Source: Odontesthes bonariensis
Taxonomy: Eukaryota > Chordata > Actinopteri > Atheriniformes > Atherinopsidae
Direction: 5' to 3'
Assembly: GCF_027942865.1 (NCBI RefSeq)
Contig: NC_134527.1
Coordinates: 3,250,476 to 3,314,475, forward strand
DNA length: 64,000 nucleotides
The position numbers and the translations under genes are program-made. Shown piece after piece: positions 1-64,000 of the stretch. Numbering within the stretch: position 1 is the first letter of the stretch; every line of letters starts with the position of its first letter. The notes below the pieces were generated by a model. It did not search any database, was not told the origin of the DNA, and saw only the letters and a list, made by a program, of their open reading frames with translations.

Positions 1-21
1 CATCAAAGAGTTTTCTGTTAC

Positions 22-3000
22 CTGGTCGGTGTACCAGTAGTACGGGGTCGGGTCGATTCCCTCCCTCTTGTATCCCTCCAGCAGCTCCTCGGAGTCCCAG
101 ATACGCATTGAGCCTCCGACGATCTCCCCAACGTTCGGCATCAACACGTCGACCTGCAGCGCAGGAAAATAGTCGCCACATTCAGTCCGACTCATTGTTT
201 TTTAACCTTAGAACGACATCATATCGTGACATCATCCGACTGAAACTGAGCCAGAACTCCATGCGCTCCACGAGGTTGAACTGGATCCCAGTTTGATCTT
301 TCGTACCGACTCGGTGAGGCGTCGGTCTTCGGGACAGCGCTGCATGTAGAAGGATTTGATCTCCGCGGGGAACCGGCAGAGCAGGATGGTCTCGTTGATG
401 GCGTCGGTCATCAGTCTCTCTGGAGCCTCGGGGATGTCCTGAGAGGCAGCGGGACGGACAACGCACGGGTCAGACATGAGAATAAAGCAACTTAAAGAAA
501 ATAAATAAATAAATAAAGAGGCGGTGACGTTGTTCTAAGATAATCTAAATTCAATTCTAAAGACCCAACATTCAGATTTCTCTGATATGATGGAACTGCA
601 GCTGCCAAAGTGCAGCAGTGCCCTCTGCTGGTGAGTCTGGTAACTACAACTACAGAACTCTCCTATGCTATTATGCAATTAATTAATTAATTTTCATTTA
701 TTTTACTCTAATTTGCCTAAAGATGATTATTTAGTATTTTTGTCTGTCTGATTGAATGCTTGTGTTAACAAATAAATCAGATGTTACTCAACAGTTACTC
801 AGTACTTGAGTAGTTTTTTCACAGAGCACTTTTTTACTCTTACTCAAGTAATTATTTGGATGACTACTTTTTACTTTTACTTGAGTCATATTATTCTGAA
901 GTAACAGTACTTTTACTTGAGTATAATTTTTGGCTACTCTACCCACCTCTGGGGAAGTGTAGCATCTCGTAACTTTTTAACCAGAAAAGATTCAAGTTGC
1001 GGATGTTACAACATTGCTTCCTCCTTAAAAATCATCTCTTAAAACCACCTTAAATTCACCTGTTGTACAAATAAGTGAATTTAACCAGTTCACCTCTCCA
1101 AACTCATAGTAAGTGCCATCATCTTTCTTGATATCGTGCTCTCTGAGCCACTCGATGGCTTCGGTGTAGTTCATCCTCTTAAAAGGCCTTTTGGGAGGTT
1201 TGAAGTTCTGGAAAACATCAAAATTAATTATTCTAACAACCGTCAAAGACAAAGATTCCAGCCTTCAGAGTGGTTCCTAAAAAGAAACGTGACATTTTGC
1301 TTCAGCGTAGCTCCACAGTTTCAGAAAACCTTCAAAGCCAGACAGAGAAACAGAGCGGTGGCGTACCGGGTTGATGTCGTGGAGCAGCTGTGCAGCCGGA
1401 GATTTGAGCACTCGGTCCACCACGTCACACACCAGGTCCTCCAACCTGGTCAGCAGGTCCTCAAACGAGATGAAGGGACACTCGGCCTCGATGTGAGTGT
1501 ACCTGAACACAAGGTGTGGAAATAAGCGAAGGCGGGTGGCTCAGAAAACACCAAGAGAGAGAAAGCTGCATGAGTCCAAGTGGCTTCACAGTGTTGGTTA
1601 CATGAAGGGATGGGAACTGTCAAGATTTCAGCAATTCCGGTTCCCTTATCGATATCGCTTATCGATTCGGTTCCTTATCGATTCTCGCCCGGTTATATGT
1701 TGTACAATTATAGTACAAATGGCTTTGGTTGCAGTAACTTTAATTTCAAGTATGCACCAACATTTTTATCTATTTTCGTAACCCATACGTAACCCAAAAA
1801 ACAAACATTCACCTATTCATGGGGAAAAAAAACGAATTTAGGAAACTTACCGCTACATGTTTCCTCAAGTTAGATGTTGAGTTTCTGCTGAATTTTTTTT
1901 AAATCTATTTGTCTCATTTTTTATTTTATTTGAATCTATTTTCGTCTACTTTTTTATTTTATTTTAATCCATTTTCGTCTCATTTTTTATTTTATTTTAA
2001 TCTATTTTCGTCTCATTTTTTATCTTATTTTAATCTATTTTGGTCTCATTTTTTATTTTAATCTATTTTCGCCTCATTTTTTATTTTATTTTAATCTATT
2101 TTCGTCTCATTTTTTATTTTATTTTAATCTATTTTCGTCTCATTTTTTATTTTATTTTAATCCATTTTCGTCTCATTTTTTATTTTATTTTAATCTATTT
2201 TCGCCTCATTTTTGGGGTTGCCACTGAGCCTGCCACTGAGCCTGCCACTGAGCCTGCCACTGAGCCCTTTTTGATGAAATATAACCAAAATTTGGAGCAC
2301 GATGCCATGTTGGAAACATTCTGAGCCAAAATATGAAGCGCGCACATGACGTCATCGCACAAAGCGTCAGACGTTAGCGGAGCCTATAAACGGGATCGTT
2401 AGGCAGGCGGATTAACGATTCCATGGAATCGAACCACTGGTTCTCGATTCCCATCCCTAGTTATATGGTATGCATACTGCGTTATGTGCAAATGGAACTC
2501 ATGTAGAATAAATCCGCTTTGGCTGAGACTCCTGAGTGTAAACAGTGTTTGCAGCAACGTTGTTCCATCTTACGCAGGACGTTTCGTGTTCCTGAGCGGA
2601 CTCACTCTGAAAGGTGTCTGCGGGTGCGAGACTGCTCGGCCCGGTACGACTGGGCGATGCAGAAGGTGTCGCCCAGCGCGGGTATGCAGGTCTCCAGGTA
2701 GAGCTGGGAGGACTGCGTCAGGAACGCCTCCTCGCCAAAGTAGTTGAGGTTAAACAGCGTGGAGCCGCCTTCCACCTGAGTCTGCACCAGGGTCGGAGGA
2801 GTGATCTGCACCCAGAGGAAACGGAACAATGCAGCACGTCGTGTAATCTCACAGATACCAGCCTCGCCGTTTCCTCGCCGTTTTACTGACAACACGAACC
2901 CAACGTTTCCATCTGCTGCTTCAAACCAACAGATTTCAACCAGCAAAACACAGATAAGCTTTAACTGTTAACAAGTCTGATAAGATGATGTCGTGGTCAC

Positions 3001-3536
3001 CAGGCTCGGACCGGCTGTGTTCCAAACCGCATACTTCTCCTACTACTCCTACTAACTTTTTGAGTTAGTAAGCGAGTTTGAGTAAGAGAGAAGTTCCCGG
3101 ATGCATACTAGATTCTCCAAAATGTTGGGTATGCATCATGAGGTTACTACTCATACTCAAACTACCCAAGATGCAACGTAACGTGACGTCGCCGATCGAA
3201 ATGCATTGTGGGTAAACGCTCTGCATACTGCCCGATTGATGAGTATGTAGTATGCGGTATGCAGTATGCAGTATGTAGTATGCAGTATGCAGTATGCGGT
3301 ATGTAGTATGCAGTATAAAGTATGTAGTATGCAGTATGTAGTATGCAGTATGTAGTATGCAGTATGTAGTATGCAGTATGTAGTATGCGGTATGCAGTAT
3401 GTAGTATGCGGTATGCAGTATGTAGTATGCGGTATGCAGTATGCAGTATGTAGTATGCGGTATGTAGTATGCGGTATGTAGTATGCGGTATGTAGTATGC
3501 GGTATGTAGTATGCGGTATGTAGTATGCAGTATGCG

Positions 3537-3570
<34 letters not shown>

Positions 3571-6500
3571 GGTATGCAGTATGTAGTATGCGGTATGCAG
3601 TATGCGGTATGCAGTATGTAGTATGCGGTATGTAGTATGCAGTATGTAGTATGCGGTATGTAGTATGCAGTATGCGGTATGTAGTATGTAGTATGCAGTA
3701 TGTAGTATGCGGTATGTAGTATGCAGTATGCGGTATGCAGTATGCAGTATGCGGTATGTAGTATGTAGTATGCAGTATGCGGTATGCAGTATGCAGTATG
3801 CGGTATGTAGTATGCAGTATGCAGTATGCAGTATGCGGTATGTAGTATGTAGTATGCGGTATGCAGTATGTAGTATGCGGTATGTAGTATGCAGTATGCG
3901 GTATGCAGTATGCAGTATGCGGTATGCAGAATGTAGTATGCGGTATGCAGAATGTAGTATGCGGTATGTAGTATGTAGTATGTAGTATGCAGTATGTAGT
4001 ATGCAGTTTGTAGTATGCGGTATGCAGTATGCGGTATGTAGTATGTAGTATGCAGTATGTAGTATGCAGTATGTAGTATGCGGATGAGATCTTTCTCGAC
4101 TTGAAAGAATTGGAATGGGCCTAACAGCCAAATCCGTCCGTTTTCACGCTTAAAGATGCTAAATAATAAAAACCGAGCCTTCACCTCGTAGTATCCACGG
4201 CTGAACAGGTGGTCCCTGAAGCACTGCGTGACGGTGGACCGCACCCGGAGGACCTTGGACACGTTCTCCCCTCTGATCAGCATGTGTCGGTTGTTCAGCT
4301 GAACGTCCACGTCCGACTCTTCATTCAGCAGGTTGTCGGCGCCGCCTGCCGGAGCTAAGCCAATCAGCTCCCAGAAGTCACAGTGCAGCTCGTGACCGCC
4401 GGGCGCCTGAGAGAGAGAAGAAGAAGAAGCAAAAGAAGAAGTCAACATGTGTTACTGCTGGTATGATGTTAGATACGACAGCTTTATAATTACTAAAGAG
4501 TTTCATTCTAAACACGAGATTGAGGAATAAAGCTCAGTCGCTTCTTTTCATAAACAGTCAGAACCTTTTTTAAAAATAAGCTCAGCAGTTAGCTTTGGGA
4601 TCATGCGGCAGGTGTGGGATCCTGCAGCAGGTGTGGGATCCTGCAGCAGGTGTGGGATCATGCGGCAGGTGTGGGATCATGCGGCAGGTGTGGGATCAAT
4701 GCAGCAGGTGTGGGATCCTGCAGCAGGTGTGGGATCATGCGCAGGTGTGGGATCAATGCAGCAGGTGTGGGATCAATGCAGCAGGTGTGGGATCAATGCA
4801 GCAGGTGTGGGATCAATGCAGCAGGTGTGGGATCCTGCGGCAGGTGTGGGATCATGCAGCAGGTGTGGGATCAATGCAGCAGGTGTGGGATCATGCGGCA
4901 GGTGTGGGATCCTGCGGCAGGTGTGGGATCCTGCGGCAGGTGTGGGATCCTGCGGCAGGTGTGGGATCCTGCGGCAGGTGTGGGATCCTGCGGCAGGTGT
5001 GGGATCCTGCGGCAGGTGTGGGATCATGCGGCAGGTGTGGGATCCTGCGGCAGGTGTGGGATCCTGCGGCAGGTGTGGGATCCTGCGGCAGGTGTGGGAT
5101 CATGCGGCAGGTGTGGGATCATGCGGCAGGTGTGGGATCAATGCAGCAGGTGTGGGATCAATGCAGCAGGTGTGGGATCCTGCGGCAGGTGTGGGATCCT
5201 GCAGCAGGTGTGGGATCAATGCAGCAGGTGTGGGATCATGCGGCAGGTGTGGGATCAATGCAGCAGGTGTGGGATCATGCAGCAGGTGTGGGATCCTGCA
5301 GCAGGTTTGGGATCCTGCGGCAGGTGTGGGATCCTGCGGCAGGTGTGGGATCCTGCGGCAGGTGTGGGATCATGCGGCAGGTGTGGGATCCTGCGGCAGG
5401 TGTGGGATCCTGCGGCAGGTGTGGGATCCTGCGGCAGGTGTGGGATCATGCGGCAGGTGTGGGATCCTGCAGCAGGTGTGGGATCATGCGGCAGGTGTGG
5501 GATCCTGCGGCAGGTGTGGGATCATGCGGCAGGTGTGGGATCCTGCGGCAGGTGTGGGATCAATGCAGCAGGTGTGGGATCAATGCAGCAGGTGTGGGAT
5601 CCTGCGGCAGGTGTGGGATCCTGCAGCAGGTGTGGGATCAATGCAGCAGGTGTGGGATCAATGCAGCAGGTGTGGGATCATGCGGCAGGTGTGGGATCAA
5701 TGCAGCAGGTGTGGGATCATGCAGCAGGTGTGGGATCCTGCAGCAGGTTTGGGATCCTGCGGCAGCAGGTGTGGGATCATGCGGCAGGTGTGGGATCCTG
5801 CAGCAGCAGGTGTGGGATCCTGCAGCAGCAGGTGTGGGATCCTGCGGCAGGTGTGGGATCCTGCGGCAGGTGTGGGATCCTGCGGCAGGTGTGGGATCCT
5901 GCGGCAGGTGTGGGATCAATGCAGCAGGTGTGGGATCCTGCAGCAGGTGTGGGATCCTGCAGCAGGTGTGGGATCCTGCGGCAGGTGTGGGATCATGCAG
6001 CAGGTGTGGGATCCTGCGGCAGGTGTGGGATCCTGCGGCAGGTGTGGGATCCTGCGGCAGGTGTGGGATCAATGCAGCAGGTGTGGGATCCTGCGGCAGG
6101 TGTGGGATCATGCGGCAGGTGTGGGATCATGCGGCAGGTGTGGGATCATGCGGCAGGTGTGGGATCCTGCTGCAGGTGTGGGATCCTGCAGCAGGTGTGG
6201 GATCCTGCAGCAGGTGTGGGATCCTGCAGCAGGTGTGGGATCCTGCAGCAGGTGTGGGATCCTGCAGCAGGTGTGGGATCCGGTGTGTTTACCTGTTTCC
6301 CTTCGGGGACCGGAGTGACGGTCCCGTACAGCGCCACGGTGCTCTCTGTGGACAGCACCAACCCGTTGTAGCACTGACACTAAAGACAACGAAACACAAG
6401 TCGACAAATGTTAACAGGTGAGAGTTTAAGAGCTTCTTTTTTTTAATTATATACTAAAGTTTCACTGTTTTAACTTCATTCTGTTGCTCATTACAGTGAA

Positions 6501-9500
6501 AACAAAGGAAGTAAAGCTGTACCAGATGATCCGACAGGACACACTGGAGGAAACCGGTTCCATCTCGCAGCACAATGAACATCAGGTTCTTCCCTGAAGG
6601 AGACAAAGACGTGCGGATAAGTCCAAGCTCAACGCAAAAGTTAAAGTTAAAGGTGACTGGATTCCTCACCCTGTCTCCTGAGGCGATGGACCCATCCCAA
6701 CACTTTCACCCTCTGACCTCTCTTTGCCTCCAGATTAAGGATTTTAACCTGGAAAAAAAAATGCAGTGGTCAATTTTGAGTTTTTTGGGCCAGTTTACTC
6801 CTTCAATATGTGTTCTTTCAACCTGCTATAAAGAAAACGTTGAAAACTTAACTTTAATGTTTATTTTATTACATTTTGTTTAATGGCGGCAGTACGTTTC
6901 GCCCAAATTTACCAAAATGAAGGTTTCTATTTAAATCTTTAAATGCCGTTTTCTCAAAATCAGTTTTTTGTATTTTTCCAGTATCAATATCTCAGCCTAT
7001 GGAGCACCTACTAACACCAAACTTTCCAGTTATACACTCAGCAGTATTCTGAAGATATTTACAGAAGGATTTGTTGATAAATTATTCCTGGCCTGATTTA
7101 TGTGACATTATAATAAAAAAAATATGGCGAAAATCAATGTTTTTTAGGCTATGGGCAGTATATTTTGGTTTCCTAGGAAATGAAAGCAGATATCCTGAAA
7201 TCCCTCTAATTTTCTTTTCATTTTGTCTGTAAACAAAATGAAAAAAGAATTTTGCACCCGGCTTTATCATATGTTGAGATCTATCTTCCGGTAATATATG
7301 CAAATGTGCGCATATTTAATGAGGTAATGCATAAATTGCATAATTAAACATACAAATTTCTAAAACTTGCAATACATTTTTTTTCATATTTTTTACAAGT
7401 AATCAACTGAGGAAGTTTCACCGTGATATCTCTTATTTTAAAATATTACCCTATTCACCATGAGAATTGGTTCATATTTTCCATAAATTTAGCCGTTGTT
7501 GTTGTGTGGTTGCTAATTTCTTTTTTTTATGATTTAAACTTTTTTTATTTTTCAAACAATAACAATGAACAAACAATAATCCATATTATATTATTATACA
7601 ATATAAATTCAGTCCTTGACAAGTGACTTCAAGTGAATTATACAACATTACACACACACAAAATTAAATAGTAAAAGGAACGAATGTATACAAAACAAAA
7701 ATTAACAAATAAAAAAAAATATATATATATATAAATATAATCTTACACATAAGTATTAGTATATTAGTAAAAAATAAAATAAATAAAAAATAATAATAAT
7801 AAATACAAAATAAATACAAACAAAAGTGATGCCAAACGAAATCTGGACGTGAAGTTTCAAGAGTTCAGCTGTATAAGCCTATTCAATAAGTATTTGAGCT
7901 AATGCTAACGCTAATTTCTGTGATTAAAACCAACTATCAAAAGATCTTTAAAAGGTTTCTCTGGGAAGCTGCTGGTTCCCCTGATATAAGCTCTTCAAAC
8001 ATTAACCACAGCGTTCTCACAGCAGCTTAAAGGAAACCTACTTTTGTCGGGTTGAAACGGAGTGAAATACGTACAGTTTCAGGTTGAGGCAGGCTGGCGT
8101 CGTTCTTGATGACGATCTTCTTCGCCTCCTCCAGGTTCTTCTCTCTCCTTTCGCTGTCCTCGGCCTGCAACACGGGGCCAACATTTAGACACTTCCTGGT
8201 TTTATAGATGCTCCAGCTAAACGGCAACAGGCAGAGACAGAGCCTTCAGTTATCAGGCCCCTCTCTGTGGAACCAGCTGCCAGTTTGGGAGGCAGAGCCT
8301 TCAGTTATCAGGCCCCTCTCTGTGGAACCAGCTGCCAGTTTGGGAGGCAGAGCCTTCAGTTATCAGGCCCCTCTCTGTGGAATCAGCTGCTAGTTTGGGA
8401 GGCGGAGCCTTCAGTTATCAGGCCCCTCTCTGTGGAACCAGCTGCCAGTTTGGGAGGCAGAGCCTTCAGTTATCAGGCCCCTCTCTGTGGAACCAGCTGC
8501 CAGTTTGGGAGGCAGAGCCTTCAGTTATCAGGCCCCTCTCTGTGGAATCAGCTGCTAGTTTGGGAGGCGGAGCCTTCAGTTATCAGGCCCCTCTCTGTGG
8601 AACCAGCTGCCAGTTTGGGAGGCAGAGCCTTCAGTTATCAGTTCCCTCTCTGTGGGACCAGCTGCCAGTTTGGTGAGGCAGAGCCTTCAGTTATCAGGCC
8701 CCTCTCTGTGGAACCAGCTGCCAGTTTGGGAGGCAGAGCCTTCAGTTATCAGGCCCCTCTCTGTGGAACCAGCTGCCAGTTTGGGAGGCAGAGCCTTCAG
8801 TTATCAGGCCCCCCTCTGTGGAACCAGCTGCCAGTTTGGTGAGGCAGAGCCTTCAGTTATCAGGCCCCTCTCTGTGGAACCAGCTGCCAGTTTGGTGAGG
8901 CAGAGCCTTCAGTTATCAGGCCCCTCTCTGAGGAACCAGCTGCCAGTTTGGGAGGCAGAGCCTTCAGTTATCAGGCCCCTCTCTGTGGGACCAGCTGCCA
9001 GTTTGGTGAGGCAGAGCCTTCAGTTATCAGGCCCCTCTCTGAGGAACCAGCTGCCAGTTTGGGAGGCAGAGCCTTCAGTTATCAGTTCCCTCTCTGTGGG
9101 ACCAGCTGCCAGTTTGGTGAGGCAGAGCCTTCAGTTATCAGGCCCCTCTCTGAGGAACCAGCTGCCAGTTTGGGAGGCAGAGCCTTCAGTTATCAGGCCC
9201 CTCTCTGTGGGACCAGCTGCCAGTTTGGGAGGCAGAGCCTTCAGTTATCAGGCCCCTCTCTGTGGAACCAGCTGCCAGTTTGGGAGGCAGAGCCTTCAGT
9301 TATCAGGCCCCTCTCTGTGGAACCAGCTGCCAGTTTGGGAGGCAGAGCCTTCAGTTATCAGGCCCCTCTCTGTGGAACCAGCTGCCAGTTTGGCAGGCAG
9401 AGCTTTCAGTTATCGGGCCCCTCTCTGTGGAACCAGCTGCCAGTTTGGGAGGCAGAGCCTTCAGTTATCAGGCCCCTCTCTGTGGAACCAGCTGCCAGTT

Positions 9501-12500
9501 TGGGAGGCAGAGCCTTCAGTTATCAGGCCCCTCTCTGTGGAACCAGCTGCCAGTTTGGGTCTATATGAATACATTGGATTATTTTGAAAATAATTAAAAT
9601 TACAATGAAATAAACTCCAATTGGCTTGACTTGGACTTTATTATTTAAGTGCCTTGAGATGACATTTGTTGTGATTTGGCGCTTTATAAATAAAACTGAA
9701 TTAAATTGAAAATTTGCTGCAGTCTGACGCTGGAATCCTACGAGAAGCATGAAGAAATAAAACAAAAAAACTAGCAATCCTCGTCTTCATCTTGAGTTCC
9801 AGGTGTAACATGTGCGCACACTCTGAGATACACATGTGAAAACAGGGGTCGCACTCAACAGATTTTCGGTCACAGGGACTCTGGAGCTCAGCACAAACCT
9901 CTTTTTTGTCTTTGGAATCAGTCTTCATCTGTTCGCGGTTAAAAGCCTTCTTTGCGTTCTTCATCTGCGTCTTAGAGATCACCGCCCAACGCTGACAAGG
10001 AGCAAAAAAAAAGGGTCAATATTGACCTAAAATGTCTTTACTTACATACAAGGTTACATGTAATAAGAGATAATTATTATGTGTGTAAACAGATGCTGCA
10101 ACAGTGGCCAGAAACGTTTTTCAAGATGGGATAATAATCTGTACCGGGGAGAAAGAATACTAATGCCTGGGTAAAAAACAAAAAATTAACCAACCTCTCC
10201 CTCCTTCTGGGAATCTACATAGATGGTCGGGAACGGCTCCTTCCCAGTGAACAACAGAGCCTGTGAGGATTTAACAAACCAACTGGTGAAACAAGCAGCG
10301 ATAAAATCCCCTTATTCCTGCATAAAGAAGCATCTGGACACACAACTTGCCTTCAGAGGAGTTTTGAAGGGTTTCTGCTGGGAGCCATCGCCACCCTGGT
10401 CGCTGCCACATTTGTCGGACACGTACATCTCACCTGAGAAACAGAAGCCCAGTTAGACATAAATGTAGAGATTTTTAAATCCAGGTTAAAAACATTTCTT
10501 TTTTCATTTGTCTATGTATGAAATCTGCACAATATCTTTTAATTTTTGCTTGCTTTTAAATTAATTTAAATCATTTTATTTGTCTCTCTTTATATTCTTT
10601 TATGTATTTTTAATAGGGGTGGGACGATATGCTTTGGTCACGATTCGATTGTATCACGATTCTTGATAATTGCGATTCGATATAATCAGAACACTGGAAA
10701 AAAATCCCCCTCCAAAAATAAGTAAAAAAACCAACAAATACAAGATGTTTTTGCTTGAAATAAGCAAAAAAATCTGCCAATGGAACTAGTGAAAATCAGC
10801 TTGTCAAGATTTCTTGAAATAAGATGTGATATTTAGGACTTTTGAGATAAAAGTGATCTTGAAATTAGCTTAAAAACCTCTTCAAATGTAAAAAAAAAAG
10901 CTTGTTTCATATGAAATCCGACTCAAAACAATTTGTTTTCAAGACTTTTTCACTTAACAAGATATTCCAGATGTATTGTATTAAAACCAGTCCCTATATC
11001 TGGCTGAAATGGTACTTGTTACACAGTTGTGTCTTATATTAAGTGTAATGAGATATTTTGAGAAATGAGACAAATATACTTGGTAAGACTTTGATTTTTT
11101 TTCCAGTGTAATTGCAATTTTCTTCCTCCTTAAAAAATAAGTTGAATCATACACGTCGGAGAATGAATGTCATTCCCATAAACAATGCACGATGGCATTA
11201 TTTCAACCGAGACAAAAAGAGCTACTTAACATGTACAGCATTTTTTAAAGTTTACAGTTACAAAATGAATTGAAATGTCCACACGGCACAAATGTGGGCT
11301 AGTTTTAACATAACTTAATGTAATGAATTGATGAAGTTTTGAGTGGGCACGGATATGACATAATATAAATCGATTCAGGTAAAGAAATAAACTAAAAAAT
11401 AAATAAATCGATTTTTAAAATCATCCCATTAAAAAAATAAAATCGCGATATGTAGATGAATCGATTTTTTTCGCCCACTCTAATTTTTAATGCTTCTTCC
11501 ACTCCCTGCTGCAATGCTTTTATTTTATGTGAAGCACTTTGAACTGTTTTGTACATGAAATGTGCTACAGATAAATTTGATTAGACACAGCAAACACAAA
11601 GTTCGGGCTCATGACTCTTGGTTTTTGCTAAAATGAGAACGGTCACTGGGAAATTCCAGCCGTCGACACTCAAATTGAAACTCGATGCCAGGTCAGTGCG
11701 CTCCATCAGCCCAACGAAAGAACCCTAACCCTCCAGGGAACTTTTTACATTTCTGTTTCACTATGCCCAACACTTGTCTATTGTTCCAATGGTGCTCTGA
11801 TTGTGAGTGTAATTGCAGAGAAGTCATTGTGTGAAGCTCACAGTAGCAAGAAAAGTTAAAGTAAACTGCCCCGTGGAGCCACGAGTCGTCCAAGGACATC
11901 CTGCAGTCTGATGCAATAATGAAAGTGAATGGCCATTTCAAAGCTCATCTAAAGCAGAAACTCCAGCAACCGTTTTTTGTCAACTGACGCCCAAGTGTAT
12001 TGATGGGACACTAAGTTCAGTCTGAACTTTAACTAGACAGGTTTTAAAAGACTAAATTTAAAGGGATAGTTCGCCTCTTTTGACATGAAGCTGTATGACA
12101 TCCCATATCAGCAAGATTATTTATGAACATTTTCTTCCAAAAGGAAAGGAAAGGTCTGACTTTTTCCTGGAGAACCATTTTGTGATGCAAATGTATTACT
12201 CTTTTGAACCCATATTGTTTTGAGAAGCAAAACGCTTTATTTTTTAAACCCCAGCCAACTAGCCGGACTACCTTCATCAACGCCAAAACGAGGCTGGAAC
12301 TCTGCTCACAGGACGCAGCAGGGGGTAAGAAGATGTTCAGAAATGATGTTGCTGATATGGGATGTCACACAGCTTCATGTCAAAGGAGGCGAACTATCCC
12401 TTTAACTGTGTTAACTGACATTAAACCATGTGTATTTGGATGTTCTCCTATTTTCAAAGCTAAGGCGACACCCAATGTCACAGCCATCGTTTGAACCACA

Positions 12501-12556
12501 TCAGAAAGCAGTATGTGGGCAGTATGTGTTAAAGAGCCCTTTACTCAGTCATATCG

Positions 12557-12624
<68 letters not shown>

Positions 12625-12819
12625 GAAGTCTGTTTCCTGCTCTGACTGAGATTCAGTTCGGACTGACGCAGCCCCTCAGCCCCTGTACCGCAAAGTGACA
12701 GCTGTCCTTGCTAAGTATTAGCCTGCCTGTCACTGGCCTTTTTATTATGAGATTCATTCATTCATTATGTTGATGTACGTAAGTACGTAGGAGCGACTGT
12801 GTGTATATGTATATGTATG

Positions 12820-12868
<49 letters not shown>

Positions 12869-13110
12869 TTATATATACATTTTTTAATATATATATATAA
12901 AAAATGTCCCGTATGAATATTTGTTAAACAACAGATGCCTTAAATCAGAGACCAGCGTTAGCCGGTAAGCTAACTGCTACCATCACTGCAACTGATGCAA
13001 TAAGCCAGACACGCAGGATCAAGCTAACTGCTACTAGCTAGCTAAGCTAAGCTCATCTCTTCCTTACCCACAGAGACTTGTTCCACACCTTTCGTTATCT
13101 CCGTCGTCAT
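22..13110 (-). CDS. nars1: Asparaginyl-tRNA synthetase, cytosolic (3' end outside window)
   Basis: Attaches asparagine to tRNA-Asn in the cytosol, using ATP. Fourteen minus-strand exons join in one frame: 13068-13110 (ATG at 13108-13110), 10351-10433, 10195-10260, 9899-9991, 8075-8164, 6670-6748, 6523-6593, 6293-6373, 4185-4406, 2606-2805, 1367-1502, 1094-1207, 307-438, 22-153. They give 514 residues. The animal enzyme is about 548, so one more exon with class II motif 3 should lie left of the window. Visible parts are a lysine-rich N-terminal extension (KNLEEAKK), the OB-fold anticodon domain ([14 protein letters not shown], then [12 protein letters not shown]), and the class IIb core with motif 2 region [20 protein letters not shown]. 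All splice sites are GT-AG except the donor at 10349-10350, which is GC. The short exons 13068-13110 and 6670-6748 were found by splice phase and similarity. Identity rests on recognised protein similarity and perfect phase closure. The introns carry several transposons and three large tandem arrays. Confidence 0.96.
439..1093. repeat. NARS1 intron with a dispersed fish repeat
   Basis: This intron is unremarkable except for about 785-952, which alternates motifs such as ACTTGAGTA and TTACTTTTACT and ends in CTACCCACCTC. The same family recurs at about 38512-38630 in a TXNL1 intron, where it starts AGAGGTGGGTAG. It is probably the end of a non-autonomous DNA transposon; I did not find its partner end here. 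Confidence 0.5.
1605..2459. mobile_element. Non-autonomous hAT element in a NARS1 intron
   Basis: The ends read AAGGGATGGGAA and, at the other side, TTCCCATCCCTA, an inverted pair. The flanks GTTACATG (1597-1604) and GTTATATG (2460-2467) match at 7 of 8 bases, the size of a hAT target duplication. No transposase is encoded. The interior holds an AT-rich minisatellite of about 33 bp per unit (about 1907-2214; unit contains CATTTTTTATTTTATTTTAA) and four copies of a 12-bp unit GAGCCTGCCACT (2225-2264). A relative of the same family lies at 15730-17124. Confidence 0.85.
3014..3240. mobile_element. Remnant MITE next to the 7-bp array
   Basis: It starts GGCTGTGTTCCAAACCGCAT and continues with sequence also found in the more complete MITE at 52791-53352, including TGCATACT motifs, a GATGCAACGTAACGTGACGTC stretch and an AATGCATTGTGGGTAAAC stretch. 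The far end of the element is missing and the 7-bp tandem array stands in its place. Confidence 0.75.
3241..4083. repeat. 7-bp minisatellite of three unit types
   Basis: About 120 tandem copies of a 7-bp unit occur as three main forms: TATGCAG, TATGTAG and TATGCGG. Because 7 is not a multiple of 3 and the unit holds no stop codon, several frames stay open for hundreds of codons (repeating ILHTAY). These are not genes, although one such frame runs into the true NARS1 exon 4185-4406. The unit matches the subterminal sequence of the adjoining MITE (compare AGTATGCGG at 53328-53338), so the array probably grew from the transposon end. Confidence 0.92.
4597..6290. repeat. 19/20-bp VNTR at a NARS1 splice donor
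   Basis: About 88 head-to-tail units share the core GGTGTGGGATC followed by a variable tail: CTGCGGCA, CTGCAGCA, ATGCGGCA, ATGCAGCA (19 bp) or AATGCAGCA (20 bp). A few units around 5761-5835 carry an extra CAG. Nearly all frames are open on both strands because the unit lacks stops and has two lengths; these are not proteins. The array ends a few bases from the GT donor (6291-6292) of NARS1 exon 6293-6373, so in the transcript the intron opens with a handful of unique bases and then the repeat. Confidence 0.95.
6749..8074. other. NARS1 intron, mostly unrecognised, AT-rich
   Basis: No gene or clear transposon is visible from 6749 to about 7640. From about 7640 to 7830 the sequence is low complexity, with ACAC, TATATA, AAATAAAT and AATAAT runs. 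Short open frames here have no recognisable similarity and are not called. Confidence 0.6.
8230..9561. repeat. 55-bp VNTR derived from an L2 LINE 3' end
   Basis: About 24 units of 55 bp (56 bp where TTTGGGA becomes TTTGGTGA) lie between two NARS1 exons. Unit landmarks are CAGAGCCTTCAGTTATCAGG and CTCTGTGGAACCAGCTGCCA. Read in one frame the unit encodes LWNQLPVW, a phrase typical of the C-terminus of fish L2 reverse transcriptase. The array is followed directly by an L2-type 3' tail, so it most likely expanded from that LINE. Confidence 0.93.
9562..9713 (+). mobile_element. L2 (Maui-like) LINE 3' tail
   Basis: Contains the characteristic tail with GGCTTGACTTGGACTTTATT, AAGTGCCTTGAGATGACATT and TTTGGCGCTTTATAAATAAA. 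Closely similar tails lie at about 14756-14910 and 48003-48160. It continues without a break from the 55-bp array. Confidence 0.8.
10349..10350 (-). other. nars1: GC splice donor of a NARS1 intron
   Basis: On the minus strand the exon ends CTGAAG and the intron opens gcaagt, the preferred form of GC donors. The intron (10261-10350) ends in cctcacag before exon 10195-10260. Using GC here is the only way I found to join LK to [11 protein letters not shown] in frame. GC-AG introns are a minor but normal class in vertebrates. Confidence 0.85.
10614..11482. mobile_element. hAT element of the family that splits the TRIM genes
   Basis: It begins TAGGGGTGGGACGATATG and ends TCGCCCACTCTA. It is flanked by perfect 8-bp duplications ATTTTTAA (10606-10613 and 11483-11490), which identifies a hAT. 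Interior landmarks such as CTACTTAACATGTACAGCAT and GGGCTAGTTTTAACATAACT are shared with the elements at 22786-25299 and 32304-33072. No transposase is encoded. It lies in NARS1 intron 1 and carries a nested element at 10691-11109. Its TTAA site near 11225 is empty, showing the ancestral state of a site occupied in the TRIM copies. Confidence 0.92.
10691..11109. mobile_element. Nested TIR element (ACACTGGAAAAA family)
   Basis: The ends ACACTGGAAAAAAA and TTTTTTTTCCAGTGT are inverted repeats. The surrounding hAT is interrupted here compared with its relatives. A relative lies reversed at about 45312-45668, sharing GCTAATTTCAAGATCACTTT and CACTAGTTCCATTGGCAGAT. The superfamily is not certain; I could not fix the target duplication. 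Confidence 0.7.
11620..12057. repeat. Dispersed duplicated segment, copy 1
   Basis: Shares AATGAGAACGGTCACTGGGA and AGAAGTCATTGTGTGAAG with 15431-15690, and GACACTAAGTTCAGTCTGAA with about 17219-17240. The second copy is split by the hAT at 15730-17124. The nature of the unit is unknown. Confidence 0.75.
12062..12401. mobile_element. TTAA-flanked MITE (AGGGATAGTTCGCC family)
   Basis: 340 bp with inverted ends of about 70 bp, AGGGATAGTTCGCCTC and GAGGCGAACTATCCCT, flanked by TTAA (12058-12061 and 12402-12405). A TTAA duplication is typical of piggyBac and Kolobok elements. Other copies are 32533-32873, part of 39412-40740, and part of 49924-50586. No coding capacity. Confidence 0.9.
12557..12905. 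repeat. TA microsatellites
   Basis: Long alternating TA runs at about 12557-12617, 12826-12860 and 12889-12900, with ordinary intron sequence between them. They lie in NARS1 intron 1. Confidence 0.95.
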
Positions 13111-13310
13111 GTCGGCTCGGGTTCGACAGCACTCCGATGAGGAACAAACTGACTAATTTTAGTTTAAAAAAAAAAATAAAGATGATAATTTAAACGCAGC
13201 AGAGGCGGCTGCCGGCGACGTCTGCTTTGCCCAACGTGCAATTTTGCATCAGCCCTGACGCAGAGACGTGACGTGGGAGGACGTTGTGGACAACGGATAT
13301 GAGTTGGGGC
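13111..13310 (-). promoter_or_regulatory. nars1: Probable NARS1 5' UTR and promoter
   Basis: The region directly upstream of the NARS1 ATG is moderately CpG-rich and has no obvious TATA box, as expected for a housekeeping gene. The transcription start cannot be fixed by eye. A 605-bp inverted-repeat element begins only 200 bases upstream of the ATG, so the promoter must be compact or include that element. Confidence 0.5.
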
Positions 13311-13915
13311 ATGTAGCGACCCGACGTGAGTACTTACCCGATGTGAGTAAGTGTGTGTGTGTGTGTATATATATATATTTTTTTATTATTATATATATTT
13401 TTGTCATTCACCAATGTATGCAAAAGTAATCATATAAAACCAGTTAGTATATATTTTGCAAAATTAATCGTATAAAACCAGTTAGTCTACTGTTTATGTC
13501 CCCTTAATTTTGAAATGAAATTCTTTTTTTTTTTTTTTTTTTACTACTATATTTCAATATTGACTATGCGCATTCAGCTCTTGGTTGGTCTTGTGCTTGA
13601 CTCCCAACATAGATTAGTGTAATCCTAAAGTTTTAAAACAATGGTGTTTATAAGACTTTCAGTCCAGTCTGCTTGACAGCGCGTGTGTAGTGGTAAATGG
13701 TAGACAATAGCACCAAACGGCGTCGTACTAATCTTATATTGTTATTGTTTCGTGTCAACCGTGAGATTACTTCTGCTCATGCGCGACTCACAGCGCGACT
13801 CACATCGGGTAGCAGTGGTACCGCAAAGCATTCGTGATGTTTGAAACGCACGTAAATACTCGCCCGGATATCCGGAGTACTCACATCCGGTAAGCACTCA
13901 CGTCGGGTCGCTACA
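13311..13915. mobile_element. TIR element beside the NARS1 promoter
   Basis: The ends ATGTAGCGACCCGACGTGAG and CTCACGTCGGGTCGCTACAT are perfect inverted repeats, with related inner repeats (ACCCGATGTGAGTA and TACTCACATCCGGTA). The interior is AT-rich with no transposase. I could not identify the target duplication or superfamily. Confidence 0.75.
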
Positions 13916-15430
13916 TCGCTACAGGGCACAGCCCTGGTTGGGGGCAGGTTGCCGAAGCTGATTGGCCAGCGTGTGTTCCTGTCAAACACATGGTGCATTC
14001 GCGTTACCTCGGAAATGAAGATATTAAGGATACTTTGACCTGTGACTCATCAGATCAAGAACAATCAAAGAAACATTTTACGCTTAAATTAAAGGTAAAT
14101 AAAGACTTAGAAACACCTTGCATTGATTACAGATTTAAATACTTCTTGTGGTGTTTAAAAAAAATATATATATTATTGTTTTCTCCAGCTGGGCCTCCGA
14201 AACACACATACAGCACAATTCCAAGCTGCCGTTGAATCCAGCATGTGTGTCCTGAACACATTTTTTATGTGAACACGATAGGTGCCTAACGGAAAAACAA
14301 CAAATAAATAAATAAATAAATAAGCTGAATTGCTGTACAGAAATTAATTTAGAAAAATCTAGAATTAAAAAATAAGTCAGGAAAAACACGTCGAACATGC
14401 ACAGAGTTTTAAAAAATTAAAAAAGAAAATCAATACTGAAATAGTTCTTGGTATTTGCTAAAAAGCCGATAATTTCTAAAAGAATTTGAAGACATTTAAT
14501 TTTTAATTTAGAATAGAATAGAATAGAATAGAAAAATACTTTATTTATCCCCCAATGGGGGAAATTCAAATTCGTCAAGTAGCTCAACATTTTTTTAAAT
14601 ATTTACAATGATTGTATTAACAACAATAAAACAACAATAATAACACAACTACTATCTAAATAATAATAAATGACTAAATGATCAAATAAACAAATAAATA
14701 AAAATAAAAAGCAGTTAAGAAAGCAGGCTTTGTGGAAGAAGAAAAAAACGGACAAATTAATGATATATAAATGCATTGGATTGTTTTTAAATTAATTATG
14801 ATTGCAATGAATTGAATTCCAATTGGCTTGAATTGGACTGTATTATTTAGGTGCCTTGAGAAGACATTTGTTGTAATTTGGCGCTATATAAATAAACTGA
14901 ACTGAAAAAAAGAAAACCATACAGAAAAAAATACATCCATAGCCTACACTAAAAAAAACTACAAAGACCTTGCTACTCAGCAGAATGACAAGTGGTAATA
15001 TGCAGCTGTACAACAGTTCCCCATGCATCAGAAAGTGGTGATAAAGGGGTACCCTGTGTAGAAAGCTCCAGTGTGGAATTAATATACCTTAAACCTTTGG
15101 AAGATACAAGCATTCCTGTGGGGGATGTTTTTCTGGGTAAAGACCAGATGTGAGCAGTCTACACAAAGGAAAGGAAACTGAAATCGCCTAATTTACAACC
15201 ACCTTCGGCCTATGAAAGCTTTTGGGAGTGGATTTAGCAACAGACTTTTGCCATAAACATGAGGGATGCCTTAACAACTCAAGAACCCTTTTTTTGGAGA
15301 AGTGGGAGACTAACCCATTTCCTATCTTATCTGGACCAATAAATCGAAGTTGACAACCCTGCATCGATGAATTAATTAGGTGCTACAGTCAACAATTCAG
15401 CATACACGTGTAATGGGTGAAATGGTGCTA
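13916..15430. other. Intergenic region with LINE tails
   Basis: No gene is seen. From about 14510 there are AGAAT repeats, then ACTTTATTTATCCCCCAATG, resembling fish LINE 3' ends. At about 14756-14910 there is an L2 tail with AAGTGCCTTGAG-like and TTTGGCGCTATATAAATAAA motifs. The remainder is unrecognised. Confidence 0.55.
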
Positions 15431-15721
15431 AAATGAGAACGGTCACTGGGAAATTCCAGGCGTCGACAATCGCCCCAACGGAAGAACCTTCCCTCCAAAG
15501 CCAAATTTCTGCTTCAGTATGCTCAACATTCGTCTATTGTTCCAATGTTGCTCTGATTGTAATTGTAATTGCAGAGAAGTCATTGTGTGAAGTTAAACGG
15601 ACCGGACGCGCTTGCCTTCTTCTGCTCACAAAAAGCAAGAAAAGTGAAAGTAAACTGCCCCGTGGAGCCATGAGTCATCCATGGACAAACTCCAGAGGCC
15701 CACTAGATAAAAAAAACAACA
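15431..15721. repeat. Dispersed duplicated segment, copy 2 (left part)
   Basis: Matches 11620-11910 and resumes after the hAT insertion at about 17170-17260. It is the host sequence into which the hAT at 15730-17124 inserted. Confidence 0.75.
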
Positions 15722-15729
15722 ACTATTAT

Positions 15730-17124
15730 TAGGGATGGGAATTGATAAGATTTTTACGATTCCAATTCCATTTTCGATTCTGCTTAACGATTCGGTTCTT
15801 CATCGGTTCCCTTATCGATTCTCATTTGGAGAAAAAGGACAACAAACCGGTCGATTAGCATCAACTTTGTTTAGTTTAGAAGTAACACGAGTCATGACCT
15901 CACAAACCCAACAACGGTGAGGTCCACATTGGTCTATCCTGGCCTGGGTAATTTAACTCTTCCTGCTCTGGTGAAAGGAGAAGCTGGAGGTAGAGGTGAA
16001 CTGGGGGTAGTACCACCAGCCTCTGAGCCAGTCAGGCTCTGTCTCTCATGATTTCATCTAAATGTAATGCCTGAGAAGGCATTCATTTAACCTTAACCGT
16101 TACTAACAGCAGCTTTTACAATGAGGCAAATGGTGCTAACATGATAGGCAGTGTTTGTTAGTTAGTTACCTGCAGTGTTAGCCGAGGACATGCTAACGTT
16201 GCTGGGTTCAGATTCACCAACATTGGTCCGGAGCAGATCGAAAACGCGACATTCATTCATAGTTATTGCATGTTGGTAGTATTTCCTCCCATGGGCGTCG
16301 CACCTGTGGGGGATGGGGGTGTTTCGACACCCCCACTTTTACAGCAAGATGATTTCACACCCCCACATTTTCCAAAGGTAAACCGGTTTGCCCCATGGAT
16401 GTATTATATTAACGGTTTGCCCAACCTCGTAGTGCACCAACATAAAATGTGTTTTAAAGACTCTGTACCCTCTTTAGAATAATTCCATCCAGATTTGAGC
16501 AGTCTAACTATTGTAGTTTCCATACAGGACCTAGTTTAGGGTAATGAGAATACAACAAAAAAACAGTAAAATGGCCCTGTTCTGCATTTTCACAAATCAG
16601 AAAAAGGTTTCACAAATCCCAAACAAGGTTTTAATGAATCTACAGCCTCTTTAGAATAATTCTATCCAGATTTGAGCTGTGTAACTATTGTAGTTTCCAT
16701 ACAGGACCAAGTTTAGGGCGATCAAAATGCAAAAATGCAGTGAAATGGCCCCTTATGCCCATCCATTTAATTCGCGAATCGGATTCCAACTTCAGCGTGG
16801 TGTCTATGGGCTTGATGTGGCGCTCATGTGCCCCCCCACATTTAAAATCACTGCTCCACCCCTGTTTCCTCCCTTTGGTGAAATATTCACTTTGCAAGTT
16901 GCCCTGTTGTCGTCTTTTTTAGGGATGTGTAATCAAACTTTCGAGCGTTTGTAGCGCTTGGGCGCCATGTTTACTGTTGGCTGCTGGCTGCACTGGACTC
17001 GCCACGCAACGTTGCGTGGTGACGTCATTCGCGCCCACTGGAATCGATAAGGGAATCGTTTGCAAAATCGCCAAACGATTCCAAGGAACACTCAACAAGA
17101 ACCGGTTTTCGATTCCCATCCCTA
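15730..17124. mobile_element. hAT element with perfect 8-bp duplication
   Basis: The ends are TAGGGATGGGAATTG and TTCGATTCCCATCCCTA. The flanks ACTATTAT (15722-15729 and 17125-17132) match perfectly. Same family as 1605-2459. Inside, a segment with CTATTGTAGTTTCCATACAG occurs twice, about 177 bp apart (near 16510 and 16687), a tandem duplication. No intact transposase. Confidence 0.9.
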
Positions 17125-17259
17125 ACTATTATTGAGGTTATTAACAACATTGAGGTGAGAGATTTGAATTTAGTACCTGCAACCGTTTTTTGTCATCTGA
17201 CGCCCAAGTGTATAGATGGGACACTAAGTTCAGTCTGAACTTTAACTAGACAGGTTTTA

Positions 17260-17590
17260 AAAGGTCAAGGTCACGTTTATTTATATAGCACCTTATAACT
17301 ATCCGGGTTGACCAAAGTGCTTTACATAAATAAATAACAATAAAATTCAACAGATCCATTTAACAAAGCGAGAGAACCAGATGCCTAAATAGAACTGGAA
17401 ATTACTTTACTTAGATTCAAGGTGTCTACATGCACTTAATAACTCAGTCTGATTGTAATTTAGCCAATAATCCGATCCTTTCAGTGCCATGTGACCCCAC
17501 TGAGTAATAACTGATGAGGCCAAAGAACAGGGGGGCGCGTATCATAGAGTGTACAGGTCGATGATAACGGTGACTCGGTGCTGTCAGAGA
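17260..17590. repeat. LINE/SINE-like tail and dispersed repeat
   Basis: About 17270-17350 reads TTTATTTATATAGCACCTTA then CAAAGTGCTTTACATAAATA, typical of fish retroposon tails. About 17395-17520 is a reverse copy of part of 57290-57440 (shared AATAACTCAGTCTGATTGTA). Confidence 0.6.
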
Positions 17591-18408
17591 TCGTATATTG
17601 TGATCCTTTCATGCCACTAAGAAAATAAACTAAATTTTGTTTGAATAAAAACTGCTTTATTGGAGGAGAAAAAAAGTGCTCAAATTAATTTCTTTCAGCA
17701 AAAGTTTAATGAGTACTTACAGTTATATGAATAAAGCAATGTTTTTAACTCCAAGGTCTTATCAGGATACAATAAAAATCACCCGGTCATGACCAGCATC
17801 ATGATTAGGTCAGTCAGGGCTCAGATGAAAAACATTGCGTGACATCTTACACCGCCTTATTTATTTAACAGAAACTAAGACACAAGGATGAAGCAGTGAA
17901 ATCTGGTAGAAAAACCTGAAAACGTTCAGGGGAAATCAGCTTAACATCTGCAAAACAGACAAATATGTTTAAAAAATGGAATTGTTTTGAAGTTGGGGAT
18001 TAGCTTTGAACTCCAGAAAAACAATTGTTACAATCATTTTGTGTCCCTGACCCAAAAATGACCCAAATCATTCTTTAGTAACTGATTTTTTTTAGGGTAA
18101 ACCTGTACAGTATTTACATCAGCACTGGGATTTCCACACTGAGTATCAGAATAATCATGGCAACTTTGTGCAGCTTCCAGTCCAGTCCCGGACTCTTGAG
18201 TGGGGCAAAAAAATAATAAGACAGCAATAAAACAATGTGATTTACATATCTAAAAAAAGGCAAAATCAGTCATTATTCATGGTGACTCTCTGACAGATGC
18301 CCACTGGTGTCCAGTTATTACATTCTTTTGTCTTTTGGACTCTTATTCCAAATAAAGTCCAATGATGGAAAGACGTGAAGACGTCTGGTGAGCAGAGGCG
18401 GGAAAGTA

Positions 18409-18991
18409 CGGAAGCCCGGAGCGGACGTGTTACGTACAAACTTTTTTTTATGGTTTTCTCGAGATAACGAGATAATTTACCGCTGGTTTTCGAGGCCAAT
18501 TTTTCTCCCCAGAGATAACTTTCATATCGGCCCGCGTCCTTTAAGGAGACGGCCGGCTCGACTGCAGCTCAGCAGGCGTTTACACCTCAGTGATCCTGCT
18601 GATGTAGTCGACTTCATCAGTGACCAGGCCGTCTCCATGGTTACCGAATGATGCACGAGAGGTGCTGTTATTGTGTTCTCGAGACAACGAGATAAATAAC
18701 TCGTTTTCTCGAGAAAACGAAATGCTCGTCACACCAGCGGGATTTGCTTTGTGCATTTTCACAAACGCTCCATGTTTGATTCATAGGCGACTTTATTCAG
18801 TTTCCAATGAAAGGGGGTAAAAATGGGTAAAAACCTTTGCCAGAAATACATATAAACACATATAAACACATATAAACAGGGGCGGACTGGGGAGAAAAAG
18901 TGACCTCGAAAACCATCCGTAAATTAACTCGTTATCACGAGAAAACCATCAAAAAAAAGTTTATACGTACCGCGTCCCCTCTGGGCTTCCG
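18409..18991. mobile_element. Long-TIR MITE with TA flanks
   Basis: Ends CGGAAGCCCGGAG and CTCTGGGCTTCCG lie between TA dinucleotides (18407-18408 and 18992-18993). The arms extend for about 80-90 bp with CTCGAGATAACGAGATAATT and its counterpart. A TA target suggests a Tc1/mariner or pogo origin. No transposase. Copies of TCTCGAGA-type motifs also occur in the centre. Confidence 0.75.
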
Positions 18992-19109
18992 TAGGAATGG
19001 CCGCTTGAAGAATCTTTCATTTCCATCATGTTGCAGGATGAGTTTGTTTCTTAATGGGTCAAAAAAAAAAAAAAAAAAAGGTAAAAAGATTTTAAAAAGT
19101 GCACGAATG

Positions 19110-19491
19110 TCTTCAATCTGTGCGAGCCACGGCCTTCTACAGTGTAAAGTTGTACACAAAGTTCATTACACTAATTTGAGGCTATCTCGGATTTACTCCA
19201 ATATAACCGATTCCTGTAACAGGTGCAAACAATCCCCAGCCGACCATTAACATATGTTTTGGTTTCGCCCAGGCTCGCCACATTTTGGTCTAAAATCTTT
19301 AAAACTCTTAGCACAGCTTACAACACTACTATTTCTCCGGATCCCCTCTTGGCCCTATTTGGTTCCCCCCTGCAGCCTCTTGCATCTAAAGTTTGAGAGG
19401 AAGAATGGTTAGAATGGAAGGCTTCTCTGTTGCGCTGTACTGCTACGTTGCTACCTGTGAAATTGCTTCCAATAAAGAAAGTCTATTAAAA
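19110..19491 (+). mobile_element. 5'-truncated Tx1/L1-like retroposon
   Basis: Flanked by perfect 16-bp duplications AAAAAGTGCACGAATG (19094-19109 and 19492-19507). It ends AATAAAGAAAGTCTATTAAA plus an A-run, so it is inserted in plus orientation. The upstream part encodes VVHKVHYTNLRLSRIY and CNRCKQSPA, matching the C-terminal region of Tx1-clade L1 reverse transcriptases. Absent from the right arm, so it post-dates the duplication. Confidence 0.85.
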
Positions 19492-19814
19492 AAAAAGTGC
19501 ACGAATGAAAACCAAAGCTTGAATAAAAAGGACAGCACGGGAAACAGTACACATAAAAAAATGTAGGGATCGTCAGTCAGTCTGACATCCAGGGGCCCGT
19601 TGCACAAAAGTAGGATTTAGACATCCAGGATGAGTTACTTAGCCAGGTTCAAGGAATCCAAAACATGGCGCCCAGGCTTAGTTGGTTGCACAAAGGCCAA
19701 TCCAGGATGAGCAGACACGGATTCATTAAGCCAGGTGAAAGCGATCCTGGATAAGTGCTGCACACGGCTTTCTTAAATAGACCCCACGATCGATCATAGA
19801 TTCACTGATTCACC

Positions 19815-19976
19815 ATGGCAACAAGGGCGGCGTATTTCTCCCCAGCGGAGCAATAATTATTAATGGAAGCATATGAAGAGGTGACAGAGAAAATAAAACA
19901 AAAAGGAAATACTTCCACAGTTAAAAAACAAAGGGAGCAAGCGTGGCAAACCATTGCTGACCGCCTGAATGCGTAA
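19815..19976 (+). pseudogene. Harbinger Myb/SANT-like ORF, broken
   Basis: Starts MATRAAYFSPAEQ, then has an in-frame TAA, then continues LLMEAYEEVTEKIKQ and KKQREQAWQTIADRLNA, which resembles the trihelix-type DNA-binding protein of Harbinger elements. The stop codon and loss of downstream sequence make it non-functional. Confidence 0.75.
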
Positions 19977-20343
19977 GTAGTGCACAAATACACACTCACC
20001 ACTCCACTGAAATTATCACAATTAGGCAGTGTTCGAACTACGGGGGACTCGGGGGATCCGAGACCCCCTGAAACTGACACGAGACCCCCCCGAAAACATG
20101 ATTTGGGAAATATTGGCAAAATGTGATTTCCCCTGATGAGTTATGATTGCAGACGCGATGCGTGTGGAGGTGTGGAGCCTGTGTGCGTAATTGGCATAAA
20201 GCTGTGCTGTCCGCCGCGTATGATTCTGTATAGCTTCTCATGTGTTTGAGTCAAGCGCAAGCAAGCAACGCCAGCAAATGCCATTACAGTTACAATTACA
20301 ATGTTAACATTCAGCGTAAGATACTCATTGCATCGTATTACAG

Positions 20344-21131
20344 GTTTCCCCAATGTCATTGGTGCAGTGGACTGCACACACATCAAAATAAAACCCCCCT
20401 CAGGTGGCCATGAGGGGGATTTTGTGAACAGGAAAAACTTCCACAGCATCAATGTACAGGTGAACATGACTTTTGATAAAGTTATTTAATGAACACTGTA
20501 CATTGCCTGTGATGTGCATTAATTGGTTTAACATCTTATCATTTCAGATGGTCTGCAATGCTGACTATTTGATCAGTAATGTTGTGGCAAAGTGGCCCGG
20601 CTCGGTCCACGACTCCCGAGTGTTTCGGAACTCAGAGATCTATCAGCGCCTATCACAAGGTGAGCCACAGAACCTCTATTGATAACCACTTTTAACATCA
20701 TGGCTGTGTTAAGAATGTCACTACTTATGAGGTTGTGATGGTAACATTTTGTATTCACAGGTGAATTCCTGGGTGTATTGCTGGGTGACAGAGGGTACGC
20801 CTGCCAGCCTTTTCTGCTCACTCCATTTGCAGACCCTCTGGAGGCACAACTGGCATACAACCATGCCCATGCCAGAACAAGGGCCCGGATAGAAATGACA
20901 TTTGGCCTACTGAAGGCACGCTTTCAGTGTCTGACCCACCTGAGAGTCAGCCCAGACAGGGCATGTGATATCACTGTGGCCTGTGCTGTCCTCCACAATG
21001 TGGCCTGCCTGAGAAAGGAGAGGGCCCCCAGAGTGCCAGCTCTCATAGACTGGGACATTCCTGCCATCTTCCCGGATGACGACTGTGGTCGGCTGGTCAG
21101 AGACCAATATGTGTTAAATTATTTTAATTAA
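20344..21131 (+). pseudogene. HARBI1-like DDE transposase, N-terminus missing
   Basis: Three exons join in frame: 20344-20459, 20548-20659 and 20761-21131. All junctions have GT-AG borders. The catalytic residues are present in order: D in IGAVDCTH, D in PGSVHDSRVF and E in RARIEMTFGLLKARF. The C-terminus is complete to a stop at 21131, but the upstream coding part expected in HARBI1-type proteins is not found in the element. It is therefore probably inactive, although the catalytic core is unbroken. Confidence 0.85.
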
Positions 21132-21735
21132 TATGCATGTTGATTTAAGTTGGGCCTGCAATGGCAGAGGAATTTTTGTTAGGTTTTTGTGCTGTATAGG
21201 CAAGGCAATTTTATTTGTATTACCATTTTTACAAACAGTTTGTCTCAAACTGCATGCTTTGATTCTGTGCTTTTTGTCTTGTAGAGCACTGTGTGACTTC
21301 AGTTTTGAAAGGAGCTGATGGTTTACTTGCTTTGATTCATCCTTGTTCAATAAAGGAACATCATGGTACTCTCTAATGTGCATTTATATTTATATGGTGA
21401 TGTACTTTATGTGTAGTCTGTGGGAAACTAAATTATCTAGTGGTTCATCTAAAATCATCAGTTATCTAAAATGATTTCAATTAATGATCACAAATGTTTC
21501 AATAATGATAGTGGGTATAGTTAAATGTTTTAACAATATGTTCTAGGCAGTGGAATAAATATTGGCTTCCATTTGTGGCGACCGCTGACTGAGATAAGGA
21601 ATGAGATTAAATAGATCCTGGAACTTAGCCTGGTCTGGAGCAGGCTAGCTTCACAGAATAAATCTCCATGGTAACTTACGTCTGAACGTATCCCACTTTT
21701 GTGCAACGGGCCCCTGCTCTGACTGCTCACACATT

Positions 21736-24700
21736 TTAGTCATCTCCTGTTTTCTTTGGTGTAGAAGAGAACTCAGCGGTGGCATCATATGAATACAAAC
21801 CAACTCCAGGACAGAGCGGCTGAGTGAAGGTGGTCTGCACTCTGTGGAGCAGAGTCATGGTGTCGGAGACGCTGTAGAAGGACAGAACACCTGCTCTGTG
21901 GTCCAGGTACACTCCTATTCTGGAGGACAGAGCACCTGAGATGGAGGTTCTGATGTTGTTATGACTGAATTCATAATCACCATCTTTGAAACACTGTAAT
22001 GCCCAAGACTTATCATTGTTTCCAAAGATACTTTCTCTGCCTGTTCTGCTTATGTTCTTGTATGCGGCTGCTATGAAAACACTTCCTGACCACTTCACCT
22101 CCCAGTAACAGCGTCCAGTGAAGCTTTTTCTACACAAAACCTGGTACCAGTCAAGGAATTTGTCTGGGTGAGAAAGTACTTCACTATTATTGTAATGAAA
22201 TACTACTTTAAAGCCATTCTGAACCCTGATATGCTTGCTTGCAGTGCGTGCATCTAACTCGATGGGACACGCATATTTTAGAAATTCCTCTCTGGTCTCG
22301 GGTTCTGCTCGTGGAAGCAGAACGTTCCCTTCAGGTACAGTCGGGGAGGTTTTGGTCCATTCCTCGCTGAGAATGCCCTGCAGGTGACCCGTGGCCTCGG
22401 AAACGGCCGCCTTGGCGTCTTCAGCGAACCTCAGAGAAGCAGCGCCGGTGTCGGGGGACTCTGGCGCCCGGCCGGGACGCGACAGCAGCCGGAAGCCGTG
22501 CAGTAAGTGCACGTGGTCCTCTGTGTGCGAGAGCCGCTCCAGCTCCACGTTCCTCCTCCTCAGCTCGGTGATCTCCTGCTCCAGCCGCTTTCTGGCCTCA
22601 TCCACACCGGCCACCTCAGTCTGCTGACGGGATCTGATCCGCTGCCTCACGTCTGTGAGGATCTGCTCACTGCGCCCCACGGCCTCGTCGGCCGACTGAT
22701 TGATGGCCTCCACCTCCCGCCGCAGCGTCTTCACACCCGTCTCGCTCTCCCGGATTCTCTGCTGGATTCTCGCCCGGCTCGCCTGTAGGGGTGGGACGAT
22801 ATGCTCTGGTCACGATTCGATATGTATCACGATTCTTGAGAATTGCGATTCGATATAATCAGTAAATGCAATTTTCTTCCTCCTTAAAAAAACAAACAAG
22901 TTGAATCGTACACTTCTAGAATGAATGTCGTTCCCACAAACGATGCACATCAGTCTGTTTCAGTCAGTCCAGCAGCTGACATTTATTTCAACTCAAACAA
23001 AAAGACCTACTTAAAGCTGCAGTCGGCAAGTTTTCAAAATTGCGAGTCTAAAGTCGGAAAATTCGAACTGATACAACTTTCAGGTCCCTCCCCCAACCTC
23101 TAACAAGCTCTGAATCGCCCCCCAAACCCCTCCCCCTCTGTGGACGAGGTTGTGCACGTGAGTTCACACCAGTGTGAGCGCACGCTCAGCAGCGTGTGCA
23201 CAAGCTGTGATTGACAGGTAGGATTCCTCCACCCTAACTTGATTGGTTAAAAACAGCCGGGCGCGCTCGGTTTTTGCAAGCATGATTACAGGCTTTAGAG
23301 GGAGCTACAGATTTCGTTATTTTTCCTAAACAGCCTATTTAATATTCTACTTCCAGAATCCCATAACAGTTCAAGCTAATATGACTAAAAAATAGTTGCC
23401 AACTGCCGCTTTAAAGGTGGGGTAGGGGTTCTTTTTCTGGAGCATTTTTTTATAGCTTGGGTGTCAGCCGAACTTAGCCCCGCCCATAAAAATTTTGGTC
23501 GGGAAGTTCCGTCTGGCTCTGCTCAGTTGGGAAATCATTATGCCCGACCTGGAATTGGACATTATCGACTACGTCACTAAAGAGCGCTTGGTTTGAATCC
23601 GTTTGAAACAAACATGGCTGCCGCTGGAGAGCTAGGGCGTGTAGATTCTGCCATCGAGTCTGTTCTACAGGATCTCCACATTGCATTCGTTTTGAAAGAC
23701 GAACAGAGGAACGCGATAAAGGCTTTTATCGATAGAAAAGATGTTTTTGCCGTCCTTCCTACAACATGTGTGTGTCGCTTAATCTACGTCACATACTATG
23801 TTGCTCTGATTGGTTGTAGGTCTATCCAATTGAGCGAAGAGGCATTTTTTCTCCCGGTTCGGTTGAAACACGCCCCATACTCAAATCTCTATCCAGCGGT
23901 ATCAGACTCACATTCTGACTAGAATCGTGAGTATGACGTAGTCAGGCAAATTTTTTTACATATTGCTTGAAATACTCTTCACACCCCCATTGCAACCAAT
24001 TAATTAAAAGTTTTGACACAAAAATGAAAAGTTTTAGTGGCCTCTAGGACGTACAATCCAGGAAAAACTGTATCCAATCATACTGAACGGACCATTAACG
24101 ATGATTGGATTCTGATGCGTCTATCAAACTGCAATCTGCTCCTCCCTCCCCCTCCATCCCCCTGTGCGCGTACTAGGCTTGTCCCGATCCGATATTTGGA
24201 TCGGCCGCCGATATTTGCAAAAAAATGCGTATCGGCCGGCATGGAAAAATGCCGATCCAGACTCCCGATCCAGTTTTTTTTCCAGCACACCTTCAACACG
24301 GTAAAAATGTCAGCTGTGTGGGATTATTTTACCCTAAAAGACGAAACAGATGAAGAGGTGGAGTGCAAAGTGTGGAGGAGATTGGGGAGTAGAAGTCATT
24401 TTTGTTTTTAAATAGTTCACAATAATATTTGCACTGATTTTTTTTTAAAAGCCTTGGTTTACACTTGTTCAAGAGCAGAGTACTGATGCTGAGTTAATAG
24501 ACTATTTTCTACTCAGGTTGTTTGTGTGATTTGCTTTTTTAATACAGTTGACAGTATTATTTGCACTTTTTACTGTTAGCTGATGCCATTTCTGTTATTT
24601 ATAATTTTGTCAATTTTGTGTTTATCCCTGAATAAACAGGAAAACCTTTTTCAACATGAGTCTGACAACTAAGTTAGTAGGCTAAATAATTTTAAACTTT

Positions 24701-25985
24701 AATACATGCTTGGATAGGCCGGTATCGGTATCGGAAGTGCAAAAACCTGGATCGGGACATCCCTAGCGCGTACCCTGCTCCGTGAACGAATTACGCGTCC
24801 AGAAGCTTGGCAGGAAGCTAAACTAGAGCCAGCTTGGCTAGCACCTAGCATTATTAAACTTATAGTTAGCATATACTAAATACTAAATACGGCAACGATC
24901 GATGCTTGCTGTCAGAACAGCGCTCATGCACCTTCGTGCTCGTGCGCGTTCATGTACTCTAGAGGCGTGCCTTCGGGGGGAAAGTGAAGAAAAGGGTTGG
25001 GACTTTTGACCTGTGTATTTTCAAAATGCAGCTTCGCTGGACTCAAAATCCAGGATCTCCTACCCTACCTTTAACATGTACAGCATTTTTTAAAGTTCAC
25101 AGTTACAAAATGAATTAAAATGTCCACACAGCACAAATGTGGGCTAGTTTTAACATAACTTAATGTAATGAATTGATGGAGTTTTTCTGGACACGGATAT
25201 GACGTAATAAAATCAATTCGGGGGAGAAAAATCGATTTTTAGAATCATCCCATTAAAAATCGCGATATGTACATGAATGGATTTTTCCGCCCACCCCTAC
25301 TCGCCTGGAGCTCCCGCTGCGTCTCGCTCACTTGCGCCGCAGCAGAGACGGTGTCGTGGCCTCGGTGCTCGTCCATGGAGCACAGGTAGCAGATGCACGT
25401 CTGGTCGGTGCGGCAGAAGATCTTCATCACCTCGTTGTGGTGCGAGCAGACGCTCTCCTGGAGCGTGGCGGACGGCTCCACCAGCTTGTGCTTCTTCAGC
25501 GCAGCCACGTGGTAGTGAGGCTGCAGGTGCTGCTGGCAGTAGGACACCAGGCACAGCAGGCAGGATTTGACGGCTCTCACCTTCTCTTCGGTGCACAAAT
25601 CGCAGGCCACATCTGCGGGTTCCGCAGCTGGAGCAGCATCTGGAGCAGCATCTGGATCAGCAGCTGGAGCAGCAGCTGGAGCAGCAGCTGGAGCAGCAGC
25701 TGGAGCAGCAGCTGGAGTAGCAGCTGGAGCAGCAGCTGGAGCAGCCTGCAGTCCTGCCTTCTTCTGTTCCTCCACCAGCTCTGCCAGCACCGTGTTGCTC
25801 ACCAGGACCGGCCTCGGGGTGAAGGCCTGTCTGCACTGCGGACAGTCGGGGCTTTGCTTCCGATCCTCCTCACCCCAGTACCTGCTAATACAGCCCAGGC
25901 AGTAGCTGTGTCCACAGGGAACAGTTACTGGATCCTTCATTAGGTCCAAACAGATTGAACAGCAGAGTTTTTCTTGTTGCGCCAT
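21736..25985 (-). CDS. TRIM16/TRIM25-like E3 ubiquitin ligase, left copy
   Basis: Predicted exons are 25305-25985 (227 codons) and 21736-22782 (349 codons), 575 residues if the hAT at 22786-25299 is spliced out as a GC-AG intron (donor at 25303-25304, acceptor at 22783-22784). The order is RING (CSICLDLMKDP, CGHSYCLGC, CPQC), an Ala-Pro linker, two B-boxes (CDLCTEEKVRAVKSCLLC; CSHHNEVMKIFCRTDQTCICYLC), a coiled coil, and PRY-SPRY (CYWEV, GVYLDHRAGVLSFYSV). The start chosen is MAQQEKLC, shared with the other copy; an ATG two codons upstream exists only here. Fish members are usually single-exon and many act in antiviral or immune signalling. Without splicing, the frame adds a short hAT-encoded tail and stops at 25245, leaving RING and B-boxes only. 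Both exons are fully open. Confidence 0.85.
23015..23410. mobile_element. TTAA element 1 nested in the hAT
   Basis: Ends AGCTGCAGTCGGCAAG and GTTGCCAACTGCCGCT, with TTAA on both sides (23011-23014 and 23411-23414). 396 bp, non-coding. The right TTAA is shared with the next element. Confidence 0.88.
23613..23922 (+). pseudogene. RecQ-helicase-like N-terminal fragment in a transposon
   Basis: Encodes MAAAGELGRVDSAIESVLQD and KDEQRNAIKAFIDRKDVFAV then LPTT, resembling the lead-in to the Walker A box of RecQ-type helicases. The expected P-T-G-x-G-K-S loop is lost after LPT and the frame soon ends. The match is by eye only. It may be a captured host gene piece or part of the parent autonomous element. 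Confidence 0.55.
24174..24765 (+). mobile_element. hAT (ZBED-type) remnant
   Basis: Ends TAGGCTTGTCCCGATCCG and GGATCGGGACATCCCTA, with perfect 8-bp duplications GCGCGTAC (24166-24173 and 24766-24773). It encodes only MSAVWDYFTLKDETDEEVEC, the start of a BED-finger transposase, before a deletion. Confidence 0.9.
25623..25757 (-). repeat. Coding Ala-Pro minisatellite in TRIM, left copy
   Basis: A 12-bp unit (GCAGCTGGAGCA on the plus strand) encodes repeating AAPA between RING and first B-box, with ATP, ADP and DAAP variants. The length and variant order differ from the right copy (about 31821-31980), so it has changed since the duplication without breaking the frame. Confidence 0.88.
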
Positions 25986-26117
25986 TTCCATGTTGGTGAT
26001 AGTGAGAGAGGAAAGAACTGGTGGGGGCACGGGCTGAGGGGGCCGGACCATTTCAAAGAAGGAAGTGGAGGGAGGGGTTATAAGAGTTTGGTTTATTCCA
26101 GGAAATAAAGGCATTTT

Positions 26118-26607
26118 TTTTTCTTAATACAACTTTATTTTGCTTTACAAGATACAAAAACAGTGCAAAAACATGACAAGTATCATTAACAATAAATGAA
26201 GAACAAATAAGCATACCAAAATAAATACACACATAAGTAGTTTAAATAATAAATGAAGAGAGAGATAATATACTAGGGGACATGAACAATGAGGATTACA
26301 CTGAGTTAAAGATTTCAAAGTGGGAGACTAGATTTATAGTTTTGATAGCTTTCTTGTTATTAGAGGAGGAAATTGACTTGAGATACATCTGGAGTTCTAT
26401 CATGAAAGCACAAAAATTGGGTTTCACTTTGGCAAAATTTACATTTGTGGATGTAATACTTAGCAAGAATTAAAATGAGATTAATTTAAAAAATATTCTT
26501 TTTCAGTGGGAGCATCACTCTTTATAAAAACAAAAATGACATTTTGCAGAAGGAGCTCTAAATCACAGCATATATTATCTAAAATAAATCTACAAATATC
26601 TTGCCAC
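26118..26607 (-). mobile_element. Tx1/L1-like LINE 3' fragment (1)
   Basis: Flanked by AGGCATTTT duplications (26109-26117 and 26608-26616), with the poly-T of a minus-strand insertion at its left. The minus strand encodes short pieces such as YYIHKCKFCQSE, like the C-terminus of Tx1-clade L1 elements. The right arm of the duplication lacks it. Confidence 0.8.
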
Positions 26608-26624
26608 AGGCATTTTGAAGCAGA

Positions 26625-27140
26625 TTTTTTTTTTTAAATATACTTTATTTAAACAGAAATAAATATACAACAAACAAACGAATGAAGTATACAACATAAC
26701 ATGACAGTTATGTAAACAAACAACCAGGGGTGTTAGATGAAAACATGCAAAGATGTACATATGGAAATATTGTCCTTAGAGCCTTTTCATTAGTAGAGTC
26801 TGTTATTGATTTAAAATATTGTTCTATATCTTTAATAAAATGGGGAAAACATGGCGTTTTATGAGCCAATTTCCATTTATGAATAGAAAATTTAGCAAAG
26901 AAAATAAGCAAGTTTATTATAAAAAAAAAACATTTAGCATCCTTTCTGGGGAATCTATAGAAACAAAATAAAACATTTTCCCAGCATAAGGAAAAATTCC
27001 TTAAAATATGGTCATTAATAAACCTGCTAAACTCCATCCAAAACCTTCGTGTGAAAGGGGCGGAGCCAAAATAGATGCGTCACAGTTTCTGGAAGGCCAT
27101 TACAGAAACTGCAATTAGTATTTATGTCTCTTTTAAATTT
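26625..27140 (-). mobile_element. Tx1/L1-like LINE 3' fragment (2)
   Basis: Poly-T at about 26625-26636 marks the 3' end of a minus-strand copy. The minus strand encodes LCWENVLFCFYRFPRKDAK and IINLLIFFAKFSIHKWKL, typical of the C-terminal domain of Tx1-clade L1 ORF2. It is 5'-truncated and lies at the outer edge of the left duplication arm. Confidence 0.8.
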
Positions 27141-27149
27141 TACCATATA

Positions 27150-29243
27150 GTGCTTCCTCCCCTTGAGCTGTCACCTTAACGTGGTGGGGGGGGTTTGCGT
27201 GCCCCAATGAGTCTGACCCTGGTAGGGTCACCCATGGCAAACAGATCCTAGATGAGGGACCAGACAAAGAACAGCTCACAAGAACCCCTATGATGATTAA
27301 AGAAAATGGACACCGTGTTCCCTTGCCCGGACGCGGGTCAACGGGGGCTCCCCCTGGAGCCAGGCCCGCCGGCGAGCGCCTGGTGGCCAGGTCTGTGCCC
27401 GTGGGGCTCGGTCGGGCACAGCCCGAAGAAATGACACGGGTCCCCCTTCCGACAGGCTCACCACCTGTGGGAGGGGCCATGGGAGTCGGGTGCTTTGTGA
27501 GCTTGGCGGCAGCCGAAGGCAGGGACCTTGGCGGTCTGATCCTCGGCTACTGAAGCAGGCTCTTGGGACGTGGAACATCACCTCTCTGCTGGGGAAGGAG
27601 CCTGAGCTGGTGCGCGAGGCTGAGCGGTTCCGGCTAGATATAGTCGGACTCACCTCGACGCATGGCTTGGGCTCCGGAACCAGCCTCCTCGAGAGGGGTT
27701 GGACTCTCTTCCACTCTGTAGTTGCCCGCGGTGAGAGGTGTAGAGCAGGTGTGGGCATACTTATTGCCCCCCGGCTGTGCGCCTGTACATTGGGGGTCAC
27801 CCCGGTAGACGAGAGGGTAGCCTCCCTCCGCCTTAGGGTGGGGGGACGGGTCCTGACTGTTGTTTGTGCCTATGCGCCGAACGGCAGTTCAGAGCACCCA
27901 CCCTTTTTGGAGTCCCTGGAGGAGGCACTGGAGAGTGCTCCTCCGGGATACTCCCTCGTCCTGCTGGGGGACTTCAATGCTCACGTGGGCAATGACAGTG
28001 AGACCTGGAGGGGCGTGATTGGGAGGAACGGCCCCCCCGATCTGAATCAGAGTGGTGTTTTGTTGTTGGACTTCTGTGCTCGTCACGGACTGTCCATAAC
28101 GAACACCATGTTCAGGCATAAGGGTGTCCATATGTGCACTTGGCACCAGGACACCCTAGGTCGCAGCTCGATGATCGACTTTGTGGTTGTATCGTCGGAC
28201 TTGCGGCCGTATGTCCTGGACACTCGGGTGAAGAGAGGGGCGGAGCTCTCAACTGATCACCACCTGGTGGTGAGTTGGCTCCGCTGGTGGGGGAGGAAGC
28301 CGGTCAGACCTGGCAGGCCCAAACGTACTGTGAGGGTCTGTTGGGAACGGCTGGCGGAATCCCCTGTAAGGAGGAGTTTCAACTCCCACCTCCGGCAGAG
28401 CTTCAGCCATGTCCCGGGGGAGGTGGGGGACATTGAGCCCGAATGGGCCATGTTCCGTGCCTCCATTGTTGAGGCGGCCGACCGGAGCTGTGGCCGTAAG
28501 GTGGTCGGTGCCTGTCGTGGCGGTAACCCCCGAACCCGCTGGTGGACCCCAGTGGTGAGGGAAGCCGTCAAGCTGAAGAAGGAGTCCTATCGGGCCTTTT
28601 TGGCCAGTGGGACTCTGGAAGCAGCTGATGGGTACCGACAGGCCAAGCGGAACGCGGCCTCGGTGGTTGCTAAGGCAAAAACTCGGGCTTGGGGGGAGTT
28701 CGGGGAGGCCATGGAGAACGATTTCCGGACGGCCTCGAAGAGATTCTGGTCCACCATCCGGCGGCTCAGGGGGGGAAAGTGGTGCACCGTCAACACCGTG
28801 TATGGTGAGGGCGGGGCTCTGCTGACTTCAACTAGGGACGTCGTGAGTCGGTGGAGGGAGTACTTCGAGGGCCTCCTCAATCCTACCGACACGCCTTCCG
28901 ATGAGGAAGCAGAGTTGGGGAGCTCGGACGTGGGGCCTCCCATTTCTGGGGCTGAGGTGGTTAAAAAACTCCTCAGTGGCAGGGCCCCGGGGGTGGATGA
29001 CGTCCGTCCTGAGTTCCTCAAGGCTCTGGATGTTGTGGGGCTGTCTTGGTTGACACGCCTCTGCAGCATCGCGTGGACATCGGGGGCAGTGCCTCTGGAC
29101 TGGCAGATCGGGGTGGTGGTGCCCCTCTTTAAAAAGGGGGCTGGAGGAAGTGGCCGGGGACAGGGACGTCTGGGCTTCTCTGCTTAGGCTGCTGCCCTGC
29201 GACCCGATCCCCGGACAAGCGGAAGATAATGGATGGATGGATG
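27150..29243 (+). mobile_element. RTE/Rex-like non-LTR retrotransposon, internally deleted
   Basis: One open frame (about 27553-29187) starts with an AP-endonuclease ([39 protein letters not shown]) and reaches the first reverse-transcriptase blocks ([30 protein letters not shown]). It then jumps straight to the normal 3' end (GGAGGAAGTGGCCGGGGACA, then ATGG repeats). The catalytic YADD region is missing, so the copy cannot move by itself. The ATGG tail favours the RTE group; family name uncertain. Confidence 0.85.
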
Positions 29244-29588
29244 GAGTTTGGGGGAAACAGTTTGGGGAAACAGTTTGGGGGGAAACAGTTTGGGGGAAAC
29301 AGTTTGGGGGAAACAGTTTGGGGGGAAACAGTTTGGGGAAACAGTTTGGGGAAACAGTTTGGGGGGAAACAGTTTGGAGGGAAACAGTTTGGGGAAACAG
29401 TTTGGGGGGAAACAGTTTGGGGAAACAGTTTGGGGAAACAGTTTGGGGGGAAACAGTTTGGGGGGAAACAGTTTGGGGAAACAGTTTGGGGGAAACAGTT
29501 TGGGGGGAAACAGTTTGGGGAAACAGTTTGGGGAAACAGTTTGGGGGAAACAGTTTGGGGGGAAACAGTTTGGGGAAACAGTTTGGGG
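29244..29588. repeat. 14-16-bp minisatellite born in Tc1 transposase sequence
   Basis: About 23 units of GAAACAGTTTGGGG with one or two extra G. The array runs without a break into Tc1 transposase sequence (GGATGGCCCCTTCCTGTTCC). In ordinary Tc1 elements that sequence is preceded by one copy of GGAACAGTTTGGGGA, so the unit is an expanded piece of transposase gene. Open frames inside are artefacts. Confidence 0.9.
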
Positions 29589-29884
29589 ATGGCCCCTTCC
29601 TGTTCCAACATGGCTGCTGCACCAGTTCACAAAGCAAGCTCCATAAAGACATGGCCTTCTGTCCAACATAATCAGTGTCTGAGCTCACAGATACTGGAAA
29701 AACGGTCAAAAACTCCCATAAACACTCCTAAAGCTTGTGCAAAGCGTGGCCAGAAGAGTTGAAGCCGTTATAGCTGCAAAGGGTGGGCCGACGTCATATT
29801 AAACCCTCTGGATTAAGAATGGGATGTTACTGAAGTTCATATGCATGTAAAGGCAGATGAGCCAATACTTTTGGTAATATAGTG
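29589..29884 (+). pseudogene. Tc1-like transposon 3' remnant
   Basis: Encodes pieces of the Tc1 transposase C-terminus (PVHKASSIKTW, later EKRSKTPIN). A deletion after AAGACATGG removes the catalytic Asp/Glu region, and frameshifts follow. It ends CCAATACTTTTGGTAATATA, the typical 3' terminal repeat. The 5' end is lost. Confidence 0.85.
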
Positions 29885-30338
29885 CATGTATCAAATTACA
29901 CAGACTCCACGTCTGTCATAGTTTAATATCCTTTGCTTACAAAACCTGATTTCATGCTTTCACATACAAAAACATGAACATGTCAGGTCCGCCATCTTTA
30001 AAACAAGAGCAAAACACACCAAATGACTTCTGTGTCTACCTTGTGATACATTTTCCTTGTAGCTAGCTCTTCATTTCAGTCAAACCCACATGCAAATTAG
30101 CTGTGAAATCCCACCCAGCTAGTAGACACAAATGGTTCCTCCAATCTTCTATGTTCAACATAGAAAAAAAACCCGGCTTGAGTGCTGCTTTCTGCCCTCT
30201 ACCTATGTGTGCATTCAATCAGATAAACACATGTATGATGTAGTTATATCATTCCATTCCAGACTCTTTAAAGCAGGACCAGCAGGGGATGCACTTCTCG
30301 GCATAACACCAGTGCTGTGTGAAGCTTTTTCCCTGTAC
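29885..30338. other. Intergenic, nothing recognised
   Basis: No coding similarity, terminal repeats or tandem repeats seen. Confidence 0.5.
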
Positions 30339-30840
30339 AGAGACCGTTTCTCAATACTCAAGTACGCAAGTCCGTACTCGTGTGCTTACAAGTATGGACT
30401 TGTCAGAAGTACGGACTTCTGAGCCCACAAGCACACAAGTACGCTCATTGTGCATTTGGAACGGAAGCGTCATCATTTCTCGTGCCGCACAAGCTGTCTG
30501 AAGTCTACACAAGTCACCACAGAAGCAAACTCGATAAAATGGGCGGAGCAAGAACACATCCGGGAATGTGGAGCGTACTTGTCTGGATGCGTACTTTGAA
30601 TTGGAACAGTACTTGGTCCTTCGGTGATGACGTTTCAGAAGTACACGAGTACGCAAGTACAGACAAGTACGCATATTGAGAAACGGCCCTGGTACAGAGT
30701 CTATACTTCAGACAGCATGCTATCCCAGAAAGCAGTGTGGCACGAGCGATGATGACGCTTCCGTTCCAAATGCACAATGAGCGTACTTGTGTGCTCAGAA
30801 GTCCGTACTTCTGAAAAGTCCATACTTGTATCAGGGTGCT
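30339..30840. mobile_element. MITE with CCGTTTCTCAATA ends, plus partial inverted copy
   Basis: 30340-30691 has inverted ends (GACCGTTTCTCAATA and TATTGAGAAACGGCC) with internal repeats of AAGTACGCAAGT. 30692-30840 repeats its left part in reverse orientation (CACAATGAGCGTACTTGTGT against ACAAGTACGCTCATTGTGCA). Superfamily unknown. Confidence 0.7.
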
Positions 30841-31420
30841 TGCTCTTTTTCCAAATTAAAATTCCAGACTTTTTCCAGACTTTTTTAAAACTGATACTAT
30901 TTTCCCCCCAAGACCTTAACTTTATGTACTTGTAACTTGTGTGCCTACTTCATTGGTTGAGATTGTACCAACTGTGTTTATTAGAAATGTTCATTTTTAT
31001 AGGCTAGTATTCAATGAACAAATGCATTATTCACAGTAAATTATGCTTTTACTGATGAAAACGTTTCAAAACATGAAAATCACAAGTACATGAATTTCAC
31101 ATCAAACAAGTGTCACAAAAACTATCTATAAAAAAAATGAATGGATGGATGAATGTATGTAGAATTCAGTCTCTTCACTCACATCTCATCCCATTAGGCT
31201 AATACAGTACGTGACCAGTTAGTAAAATTATAATTTTATAGCCTACCTTCCTATTTCTCATTTCACAATGCCTTTGAGCATACTGTAACATTCTACCATA
31301 CATTTATTTTCCATACTTTATTAAGACTTTCACACAAAATTCAAGACTTTTCAGGGTCTGGAAAACAGTTCTTCAAAATTCCATACTTATTAAGACTTTC
31401 AGAAACGGCCAGGCTCTGAT
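30841..31420. other. Intergenic with possible old repeat
   Basis: Contains recurring AATTCCAGACTTTTTCCAGA-like and TTAAGACTTTCA phrases suggesting an old DNA transposon, but no ends were fixed. It leads directly into the right arm of the duplication. Confidence 0.4.
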
Positions 31421-31578
31421 CTGCTTCAAAATGCCTTTACTTCCTGGAATAAACCAAACTCTTATAACCCCTCCCTCCACTTCCTTCTTTGAAATGGTCC
31501 GGCCCCCTCAGCCCGTGTGATTCCTGCTGAGTCATGCCCCAACCAGTTCTTTCCTCTCTCACTATCACCAACACGGAA

Positions 31579-34101
31579 ATGGCGCAACAAGAAAAACTCT
31601 GCTGTTCAATCTGTTTGGACCTAATGAAGGATCCAGTAACTATTCCCTGTGGACACAGCTACTGCCTGGGCTGTATTAGCAGGTACTGGGGTGAGGAGGA
31701 TCGGAAGCAAAGCCCCGACTGTCCGCAGTGCAGACAGGCCTTCACCCCGAGGCCGGTCCTGGTTAGGAGCACGGTGCTGGCAGAGCTGGTGGAGGAACAG
31801 AAGAAGGCAGGACTGCAGGCTGCTCCAGCTGCTGCTCCAGCTGCTGCTCCAGCTGCTGCTCCAGCTGCTGCTCCAGCTGCTGCTCCAGCTGCTGCTCCAG
31901 CTGCTGCTCCAGCTGCTGATCCAGCTGCTGATCCAGCTGCTGATCCAGCTGCTGATCCAGCTGCTGATCCAGCTGCTGCAGAACCCGCAGATGTGGCCTG
32001 CGATTTCTGCACCGAAGGAAAGGTGAGAGCCGTCAAATCCTGCCTGCTGTGCCTGGTGTCCTACTGCCAGCAGCACCTGCAGCCTCACTACCACGTGGCT
32101 GCGCTGAAGAAGCACAAGCTGGTGGAGCCGTCCGCCACGCTCCAGGAGAGCGTCTGCTCGCGCCACAACGAGGTGATGAAGATCTTCTGCCGCACCGACC
32201 AGACGTGCATCTGCTACCTGTGCTCCATGGACGAGCACCGAGGCCACGACACCGTCTCTGCTGCGGCGCAAGTGAGCGAGACGCAGCGGGAGCTCCAGGC
32301 GAGTAGGGGTGGGCGGAAAAATCCATTCATGTACATATCGCGATTTTTAATGGGATGATTTTAAAAATCGATTTTTCTCCCCCGAATCGATTATATTACG
32401 TCATATCCATGTCCAGAAAAACTTCATCAATTCATTACATTAAGTTATGTTAAAGCTAGCCCACATTTGTGCTGTGTGGACATTTTAATTAATTTTGTAA
32501 CTGTGAACTTTAAAAAATGCTGTACATGTTAAAGGGACAGTTCGCCTCTTTTGACATGAAGCTGTATAACATCCCATATCAGCAACATCATTTATGAACA
32601 TCTTCTTACCCCCCGCTGCGTCCTGTGAGCAGAGTTCCAGCCTCGTTTTGGTGTGGATGAAGGTAGTCCGGCTAGTTGGCTGGGGTTTAAAAAATAAAGC
32701 CTTTTGTTTCTCAGAACAATATGCGTTCAACAGAGTAATACATTTGCATCACAAAATGGTTCTCCAGGAAAAAGTCAGACCTCACAATCGCTTGGAACTA
32801 TTTTCTCTGTTCATAAATGATGCTGCTGATATGGGATGTCATACAGCTTTATGTCAAAAGGCGAACTATCCCTTTAAGTAGCTCTTTTTGTCTGAGTTGA
32901 AATAAATGTCAGCTGCTGGACTGACTGAAACGGACTGATGTGCATCGTTTCTGGGAACGACATTCATTCTCGAAGTGTACGATTCAACTTGTTTGTTTTT
33001 TTTTAAGGAGGAAGAAAATTGCATTTACTGATACAAATCGAATCGTGACCGAAGCATATCGTCCCACCCCTACAGGCGAGCCGGGCGAGAATCCAGCAGA
33101 GAATCCGGGAGAGCGAGACGGGTGTGGAGACGCTGCGGCGGGAGGTGGAGGCCATCAACCAGTCGGCCGACGAGATCCTCACAGACGTGAGGCAGCGGAT
33201 CAGATCCCGTCAGCAGACTGAGGTGGCCGGTGTGGATGAGGCCAGAAAGCGGCTGGAGCAGGAGATCACCGAGCTGAGGAGGAGGAACGTGGAGCTGGAG
33301 CGGCTCTCGCAGACAGAGGACCACGTGCACTTACTGCACGGCTTCCGGCTGCTGTCGCGTCCCGGCCGGGCGCCAGAGTCCCCCGACACCGGCGCTGCTT
33401 CTCTGAGGTTCGCTGAAGACGCCAAGGCGGCCGTTTCCGAGGCCACGGGTCACCTGCAGGGCATTCTCAGCGAGGAATGGACCAAAACCTCCCTGACTGT
33501 ACCTGAAGGGAACGTTCTGCTTCCAAAAGCAGAACCCGAGACCAGAGAGGAATTTCTAAAATATGCGTGTCCCATCGAGTTAGATGCACGCACTGCACAC
33601 ACGTATATCAGGATTCAGGATGGCTTTAAAGTAGTATGGTGTCGCTATAAACGTGAAGGTCCTGATCACCCAGACCAATTCCTTGACTGGTGTCAGGTTT
33701 TGTGTCGAAAAAGCTTCGCTGGACGCTGTTACTGGGAGGTGGAGTGGTCAGAAAGTGTTTTCATAGCAGCCGCATACAATAGCATAAGCACAACAGGCAG
33801 AGAAAGTGTCTTTGGAAACAATGATAAGTCTTGGGCATTACAGTGTTTCAATGATGGTGGTTATGAATTCAGACATAACAACATCAGAACCTCCATCTCA
33901 GGTCCTCAGTCCTCCAGAATAGGAGTGTACCTGGACCACAGAGCAGGTGTTCTGTCCTTCTACAGCGTCTCCGACACCATGACTCTGCTCCACAGAGTGC
34001 AGACCACCTTCACTCAGCCGCTCTGTCCTGGAGTTGGTTTGTATCTATATAAATCCACCGCTGAGTTCTCTTCTACACCAAAGAAAACAGGAGATGACTA
34101 A
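31579..34101 (+). CDS. TRIM16/TRIM25-like E3 ubiquitin ligase, right copy
   Basis: Predicted exons 31579-32298 (240 codons) and 33076-34101 (342 codons with stop) give 581 residues if the hAT at 32304-33072 is removed as a GC-AG intron (donor gc at 32299-32300, acceptor ag at 33074-33075). Domains are RING (CSICLDLMKDPV to CPQCRQAF), a long Ala-Pro/Ala-Asp linker, B-boxes (CDFCTEGKVRAVKSCLLC; CSRHNEVMKIFCRTDQTCICYLC), a coiled coil and PRY-SPRY. It lacks seven codons of the left copy's coiled coil (AVGRSEQ). RING and B-boxes are nearly identical to the left copy, while the first SPRY loops differ strongly (FHYNNSEVLSHPDK against WCRYKREGPDHPDQ). Unspliced, the protein stops at 32358 after a transposon-encoded tail. 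I cannot prove expression. Confidence 0.85.
31821..31980 (+). repeat. Coding Ala-Pro/Ala-Asp minisatellite in TRIM, right copy
   Basis: 12-bp units GCTGCTCCAGCT (AAPA) followed by GCTGATCCAGCT (ADPA) units in the RING to B-box linker. It has a run of five Asp variants where the left copy has a different mix. Confidence 0.88.
32304..33072 (+). mobile_element. hAT element forming the putative intron, right copy
   Basis: TAGGGGTGGGCGGAAAAATC to CATATCGTCCCACCCCTA, with duplications CAGGCGAG at 32296-32303 and 33073-33080. The donor is CAG|GCGAGT, its final T being the first base of the element. The acceptor is CCCACCCCTACAG|G. A TTAA MITE (32533-32873) sits inside, at the site occupied by other elements in the left copy. 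Confidence 0.93.
32533..32873. mobile_element. TTAA MITE nested in the right hAT
   Basis: AGGGACAGTTCGCCTC to GGCGAACTATCCCT, flanked by TTAA (32529-32532 and 32874-32877). Same family as 12062-12401. Confidence 0.92.
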
Positions 34102-34672
34102 AATGTGTGAGCAGTCAGAGCAGGATGTCAGACTGACTGACGATCCCTACATGTTTTTATGTGTACTGTTTCCCGTGCTGTCCTTTTTATTCAAGCTTTG
34201 GTTTTCATTTTCATTTTCATTCATTTTTTTTTTTTTTTTTGACACAGTAACTATTGTTTTTCTGGAGTTCAAAGCTAATCCACAACTTCAAAACGATTCC
34301 ATTTTTTAAACATATTTGTCTGATTTACAGACGTTAAGCTGATTTCCCCTGAATGTTTTCAGGTTTTTCTACCAGATTTCACTGCTTCATCATAGTTTCT
34401 GTTAAATACATAAGGCGGTGTAAGATGTCACGCAATGTTTTTCATCCGAGCTCTGATGACCGGGTGATTTTTATTGTATCCTTTATTGTAACCTTGGAGT
34501 TAAAAATGTCGCTTTATTCATATAACTGTAAGTACTCATTAAACTTTTGCTGAAAGAAATGAGTTTGAGCACTTTTTTTCTCTTCCAAAAAAGCAGTTTA
34601 ATTTTGTGATTTGAATTATTAAAACAAAATTTAGTTCATCAATTAAATTTTTTTTTTTTTTTTTCCAAACTA

Positions 34673-35262
34673 CCGTATTTACCGGAGAAAAAAAAAATAA
34701 AATCGCATTTATTTCATAAAATTTCTCTGTGGCACTTCGGCCCATAGGGATGTCAAACGTGAGGGGGAGCTCGTCCGTGTTGATAATATGATCCCGTGAC
34801 ATGTGTTCAGTTACCTGCTTTTCAATGAACTCACGGAAACTGTCGACCTCGGCCTGGATCTCTGCCGGCAGTTTCTGACACACCCGTTCCCGCCTGCAAA
34901 GTTATTTATATTCGTCTCCTTTGGAAGTACGAGGGCGTGGAGACGTAACTGCACCGCTGACAAGCCTCTCCATGCAGTACGTTGTTCTATCACCCATCTG
35001 TGGACTCGTCCATCCACCTCCGGCCATCTTGCTTTCAGCCTGCGATTAGCTTTCTTTGTTAGCATAAAGTTGCCACAACCTCGTGTCCTCTCCTCGCTGT
35101 AGATAGCAATGTTTACTCCTTTTTTCATGTCAGTCAGCATGAATGGACATTTAAAACCACGTTAAATTAAAAGTATTTTGATATATTAGTCGCACCCGAC
35201 TATAAGTCGCAGGAGCAGCGAAACTATGAATAAAAGTGCGACTTATACTCCGGAAAATACGG
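34673..35262 (-). pseudogene. pogo/Tigger transposon, internally deleted
   Basis: Ends CCGTATTTACCGGAG and CTCCGGAAAATACGG lie between TA dinucleotides (34671-34672 and 35263-35264). The minus strand keeps the CENP-B-type DNA-binding part (ARWPEVDGRVHRWVIEQR) and the start of the DDE domain (HIINTDELPLTFDIP). The frame then breaks and the rest is deleted. Confidence 0.9.
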
Positions 35263-35735
35263 TAGAGAACTATCTGCATAACTATGTTCGGCACTGTGCT
35301 CTGATCTGAAGCTCACTGAAAATATTAGAGGGCAGAAATTCCTCCTTAGAAAAAGAAAACAAAAGTAGGAGCTCTAATGGACAGCGGAGTGGAAGAAACT
35401 ACCAGATTAGATGTTAAAGAACCGTGCCAGTAACAGATTTTTTTTTTAAATGTTTGTCTCACAATATGGAACATAGTTTTAATTCTTCTTATTCCAGAAC
35501 CTCGTTTGCATCATTTTCTCTAACTTCAGTGTAATTTCTCAGAGTTAAAATGATGCAAAACTTTCTGCATTTTGAGCATTTGACGGCGATCAAACTAGAA
35601 ATTTGTTCCTCCACGAGTCCGGCAACTCTCTGCACACAGGTTGTGGCTTACACGAATTAAAGTTTTACACTTCTGTACACAGTTTCATCCTTAACACGAT
35701 AAGGATGCAGGATCTCATTCACCCGTAATATCAGT
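35263..35735. other. Intergenic, nothing recognised
   Basis: No similarity or repeat structure seen apart from short A/T runs. Confidence 0.5.
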
Positions 35736-35750
35736 AAAAGGCCTGTCGTG

Positions 35751-36900
35751 CTAACCGCTACCACATATTCTGTGATTGTCCCAAGGTAAAAGTCTTCTGG
35801 AGGGATGTCCAGTCTTCTTTAAGCACAGTCTTTAACACTCAAATACCCCTGAGTTTTGATGCCCTATACCTGGGTCACGTTCCTTTTTTTTAAATGTAGG
35901 AGAGATAAAGCTGCTACTAATACTCTTGGTGGCAAGTAAGAAAACAATTACCAGAAGCTGGTTATGCCCGACTCAGCCTACCTTAGATGACTGGTTTGGA
36001 ATTACTCTGGAGATATTTAGGATGGAAAAATTGACCTACCAAATAAGACTCCGAAAGGACAAATTTTCATCAAATCTGGAACAACTGGATTTCATTCATA
36101 GCCCCCACGAGAGCAGACTTCATTTGATCTCACTGGTAATACTGCTTTGTGATTTACTCATTTTATCTGTGACTGATTATCGATGTTTATCTCTAAGACA
36201 GCAGCGGCGGGGAACCCCTCCCCCAGGTTTTCTGTACATAGTTTTGTAACTGTTCCTCCTTCCATTAAGTTATATCAGAATTCTCTATAAGTGAACTTGT
36301 GAGCCTCCTCTGGCTCTACTTATTTTGAGCAATTTATCAACACGGGCTTTAAACGGTTAACCGTGTTTCCACCGATGCTACTCCTGTGCAGTTCTCTATG
36401 TTATCATAGGAGAATGGGTTCTGCAAGGGACAATCAAAGTCTGACGACATCACACGATTTTCACCGCCTGGCCACGCCCACACCGTTCAGAGATTGGAAA
36501 GGTTTCTCCATGATCCCCCCCCCCCCATGTCTTAAGAGTAACCTGGCCAAGTTTGAAGTCTGTAGCATTAAATCTGTAGGACAAGTTCGATCTTATGCAA
36601 GGCGTGGAATCGGTCAAAAATGGCACCAAAACTCACTTTCCATCCAAAATGGCCGCCTTCCTGTGGACGTGGGACCATGGCGGCAAGAGGCTTTTTTGTG
36701 CGTCTGGGCATGATGAATGAGTGTACCAAATTTCGTCGCCCCACGTGAAACTAACCCCAATGCGGGGGCCATTTTTAAGCATCGTAGGGGGCGCTACAGA
36801 GTCACTGAGCGACTCCCAAAAATATGAAGTTTAGATTCTTTCATGTCGTCGACTTTTCGAGCACCTTTTGCAAAGAATAATAATAAACCTTACAGATACA
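35751..36900 (+). mobile_element. Tx1/L1-like retroposon with 15-bp duplication
   Basis: Perfect flanks AAAAGGCCTGTCGTG (35736-35750 and 36901-36915) bracket the insert. The left part encodes ASKKTITRSWLCPTQPTLDD and EKLTYQIRLRKDKFSSN, the C-terminal region of Tx1/L1 ORF2. The right part (about 36560-36900) contains a dispersed fish repeat with GGGGGCGCTACAGAGTCACT and ends AATAATAATAAACCTTACAG. The two halves may be one element or two nested ones. Confidence 0.75.
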
Positions 36901-37008
36901 AAAAGGCCTGTCGTGTCTCCACCTGGTCGCAGCTTCTGTTCCTCCACCTGCTGAAGGTCCTCAAAAAGAAGCAGACTTGAGGCACATGCCTTTGAAAAAG
37001 GACTGTGT

Positions 37009-37014
37009 TTTATT
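37009..37014 (-). terminator. txnl1: TXNL1 polyadenylation signal
   Basis: An AATAAA on the minus strand, 230 bases past the TXNL1 stop codon, is the first canonical signal downstream. The 3' UTR would span about 36990-37243 and includes a CA repeat (plus-strand TG run at about 37111-37134). Confidence 0.6.
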
Positions 37015-37243
37015 TACAGGGCTTTCATCAGAATTACAATATAAACGATTTATAGACCGAGTCTCCAGAGATGAGATTTCATTCAGAGCACGAGGAGGAT
37101 CGCAGGAGGTTGTGTGTGTGTGTGTGTGTGTGTGTTTCTTTTCCGACAGCTTCCCATGTGGCAGCTCTGGAGGAGGGAAAGTCCTTTGGGTTTATCTGCA
37201 GCATCCTCCTCTCCTCAGCCTCCCTTCCCCTTCGTCCTGCCGC

Positions 37244-40200
37244 TCAGTGGCTCTCGCCTTTCTTTCCAACGACCTGCGGAGCGACAAAGGAAAAGGAAAC
37301 GGTCGGTGGGTGAGTGCGTCTCACTCTCAGACGCACCTGAACAAACTGCAGCTGCTTCGTACCCTCTTGAAGTCGTTCATGTTGGTGGCCTGGACGGGAG
37401 TGCCTATGAATGTCAGGTAGTTGATTTTTGTCGTCTCCTCGTCCCCTTGGTTTGACTTGACAAACAACTGGTGGGATGAAAAGAAATCGTGCAGTTAACA
37501 GAGTGGAAATCATCTCTAATGAGATGGTTAGAGCACAGCCACACCTTTCAGGCTGTTTTATTCAGGCTTTGGAAAAGTTTGACCATTAAAGGAGAATTCC
37601 GGCCATTTTACAAACATATCCCATCTGTTGGAGACCCAGGAAAGTTGGCCAAAGGGAAAAACGCGAGAAATTTTCATGCCCGCTGCGCAAAGTTGTCCAA
37701 TTGCGCTGATTTCCATGAAAGCGGGCTCTATCGGGCAAGCTCTTAACCTTTCCTGAGGCTCTTAACGTGTATCAAACTCGTCAAACTCTTCCATTCCAAC
37801 ATCAGAATCTGACGAACTATCCATCTCGAAATTTCTTCCAATAAAATCCAGAGGGTTCTTATCTCCCGCAGCTTAATAATGGGTGAAGGTGCGCTCCTTC
37901 GAGCAGTCATGTGACACGTCATGACATCACGGCGAAAATGGGTGTTGAAACGAGTCAGCTGTTCGATAGGAAACAATAACAAACATCGGTTCCCGAGGGT
38001 CGTTTTTGGTGGACAAAAAGACAATTTTGGAATACTATAGTGTATGACTTCGGCGATCGATTAATTTGTGCGCACGCCTGTGGAACACGGAAGCTGAGAA
38101 AGGTCAGTGCGCTGTTTTTGAAATCTCAAAATGTATCATGTCTGTGCTAGCTAACGGTACGGTTAGCCCCTGGGTTGAATTGTATTGCTACTGACACCAC
38201 GGCCAATTCGGTAAAAAGTATTTTGATACACGTTAAGAGCCTCAGGAAAGGTTGAACGCTTGCCCGATAGAGCCTGCTTTCATGGAAATCAGCGTAATTG
38301 GACAACTTTGCGCAGCGGGCATGAAAATTTCTCGCGTTTTTCCCTTTGGCCAACTTCCCTGGGTCTCCAACAGATGGGATATGTTTGTAAAATGGCCGGA
38401 ATTCTCCTTTAAATCCTTTGATGAACCACTGTTGGTGCCATCAGCTGAGGTTAGCTTAGCCGCGGTAGCTAGTTTCCTCTAATAACACATGATGGGTTGG
38501 ACCCATTATCAGAGGTGGGTAGCAACAAGTTACATTTACTTGAGTAAGTTTTTGAAAACATTATACTTCTAGGAGTAGTTTTAAATCTCTATACTTTTTA
38601 CTTTGACTTGAGTAGATGTGTGCAGCAGAAACTGTCCTCTTACTCCGCTACATTAGGCTACAATGAGCTGGTTACTTTTCTTCTTACCTCTTTGGTATTC
38701 TACACTAATGAGCCTAATTTCTATACATTTCTAATCGAATATGGCATCTCATCTCAGATGCGCTTCCATTTCCTCACCGTGACACTCTGCACGTTCTGAA
38801 ACTTGACGTAACGCAGAGGAATCAGACAGTCGTCTTTGTAGTCCTCCTCCGACAGCTCCAGAGTCTGAGTGGCTTCACTCCGCTCGGCGTCATCGAAACT
38901 CATCGACCGAGGAAGATTGATGAAGATCTTCACCACCTTGGGGGCTTGGGCTGACCCAGAGAGGAAATCAGAGTCAGTATTTCTCCAGAGGACAGACTGA
39001 GATTACTGTCAGCAGCAGAACTAAACTCACCAAAGTCTGAGGACTGGAGTTTCATAGAGAAGAGCTTCACCGGTTGGTTGAAGGCCATAGTTATCAGTAA
39101 CTGGGGAAAGAGTCAAAACAAATGAATGCTGGCAAATCACAGACCAGCAGCCGGGGGGGTTGTGCAATCTGCCAGCTTGTACCTGTTCATCGCAGTCAGA
39201 CTCCATGTAGGAGGAGTCCTTCGTTAAACAGCTGTCGAAGCCACATTCGTCGCTCTCGTTGAGGCACTCGCAGCCGGCTTTGTTGACGAAAGGCATGAGG
39301 TCCATCTGAAACAGAGAGGAGGGGACACGCTGAAGAAACCGGGCTTTCCATGAGAGAAGGAAGGCGTGGAGAGCAACAACCAGCCTCTGCTTGTATCGTA
39401 CGAAATGTTAAAGGGATAGTTCGCCTCTTTTGACATGAAGCTGTATAAAAATCCCATATCAGCAACATAATTTATGAACATCTTCTTACCCCCTGCTGCG
39501 TCCTGTGAGCCGAGTTCCAGCCTCGTTTTGACGAAAGTAGTTCCGGCTAGTTGGCTGGGGTTTAGAAAATAAAGCGTTTGGCTTCTCAAAACAATATGCG
39601 TTCAACAGAGTAATACATTTGCATCACAAAATCGTTCTCCAGGAAAAAGTCAGACCTTTCCTTTCCTTCTCTTCTCTTTTCTTTTCCTTTCCTTTCCTTC
39701 TCTTTCCTTGTTTCCTCTCCTTTCGTGTCCTTTTCTTTCCTTCTCTTTTCCTTTCATTTCCTTTCCTTTATGTGCTGTGTAGACCGTGCAGACTGAAGTG
39801 CAGGCCGAGCAGCAAACACGGTAACAGGCTCGGCTGTCGGCAGCAGGCAGTGATACGAAGGGAGAGAAAATAGGACCAAGAGATTGTGAGGTCTGACTTT
39901 TTCCTGGAGAACCATTTTGTGATGCAAATGTATTACTCTGTTGAACGCATATTGTTTTGAGAAGCAAGACGCTTTATTTTTTAAACCCCAGCCAACTAGC
40001 CGGACTACCTTCATCAACACCAAAACGAGGCTGGAACTCTGCTCACAGGACGCAGCAGGGGGTAAGAAGATGTTCATAAATGATGTTGCTGATATGGGAT
40101 GTTTAATCTAATTAATCACATGATTTCCCTGATTAATCGCATTTGTACACAGAATCCAAAAATGAATCCAAAAGTAGTGTATAGCCTTTAGCATTTAGCT

Positions 40201-43200
40201 TTATTTTAAATGTGCTGCCATATGAATGAAAGTGCCATAACATTTGTTGTGCAAACACACTTTTAACATCAGCATCTTTCTGTAGTTTTTATGTAGAAGC
40301 CTCGCTCCACTGTCTGTTTCCTTGAATGACTTGCTGCTATTTTAGACTGGAACTACTACTTTTCCATCCCTAGATGGAATGCACTGCCTGCTGCCGCTTG
40401 CCGACAGCCGCACCTGTTACAGTGTTTGCTGCTCGGTCTGCACAGCAGGCAGTGATACGAAGGGAGAGAAAATAGGGCCAAGCGATTGTGAGGTCTGACT
40501 TTTTCTGGCGGGACGATTTTGTGATGCAAATGTATTACTCTGTTGAACGCATATTGTTTTGAGAAGCAAGACGCTTTATTTTTTAAACCCCAGCCAACTA
40601 GCCGGACTACCTTCATCAACACCAAAACGAGGCTGGAACTCTGCTCACAGGACGCAGCAGGGGGTAAGAAGATGTTCATAAATGATGTTGCTGATATGGG
40701 ATGTCATACAGCTTCATGTCAAAAGAGGCGAACTGTCCCTTTAATGATGAGAGAAACTTGACTGAGTGACAGATTAATCGTGTTGTGTGAGCACCGTGTC
40801 TTCTGTAAGTTTTTCACTCTGTTATATGTTTATTAAGTGAAAGCACAGTTCTGGTGACGGCTTTTCCTTTAACTGCTTAGTTGTACGGACTTAATTCAGA
40901 CCAGATTTTCTCCACAGTTGCAGTTCACAGCAGGAGCGGCGCTCCCACAACAGGTAACACTAAGTCTTTAATCCACAGAGAGGCAGGACACGATGCAGAA
41001 GCTGTTTTCTTTAGGGCTCGGTGGGGTTTCATGATGCCAACACAACATTTACTGCGTATCATGGCCGAGTGAAACTAACATGCAGGTCAACAGCAGAGAG
41101 AATGAGGATTAGAGAGGAACACCGTGCACTCACATATCCCTTTGGGATGTCTGAGTCCTCGCTGTTTCCCGGGTCGTTCTCTGTGTGCTGTTTGATCTTC
41201 TCCTCCAGACCCGCAGAGTCGGCCCCCTGATACTGATCCACCCGAACCCGGTTCCTGAAGAACAAGAACGTCGGTGTGGCTGAGATGTTGTTGGCTGCCG
41301 CCGTCGCCTGAAACAAAGAAGCAAAAAGGCTTTCTTTTAACTGGCTTTACGTCGCCGCTCGTCTCTCTTTTATCCCAACTTTTGGGTGACAATCCTATCA
41401 TTAAAGGGACACTACGTAATAAATTAAGTCATTTATTAGCTCAAATCAACATATTCATTCATAAATTATCCATGTCCTTCTGGTCTGTGAAAAACAACGA
41501 AGTGCCGAGAGGGACATAAAGCACTTCGAATCGCGTTTTCCCCGCCAGGCCTGCAAGCGGAAATGACGTCATTTTGACGTTATGTCCGCCAAATGGCTTA
41601 TTACTGGCGCTAATGGTAAATAGATTTTATATGGTAAATTATCCCACTAATAATGCATTGATTGTTACCAAACTTCTGCCGTAGTACACATAGGCTCTTA
41701 ACTCACAAAACGAGGCATTAGAAAGTTTGTAAGTTTACCGGGAGTTTATTTAAAAGAACATTTTCCAGATAGCAACTACACACTGCTGCTAACGCTAACG
41801 CTGCTAACGCTCACGAAACACAAGATATACCCAATACTGCATTTACTTTCATAACTACAACATGTTGTCCTGTAGCTTAATGAAGTGATTTGTTCTGAAA
41901 TCGCCGCCGTTCACTGAGGAAATCATGTTATGAAGCCGCCACTAACAGCCAGGCTTCCGAGCCGAGGGCTGCCCGGCTTCAGGAGAGTCAAGTTTTTTCT
42001 ACAATTCTAGGTCATCATTGGCTAAATCGACAAAAACTCATCACTTCCGAGGCTGCTCGGCGTCTCTGGGGGTAGATTAGACGTGGGCGTGTCAATATGA
42101 GGGGCTGTGTCGTGATGATTGGAGTTAGTGTTTGTCCATCATGAGAGTGAAAGTGCTGTCGGAGTTTCACTCCTTTCCCATCGTTTCCATTTCCATCCTC
42201 ACACACATACACTTTTGTAAATATTACACTGTAAATAAGAAACACATCCTTGTTGTTTAGAAGTTTTGTCAATCATATTCCTGTTGTGCATTTGTTTGTC
42301 GTGTTAGCTAGTAGTTTTGTCACAATGGCGGCTATGCTCGCAGCTAAGCAGTTAGCAACACCAAATGTAGTTGTCATGCTTTTAGCCAACCGTAATATGG
42401 GCTTCCCCTGTTTTAAAAGTCAGCAGCCGCCACTGGTCAACTTATGTTATCTGACATCTGTATTTATAGTGCTGTTGTATGTGTGTTATGTAATCCTTTG
42501 TACTGTGTGTCTTGATGTCTTTTTGTTTGTATGGACCTTGAGTCTGAAGCTATAGCTTCTTGAATCTTGACACATACCGCTTGCCGTAGTTCAAGAAGTT
42601 GCAACGCACGTTTGAAAACGCGAGGCGCTAGAGAGCAAATTCATTTGACTTTGCAAAATAAAATTGCACCACTAGATGGGGGAAGAAATTACAAAGCGTC
42701 CCTTTAATAATACTACTAATAATAAAACAATCGTGCCTTAAAACCGGGGGAAACAAACGGTGCATCTTGAATAACCCAAAGTATATTGCTACAAGCTCAC
42801 GGCACGATAACAGGAAAACCAAAAAGGTAAACATGTGTCTGACGCAGGAGTTCAGATTTACCTGACAGACATGAACATCGACTTCGAGGAAGACGACCTG
42901 TGGATACTTATTGCTGAACGCGTTGAAAGCCGGAGCTATTCTGACGCAGGGCCGACACCTGAGGAGGCAGAAGAGAGAATGTCAGCCACGTTCTTCAAAT
43001 TTCTACTATTCCTGTCATACGTGGCAGTAACAACAGCAATGGTGACGATGTGAATAAATATTTTCTGGTGGCAAATATATTTTATTATACTCTTTGGGAA
43101 GACAGAATATATTCTGGGTTTTATTTATAAATCAAGGATATTTTAGGCATTTTTCTACAGACATTTCTTGCAGCTCACATTATGAATACACACACATTTA

Positions 43201-43791
43201 AATCTCTTATCAAGTCCTCCACTGATCTGCTATCATTTCATCAATTTAACAGGCCTAAAAATCAATGAAAGACTCACAACAAACACCTTGTGATGTCTAA
43301 CAAAATTATTTAAAGCACAGCATGTTAAACATTTTTAATTTAACATAATATTAGCAATTGTGTTTCTTCTTTTCCTATAAAAAAAAAGAAAACATACGCC
43401 ACAGATGATGGTCCGACCATTATATAAAAAACAACCACACCAGTACATCGTTACAACGCCTCATTAGCCAAGTTACTGTAATACTGCTATGTCATTGTAA
43501 GCAACAGTGCTAGCTAGCTACCACCGGCTAACGTTAGCATGCTAACCTACCTTTCCTGGAAACGATAGCTACTATATATTCGGCTCATGCCACCTCAGTT
43601 AGGTGACCAGCACCGATAGTTTCTATATTCGCTGTAGGGCAGACAAAGCCTGGTTTAGCCACTCGGCCTCCCAGCCGGTGTTGTAGAGCTTACCCAGCCA
43701 TTGTGAACTTCACCACGGCGAGTCTGGAGCCGGCGGCCGCTAACTCCGGTTGAAAATCCGGGTCACTCCCGATCACTTTAACACCGACCAT
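37244..43791 (-). CDS. txnl1: Thioredoxin-like protein 1, complete
   Basis: Proteasome-associated thioredoxin with a C-terminal PITH domain; it binds the 26S regulatory particle. Eight minus-strand exons close in frame: 43694-43791 (ATG at 43789-43791), 42862-42958, 41134-41307, 39183-39305, 39031-39100, 38778-38950, 37363-37467, 37244-37273. They total 289 residues, the same as the human protein, with GT-AG borders throughout. The thioredoxin fold starts MVGVKVIGSDPDFQPEL. The active site is C34-R-P-C37, where human has CGPC. ATPTFLFFRNRVRVDQYQGA follows. The PITH domain includes GCECLNESDECGFDSC, KIFINLPRSM, PLRYVKFQNV and the terminal VVGKKGESH. The start context ACCATGG is strong. Introns carry TTAA elements at 37590, 39412 and 41405. 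Confidence 0.97.
37590..38408. mobile_element. Long-TIR TTAA element in a TXNL1 intron
   Basis: Flanked by TTAA (37586-37589 and 38409-38412). The inverted ends (AGGAGAATTCCGGCCATTTT) stay nearly perfect for about 160 bp, to ATAGAGCC. Non-coding centre. It can fold into a long hairpin in the pre-mRNA. Confidence 0.9.
38512..38760. repeat. Dispersed fish repeat (AGAGGTGGGTAG end)
   Basis: Starts AGAGGTGGGTAGCAACAAGT and continues with TTACTTGAGTAAG and TTTGACTTGAGTAG. Same family as 785-952. It stops just before a TXNL1 exon. Confidence 0.55.
39412..40740. mobile_element. Rearranged TTAA element with palindrome and hAT piece
   Basis: TTAA flanks at 39408-39411 and 40741-40744 enclose AGGGATAGTTCGCC and GGCGAACTGTCCCT ends. 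Inside, 39412-39654 and 39886-40102 are inverted copies of the same half of the MITE, a palindrome of about 220-bp arms. It is split by a CT-rich microsatellite (39655-39773). From 40103 to about 40370 comes a fragment of the BED-type hAT seen at 54297, then the rest of the MITE. Confidence 0.8.
41405..42703. mobile_element. 1.3-kb TTAA element in TXNL1 intron 2
   Basis: TTAA at 41401-41404 and 42704-42707. Ends AGGGACACTACGTAAT and ATTACAAAGCGTCCCT are imperfect inverted repeats. It contains CGCCAAATGGCTTATT-like sequence and no transposase. An open frame near 42250-42555 has no recognisable similarity. Confidence 0.75.
42959..43693. other. TXNL1 intron 1, nothing recognised
   Basis: AT-rich sequence with a few A runs and no clear repeat or gene signal. 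Confidence 0.5.
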
Positions 43792-43880
43792 GGTGCGATT
43801 TGCAGCTGTGGTTTTGAGTTTGTTGCCCCTGGTGATGTTCTGCGGAGAAAACCAGATGATCTAATAAGGAGGAAGTGTTT
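43792..43880 (-). promoter_or_regulatory. txnl1: Probable TXNL1 5' UTR and core promoter
   Basis: Sequence immediately upstream of the strong-context ATG. No TATA box is evident. The transcription start cannot be set by eye. Confidence 0.4.
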
Positions 43881-44094
43881 TGTTTTTAGCTTTCTGTCAA
43901 TAAAATTAGCTTACTAGTTGCCTAGTGCCGAAGCACACCTCAGGTACAGTGAGCAGTTTCAGGATGGGGACTCCTCATTGGTCAATGAACAACAGGAAGG
44001 GCGGGGCTTACTTCTTCTTCTTCTTCTTCCTATTTCGTTGTTTTTATTCGCGGTTGACAAACAACTTAAAGAAGCATTACCCCCACCAACTGGT

Positions 44095-44161
44095 AAGGAG
44101 TGTGGATCACATGACAATTATATATATCTATATCAATTATATATATCTATATTTATATATA

Positions 44162-44232
<71 letters not shown>

Positions 44233-44330
44233 GTATATATCCACATATCCACCCTTATATATACATATATGCCTACACTTTTACATAGTCCCTACTCATA
44301 TACACTCATTTATATACTTTATATATACTA
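44095..44330. repeat. TA/ATATAC microsatellite
   Basis: A long TA run at about 44158-44240, with imperfect ATATAC and TATATG repeats on both sides. A GAAGAA/TTCTTC run lies just before it at about 44010-44030. Confidence 0.95.
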
Positions 44331-44665
44331 AATTCTATTATACAACCTACACTGTTTTAAATAATAAAAAATAACCTGATATCCTCTGTTTCCTGATTCT
44401 TTTTGCAATAAATCTACTATATCCAATTTCATTTTCATCCCACTAAGATTTCTAATTAAATTATTTCTCTGAGCCTGATAATTCCTACAATATAAAATAA
44501 CATGTTCAACTGTCTTGTCCCACACTCACATTTCCCTGACTGATGTTTTCCTATCATACATAGGTTTTTATTCAATCCATTATGTCCAAGTCTAAGTCTT
44601 GTTATAATTGTCTCTTCTCTCCTACTTCTTTCTGATCTTCTCATTTTCCCTATTTTCCCTTCTTC
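44331..44665 (-). pseudogene. Non-LTR retrotransposon C-terminal fragment
   Basis: The minus strand encodes EETIITRLRLGHNGLNKNLC, then KCECGTRQLNMLFYIV with a frameshift, like the zinc-knuckle-bearing C-terminus of several LINE families. It is frameshifted and truncated. Confidence 0.65.
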
Positions 44666-44694
44666 TTCTTCTTAGATATGGCAGACTACATGTA

Positions 44695-45207
44695 TTAATG
44701 ACGTGTTGCTGCCCCCCTCAGTCTGGATTCCTCTAGATTTCACCCTCCTGCAAGACTGGCTATTCCAGAACGAGTTGCTTTTGAACAAAACAAAATCCTT
44801 CTCTATGATCTCTGGTACCCGACATAAACTCAAATCTATGACAGGCTCATGTGATATTTCTTGTAGTGATGGTACAATTCTGCATAGAGTTGACAGTTTT
44901 AAATATTTAGGGGAATGGCTTGACTCTAAACTTTCATTCAAACCTCATATTGATCATATACTGCATAAAGTAAACTTTGGTCTCGGTACTCTTTACCGCT
45001 CTCGTCACTGCTTTACTTTAAAAGTTAGGAAAAAACTTGCTACTCAACTGCTATTTCCCTTATTAGACTATTGTGACGTTGTTTATCTCAATGCTCCGAA
45101 ATCTGTTCTAGCCCCGCTAAACATTGCTTACAATAGAATGTGTAGATTTATTCTCAGTTGTGATTTCCATACACACCACTGTGCACTGTACTGTACCACT
45201 GTCTGCT
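44695..45207 (+). pseudogene. LINE reverse-transcriptase 3' half fragment
   Basis: Encodes WLFQNELLLNKTKSFSMI, VDSFKYLGEWLDSKLSFKPH and LLDYCDVVYLNAPKS, the thumb region after the catalytic site in L2/CR1-type LINEs. The 5' part is missing. Confidence 0.8.
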
Positions 45208-45311
45208 AATTATTCACACCATAAAGATGATATAACCTATTATTTGCAATTTATATTTATAGAAATTACAAAACTATTACAAAAACTATACCTTCTGAGG
45301 GTTCTGCCCCA

Positions 45312-45668
45312 GTGACAAGTATATTTGTCTCATTGAGTATCTCATTACACTTAATATGAGACACAACTGCCTAACAAGCACCATTTCAGCCAGATATAGG
45401 GACTTGTTTTAATACAATACATCTGGAATATCTTGTTAAGTGAAAAAATCTTGAAAACATCTTGTTTTGAGTCGGATTTCACATGAAACAAGCTTTTTTT
45501 TTACATTTGAAGAGGTTTTTAAGCTAATTTCAAGATCACTTTTAGCTCAAAAGTCCTAAATATCACATCTGATTTCAAGAAATCTTGACAAGCCGATTTT
45601 CACTAGTTCCATTGGCAGATTTTTTTAGCTTATTTCAAGCAGAATCGTCTTTTATTTGCTGTTTTCCG
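45312..45668. mobile_element. Second copy of the ACACTGG-family element (reversed)
   Basis: Reverse-complement similarity to 10691-11109 through most of its length. The terminal repeats are degraded. Confidence 0.7.
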
Positions 45669-45794
45669 AGACGCCTCACTAGGGGGGGGCAACAGAGCTG
45701 TTAGAAAAACCCCAGAAGCACCACGATGAGCAGTTTGTGTCGAGCAGGACTCTGTCTTGGTGGCACTAAAGCATGTAAACTGTTGCATGATCAG

Positions 45795-46095
45795 GCATCC
45801 ATCCATCTTCTACAACAGCTTCTTCCAGTTTAGGGCCGCAGGGGGGTGGAGCCTATCGCAGCTGTCATTGGGACACCTGAGACGGGGGACACCTGGACGG
45901 GTCGCCAGTCCATCACAGGGTCACACGAGATAAAAAACCCCGCTCACACTTGCTCCGAGGGACAATTTAGAGTCACCAATGAACCGAACATGCATGTTTT
46001 TGGGTGGTGAAAGGAACCTGAAGAGAACATGCAGACTCCACACAGAAAGGCCCCAGCTGAGATTAGAACCAGCAACCCTCTGGATGCTTGGATGA
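45795..46095 (-). mobile_element. RTE-like LINE 3' end
   Basis: Begins CATCCATCCATCTTCTACAA and continues GGGTGGAGCCTATCGCAGC, GACGGGTCGCCAGTCCATCA and GGGTGGTGAAAGGAACCTG. This is the reverse of a LINE 3' end with an ATGG tail, common in fish genomes. Confidence 0.75.
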
Positions 46096-46221
46096 TCATC
46101 TTTCTTTAAAGCAAAACTGCTGCATTTTTCTTACATATTCATTGTTTTTTATGTGTTTTTTTTAAATTCTCTTTTTTTTTTAAATTTTAAATGTACTCTT
46201 TTTACCCAAAACATATTTTAA

Positions 46222-46874
46222 AGGATAACTGCGGTATTTTCAACATTAAGCCTCTTTTCTGAGTCGTCTGCAGTGTTTTAGAACCCCCCTCACCGCTTTT
46301 TTGATGTTTACTGCTGTCTCCGGTATTTGCCTAATTTTGATTCTTCTCAACCTGCTTCAGAAAGTCATGGTGCATGTCCAAAAAGGTCCGTAAAAGCACC
46401 ATAAACGTACGTTTTCAAAATCATCAGCTCACCGGAGTGGTTACTGGTGTGCACTGGTAATCCAGATCAAATTTCGTTGCGAAAAGTTGCTTCTGTCGTG
46501 TTTTATTTGACATTTTGTACTGGATGTTCGTTGATATTACTCTGCCACCGCTAAGAAAATAGTGCGAGCATGAACGAGCTGCCAAATAAAACACGACGGA
46601 AGCAACTTTTCGCCACGAAATTTGATCTGGATTACCAGTGCACACCAGTAACCACTCCGGTGAGTTGATGATTTTGAAAACGGACGTTTATGGTGCTTTT
46701 ACGGACCTTTTTGGACATGCGCATGACTTGCCGTTCTGAAGCAGGTTGAGAAGAATCAAAATTAGGCAAATACCGGAGACAGCAGTAAACATCAAAAAAG
46801 CGGTGAGGGGGGTTCTAAAACACTGCAGACGACTCAGAAAAGAGGCTTAATGTTGAAAATACCAGAGTTCCCCT
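46222..46874. mobile_element. 650-bp near-perfect palindromic TTAA element
   Basis: TTAA at 46218-46221 and 46875-46878. Arms of about 300 bp are close to exact inverted copies (for example CAGTGTTTTAGAACCCCCCT and AGGGGGGTTCTAAAACACTG), around a short centre near 46525-46580. No coding capacity. A transcript would form a long double-stranded hairpin. Confidence 0.9.
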
Positions 46875-46879
46875 TTAAG

Positions 46880-47340
46880 GCAATTTTATTTATATAGCAC
46901 AATTCGTACACAAGGTAATTCAAAGTGCTTTACAGATAAATAATATCACAAGAAGGCAATAAAATCATGAAAAAGAAATAAAAAATAAAAAAAACATTAA
47001 AAATAATCATTAATTAATTAATTTAAAAGCAAAGAGTGCAGATAAAACACTTTCAGGTGTCATATGCACAGCTGAACAGAACTGTTTTCAGCCTGGATTT
47101 AAACATTGTCAGAGTTGAGGCCTGTCTCACATCTTCTGGAAGACTGTTCCAGATGTTAGGGGCATAAAACTGAAACGCAGCCTCAGCTTGTTTAGTCCTG
47201 ACTCTGGGCCCCAGCAGGAGACCCCTCCCTGAGGCAGGAGACCCCTCCCTGAGGCAGGAGACCCCTCCCTGGGGCAGGAGACCCCTCCCTGGGGCAGGAG
47301 ACCCCTCCCTGGGGTTCTCAGAGCCTTAAAGGGTTTTGTC
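46880..47340 (-). mobile_element. L2-type LINE tail with 20-bp VNTR
   Basis: Starts TTTTATTTATATAGCACAAT and continues in reverse through CTGTTCCAGATGTTAGGGGC. About 47210-47312 holds five copies of a 20-bp unit containing AGGAGACCCCTCCCTG. Confidence 0.75.
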
Positions 47341-47379
47341 CATCTTTGCTTTGAAATAAGACACCTTTAAGATAAAAGA

Positions 47380-48165
47380 AGAAGAACTTCAGCGCTTCCC
47401 TTCTGACCTGGGCCTCTTCAGATCTGGGCTAAAAACCTACTTATTTAGGATGGCTTTAATACCCAGTAGTATGATGAGACTTTTATTCGATTTTGTTGTA
47501 TTTTATTGCTTTCACTGTTCTTTTATTGTTTTTTATTTGTTTTTACTTCTTCTTCTCTTTATTTATTACCTGCTGTAAAGCACTTTACAGACAATCCTTA
47601 CGGTGTACCAAAGGGCTGTATAAATAAAATACATTTACATTTACATTTGACCTTAAATGCCGTTTCACGTGTTCTTTTCAACATTAAAATAAATCATACT
47701 CCTCTATCTGCCAGTCACTGCTGCCTTTCAAACATAAACTGTTCAAAACATATTAAAACTATCTATTGGAATTCAAGTTTCAAGTTTATTTGTCGTATGC
47801 ATGCAAACACAGGGTCAACAATGCAATGAAATGTGTTGGATGAGACTAAACAGTGCAGACAATAAGAAATGACAATAGTTTAAAAATAAAAACAATTAAA
47901 AAATTAAATTAATATTGAATAGAACAATAAAAGAATGTGCAAAATAGAAGAAGTTTTGAAATAAACTTTGTTTATTTCAGATTATTACTATTTTTTTTTT
48001 TAATTTAACTCAAGTGAATTGGATTATTTTATAAATAATTATGATTACAATAAATTGAATTCCAATTGGCTTGAATTGGACTTTATTATTTAAGTGCCTT
48101 GAGATGACATTTGTTGTATTTGGCGCGATATAAATAAAAATTAATTTAATTGAATTGAAAGTTTC
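47380..48165 (+). mobile_element. L2-type LINE 3' tails (plus strand)
   Basis: 47395-47645 contains CTGACCTGGGCCTCTTCAGA, CCCAGTAGTATGATGA and TTATTACCTGCTGTAAAGCA; the same tail occurs at 61905-62625. 47765-47960 has AGTTTATTTGTCGTATGCAT. 48003-48160 is the L2 tail also seen at 9562. Confidence 0.75.
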
Positions 48166-48171
48166 TTATCA

Positions 48172-48385
48172 AATCAAATCAAATCAAATTTATTTGTAGC
48201 ACATTTCATGTACAAACAGTTCAAAGTGCTTTACATAAAATAAAAGCATTGCAGCAGGGAGTGTAAGAAGCATTACAAACACATAAAAGAATATAAAGAG
48301 AAACAAATAAAATCATTTAAATGAATTTAAAAACAAGCAACAGTCCAGATAAGTAAAAGATAGCGTATGAATCGTAATGAAACAG
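48172..48385 (-). mobile_element. L2-type LINE 3' tail (minus strand)
   Basis: TCAAAT repeats, then TTTATTTGTAGCACATTTCA and GCATTGCAGCAGGGAGTG, identical in kind to the tail at 55524-55625. Confidence 0.8.
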
Positions 48386-48409
48386 TCTATAAAAGATGCC
48401 ATGTGTGAC

Positions 48410-48862
48410 AGCGGCAGCAGCGCGCGACCTACAAGCCGCCACCTGGTTCAATTAAGAACTCAATTTGCACACCTTTACCTGCGCGTCACGTGACCCGGAC
48501 TCCTCCGCGCCCACTTCCGCAGGTAGAGCCTCCCTGTAAGCGCCGCGCTCAGCTTTCCAACAGGCTGCTTGTTGTTCTGAGCTGGAGCCGTCGGACCGGT
48601 CCGGCAGGTTTGTGCAGGGGGGCAGAGCAGGTGAGGCAGCGGGGGAAGAAGGGCGGAGGGCCGCCGCGCCGGAGCCCAGAGCAGCAGGAAGAAGAGGAAA
48701 ACATGGTGCGGTGACACCGACGGAGAACACGATTCAGCTTTTCCGAACAATCCGCAGAGGTAAGTCCAGAAAAGGGTCCACGCGCTGCGCTTTTACGCGC
48801 GTGTCTGTTGTTGTTCCAAAAACACGGGCAGGGTCGGTGTTTCACCCGGCGCTGGACTGACC
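48410..48862 (+). promoter_or_regulatory. atp8b1: CpG-rich probable ATP8B1 promoter and first exon
   Basis: The most CpG-rich stretch of the right half. On the plus strand it contains a good donor, CCGCAGAG|gtaagtcc, at 48758-48759. It is in the right orientation to serve ATP8B1, whose first coding exon begins with a 3' acceptor (61701-61703) and so needs an upstream non-coding exon. The distance, 13 kb, is reasonable for a first intron. Other open frames here are by-products of GC content. Inferred only. Confidence 0.55.
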
Positions 48863-49126
48863 TTTTCTCCTCAAAGCAGCCGCTTTGTTGGTACTTGTTT
48901 ATTTCCATGTGATCTCAGGCCCGGTGGCACCTGGATTTAAACTCTCTGAAAGATTCAGAACTCTTTCAGGAACTTTTTTATGGACAAATTCGCGTCTCGG
49001 CTCTGACTGTGATCTGAACCCGTGGATTCTTCATTTGGCCTAAGTTCCACAGGTTGTTTTGTAGCAGCTGCCCCCGAAATGGAAACCAATCTACTTGAAT
49101 AAATTAGGTTTTTGTCCTTCCCAGTC

Positions 49127-49507
49127 GTTATTACCGCGTTAACTTGTTAATTATTTAACGCCGATACATGTTTTATCGCGCATTAGTGCAGGTTTTATTA
49201 TTTATTTTATTCTGTTGCTCACAGGCTTTTATTCTGTAAAAGTCTGCTGCTCACAGGCTTTTATTTTGTAAAAGTCTGTTGCTCACAGGCTTTTATTCTG
49301 TAAAAGTCTGCTGCTGTCTGCTGTGGAACAGGAAAACAAAGTAATCTTTGTATCCACCAAACATGGAGAAGGGTACGGAACTTTTACTCGGCCATTTTCA
49401 TGTTAAAGTTCTTCCAGACGGCGGAGTCGACAGAACCAAGGTCATCTGTAAACTCTGCCAAGTTGATTTGTCTTCTCAGCGTAGTAGTTCCAGTCTAAAA
49501 TATGAAG
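49127..49507 (+). mobile_element. BED-type hAT fragment (a)
   Basis: Shares CGCGTTAACTTGTTAATTAT, repeated CTGTTGCTCACAGGCTTTTA units and the start of the BED-finger frame (HFHVKVLPDGGVDRTK) with 51606-52257 and the reverse of 54297-55080. It breaks off after TCCAGTCTAAAATA. Confidence 0.8.
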
Positions 49508-49923
49508 GTGGATAAAGTCGGTCAGCTCAGCCTACATCTGGCAAAAATAATCCTGCAGTTTGGTGACACCTAAATGAAGATGAAACTGTCCAAACACTGT
49601 CACCATGACGGGATTTATAGCAGGAAAGTCGTGTTGGACTGAGTTGTTTTTGAGTAGAAGAGCTCTGAAATCTAAAGGATACTTCTGCGTATTTAAACTC
49701 GACATAATGTTTGGTACAACCAGTTGTGTTCCCTTCTTAAAATTGAAAGGGAATTCAGTCCATGTGAAAATCACAATGCATTGTGGGACGTTGACTGCCA
49801 AAGCCCGATATAGGGCTGCACGATTCTGGAAAAAAAAATGTGAATCACGATACGATATTTTTGCTTAGAATTGAGATCACGATTCTCTGGAGAAGCAAGA
49901 TTTTTATTTTTAATTTTTTTTTT

Positions 49924-50586
49924 TAGGGCTGGGCAACGATTAAAACTTTTAATCTAATTAATCACATGATTTCCCTGATTAATCACATTTGTACACAGAA
50001 TCCAAAAATGAATCCAAAAGTAGCGTGTAGCTTTTAGCATTTAGCTTTATTTTAAATGTGCTGCCATATGAATGAAAGTGCCATAACATTTGTTGTGCAA
50101 ACACACTTTTAACATCAGCATCTTTCTGTAGTTTTTATGTAGAAGCCTCGCTCCACTGTCTGTTTCCTTGAATGACTTGCTGCTATTTTAGACTGGAACT
50201 ACTACTTTTCCATCCCTAGATGGAATGCACTGCCTGCTGCCGCTTGCCGACAGCCGCGCCTGTTACTGTGTTTGCTGCTCGGTCTGCACAGCAGGCAGTG
50301 ATACGAAGGGAGAGAAAATAGGGCCAAGCGATTGTGAGGTCTGACTTTTTCTGGCGGGACGATTTTGTGATGCAAATGTATTACTCTGTTGAACGCATAT
50401 TGTTTTGAGAAGCAAAACACTTTATTTTTTAAACCCCAGCCAACTAGCCGGGCTACCTTCATCAACACCAAAACGAGGCTGGAACTCTGCTCACAGGACG
50501 CAGCAGGGGGTAAGAAGATGTTCAGAAATGATGTTGCTGATATGGGATGTCATACAGCTTCATGTAAAAAGAGGCGAACTATCCCT
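49924..50586. mobile_element. Composite of hAT fragment and TTAA MITE
   Basis: Starts TAGGGCTGGGCAACGATT (hAT end), runs through the reverse of the hAT coding part, then crosses at TTTTCCATCCCTAGATGG into a TTAA MITE ending GGCGAACTATCCCTTTAA. The same junction occurs at 40103-40740, so the two were copied as one unit. Confidence 0.82.
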
Positions 50587-51605
50587 TTAAGCCCTCCGGT
50601 GGGCTTCTGAAGTGTTGTGAGTGAACACTGCTGGGTGCATGAGTCCAACCAGCCGGCATGTTTTTCCATGAACAGGCCAAAAGGCTCCTTCTGTGGGCCA
50701 AGCAGCTTTTGATTAGGGAAATGTCTTCGTCCTTATGGAAATGTGCAACCTCGAAGCAGTGATGGGGGAATTTGAATCGTGACTTGACAGGCAAATAGAT
50801 GGCGGGTTGTTGGAGGTGAAGACGTCGGAGCAGGTGCTTTAAATTAAATCCCCAGCTGTATGAGAGCGCTGTCCTCTGTTCTGCTGAGTTTTATTGCATT
50901 AGTTCCTTTGGTCCTGCTCAGTTTCACTTTGTTAAGACCTCAAGTTGTTCTCGTCTGAACTGAGCAGACACTCGCTTTGGAACCCAAGACCAGTAGGAGC
51001 TGAAAAAGCAGCTGGTTCGGTTTGTTTTCTTTCTTTTATCGCTTTAGAATTCCTTTTCTGAGGTTTCAGTCGTCACTCAAATCTACTTTGAGAGAAAAAC
51101 GCATGTAAATTTGGTAGTCAAATGCAGTTTGTTTGCAGATTGGATGACGTGAGGGCATGTGTTTGCTGTTGGAGGATCCTTTAATGTTTCCAGTGTAAAC
51201 CAGTAAGTCGGCTTCTGGGTTTGTGCTCCTCGGCGTCGTTGACTTTCTCTGCGAGAGGCTCCGTTAATGTGGGATCGCAGCTGGCGTCTCTGTGGACCGA
51301 CTGCTTGTTTGGTTACACGTTCATTGTCTGGACTCCAGCTGTGAGTGAGATGCTGAAGGAACTCACTAAAGACTTTACTCATTAACCTTCATTAACTTCC
51401 ATCAGCAGCCGCACACACAAAGCAAGGTGGGAAGTATTTTTACCTTTTATGTGATTAGATATCACTTTGATTAGGTTATTAAAAGTGGCCTCAGGGCCTG
51501 CAGTAGGGGTTATATCTCTGCTTAGAATCCCCCCCCTCGACTCATACCTGGATAAAACCAGAAATTAGATGTATGGACTAATATTGCATCATCATAGCCT
51601 TTAAA
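50587..51605. other. ATP8B1 intron 1, nothing recognised
   Basis: Apparently unique intron sequence without repeat or coding signals. Confidence 0.5.
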
Positions 51606-52257
51606 GTCGGGCAAGTTAACTCGTTAATTATTACTCGCCATACATATTTTATCGCGCATTAGCGCAGGTTTTATTATTTATTTTATTATTGTAAAAGTCT
51701 GTTGCTCACAGGCTTTTATTGTTGTAAAAGTCTGTTGCTCACAGGCTTTTATTTTGTAAAAGTCTGCTGCTGTCTGCTGTGGAACAGGAAAAGAAAGTAA
51801 TCGGCGGATCCACCAAACACGGAGAAGGGTACGGAACTTTTACTCGGCCATTTTCATGTTAAAGTTCTTCCAGACGGCGGAGTCGACAGAACCAAAGTCA
51901 TCTGTAAACACTGCCAAGTTGAATTGTCTTCTCAGCGTAGTAGTTCCAGTCTAAAATATCACTTAAAGGCAAAACACACAACTGATAGCAGCAAGTCATT
52001 CAAGGAAACAGACAGTGGAGCGAGGCTTCTACATAAAAACTACAGAAAGATGCTGATGTTAAAAGTGTGTTTGCACAACAAATGTTATGGCACTTTCATT
52101 CATATGGCAGCACATTTAAAATAAAGCTAAATGCTAAAAGCTACACACTACTTTTGGATTCATTTTTGGATTTTGCGTACAAATGAGATTAATCGTGATT
52201 AATCAGGGAAATCATGAGATTAATTAGATTAAACATTTTAATCGTTGCCCAACCCTA
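51606..52257 (+). mobile_element. BED-type hAT, 5' coding part (b)
   Basis: Right end TTAATCGTTGCCCAACCCTA. The flanks CTTTAAAG (left, ending at about 51607) and CATTAAAG (right, 52258-52265) differ at one base, consistent with a hAT duplication. It encodes the BED finger region (VICKHCQVELSSQ, LKYHLKAKHT), then stops. Confidence 0.82.
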
Positions 52258-52639
52258 CATTAAAGCTTCGAGCTGAAATGACAACTTGCAGACAGTGAAA
52301 CATTGAGTTTTGTTTAGTCCCGGTGGGAACAGTCGGCCATGCTCGCTGCTGTTTTCCACCTGCTGCTGACGGACATCAGATTTACCGTGTTCAGGTGCAG
52401 AAACCCAGCTCTGTGTCACTCTGAGCCGGTAAAAACGCCTCGTGGGGACGCATGCTATCCTGTTCCCCCTACGCTTGTGCACAGCCAGACGTTCGTCACA
52501 TCAGGAGCTCCTCCTAAAAATAACCATCGTTTTTCTGTCTCCCTCTTCTCTCTGTTAGATGTCAGGAACGCCTTTAGTGTTTTAATCAGGTGTGGCTCTT
52601 TGAATCTGTGGATCAGGACCCAATCAGGACTAAAAAATG

Positions 52640-53650
52640 TCTATTTACCTCTGATATTTAGCTACTAATATGCAAATACTTTCATATTATAATTTAAAAA
52701 ACACATTGTCAGCTTTGATGTTTAAAGCAGCAGCCTATATTACCCACGATGCAACATGGCTGCGGTAGTTCAGTCGGAGATGAAAGTATGGCTGTGTTCG
52801 AAACCGCATACTACATACTACATACTTCCATACTGCATACTGATCGATCAGACAGTATGCAGAGTGTTTACCCACAATGCATTTCGCTACTGCCCGAGCC
52901 GAAATCATTTGAAACATTTTCAGGCCAGAAAGTAGTCGTTTAGATCCCCAACGTGTTGAAAACCTGACAAAATACCGGCTGTTTACAACTTTGTTCCCAC
53001 GAATTCGGCGCTACTAAAGCTAGCCGCAGTGAGCTAACGCACTTCCTGTTATTTTCACAAAATAAAATACCCGTTGCCTTTCATCATAGGGAAAGCCATT
53101 ACCATACAATTGGTGCTTTTGTTTTGAAAACAGGAAGTGAACCTACCCTCGTTGTAGCTAGCTTGAAACTGCCGTTTTGACAGGAAATGACGACCGGCGA
53201 CGTCACGTTACGTTGCATCTTGGGTAGTTTGAGTATGAGTAGTAACCTCATGATGCATACCCAACATTTAGGATAATCTAGTATGCATCCGGGAACTTAA
53301 AAAAAGTTAAAGTTAGTATGAGTAGTAGAAGTATGCGGTTTTGAACACAGCCAAAGAGTTCTGTTTGTAATCGGTAACTCGGGTAAGGTTTGTCCACCCC
53401 AGCATCCGTATTTACATTCTTTCTTTACTTGCATGTCAAATGACTAAAAAATGTCTAATTATCTCTGATATTTAGCTACTAATACTTTCAGGTTTGGCCT
53501 ATTTGAAAGAAACAATCCCGTTTTGTTTGCGTGTGTTGACGTTTTTATAATTAAAAAACACATTGTCAGCTTTGATGTTTAAAGCTGCAGCCTGTATTAC
53601 CCACGATGCAACATGGCTGCTGGTAGTTCAGTCGGAGATGAAAGGTTAAA
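52640..53650. repeat. Local duplication interrupted by a MITE
   Basis: About 52640-52790 and 53445-53640 are similar (shared CACATTGTCAGCTTTGATGT and GTTCAGTCGGAGATGAAAG). Between them lies the MITE 52791-53352, with ends GGCTGTGTTCGAAACCGCAT and GCGGTTTTGAACACAGCC. This MITE keeps the sequence from which the 7-bp array at 3241 appears to derive. Confidence 0.8.
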
Positions 53651-54288
53651 GTAGCCTGGAGCTACAAACAAATCTCCAGAGTTTCCCTCTTTATTCGAAC
53701 CAGAAACAACTTCAGGGTTCACGTTTGTTTGGAACTAAAGGAAACAAAAAGCAGGAGTTTGTGTGTTTGTGTTGGTGTTCGTCAGCCATTATCTACAGAT
53801 TCTCCATTTATCTGAAGCAGTCTGCTCACCTGGGCTGCGCGGGCGGGAGCTGCACCTCCTCCCCGCTCTCAGGTTTCGCTGTCGTCACTTCGGTATGCAC
53901 TCCTCGCCTTCCTCCTCGTTGTCATGGCAACGCCCCAAACCTGTTCTGAGACAGGCGATACCTGCAGCGCTCACAGGCCCGCCGGCCTCTCTTTGGTCTG
54001 TTTTTGTGTGGTGGGCCCTACGCTGGGTGTGGAGCTCTCAGGGGGGGAGAAGCTGAAAGAAACGGTTGTTTTTAATGCGGCCGTTCTCACAGCCAGGGGA
54101 AAGTGTAGACTACTGAAGCGCCGGCTCTTTGAATGCTGCCGTTTTACAGATGCCTGAACAGTTTCCTGCCATGTGACGGCATCAGATGCGTCCTTTTAGT
54201 TCGCTGTTCCCACATGAATTTAGCTGCTCAGGCGCACCACACAGAGTAATTAACTGTTGCTATATTTAACTAGACTGACATCCTCATG
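53651..54288. other. ATP8B1 intron 1, nothing recognised
   Basis: GC-rich in part (53830-54060) but no exon with convincing splice sites or similarity was found. Confidence 0.45.
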
Positions 54289-54296
54289 TTGTTATT

Positions 54297-55080
54297 AGGG
54301 CTGGGCAACGATTAAAATGTTTAATCTAATTAATCACATGATTTCCCTGATTAATCACGATTAATCGCATTTGTACGCAGAATCCAAAAATGAATCCAAA
54401 AGTAGTGTGTAGCTTTTAGCATTTAGTTTTATTTTAAATGTGCTGCCATATGAATGAAAGTGCCATAACATTTGTTGTGCAAACACACTTTTAACATCAG
54501 CATCTTTCTGTAGTTTTTATGTAGAAGCCTCGCTCCACTGTCTGTTTCCTTGAATGACTTGCTGCTATCAGTTGTGTGTTTTGCCTTCAAGTGATATTTT
54601 AGACTGGAACTACTACGCTGAGAAGACAATTCAACTTGGCAGTGTTTACAGATGACTTTGGTTCTGTCGACTCCGCCGTCTGGAAGAACTTTAACATGAA
54701 AATGGCCGAGTAAAAGTTCCGTACCCTTCTCCATGTTTGGTGGATCCGCCGATTACTTTCTTTTCCTGTTCCGCAGCAGACAGCAGCAGACTTTTACAAA
54801 ATGAAATAAATAATAAAACGGGGTTCGAGTCCCGCATCGGACGGCCCTGTGCTGCGTGTCGTTCCCCCTCTCTCTGCCCCCTGCTTCCTGTCTCTCTGAA
54901 CTTTCCTATCCATTAAAGGCACAAAAGCTCCCCAAAATGTTTTTTTTTTTTTAATCTTTTTATTAGAAAAATAATTAAATTGAAATAAAAATTAACTAAA
55001 ACCTGCGTCAATGTGCGATAAAATATTTATCGGCGTTAAATAATTAATGCGATAATAACGAGTTAACTTTCCCGGCCCTA
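54297..55080 (-). mobile_element. BED-type hAT, most complete copy (c)
   Basis: Ends TAGGGCTGGGCAACGATT and TTAACTTTCCCGGCCCTA. The flanks GTTGTTAT and GTTCTAAT match at 6 of 8. The minus strand (54429-54734) encodes 101 residues with a BED-type zinc finger (CKHCQ, HLKAKHT). The transposase catalytic part is absent. A SINE fragment is inserted at about 54819-54955. Confidence 0.85.
54819..54955 (+). mobile_element. tRNA-derived SINE fragment
   Basis: Begins with a tRNA-like B box (GGGTTCGAGTCCCGC), followed by CCCTGTGCTGCGTGTCGTTC, CTTTCCTATCCATTAAAGGC and a T-rich end. The tRNA 5' half and A box are missing, so it is a 5'-truncated SINE. Confidence 0.75.
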
Positions 55081-55523
55081 GTTCTAATACTCCAATAATT
55101 TGATTGTTTGCAGCCACCTTTCCTCCAGTAAACCGCAGCCCTTTTATCTCTTTCACAATCAGGGAAATAATTATTTTGGCTGCTTGCATACCGTAAGTAA
55201 TGACCGGTTTCTTAAAGAGTGCGTGACAGAGTGCAGGTGTGACGCATGGCTCTGTTACAGGTTACAGGACAAGCGTTCTGCCTCCAGAATCCACTCTGAA
55301 GTGTAACGTGTGTTGTAAGATGTGAACATCGCAGCCAGACCAAAACAGCTCAGAGGTGCATGGAGAATGGAGCAAGCTCCATTCTTCCCCTCAGGACTCC
55401 CAACATCTTTGTCCTCCCCCGCCCACCTCGCTGAGTTTTCATGTTCAGGCTTGTGTGGCCACGCAGACTCCATTCATGCTTCCCCACATTCGTGGTGTGA
55501 AACGCTTTTCTTTCCGCTTATTT

Positions 55524-56600
55524 TATCAAATCAAATTTATTTGTAGCACATTTCATGTACAAAACAATTCAAAGTGCTTCACATAAAATAAAAGCATTGC
55601 AGCAGGGAGTGTAAGAAGCATTAAAAATGCATAAAAGAAAATAAAGAGAAACAAATAAAATGATTGAAAACAAGCAGATAAGTTCAAAGATATCGTGCAG
55701 ATTTCATGCATAGACACATGAGAACAGAAATGTCTTTAACCTGGATTTAAAAATGTCTCCATTTGGTGAAAGTTTAATCTCCACTGGCAGTTTGTTCCAC
55801 TTGTTTGCAGCATAACAGCTAAATGCTGCTTCTCCATGTTTAGTCTGGACTCTGGACTGGACCAGCTGACCTGAGTCCTTGGACCTCAGAGCTCTGCTGG
55901 CTTTATATTCTCTGAACAGATCACAGATTGTAAACCATCAGCAGGCTTTTAAAATCTATTCTGTGACTGACTGGAAGCCAGAGTAAAGATTTTAAAGCTG
56001 CTGTGATGTGTTCAGATCTCTTAGTCCGGGTTAAAGCTCCAGCAGCAGCGTTCTGGATGAGCTGCAGATGTTTAATGCTCTTTTTGGGAAGTCCAGTTAA
56101 AAGAGCGTTACAGTGATGGAGTCTGCTGGAGATGAATGCATGGATGAGTTTCTCCTGGAAACCTTTAATTCTGTTGATGTTTCTGAGGTGGTAAAAAGCT
56201 GCCTTGGTGACAGCTTTGATGTGGCTGCTGAAAGTCAGATCTGAGTCTATCAACACTCCGAGGTTACCGACTCGGTCAGTGATCGTAACGTCCCGAGTCT
56301 CAAGATATTTACCAACGCTGACCCTCTTCTCTTTGCTCCCAAACAGAATGATCTCAGTTTTGTCTTCATTTAATTGTAGAAAATTCTCTCTCATCCAGGT
56401 GTTTACTTCCTCCAGACACTGACACAGTACGTCTGCTGGGCTGCAGTCGCCATGGTGACAGAGACACATAAAGTTGTGTATCGTCTGCATAAACTGTGAC
56501 AATTGATGTTAAAGTTCTGGAATATCTGACCCAAAGGGAGCAAATACAAGTTAAACATAAGAGGTCCAAGAATTGACCCCTGGGGGACTCCAAGTCATGG
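55524..56600 (-). pseudogene. L2 (Maui-like) LINE 3' half
   Basis: The 3' tail is at 55524-55625 and the minus-strand coding part lies at 55921-56590: [10 protein letters not shown] (the reverse-transcriptase catalytic YADD), then LQLNEDKTEIILFGSKEK, NLGVLIDSDLTFSSHIK, RLHHCNALLTGLPKKS and LLWLPVSHRIDFKSL. A frameshift near 56450 separates YADD from the rest. It is 5'-truncated, in ATP8B1 intron 1. Confidence 0.9.
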
Positions 56601-57285
56601 CCACTCGCTCAGATTCATAGCTGCCAATAGTAACAAAATAACTCCGGCCTTCTAAGTAGGACCTGAGATGGTAAAAAAACAAAGGAAGGTAAGAGCAGGG
56701 TTCCAGATGTCGAGCTTCCAACTCCTCTACTGTGGTGCTCTACATCACTTTACTGTAGAAACAGTTTCCCCTTCCTGGTTGAAACATTTCTTTGGTGGCG
56801 TTGGGAAAACGATCATCACGAGGCTGACAAACGCATTCTTTTTCAGTGCTGCAGGGACGCCATGTCGGCCATTGTTACCCTTCACATACAGACCTTCAGG
56901 GTTTGCATATTCTCTGCATGTATTTATTTATTTTTTGGCTATCTGCCTGCATTAAGCAGGAAGATGGTGTCATTCCCTTACGAGTTCCTTCGATGTTGCA
57001 TCATAATGATAATTAAAAACTATTTTTTTCTTAGATGTTATCACATGCAGTTCCCAATAAACATATTTACTTTCTGTTCCTTTGAGTGTTGCTGCTCTGA
57101 GCAACTGTAGGATGGAAATGATGTCTTTTACTTTGAGAAAAGGGAGCGAGTTCTTTGGCTTTTAGGGAATTCAAACAGTTATCTGGTTCATTTCACCCAG
57201 TCAAGAACCTTCTTTCCAGCTCAAAGGTTATTTATTAAAGGAGAAAACACTTTCTTTTACAGTTGGAAAAGATGTTTCCCTCATG
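56601..57285. other. ATP8B1 intron 1, nothing recognised
   Basis: No repeats or coding similarity seen. Confidence 0.45.
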
Positions 57286-57480
57286 ACGACTGCTTGTCTT
57301 CACACTCAGCGGGGTCACATGGCACTGAAAGGATCGGATTATTGGCTAAATTACAATCAGACTGAGTTATTAAGTGCATGTAGACACCTTAATCTGACTA
57401 AGAATTGGATCGGATGGGATTCAGACCCCGAGATAACTGGGTTGAAAGTCACTCTAAACCTGCTTGTAGACGCTGAAGCT
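57286..57480. repeat. Dispersed repeat shared with 17395-17520
   Basis: Contains TACAATCAGACTGAGTTATT and GTGCATGTAGACACCTTAA; the earlier copy is in reverse. Probably a non-autonomous DNA transposon. Confidence 0.6.
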
Positions 57481-58510
57481 CGTGGTGAATCAGACTTTGC
57501 GTTCTGCGCATGCTCCAGATGTTTTCCCGGGGTCGTGACCCAGAAGTCAAAGGAGACGATATTCCTGTTGTTGTCGCCGTCAGAAAGAAACAAACAACGC
57601 GATGGAGAATGCTCCGTTGGGCATCGAGTTTGTGCAACAAGCAGCTCATCACAGACCAAATGTAGAGGGACGTAGCTTCATCTGGCTCTGCGTTCTCCAT
57701 CTTTCTCCAATGCCTGAGTTTGTTTGTTGTTGTTGGTGGTGCAGAGGTCAACAGGAAGTGGCTCTATTAGCAACAGCTGGAATGGGTACAGCGCCACCTA
57801 TCATACCGGGGTATGACACGCTTTGTGCCTCTGATCCCATTCATTCACCGCCATATATCCAAGGAGAATTACCCAATTATAGCTGTAATAAAATTAATTT
57901 CACCACGTAGACCCACTGAGTGTCTTTAAGGGTCGATTTAGTTCTGCTGTCATTGTTTTATCCACATTTCTACCTCAGTTTGTTGGTCATTATTACGATG
58001 AACTGGTTGCAGTTTTAACACGTCTGCAAAAGTGGAGGTCGGCACTATTTCACGTTCGTTATTGGAGGGAAATTTGCACATTTTTAAAAAGCAGAGAAGT
58101 TAAAAACATGAACGAAAGGCTCTGTTCTGTTAAAGCTGCTGTTGGAGGGGAATGCTGGGATTGTTCTGCAGATCTGTTGATGCCTGGAAGACATCGCTTT
58201 GTAACAGGATGAGCAGAGTTACTCATTTCACCTGTCGGTGGTTTAAATGTTGGGACTGATGGTGAATATATAAACAATGCGTTTTCACATTGAAAGTGTC
58301 CCATGAAAACATTTCGACAGTAAAAACATCACATGGACTAAAACTTTCGTTTGAATTTCCTGAAGAGGATTCTCCTTCTCGCCCTGCGAGGCTTTGCTTA
58401 CCTGGACTCACCTGGTGTCCTCCTGCCACTGTTGAATTTTTCAGAGGTGCATTTGTTCTTGGAACCAGACTAATCCAGACTAATGAACCTTCTCAGCAGC
58501 GCTAATCGAT
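57481..58510. other. ATP8B1 intron 1, nothing recognised
   Basis: No convincing features. A TTGTTGTTGTTGG run lies at about 57722-57736. Confidence 0.45.
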
Positions 58511-58515
58511 CCTTT

Positions 58516-60634
58516 CAAGGCAGGAATTTCACGAGGGCCACGAGCCACTTTGGCCTTGTGCCCTTGAAAATTATATCTGCCATAAGGCCACAGTGGCCTT
58601 GATGCCCTCTCTGACTAAGTTTTGCGGTTTAGCAGTCTGCCTCTTTTCTGACACGGCTTCAATGAGCATCTGGTGGAGAAAAAATAAATAAAAAAGCAGC
58701 GGTGCGCTTGATTCGAGCCTGGATTTACACCGCTCGGACGGTCTATGACGACAGTTGACGTCAGTCTATCTCCGCCCACCCCCTCACGCGCCCGTGTGCG
58801 TAGCCAGGTGATTCTCCGCTGGAGGTGAGGGAAGGTTTTGTGACGATCCTGTTTGCCGTTAAGTTTTTCATTTGTCCAGCTTTAAGTGTAATTTTATGGA
58901 TAACATTTACTATTTCTTGCTCGTATGGTGATACATAATTATAATATTTTGAAGAGTTTTTGTTACTATTTGGATAAGTTACATTGCAGTTGTGTTTTAT
59001 TTTTATCTAGTGCTAGGCAGTTAGCTAACAACTAGGCAGTTAGCTAACAACTAGGCAGTTAGCGCTGTGTTGTTAGCTGTCAAAGACCTCTGTGCAGACT
59101 AGGTTCGTTTGCTGCTCGTTTAAACCAGGGCTCTAAATTAAAGAAAGTTATTTTTGGCGTGTATTTAAAAAAAAAACAGTCACTAGCCGGCTTGGCCGAT
59201 GATATATGAGGAACTTTACAATCGATTTCGCGGGACGCGCGAGCGCAGTTTCTATGGGAACGTATCCGCCGAGGCTGCCGTACTCGGGGAGCGGGTCACT
59301 CTTGGTTTGGAAATACGATAGACGCCGGTGTTCAGCCGATTTCTCCTACTTGTCGAGAATTACAACTTTGTGCATGCGCCGAGCCGATTTTCTAAGTTTC
59401 GTTTTCACGCCCATAATGTTTTGCTACCCTGCGTCTGATTATTTTCTTTTTTGGAAGACATGCAAAGTAATAAAACACTTATCGTATTATAACAAGCAGT
59501 TAGCTAACTTGCAGTTAGCTTAACATGCACAAATGGGGTGTCATTCACCATTTGATTTTTGTATTTGGGACACTTCTGTCTTTATTTAGGTGACTCTGCT
59601 CCATCATTGTAAATGAATGCATTGCGTTATTGGTACAAATACAGACGCAAACACTAACAAAATGTGGCGATGGGCCGTGAAGAGAAAAGCTATGCCTGCC
59701 AAAGGAGGGGAGGAGACGGAGGATATTTTGAATATATTGAATCTGGCATGGTGACACTTTGTGAGAAAAGGGAAAAAATGGAACTGATTTAGATGGATCC
59801 GAAGACAGTTCAGAGAGCTCGGACGATGTTTAAGCATTTCACAGTATCCATAATTCCATAATTAGTCTCTGCACATAGTTTTGTGTTTAATTTTGTGCAT
59901 TATCTGCACTAAAACATGGTTAGAAAGTTGTTAAATATTTCCATTTTTGTAGATTCAGGGTTCACATGAATACAGATCAGTTTTAAAGTTATTTTTTTTA
60001 TGTACAAACAATGTGACCCTGAATAGTCTGTGAGGGTTGAGGAGTAATGAAATGTTAGAATAAGTTTTGTATGTACACAAGTTTAATTATTGTAATTATT
60101 TTAATTGGATGTACATTCCCAATTTCACTGTAAAATGAATTTAAAGCTTTAGTTAATAAATTGATCAAATTAATTCAGTGGCTCTCATCTGTCTGTGGCT
60201 AGTGGATATAAATGATATCGCCCCATTTTCAAAACGCAATCAAAATACCCATTCACATGTCTTGTGGCATGCCTGAACTGTCCACAAAAAAAAATACATT
60301 ACACCCACTGGCCAGAACTAGCTTAGTTAGCTTAGCATAGCAACTGCCATTCACTTACATTGTAAGTGACGTCCTTTCAACGTAGGCCCACTACCACAGT
60401 CTCACAGTGAGCCAAACATGTCTGTGCTATAAGAATCCTGTGTAGTTTTAATAAAAAAAATGTTTAATTGCAATTTGGTGTCCATTAAATGCTTAATAAA
60501 CATATATAAAAGTATTGTAAACGCATATACAATCGTAGTCACTTCATATCATATGTTAAATCATTGTTTTAATTTATGGCCTTGTTGCCCTGGCTTTTGG
60601 CCTTTGTGCCCTTGAATGAAATTCCAGGCCTGAT
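58516..60634. mobile_element. 2.1-kb hAT-like element with GGCCTTGTGCCC ends
   Basis: The left end has GGCAGGAATTTCACGAGG then TTTGGCCTTGTGCCCTTGAA. The right end has GGCCTTTGTGCCCTTGAATG then AAATTCCAGGCCTG, an imperfect inverted pair. Inside are three copies of AACTAGGCAGTTAGCTAAC-like units (59005-59060) and small frame pieces, but no intact transposase. The 8-bp duplication was not fixed. Confidence 0.65.
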
Positions 60635-60924
60635 TTCCACCATTAAACATTAAACCGATGGGAAGCGGCAACCCGAGCGTAGCGATTTCTCATTACGAGC
60701 AGTCGGTCAGTAATTCCCATGAAATGGTGGGAATGCACCGAGTAATTGGCCTATTTTTCAGCTTGAGCTTCTTTTTTTTTGTTTGTTTTTTCTTCTTTAT
60801 GTTTTGGGCAATAAATGTGCAGAGTGCATTGGTTTGGAGGCTTTTCACTGCGAGTAAGAGGAAAATAATGTGTTGACGAGGCAGAGGTGCATTTATTTAT
60901 GAATATAGAACCTCTCTTTGATGT

Positions 60925-61385
60925 AAATGTATTTTATTAATACAGCCCTTTACAGACAATCATTATGATTTACAGCAGGTAATAAATAAAGAGAAGAATA
61001 AGTAAAAACATATAGGGGTGGGGCCAAACTGCCACCTGTGATTCTTTCGGCAGATTATTTGTCCTCATTAACGGTGGGAACATGTCAAATTAAAAGAAAA
61101 GGGGGAAAAAAACAAGAGAAAAGCATCAAATTGACATATTTAAGGAGCTCGCAACAGATTTGCTTAAAAGATTGTTGCTTAAACTAGATAAATTGGTTAT
61201 GGACTGAATAATCGGCTTTTATTTAAAACGGTTTTGATGCAAACATGGCGACAGATTGACGATGCAACAGGAATTACACAAGGTCAGAACAGGTTAAGAT
61301 GTAAAAGTTCTTTATTTCTACAGCCCCTTTACAGAGAATCCTTACGGTGTACCAAAGTGCTTTACAGCGGGTAATAAATAAAGAG
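60925..61385 (-). mobile_element. L2-type LINE 3' tail fragments
   Basis: 60935-61010 and 61310-61385 each contain TTTACAG..AATC then GGTAATAAATAAAGAGAAGA, the reverse of the tail at 47550-47640. Confidence 0.65.
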
Positions 61386-61721
61386 AAGAATTAGTAAAAA
61401 TGATAAAAGAACAGTACAATGAAATGTTGTCAAATGTTACTGATGGTCAAAGATGTGAAACTGTGTGACGGGGAAAGCTTTGTAGTGTCTGCAGACCATG
61501 ATTATCAGTCCAAACATCAGTCTGTTGGTGACAAAGATCCAGCATGTCTGTACGTCACAAGCTTGTCTAAAGAGAACATGCACAACACCGTGACACCTCA
61601 GCACAGAGCAGGCTTGGTCTGAAGTTGCAGAACTTTTAGGACTTGCAGTGTGAAGCGAATGCTTTTAAAAATAACCGTTCCTGCTCATGTCGTCTTTCTC
61701 CAGATACCTAAAGGAGCGAAG

Positions 61722-62765
61722 ATGAGTCGGAGGCGCGCGGACTCGCTGGGGCCCGACGATGAGGTGATGCCCTACAGCGACGACGAGACGGACAATGAAT
61801 TGGGCGAGAGCTCTGAGGAAGAAGCAGAAGATACTGAAGCCCCTCATCCCCCAGTGGAAACGAGACCCAGTGGTATGCTCCCCTACCGAATTTATTTACA
61901 AGTTTTTATTCTTCTTTCTGACCTGGGCCTCTTCAAATCCAGGCTAAAAACCTCCTTATTTAGGATTGCTTTTATTACCCAGTAGTATGATGACACTTTT
62001 ATCTTATTTTACCTTAACCCTCATACCTGATTAATCTGATTAATTATCCCCACTCAATAATTCCACTTTGCATTCCATATTTTGAAAATACTGGCACCTA
62101 AAGGCTTAAAATTTGGGCTAAAAAGTTCAAATTGGCATCTAAAGGGTTAATTTAAAAAAAATAATAATTGAAAACTTGGTAGTTATGATCAGAACTGAAG
62201 TGGAAGAAAAGATTTATGAAAAAAAGTGGAAAAAAATTTAAATAAGATGTTTTTAGGTCGTTTTAAAAGAGGACAAAAATGTCCCTTTTCAGAAATGAAG
62301 GAGTTTTTTTTTTCTACACAATGAAAAATTGCATTATATATGATGTGTTTGAAATTTGAAAAAATAGTCAAAAATGCACAACTGGACCAAATATGATGAG
62401 TATCACTATCTACAGTGTGAAATTAGAGGAGAAAGTACACCCCAAGTGGACAAAAATGTCCCCCATCAGGGAGAAGGGTTAATCGATTTTGTTATATTTT
62501 AATGGTTTCACTGTTTTATTTTATTTTTTTGTTTTTTACTTCGTCTTCTCTGTATTTATTACCTGCTGTAAACCGTAAGGATTGTCTGTAAAGGGCTGCA
62601 TAAATACAGTACATTTACATTTATTAGAAAGATTTCAAACAGGTTATTTTTTTATCGTATTTTTCAGAAATGGGCTGGAAAGTGAAAGCCAACGACCGAG
62701 CCTACCACCATCTGCCAGAGTTCCAGAGAAAAGTCTTCCTGTGCATGAAGAAGAGCAGATACTCT
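61722..62765 (+). CDS. atp8b1: Phospholipid-transporting ATPase ATP8B1, N-terminal exons
   Basis: P4-ATPase catalytic subunit; with a CDC50 partner it flips phospholipids across the apical membrane, and in humans its loss causes inherited cholestasis. The first coding exon is 61704-61872 (ATG at 61722, purine at -3) and the second is 62668-62765. Acceptors are CTCCAG and TTTTCAG; donors are gtatgc and gtaagc. Together they give 83 codons, phase 1 at the first junction. Evidence for identity: DDEVMPYSDDETDNEL matches the acidic N-terminus of ATP8B1 (human NDEVVPYSDDETEDEL), and WKVKANDRAYHHLPEFQRK matches the following WQVKANDRKYH segment. The first transmembrane segments and everything else lie right of the window. 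The intron between them holds an L2 tail with a nested TTAA element. Confidence 0.95.
61905..62625 (+). mobile_element. L2-type LINE tail split by a TTAA element
   Basis: The tail (CTGACCTGGGCCTCTTCAAA to CATAAATACAGTACATTTAC) matches 47395-47645. It is interrupted at 62018-62478 by an element with ends CCCTCATACCTGA and TCAGGGAGAAGGG, flanked by TTAA (62014-62017 and 62479-62482). Confidence 0.78.
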
Positions 62766-63345
62766 GTAAGCCATAGCCGAAACGTAGCCAAACATGGCCG
62801 ACGCTCCCTGTGCAAATAAAAGGGAAAGAAAGGATCTCTGATTATAAATGTGCTATTTTTAGGGTTATTTGTGCCTTTGTGGTGCGGTTTTGCTGCTTTG
62901 TTTTAAACTGAGATGAAGAATGTGGTTCGTCCACACGAGTAAAACTAGATGATCAGCTCCTGTGTGACGCTAATGGACTATTCATGTGAAAGGTGATCGC
63001 CACCATGCGAGGCGCTCCCTCCAGCGGAGGGGCGTGGCTTGGGTTTTCCACAGCTGGCGAACACACGAGTGTTTCCATCTGTGACGTTGGGTGTCATCGG
63101 TCTTTGTGAAGTCTGAAACCCGACCGCCCGGTCGAGGCGAGCTTTACTAACAGACCCAGAGAGCCGGTGGAACTGAGGGCAGAAGGCGTACCAAACAACA
63201 AGTTGTAATCGGCTAAATATGAGTCCTACCTTAAACGATAAGCAGGTGGAAGCTTGAGACACTTAATCATGTCTCTACAGAGCAGGCTTCAACCAGGACT
63301 CACACTAAGTTGGTCTTAAAGACCATTTCATTGCAACTAGGGATG
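62766..63345 (+). other. atp8b1: ATP8B1 intron, nothing recognised
   Basis: Intron following the second coding exon; no repeat or exon signal is clear. Confidence 0.5.
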
Positions 63346-64000
63346 TCCCAATTAGGGTTGTTTGTCCCCGAGTCATTTGATTTTGAGTTTCTGCCGATAC
63401 CGAGTTCCGATTCTTCTACAGTACATCAAAAAAATTAAGAAGAAACAGATCCAGGATGTCCCTGATTTCTTATTTTCTTCACTTATTTTATCATTTAACA
63501 CTTATAAACAGAGCACTTCTGTGAGGAAGCTTCAACAACCAAAATAATCAAGTAATAAACAAATTCTTCAGTTGTAGTTTAGTGCAACAATGTCTAATAT
63601 AAAAACCTGACATACCTGCAGGCATGTCAACAAATAAGCGGATAAAAGTCCCACAGTGTTCTAAAGTAAGGCCAGTAATGTGCTTTAACTGCACTCCTAA
63701 TTCTTACTCTCCTCCTCTGGCTTCACAGAAGGAAATGTCCTTGCCACCCCTTGGAATCCCAAAGTTTGCATCTCACAGTTTGCAATCGCAACGCTTTTGT
63801 CGTCCACTTTAAAATGCCTCCACACCGCGGACATTCGGCCCCCAGCTTCTATACGCCTTCCTCAGTGGAAATAAATGCAATGTGGGGGCATTGGAGACCC
63901 ATCCAAGATGGCTGCCGCGCTTATACGTCAGTCTGAGGCGTCTACGTATATCATGTCTATGGTTGAGACGGTCTGACTCTGTACCACCACATAACAGGAA
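63346..64000. mobile_element. hAT-like element, runs off the window
   Basis: Starts TAGGGATGTCCCAATTAGGG, resembling the ends of other fish hATs (compare GGGACATCCCTA at 24754-24765). The second end was not found in the window. No transposase is visible. Confidence 0.5.

Follow-up and report, generated by a model that had tools for sequence, protein, structure and literature searches.

A hAT insertion in two TRIM25-like genes of Odontesthes bonariensis that is probably removed as a GC-AG intron

Two TRIM25-like genes, inverted relative to each other and designated R and L, lie in the window analyzed here (64,000 nucleotides of contig NC_134527.1 of Odontesthes bonariensis), and the same non-autonomous hAT element interrupts both of them at one codon boundary [Table 1]. 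This element is probably cut out by the cell as a new intron. We put a probability of roughly 0.6 on the reading that the hAT insertion became a precisely spliced GC-AG intron before the gene was duplicated and before insertions at TTAA made that intron longer; in this reading, R and L would both be transcribed and spliced, with the GC donor as the site chosen.

Table 1. Features of the R and L genes (window positions)
Feature	Position	Strand	Basis
R gene	31534-34101	+	
L gene	26114-21736	-	
R exon 1: RING, alanine-rich repeat, B-box, coiled-coil start	31534..32298	+	joined frame; Pfam
R exon 2: coiled coil, PRY, SPRY, stop	33076..34101	+	joined frame; Pfam
L exon 1	25305..26114	-	joined frame
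L exon 2, up to stop	21736..22782	-	joined frame
Target duplication CAGGCGAG, left of R element	32296..32303	+	sequence read
Target duplication CAGGCGAG, right of R element, gives acceptor AG	33073..33080	+	sequence read
Target duplication CAGGCGAG, donor side of L	25300..25307	-	sequence read
Target duplication CAGGCGAG, acceptor side of L	22778..22785	-	sequence read
R copy of the hAT element (769 bp), with terminal repeats TAGGGGTGGG/CCCACCCCTA	32304..33072	+	
hAT element in L, 2514 bp	22786..25299	-	
TTAA-flanked element nested in R hAT, 345 nt	32533..32877	+	
TTAA-flanked insertions nested in L hAT, 2060 nt, same TTAA as R	23011..25070	-	
Proposed GC-AG intron of R, 777 nt	32299..33075	+	sites read; splicing inferred
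Proposed GC-AG intron of L, 2522 nt	22783..25304	-	sites read; splicing inferred
In-frame rival donor CAA|GTGAGC of R, 27 nt 5' of GC donor	32269..32277	+	
In-frame rival donor AAG|GTGAGA of R, 276 nt 5' of GC donor	32020..32028	+	

Structure and origin of the interrupted gene pair

Re-derivation of the coordinates bore out the claim of an earlier, sequence-only reading of this DNA that both TRIM copies are interrupted at the same codon by a hAT-type element with an 8-bp duplication. As is characteristic of hAT elements, the duplication is 8 bp long and perfect in both genes, and short terminal inverted repeats (TAGGGGTGGG and CCCACCCCTA) are present, whose perfect part extends over approximately 10 nt. 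Among the 28 other copies of the family that were fetched, 8-bp duplications were found in 13 (12 perfect, one with a mismatch) and not found in the remaining 15. Because the terminal repeats are symmetrical, CCCACCCCTA is produced in either orientation of the element, and the pyrimidine tract is thus available both ways, as had been suggested.

Taking out the element together with one duplication restores the ancestral length in both copies and, again as claimed, leaves open RING/B-box/coiled-coil/PRY-SPRY frames of 596 aa in R and 618 aa in L that run from ATG to the stops at 34101 and 21736. The exon lengths proposed earlier (720+1026 nt in R, 681+1047 nt in L) are the same as ours when counted from the MAQQ start, which in R is a second ATG at position 31579 of exon 1. 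Pfam places RING, B-box, coiled coil and PRY-SPRY in the joined R protein in the order typical of TRIM proteins of the PRY-SPRY class, with the TRIM_CC profile spanning the exon join (residues 248-386), and TRIM25 is the top PDB sequence match of this protein. Given that the homology of L to R starts three bases upstream of the L ATG, L may be devoid of a promoter, a point against the proposed splicing.

The insertion is derived, since 27 of the 28 other TRIM loci examined in the genome match straight across the insertion point and the 22 aligned paralogs have no indel there. These 28 loci are the best of 40 scored among 399 candidates; six whose open frames do not exceed 450 aa (L020, L021, L026, L032, L035 and L037) were left out of the alignment, five of which still match across the site, the exception being L035, where no match was found in the part around the insertion point. 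The element is absent from the paralogous site in the 27 matching loci of this genome, and an older intron at this codon was not seen in any of them, in agreement with the earlier proposal that the intron would be new. Over approximately 422 sites of the element, nine changes are shared between R and L, six are specific to R, eight to L, and one falls in neither of these groups. This distribution of changes makes the element older than the gene duplication; R and L both go back to a single insertion that was later duplicated, and do not represent two separate ones. TTAA insertions subsequently brought the two introns to their present lengths.

Splice signals, constraint and competing explanations

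Frame restoration is uninformative in itself, as any removal of the element and one duplication would achieve it; what informs is the splice consensus found at the element borders. Stronger GT donors exist as well. The GC donor CAG|GCGAGTAGGGG (CAG|GCGAGT) and the acceptor CCCACCCCTACAG|G were re-read in both copies as first described, and a branch-point-like GTGAC lies 28 nt ahead of the junction in each. In the mechanism that we propose, a non-autonomous hAT element of approximately 0.5 kb entered a TRIM25-like gene at CAGGCGAG, within what was then its one coding exon. Most of the 5' splice site (CAG|GCGAG, followed by the element's first T) and, on the other side, the acceptor AG would come from the duplicated target, and the pyrimidine tract CCCACCCCTA from the terminal repeat of the element. 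The spliceosome would most likely excise the element and one duplication as a GC-AG intron, exactly restoring the ancestral frame. Next, an inverted copy of the gene arose, after which different insertions that target TTAA hit the same TTAA in both introns.

U1 pairing of the GC donor is strong, at -9.4 kcal/mol. When 8-bp targets were placed along TRIM coding sequence and scored with a donor matrix, the resulting precise-excision donor matched or surpassed the GC donor at 630 of 37066 positions across the 22 paralogs (1.7%). Within R this held for 44 of 1780 positions and within L for 41 of 1846, for an overall range of 1.7-2.5%. So low a chance of a splice-ready scar argues against the foremost alternative, which we consider unlikely, namely that the insertion broke both genes. 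These would then encode truncated RING/B-box proteins ending in the element (274 aa in R, 289 aa in L) or form a young pseudogene pair in which too little time has passed for exon 2 to lose its open frame. In favor of broken genes, the unspliced frames meet in-frame stops soon after the donor, at 32358 in R and 25245 in L, as originally noted.

The sequence-only reading had also reasoned that dead copies so diverged would be expected to carry stops or frameshifts, an argument that proves weaker than stated. Exon 2 differs between R and L by 47 substitutions and one 21-nt indel and has neither stop nor frameshift in either copy, but the absence of stops alone has a probability of approximately 0.11-0.25 even without constraint. 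Speaking against broken genes are the lack of any frame-breaking indel in exon 2 (P approximately 0.008, based on only two intron indels) and an excess of replacements, with 42 replacement versus 5 silent substitutions (P of five or fewer silent changes 0.001-0.010 without constraint). SPRY replacements amount to approximately 36 of 391, versus 15 of 424 in the intron (P 0.0012). Twenty-one of the 41 SPRY differences fall in one replacement-only cluster of 28 codons; outside this cluster the SPRY diverges at about the rate of the intron (P 0.39), as broken genes would, and exon 1 displays no clear constraint (dN/dS 1.3, with a wide interval). Gene conversion was rejected as the origin of the SPRY differences: with R exon 2 and the L SPRY as queries and 40 candidates scored for each, nothing exceeded 79% apart from the mutual matches of R and L, in a search that covers donors still present in the assembly.

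Rather less probable than broken genes is the use by the hAT intron of the same acceptor with, as its main donor, a GT site upstream in exon 1. On our matrix the GC donor is outscored by four exon 1 GT donors of R, three of them in frame, by five of L, of which four are in frame, and by four more inside the L intron; AAG|GTGAGA scores 10.7, CAA|GTGAGC 7.6 and GAG|GTGATG 6.3, versus 5.85 for the GC donor. All three lie at in-frame distances and would yield in-frame products shorter by 92 residues (with loss of the B-box), nine and 42, respectively, and the first two are missing at these codons in the 22 paralogs. The U1 pairing of AAG|GTGAGA (-9.6) is on a par with that of the GC donor, and that of the out-of-frame GGG|GTGAGG is slightly better (-9.8), whereas CAA|GTGAGC (-4.6 kcal/mol) and GAG|GTGATG (-6.8 kcal/mol) pair more weakly. 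The longer losses from exon 1 would moreover delete part or the whole of the B-box, a domain found intact in R and in L, and the GC donor alone keeps the ancestral length. Highly improbable, finally, is removal of the element from RNA by a process using its paired inverted repeats without splice sites, as reported for transposons in worm mRNAs (our literature search found no paper on it), since the terminal inverted repeats are present but perfect over so short a stretch, and the element ends already provide splice consensus.

Introners and other transposon-derived introns

The element behind the proposed GC-AG intron had been described as introner-like, a label that we do not retain: introners are families with introns in many genes, and one event was found with the two patterns searched, AGGYRAGTAGGGGTGGG and CCCACCCCTACAGG. 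AGGYRAGTAGGGGTGGG occurs in the genome only at R and L; CCCACCCCTACAGG has 15 matches, comprising R, L and 13 others, of which eight were fetched. The three C3 sites fetched, out of eight, are near-identical to each other and have no match to the hAT consensus; one of them, L071, contains a reverse-transcriptase match. L074 (C15), a family copy at CAGGTTAC (a CAGGT target), was rejected as a second intron, there being no open frame of more than 34 codons around the site on its CAGG strand, and its donor scores below the GC donor of R and L. The opposite strand of L074 has one open frame of 91 codons. L075 does not match the hAT consensus, and L076-L078 match it only over short stretches (at most 29 nt). 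It is quite improbable that a vertebrate hAT family with symmetrical pyrimidine-tract ends acts as a latent introner, in which AG|GY in any 8-bp coding target would give a ready-made intron in either orientation, with the TRIM pair the first case caught and the SPRY of both genes since adaptively diversified through the spliced product.

In maize, the hAT element Ds reportedly created a new intron in an exon (work attributed to Giroux, 1994), as we propose here; that case is a laboratory plant allele, whereas the TRIM insertion is apparently fixed and older, and in an animal gene pair. Introns made by transposons have been described before, one of them from notothenioid fish and published in 2025, and the TRIM case is a clean and young one. 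Intron 3 of notothenioid slc26a2 was made by the DNA element NTE-1 (PMC12357937); as in the TRIM pair, a fish gene received a DNA element within a coding exon, the splice dinucleotides are inside the direct and inverted repeats of that element, and a second element lengthened the intron later. The slc26a2 intron is gt-ag with 4-nt direct repeats and tgt/aca ends, versus a GC donor and 8-bp duplications here, and its evidence comes from five species with exon structures set against RNA-seq coverage, ours from the DNA of a TRIM gene in two copies of one genome.

In the AGGT route outlined in the review of Yenerall and Zhou (PMC3443670), a transposon enters AGGT and the duplicated target forms both splice sites, resulting in precise gain. 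The duplicated target plays the same part in the TRIM pair, but is AGGC, hence the GC donor; Table 1 of that review gives Oryza, Drosophila, Oikopleura and Zea for this route, and no vertebrate. In introners, as in the TRIM pair, the splice sites lie at the ends of the transposon or in its duplications, but introners have made many introns, against a single event here, and the survey describing them reports no evidence of introner gain in vertebrates (Gozashti 2022, PMC9860276).

Rarely is an intron gain caught in a vertebrate while the element, its target duplication and relatives without the interruption can all still be read, and the duplicated TRIM pair is a natural replicate, in which a single new intron has since been lengthened in two different ways. 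If the splicing is real, a fast-evolving immune family would have gained a GC-AG intron from a hAT element, one that would test the donor choice of a newborn intron where better-scoring GT sites are close.

TRIM identity and the ancestral coding state

The joined protein of R, the plus-strand member of an inverted pair of TRIM25-like genes (R and L), matches the RING, B-box, TRIM_CC, PRY and SPRY families, with TRIM25 as its top sequence match among solved structures; its TRIM_CC match (residues 248-386) spans the join at 255/256. R exon 2 as query gave at least 28 further TRIM loci (the best of those listed), 27 of the 28 with a single-frame tblastn match across the insertion site; the remaining locus, L035, lacks a match in that part. 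All 22 loci with an open frame longer than 450 aa taken into the alignment across the site read ELE/GSRQQIQQ without indels, where R and L have ELQ/ASRARIQQ. Because these paralogs match across the site in one frame, indel-free, the uninterrupted coding state is, judged from sequence, ancestral in this family, and cutting at the proposed points therefore gives back the ancestral length. A one-exon frame is stated for 47 of 55 medaka finTRIM genes (PMC2657112).

Coordinates in the window of the TRIM copies, their insertions and other repeats
Feature	R (+ strand)	L (- strand)	Elsewhere
Gene copy	31534-34101	26114-21736	
Stop of joined frame	34101	21736	
Stop within hAT element, unspliced	32358	25245	
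Alanine/proline repeat (12 bp), between RING and B-box	31819-31979	25624-25745	
Region with 21-nt coiled-coil difference	33076-34101	21736-22782	
TTAA-flanked insertion	32533-32877 (345 nt)	23011-25070 (2060 nt)	
Region 3' of stop, with ~2.1-kb insertion		19400-21735	
Region beside start, with AATAAA and run of A		26114-26260	
hAT family copy, in pieces			10614-11478
Long tandem array, unit 14 bp			3242-4081
Long tandem array, unit 19 bp			4596-6281
Long tandem array, unit 55 bp			8234-9559
Long tandem array, unit 28 bp			29245-29588

A probable hAT-derived intron and its donor

A non-autonomous hAT element with ends TAGGGGTGGG/CCCACCCCTA, flanked in both copies by perfect CAGGCGAG duplications, splits R and L at one common codon boundary. 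The sequence-only reading had described this shared interruption, which we found again in the sequence, and its coordinates and exon lengths for both copies proved correct on re-derivation. Joined at CAG/GCGAGC, the R frame is open for 596 aa and the L frame for 618 aa; unspliced, both stop within the element.

Splicing to the acceptor supplied by the element is, from sequence comparison, quite likely, and the GC donor at its border (CAG/GCGAGT) would be the main form with a probability of roughly 0.6. Between R and L, exon 2 has accumulated 47 substitutions plus a single 21-nt indel, none of them a stop or a frameshift; without constraint, the probability of no stop would be 0.11-0.25 and that of no frame-breaking indel ~0.008, the latter based on two intron indels. 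Replacement versus silent changes number 42 versus 5 (~32 versus 13 expected without constraint; dN/dS 2.6, bootstrap 1.3-9.4), and SPRY replacements (~36/391) exceed intron changes (15/424; P 0.0012). No gene-conversion donor nearer than R and L are to each other was seen among the matches listed. For the GC donor, pairing with U1 is -9.4 kcal/mol, and only 1.7-2.5% of coding positions would by chance give an equally good splice-ready scar of target duplication. GTGAC lies 28 nt upstream of the acceptor junction in both copies. Weighing against splicing, a single 28-codon cluster contains 21 of 41 SPRY differences, outside which SPRY resembles the intron in rate (20/417 versus 15/424; P 0.39); replacements in the rest of the protein fall below the intron's rate, not clearly (16/858 versus 15/424; P 0.08), and exon 1 outside the repeat has a dN/dS of 1.3 with a wide interval.

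Splicing to the same acceptor from a GT donor is improbable. Counting against the GC donor, by a donor matrix four donors in R exon 1 (three in frame), five in L exon 1 (four in frame) and four more in the L intron outscore it.

A further point against is that L may lack a promoter, since its homology with R starts three bases 5' of the L ATG, adjoining AATAAA and a run of A. The alanine/proline repeats differ in length by 39 nt, frame kept, and 21 nt of the coiled coil (AVGRSEQ, one heptad's length) are present in L and missing in R. The ~2.1-kb insertion lies 23 nt beyond the L stop, after which R homology resumes for 87 nt.

The element family and the order of events

A 227-nt query yielded 466 initial candidates, of which the best 40 were scored and 30 retrieved. 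Besides R and L, 13 of 28 retrieved copies measure 468-507 bp with 8-bp duplications (12 perfect, one mismatched); four others have an altered start, and in 11 no duplication was found within the searched range. Against the majority consensus of those 13 (~422 sites), nine changes are common to R and L, six R-only, eight L-only and one other. Because of these common changes, some of which may mark a subfamily, the sequences place the hAT insertion before the gene duplication. The TTAA-flanked insertions, unlike in sequence, occupy one same hAT TTAA, and apparently entered independently after the duplication; the proposed introns now measure 777 nt (R) and 2522 nt (L).

Some of the window's tandem arrays have several frames open. 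Elsewhere in this genome (G000 C3; 33.73 and 33.94 Mb), two reverse-transcriptase-bearing loci, L071 and L072, lie 208 kb apart in opposite orientation, identical across 2014 bp; eight sites sharing a 14-mer with them occur within 2.1 Mb, three of which were retrieved.

Relation to known intron gains

Transposon insertion is an accepted intron source, with cases in Oryza, Drosophila, Oikopleura and Zea (PMC3443670). In fish, a notothenioid slc26a2 intron described in 2025 has its gt-ag within direct and inverted repeats of the inserted element and was later lengthened by a second one (PMC12357937). One introner survey states that there is no evidence for introners in vertebrates (PMC9860276), and we found no earlier report of a hAT-derived TRIM intron among the open-licence papers listed. 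The R/L case would belong to the known class of transposon-made introns, within which its hAT family, GC donor and duplicated gene pair are distinctive.
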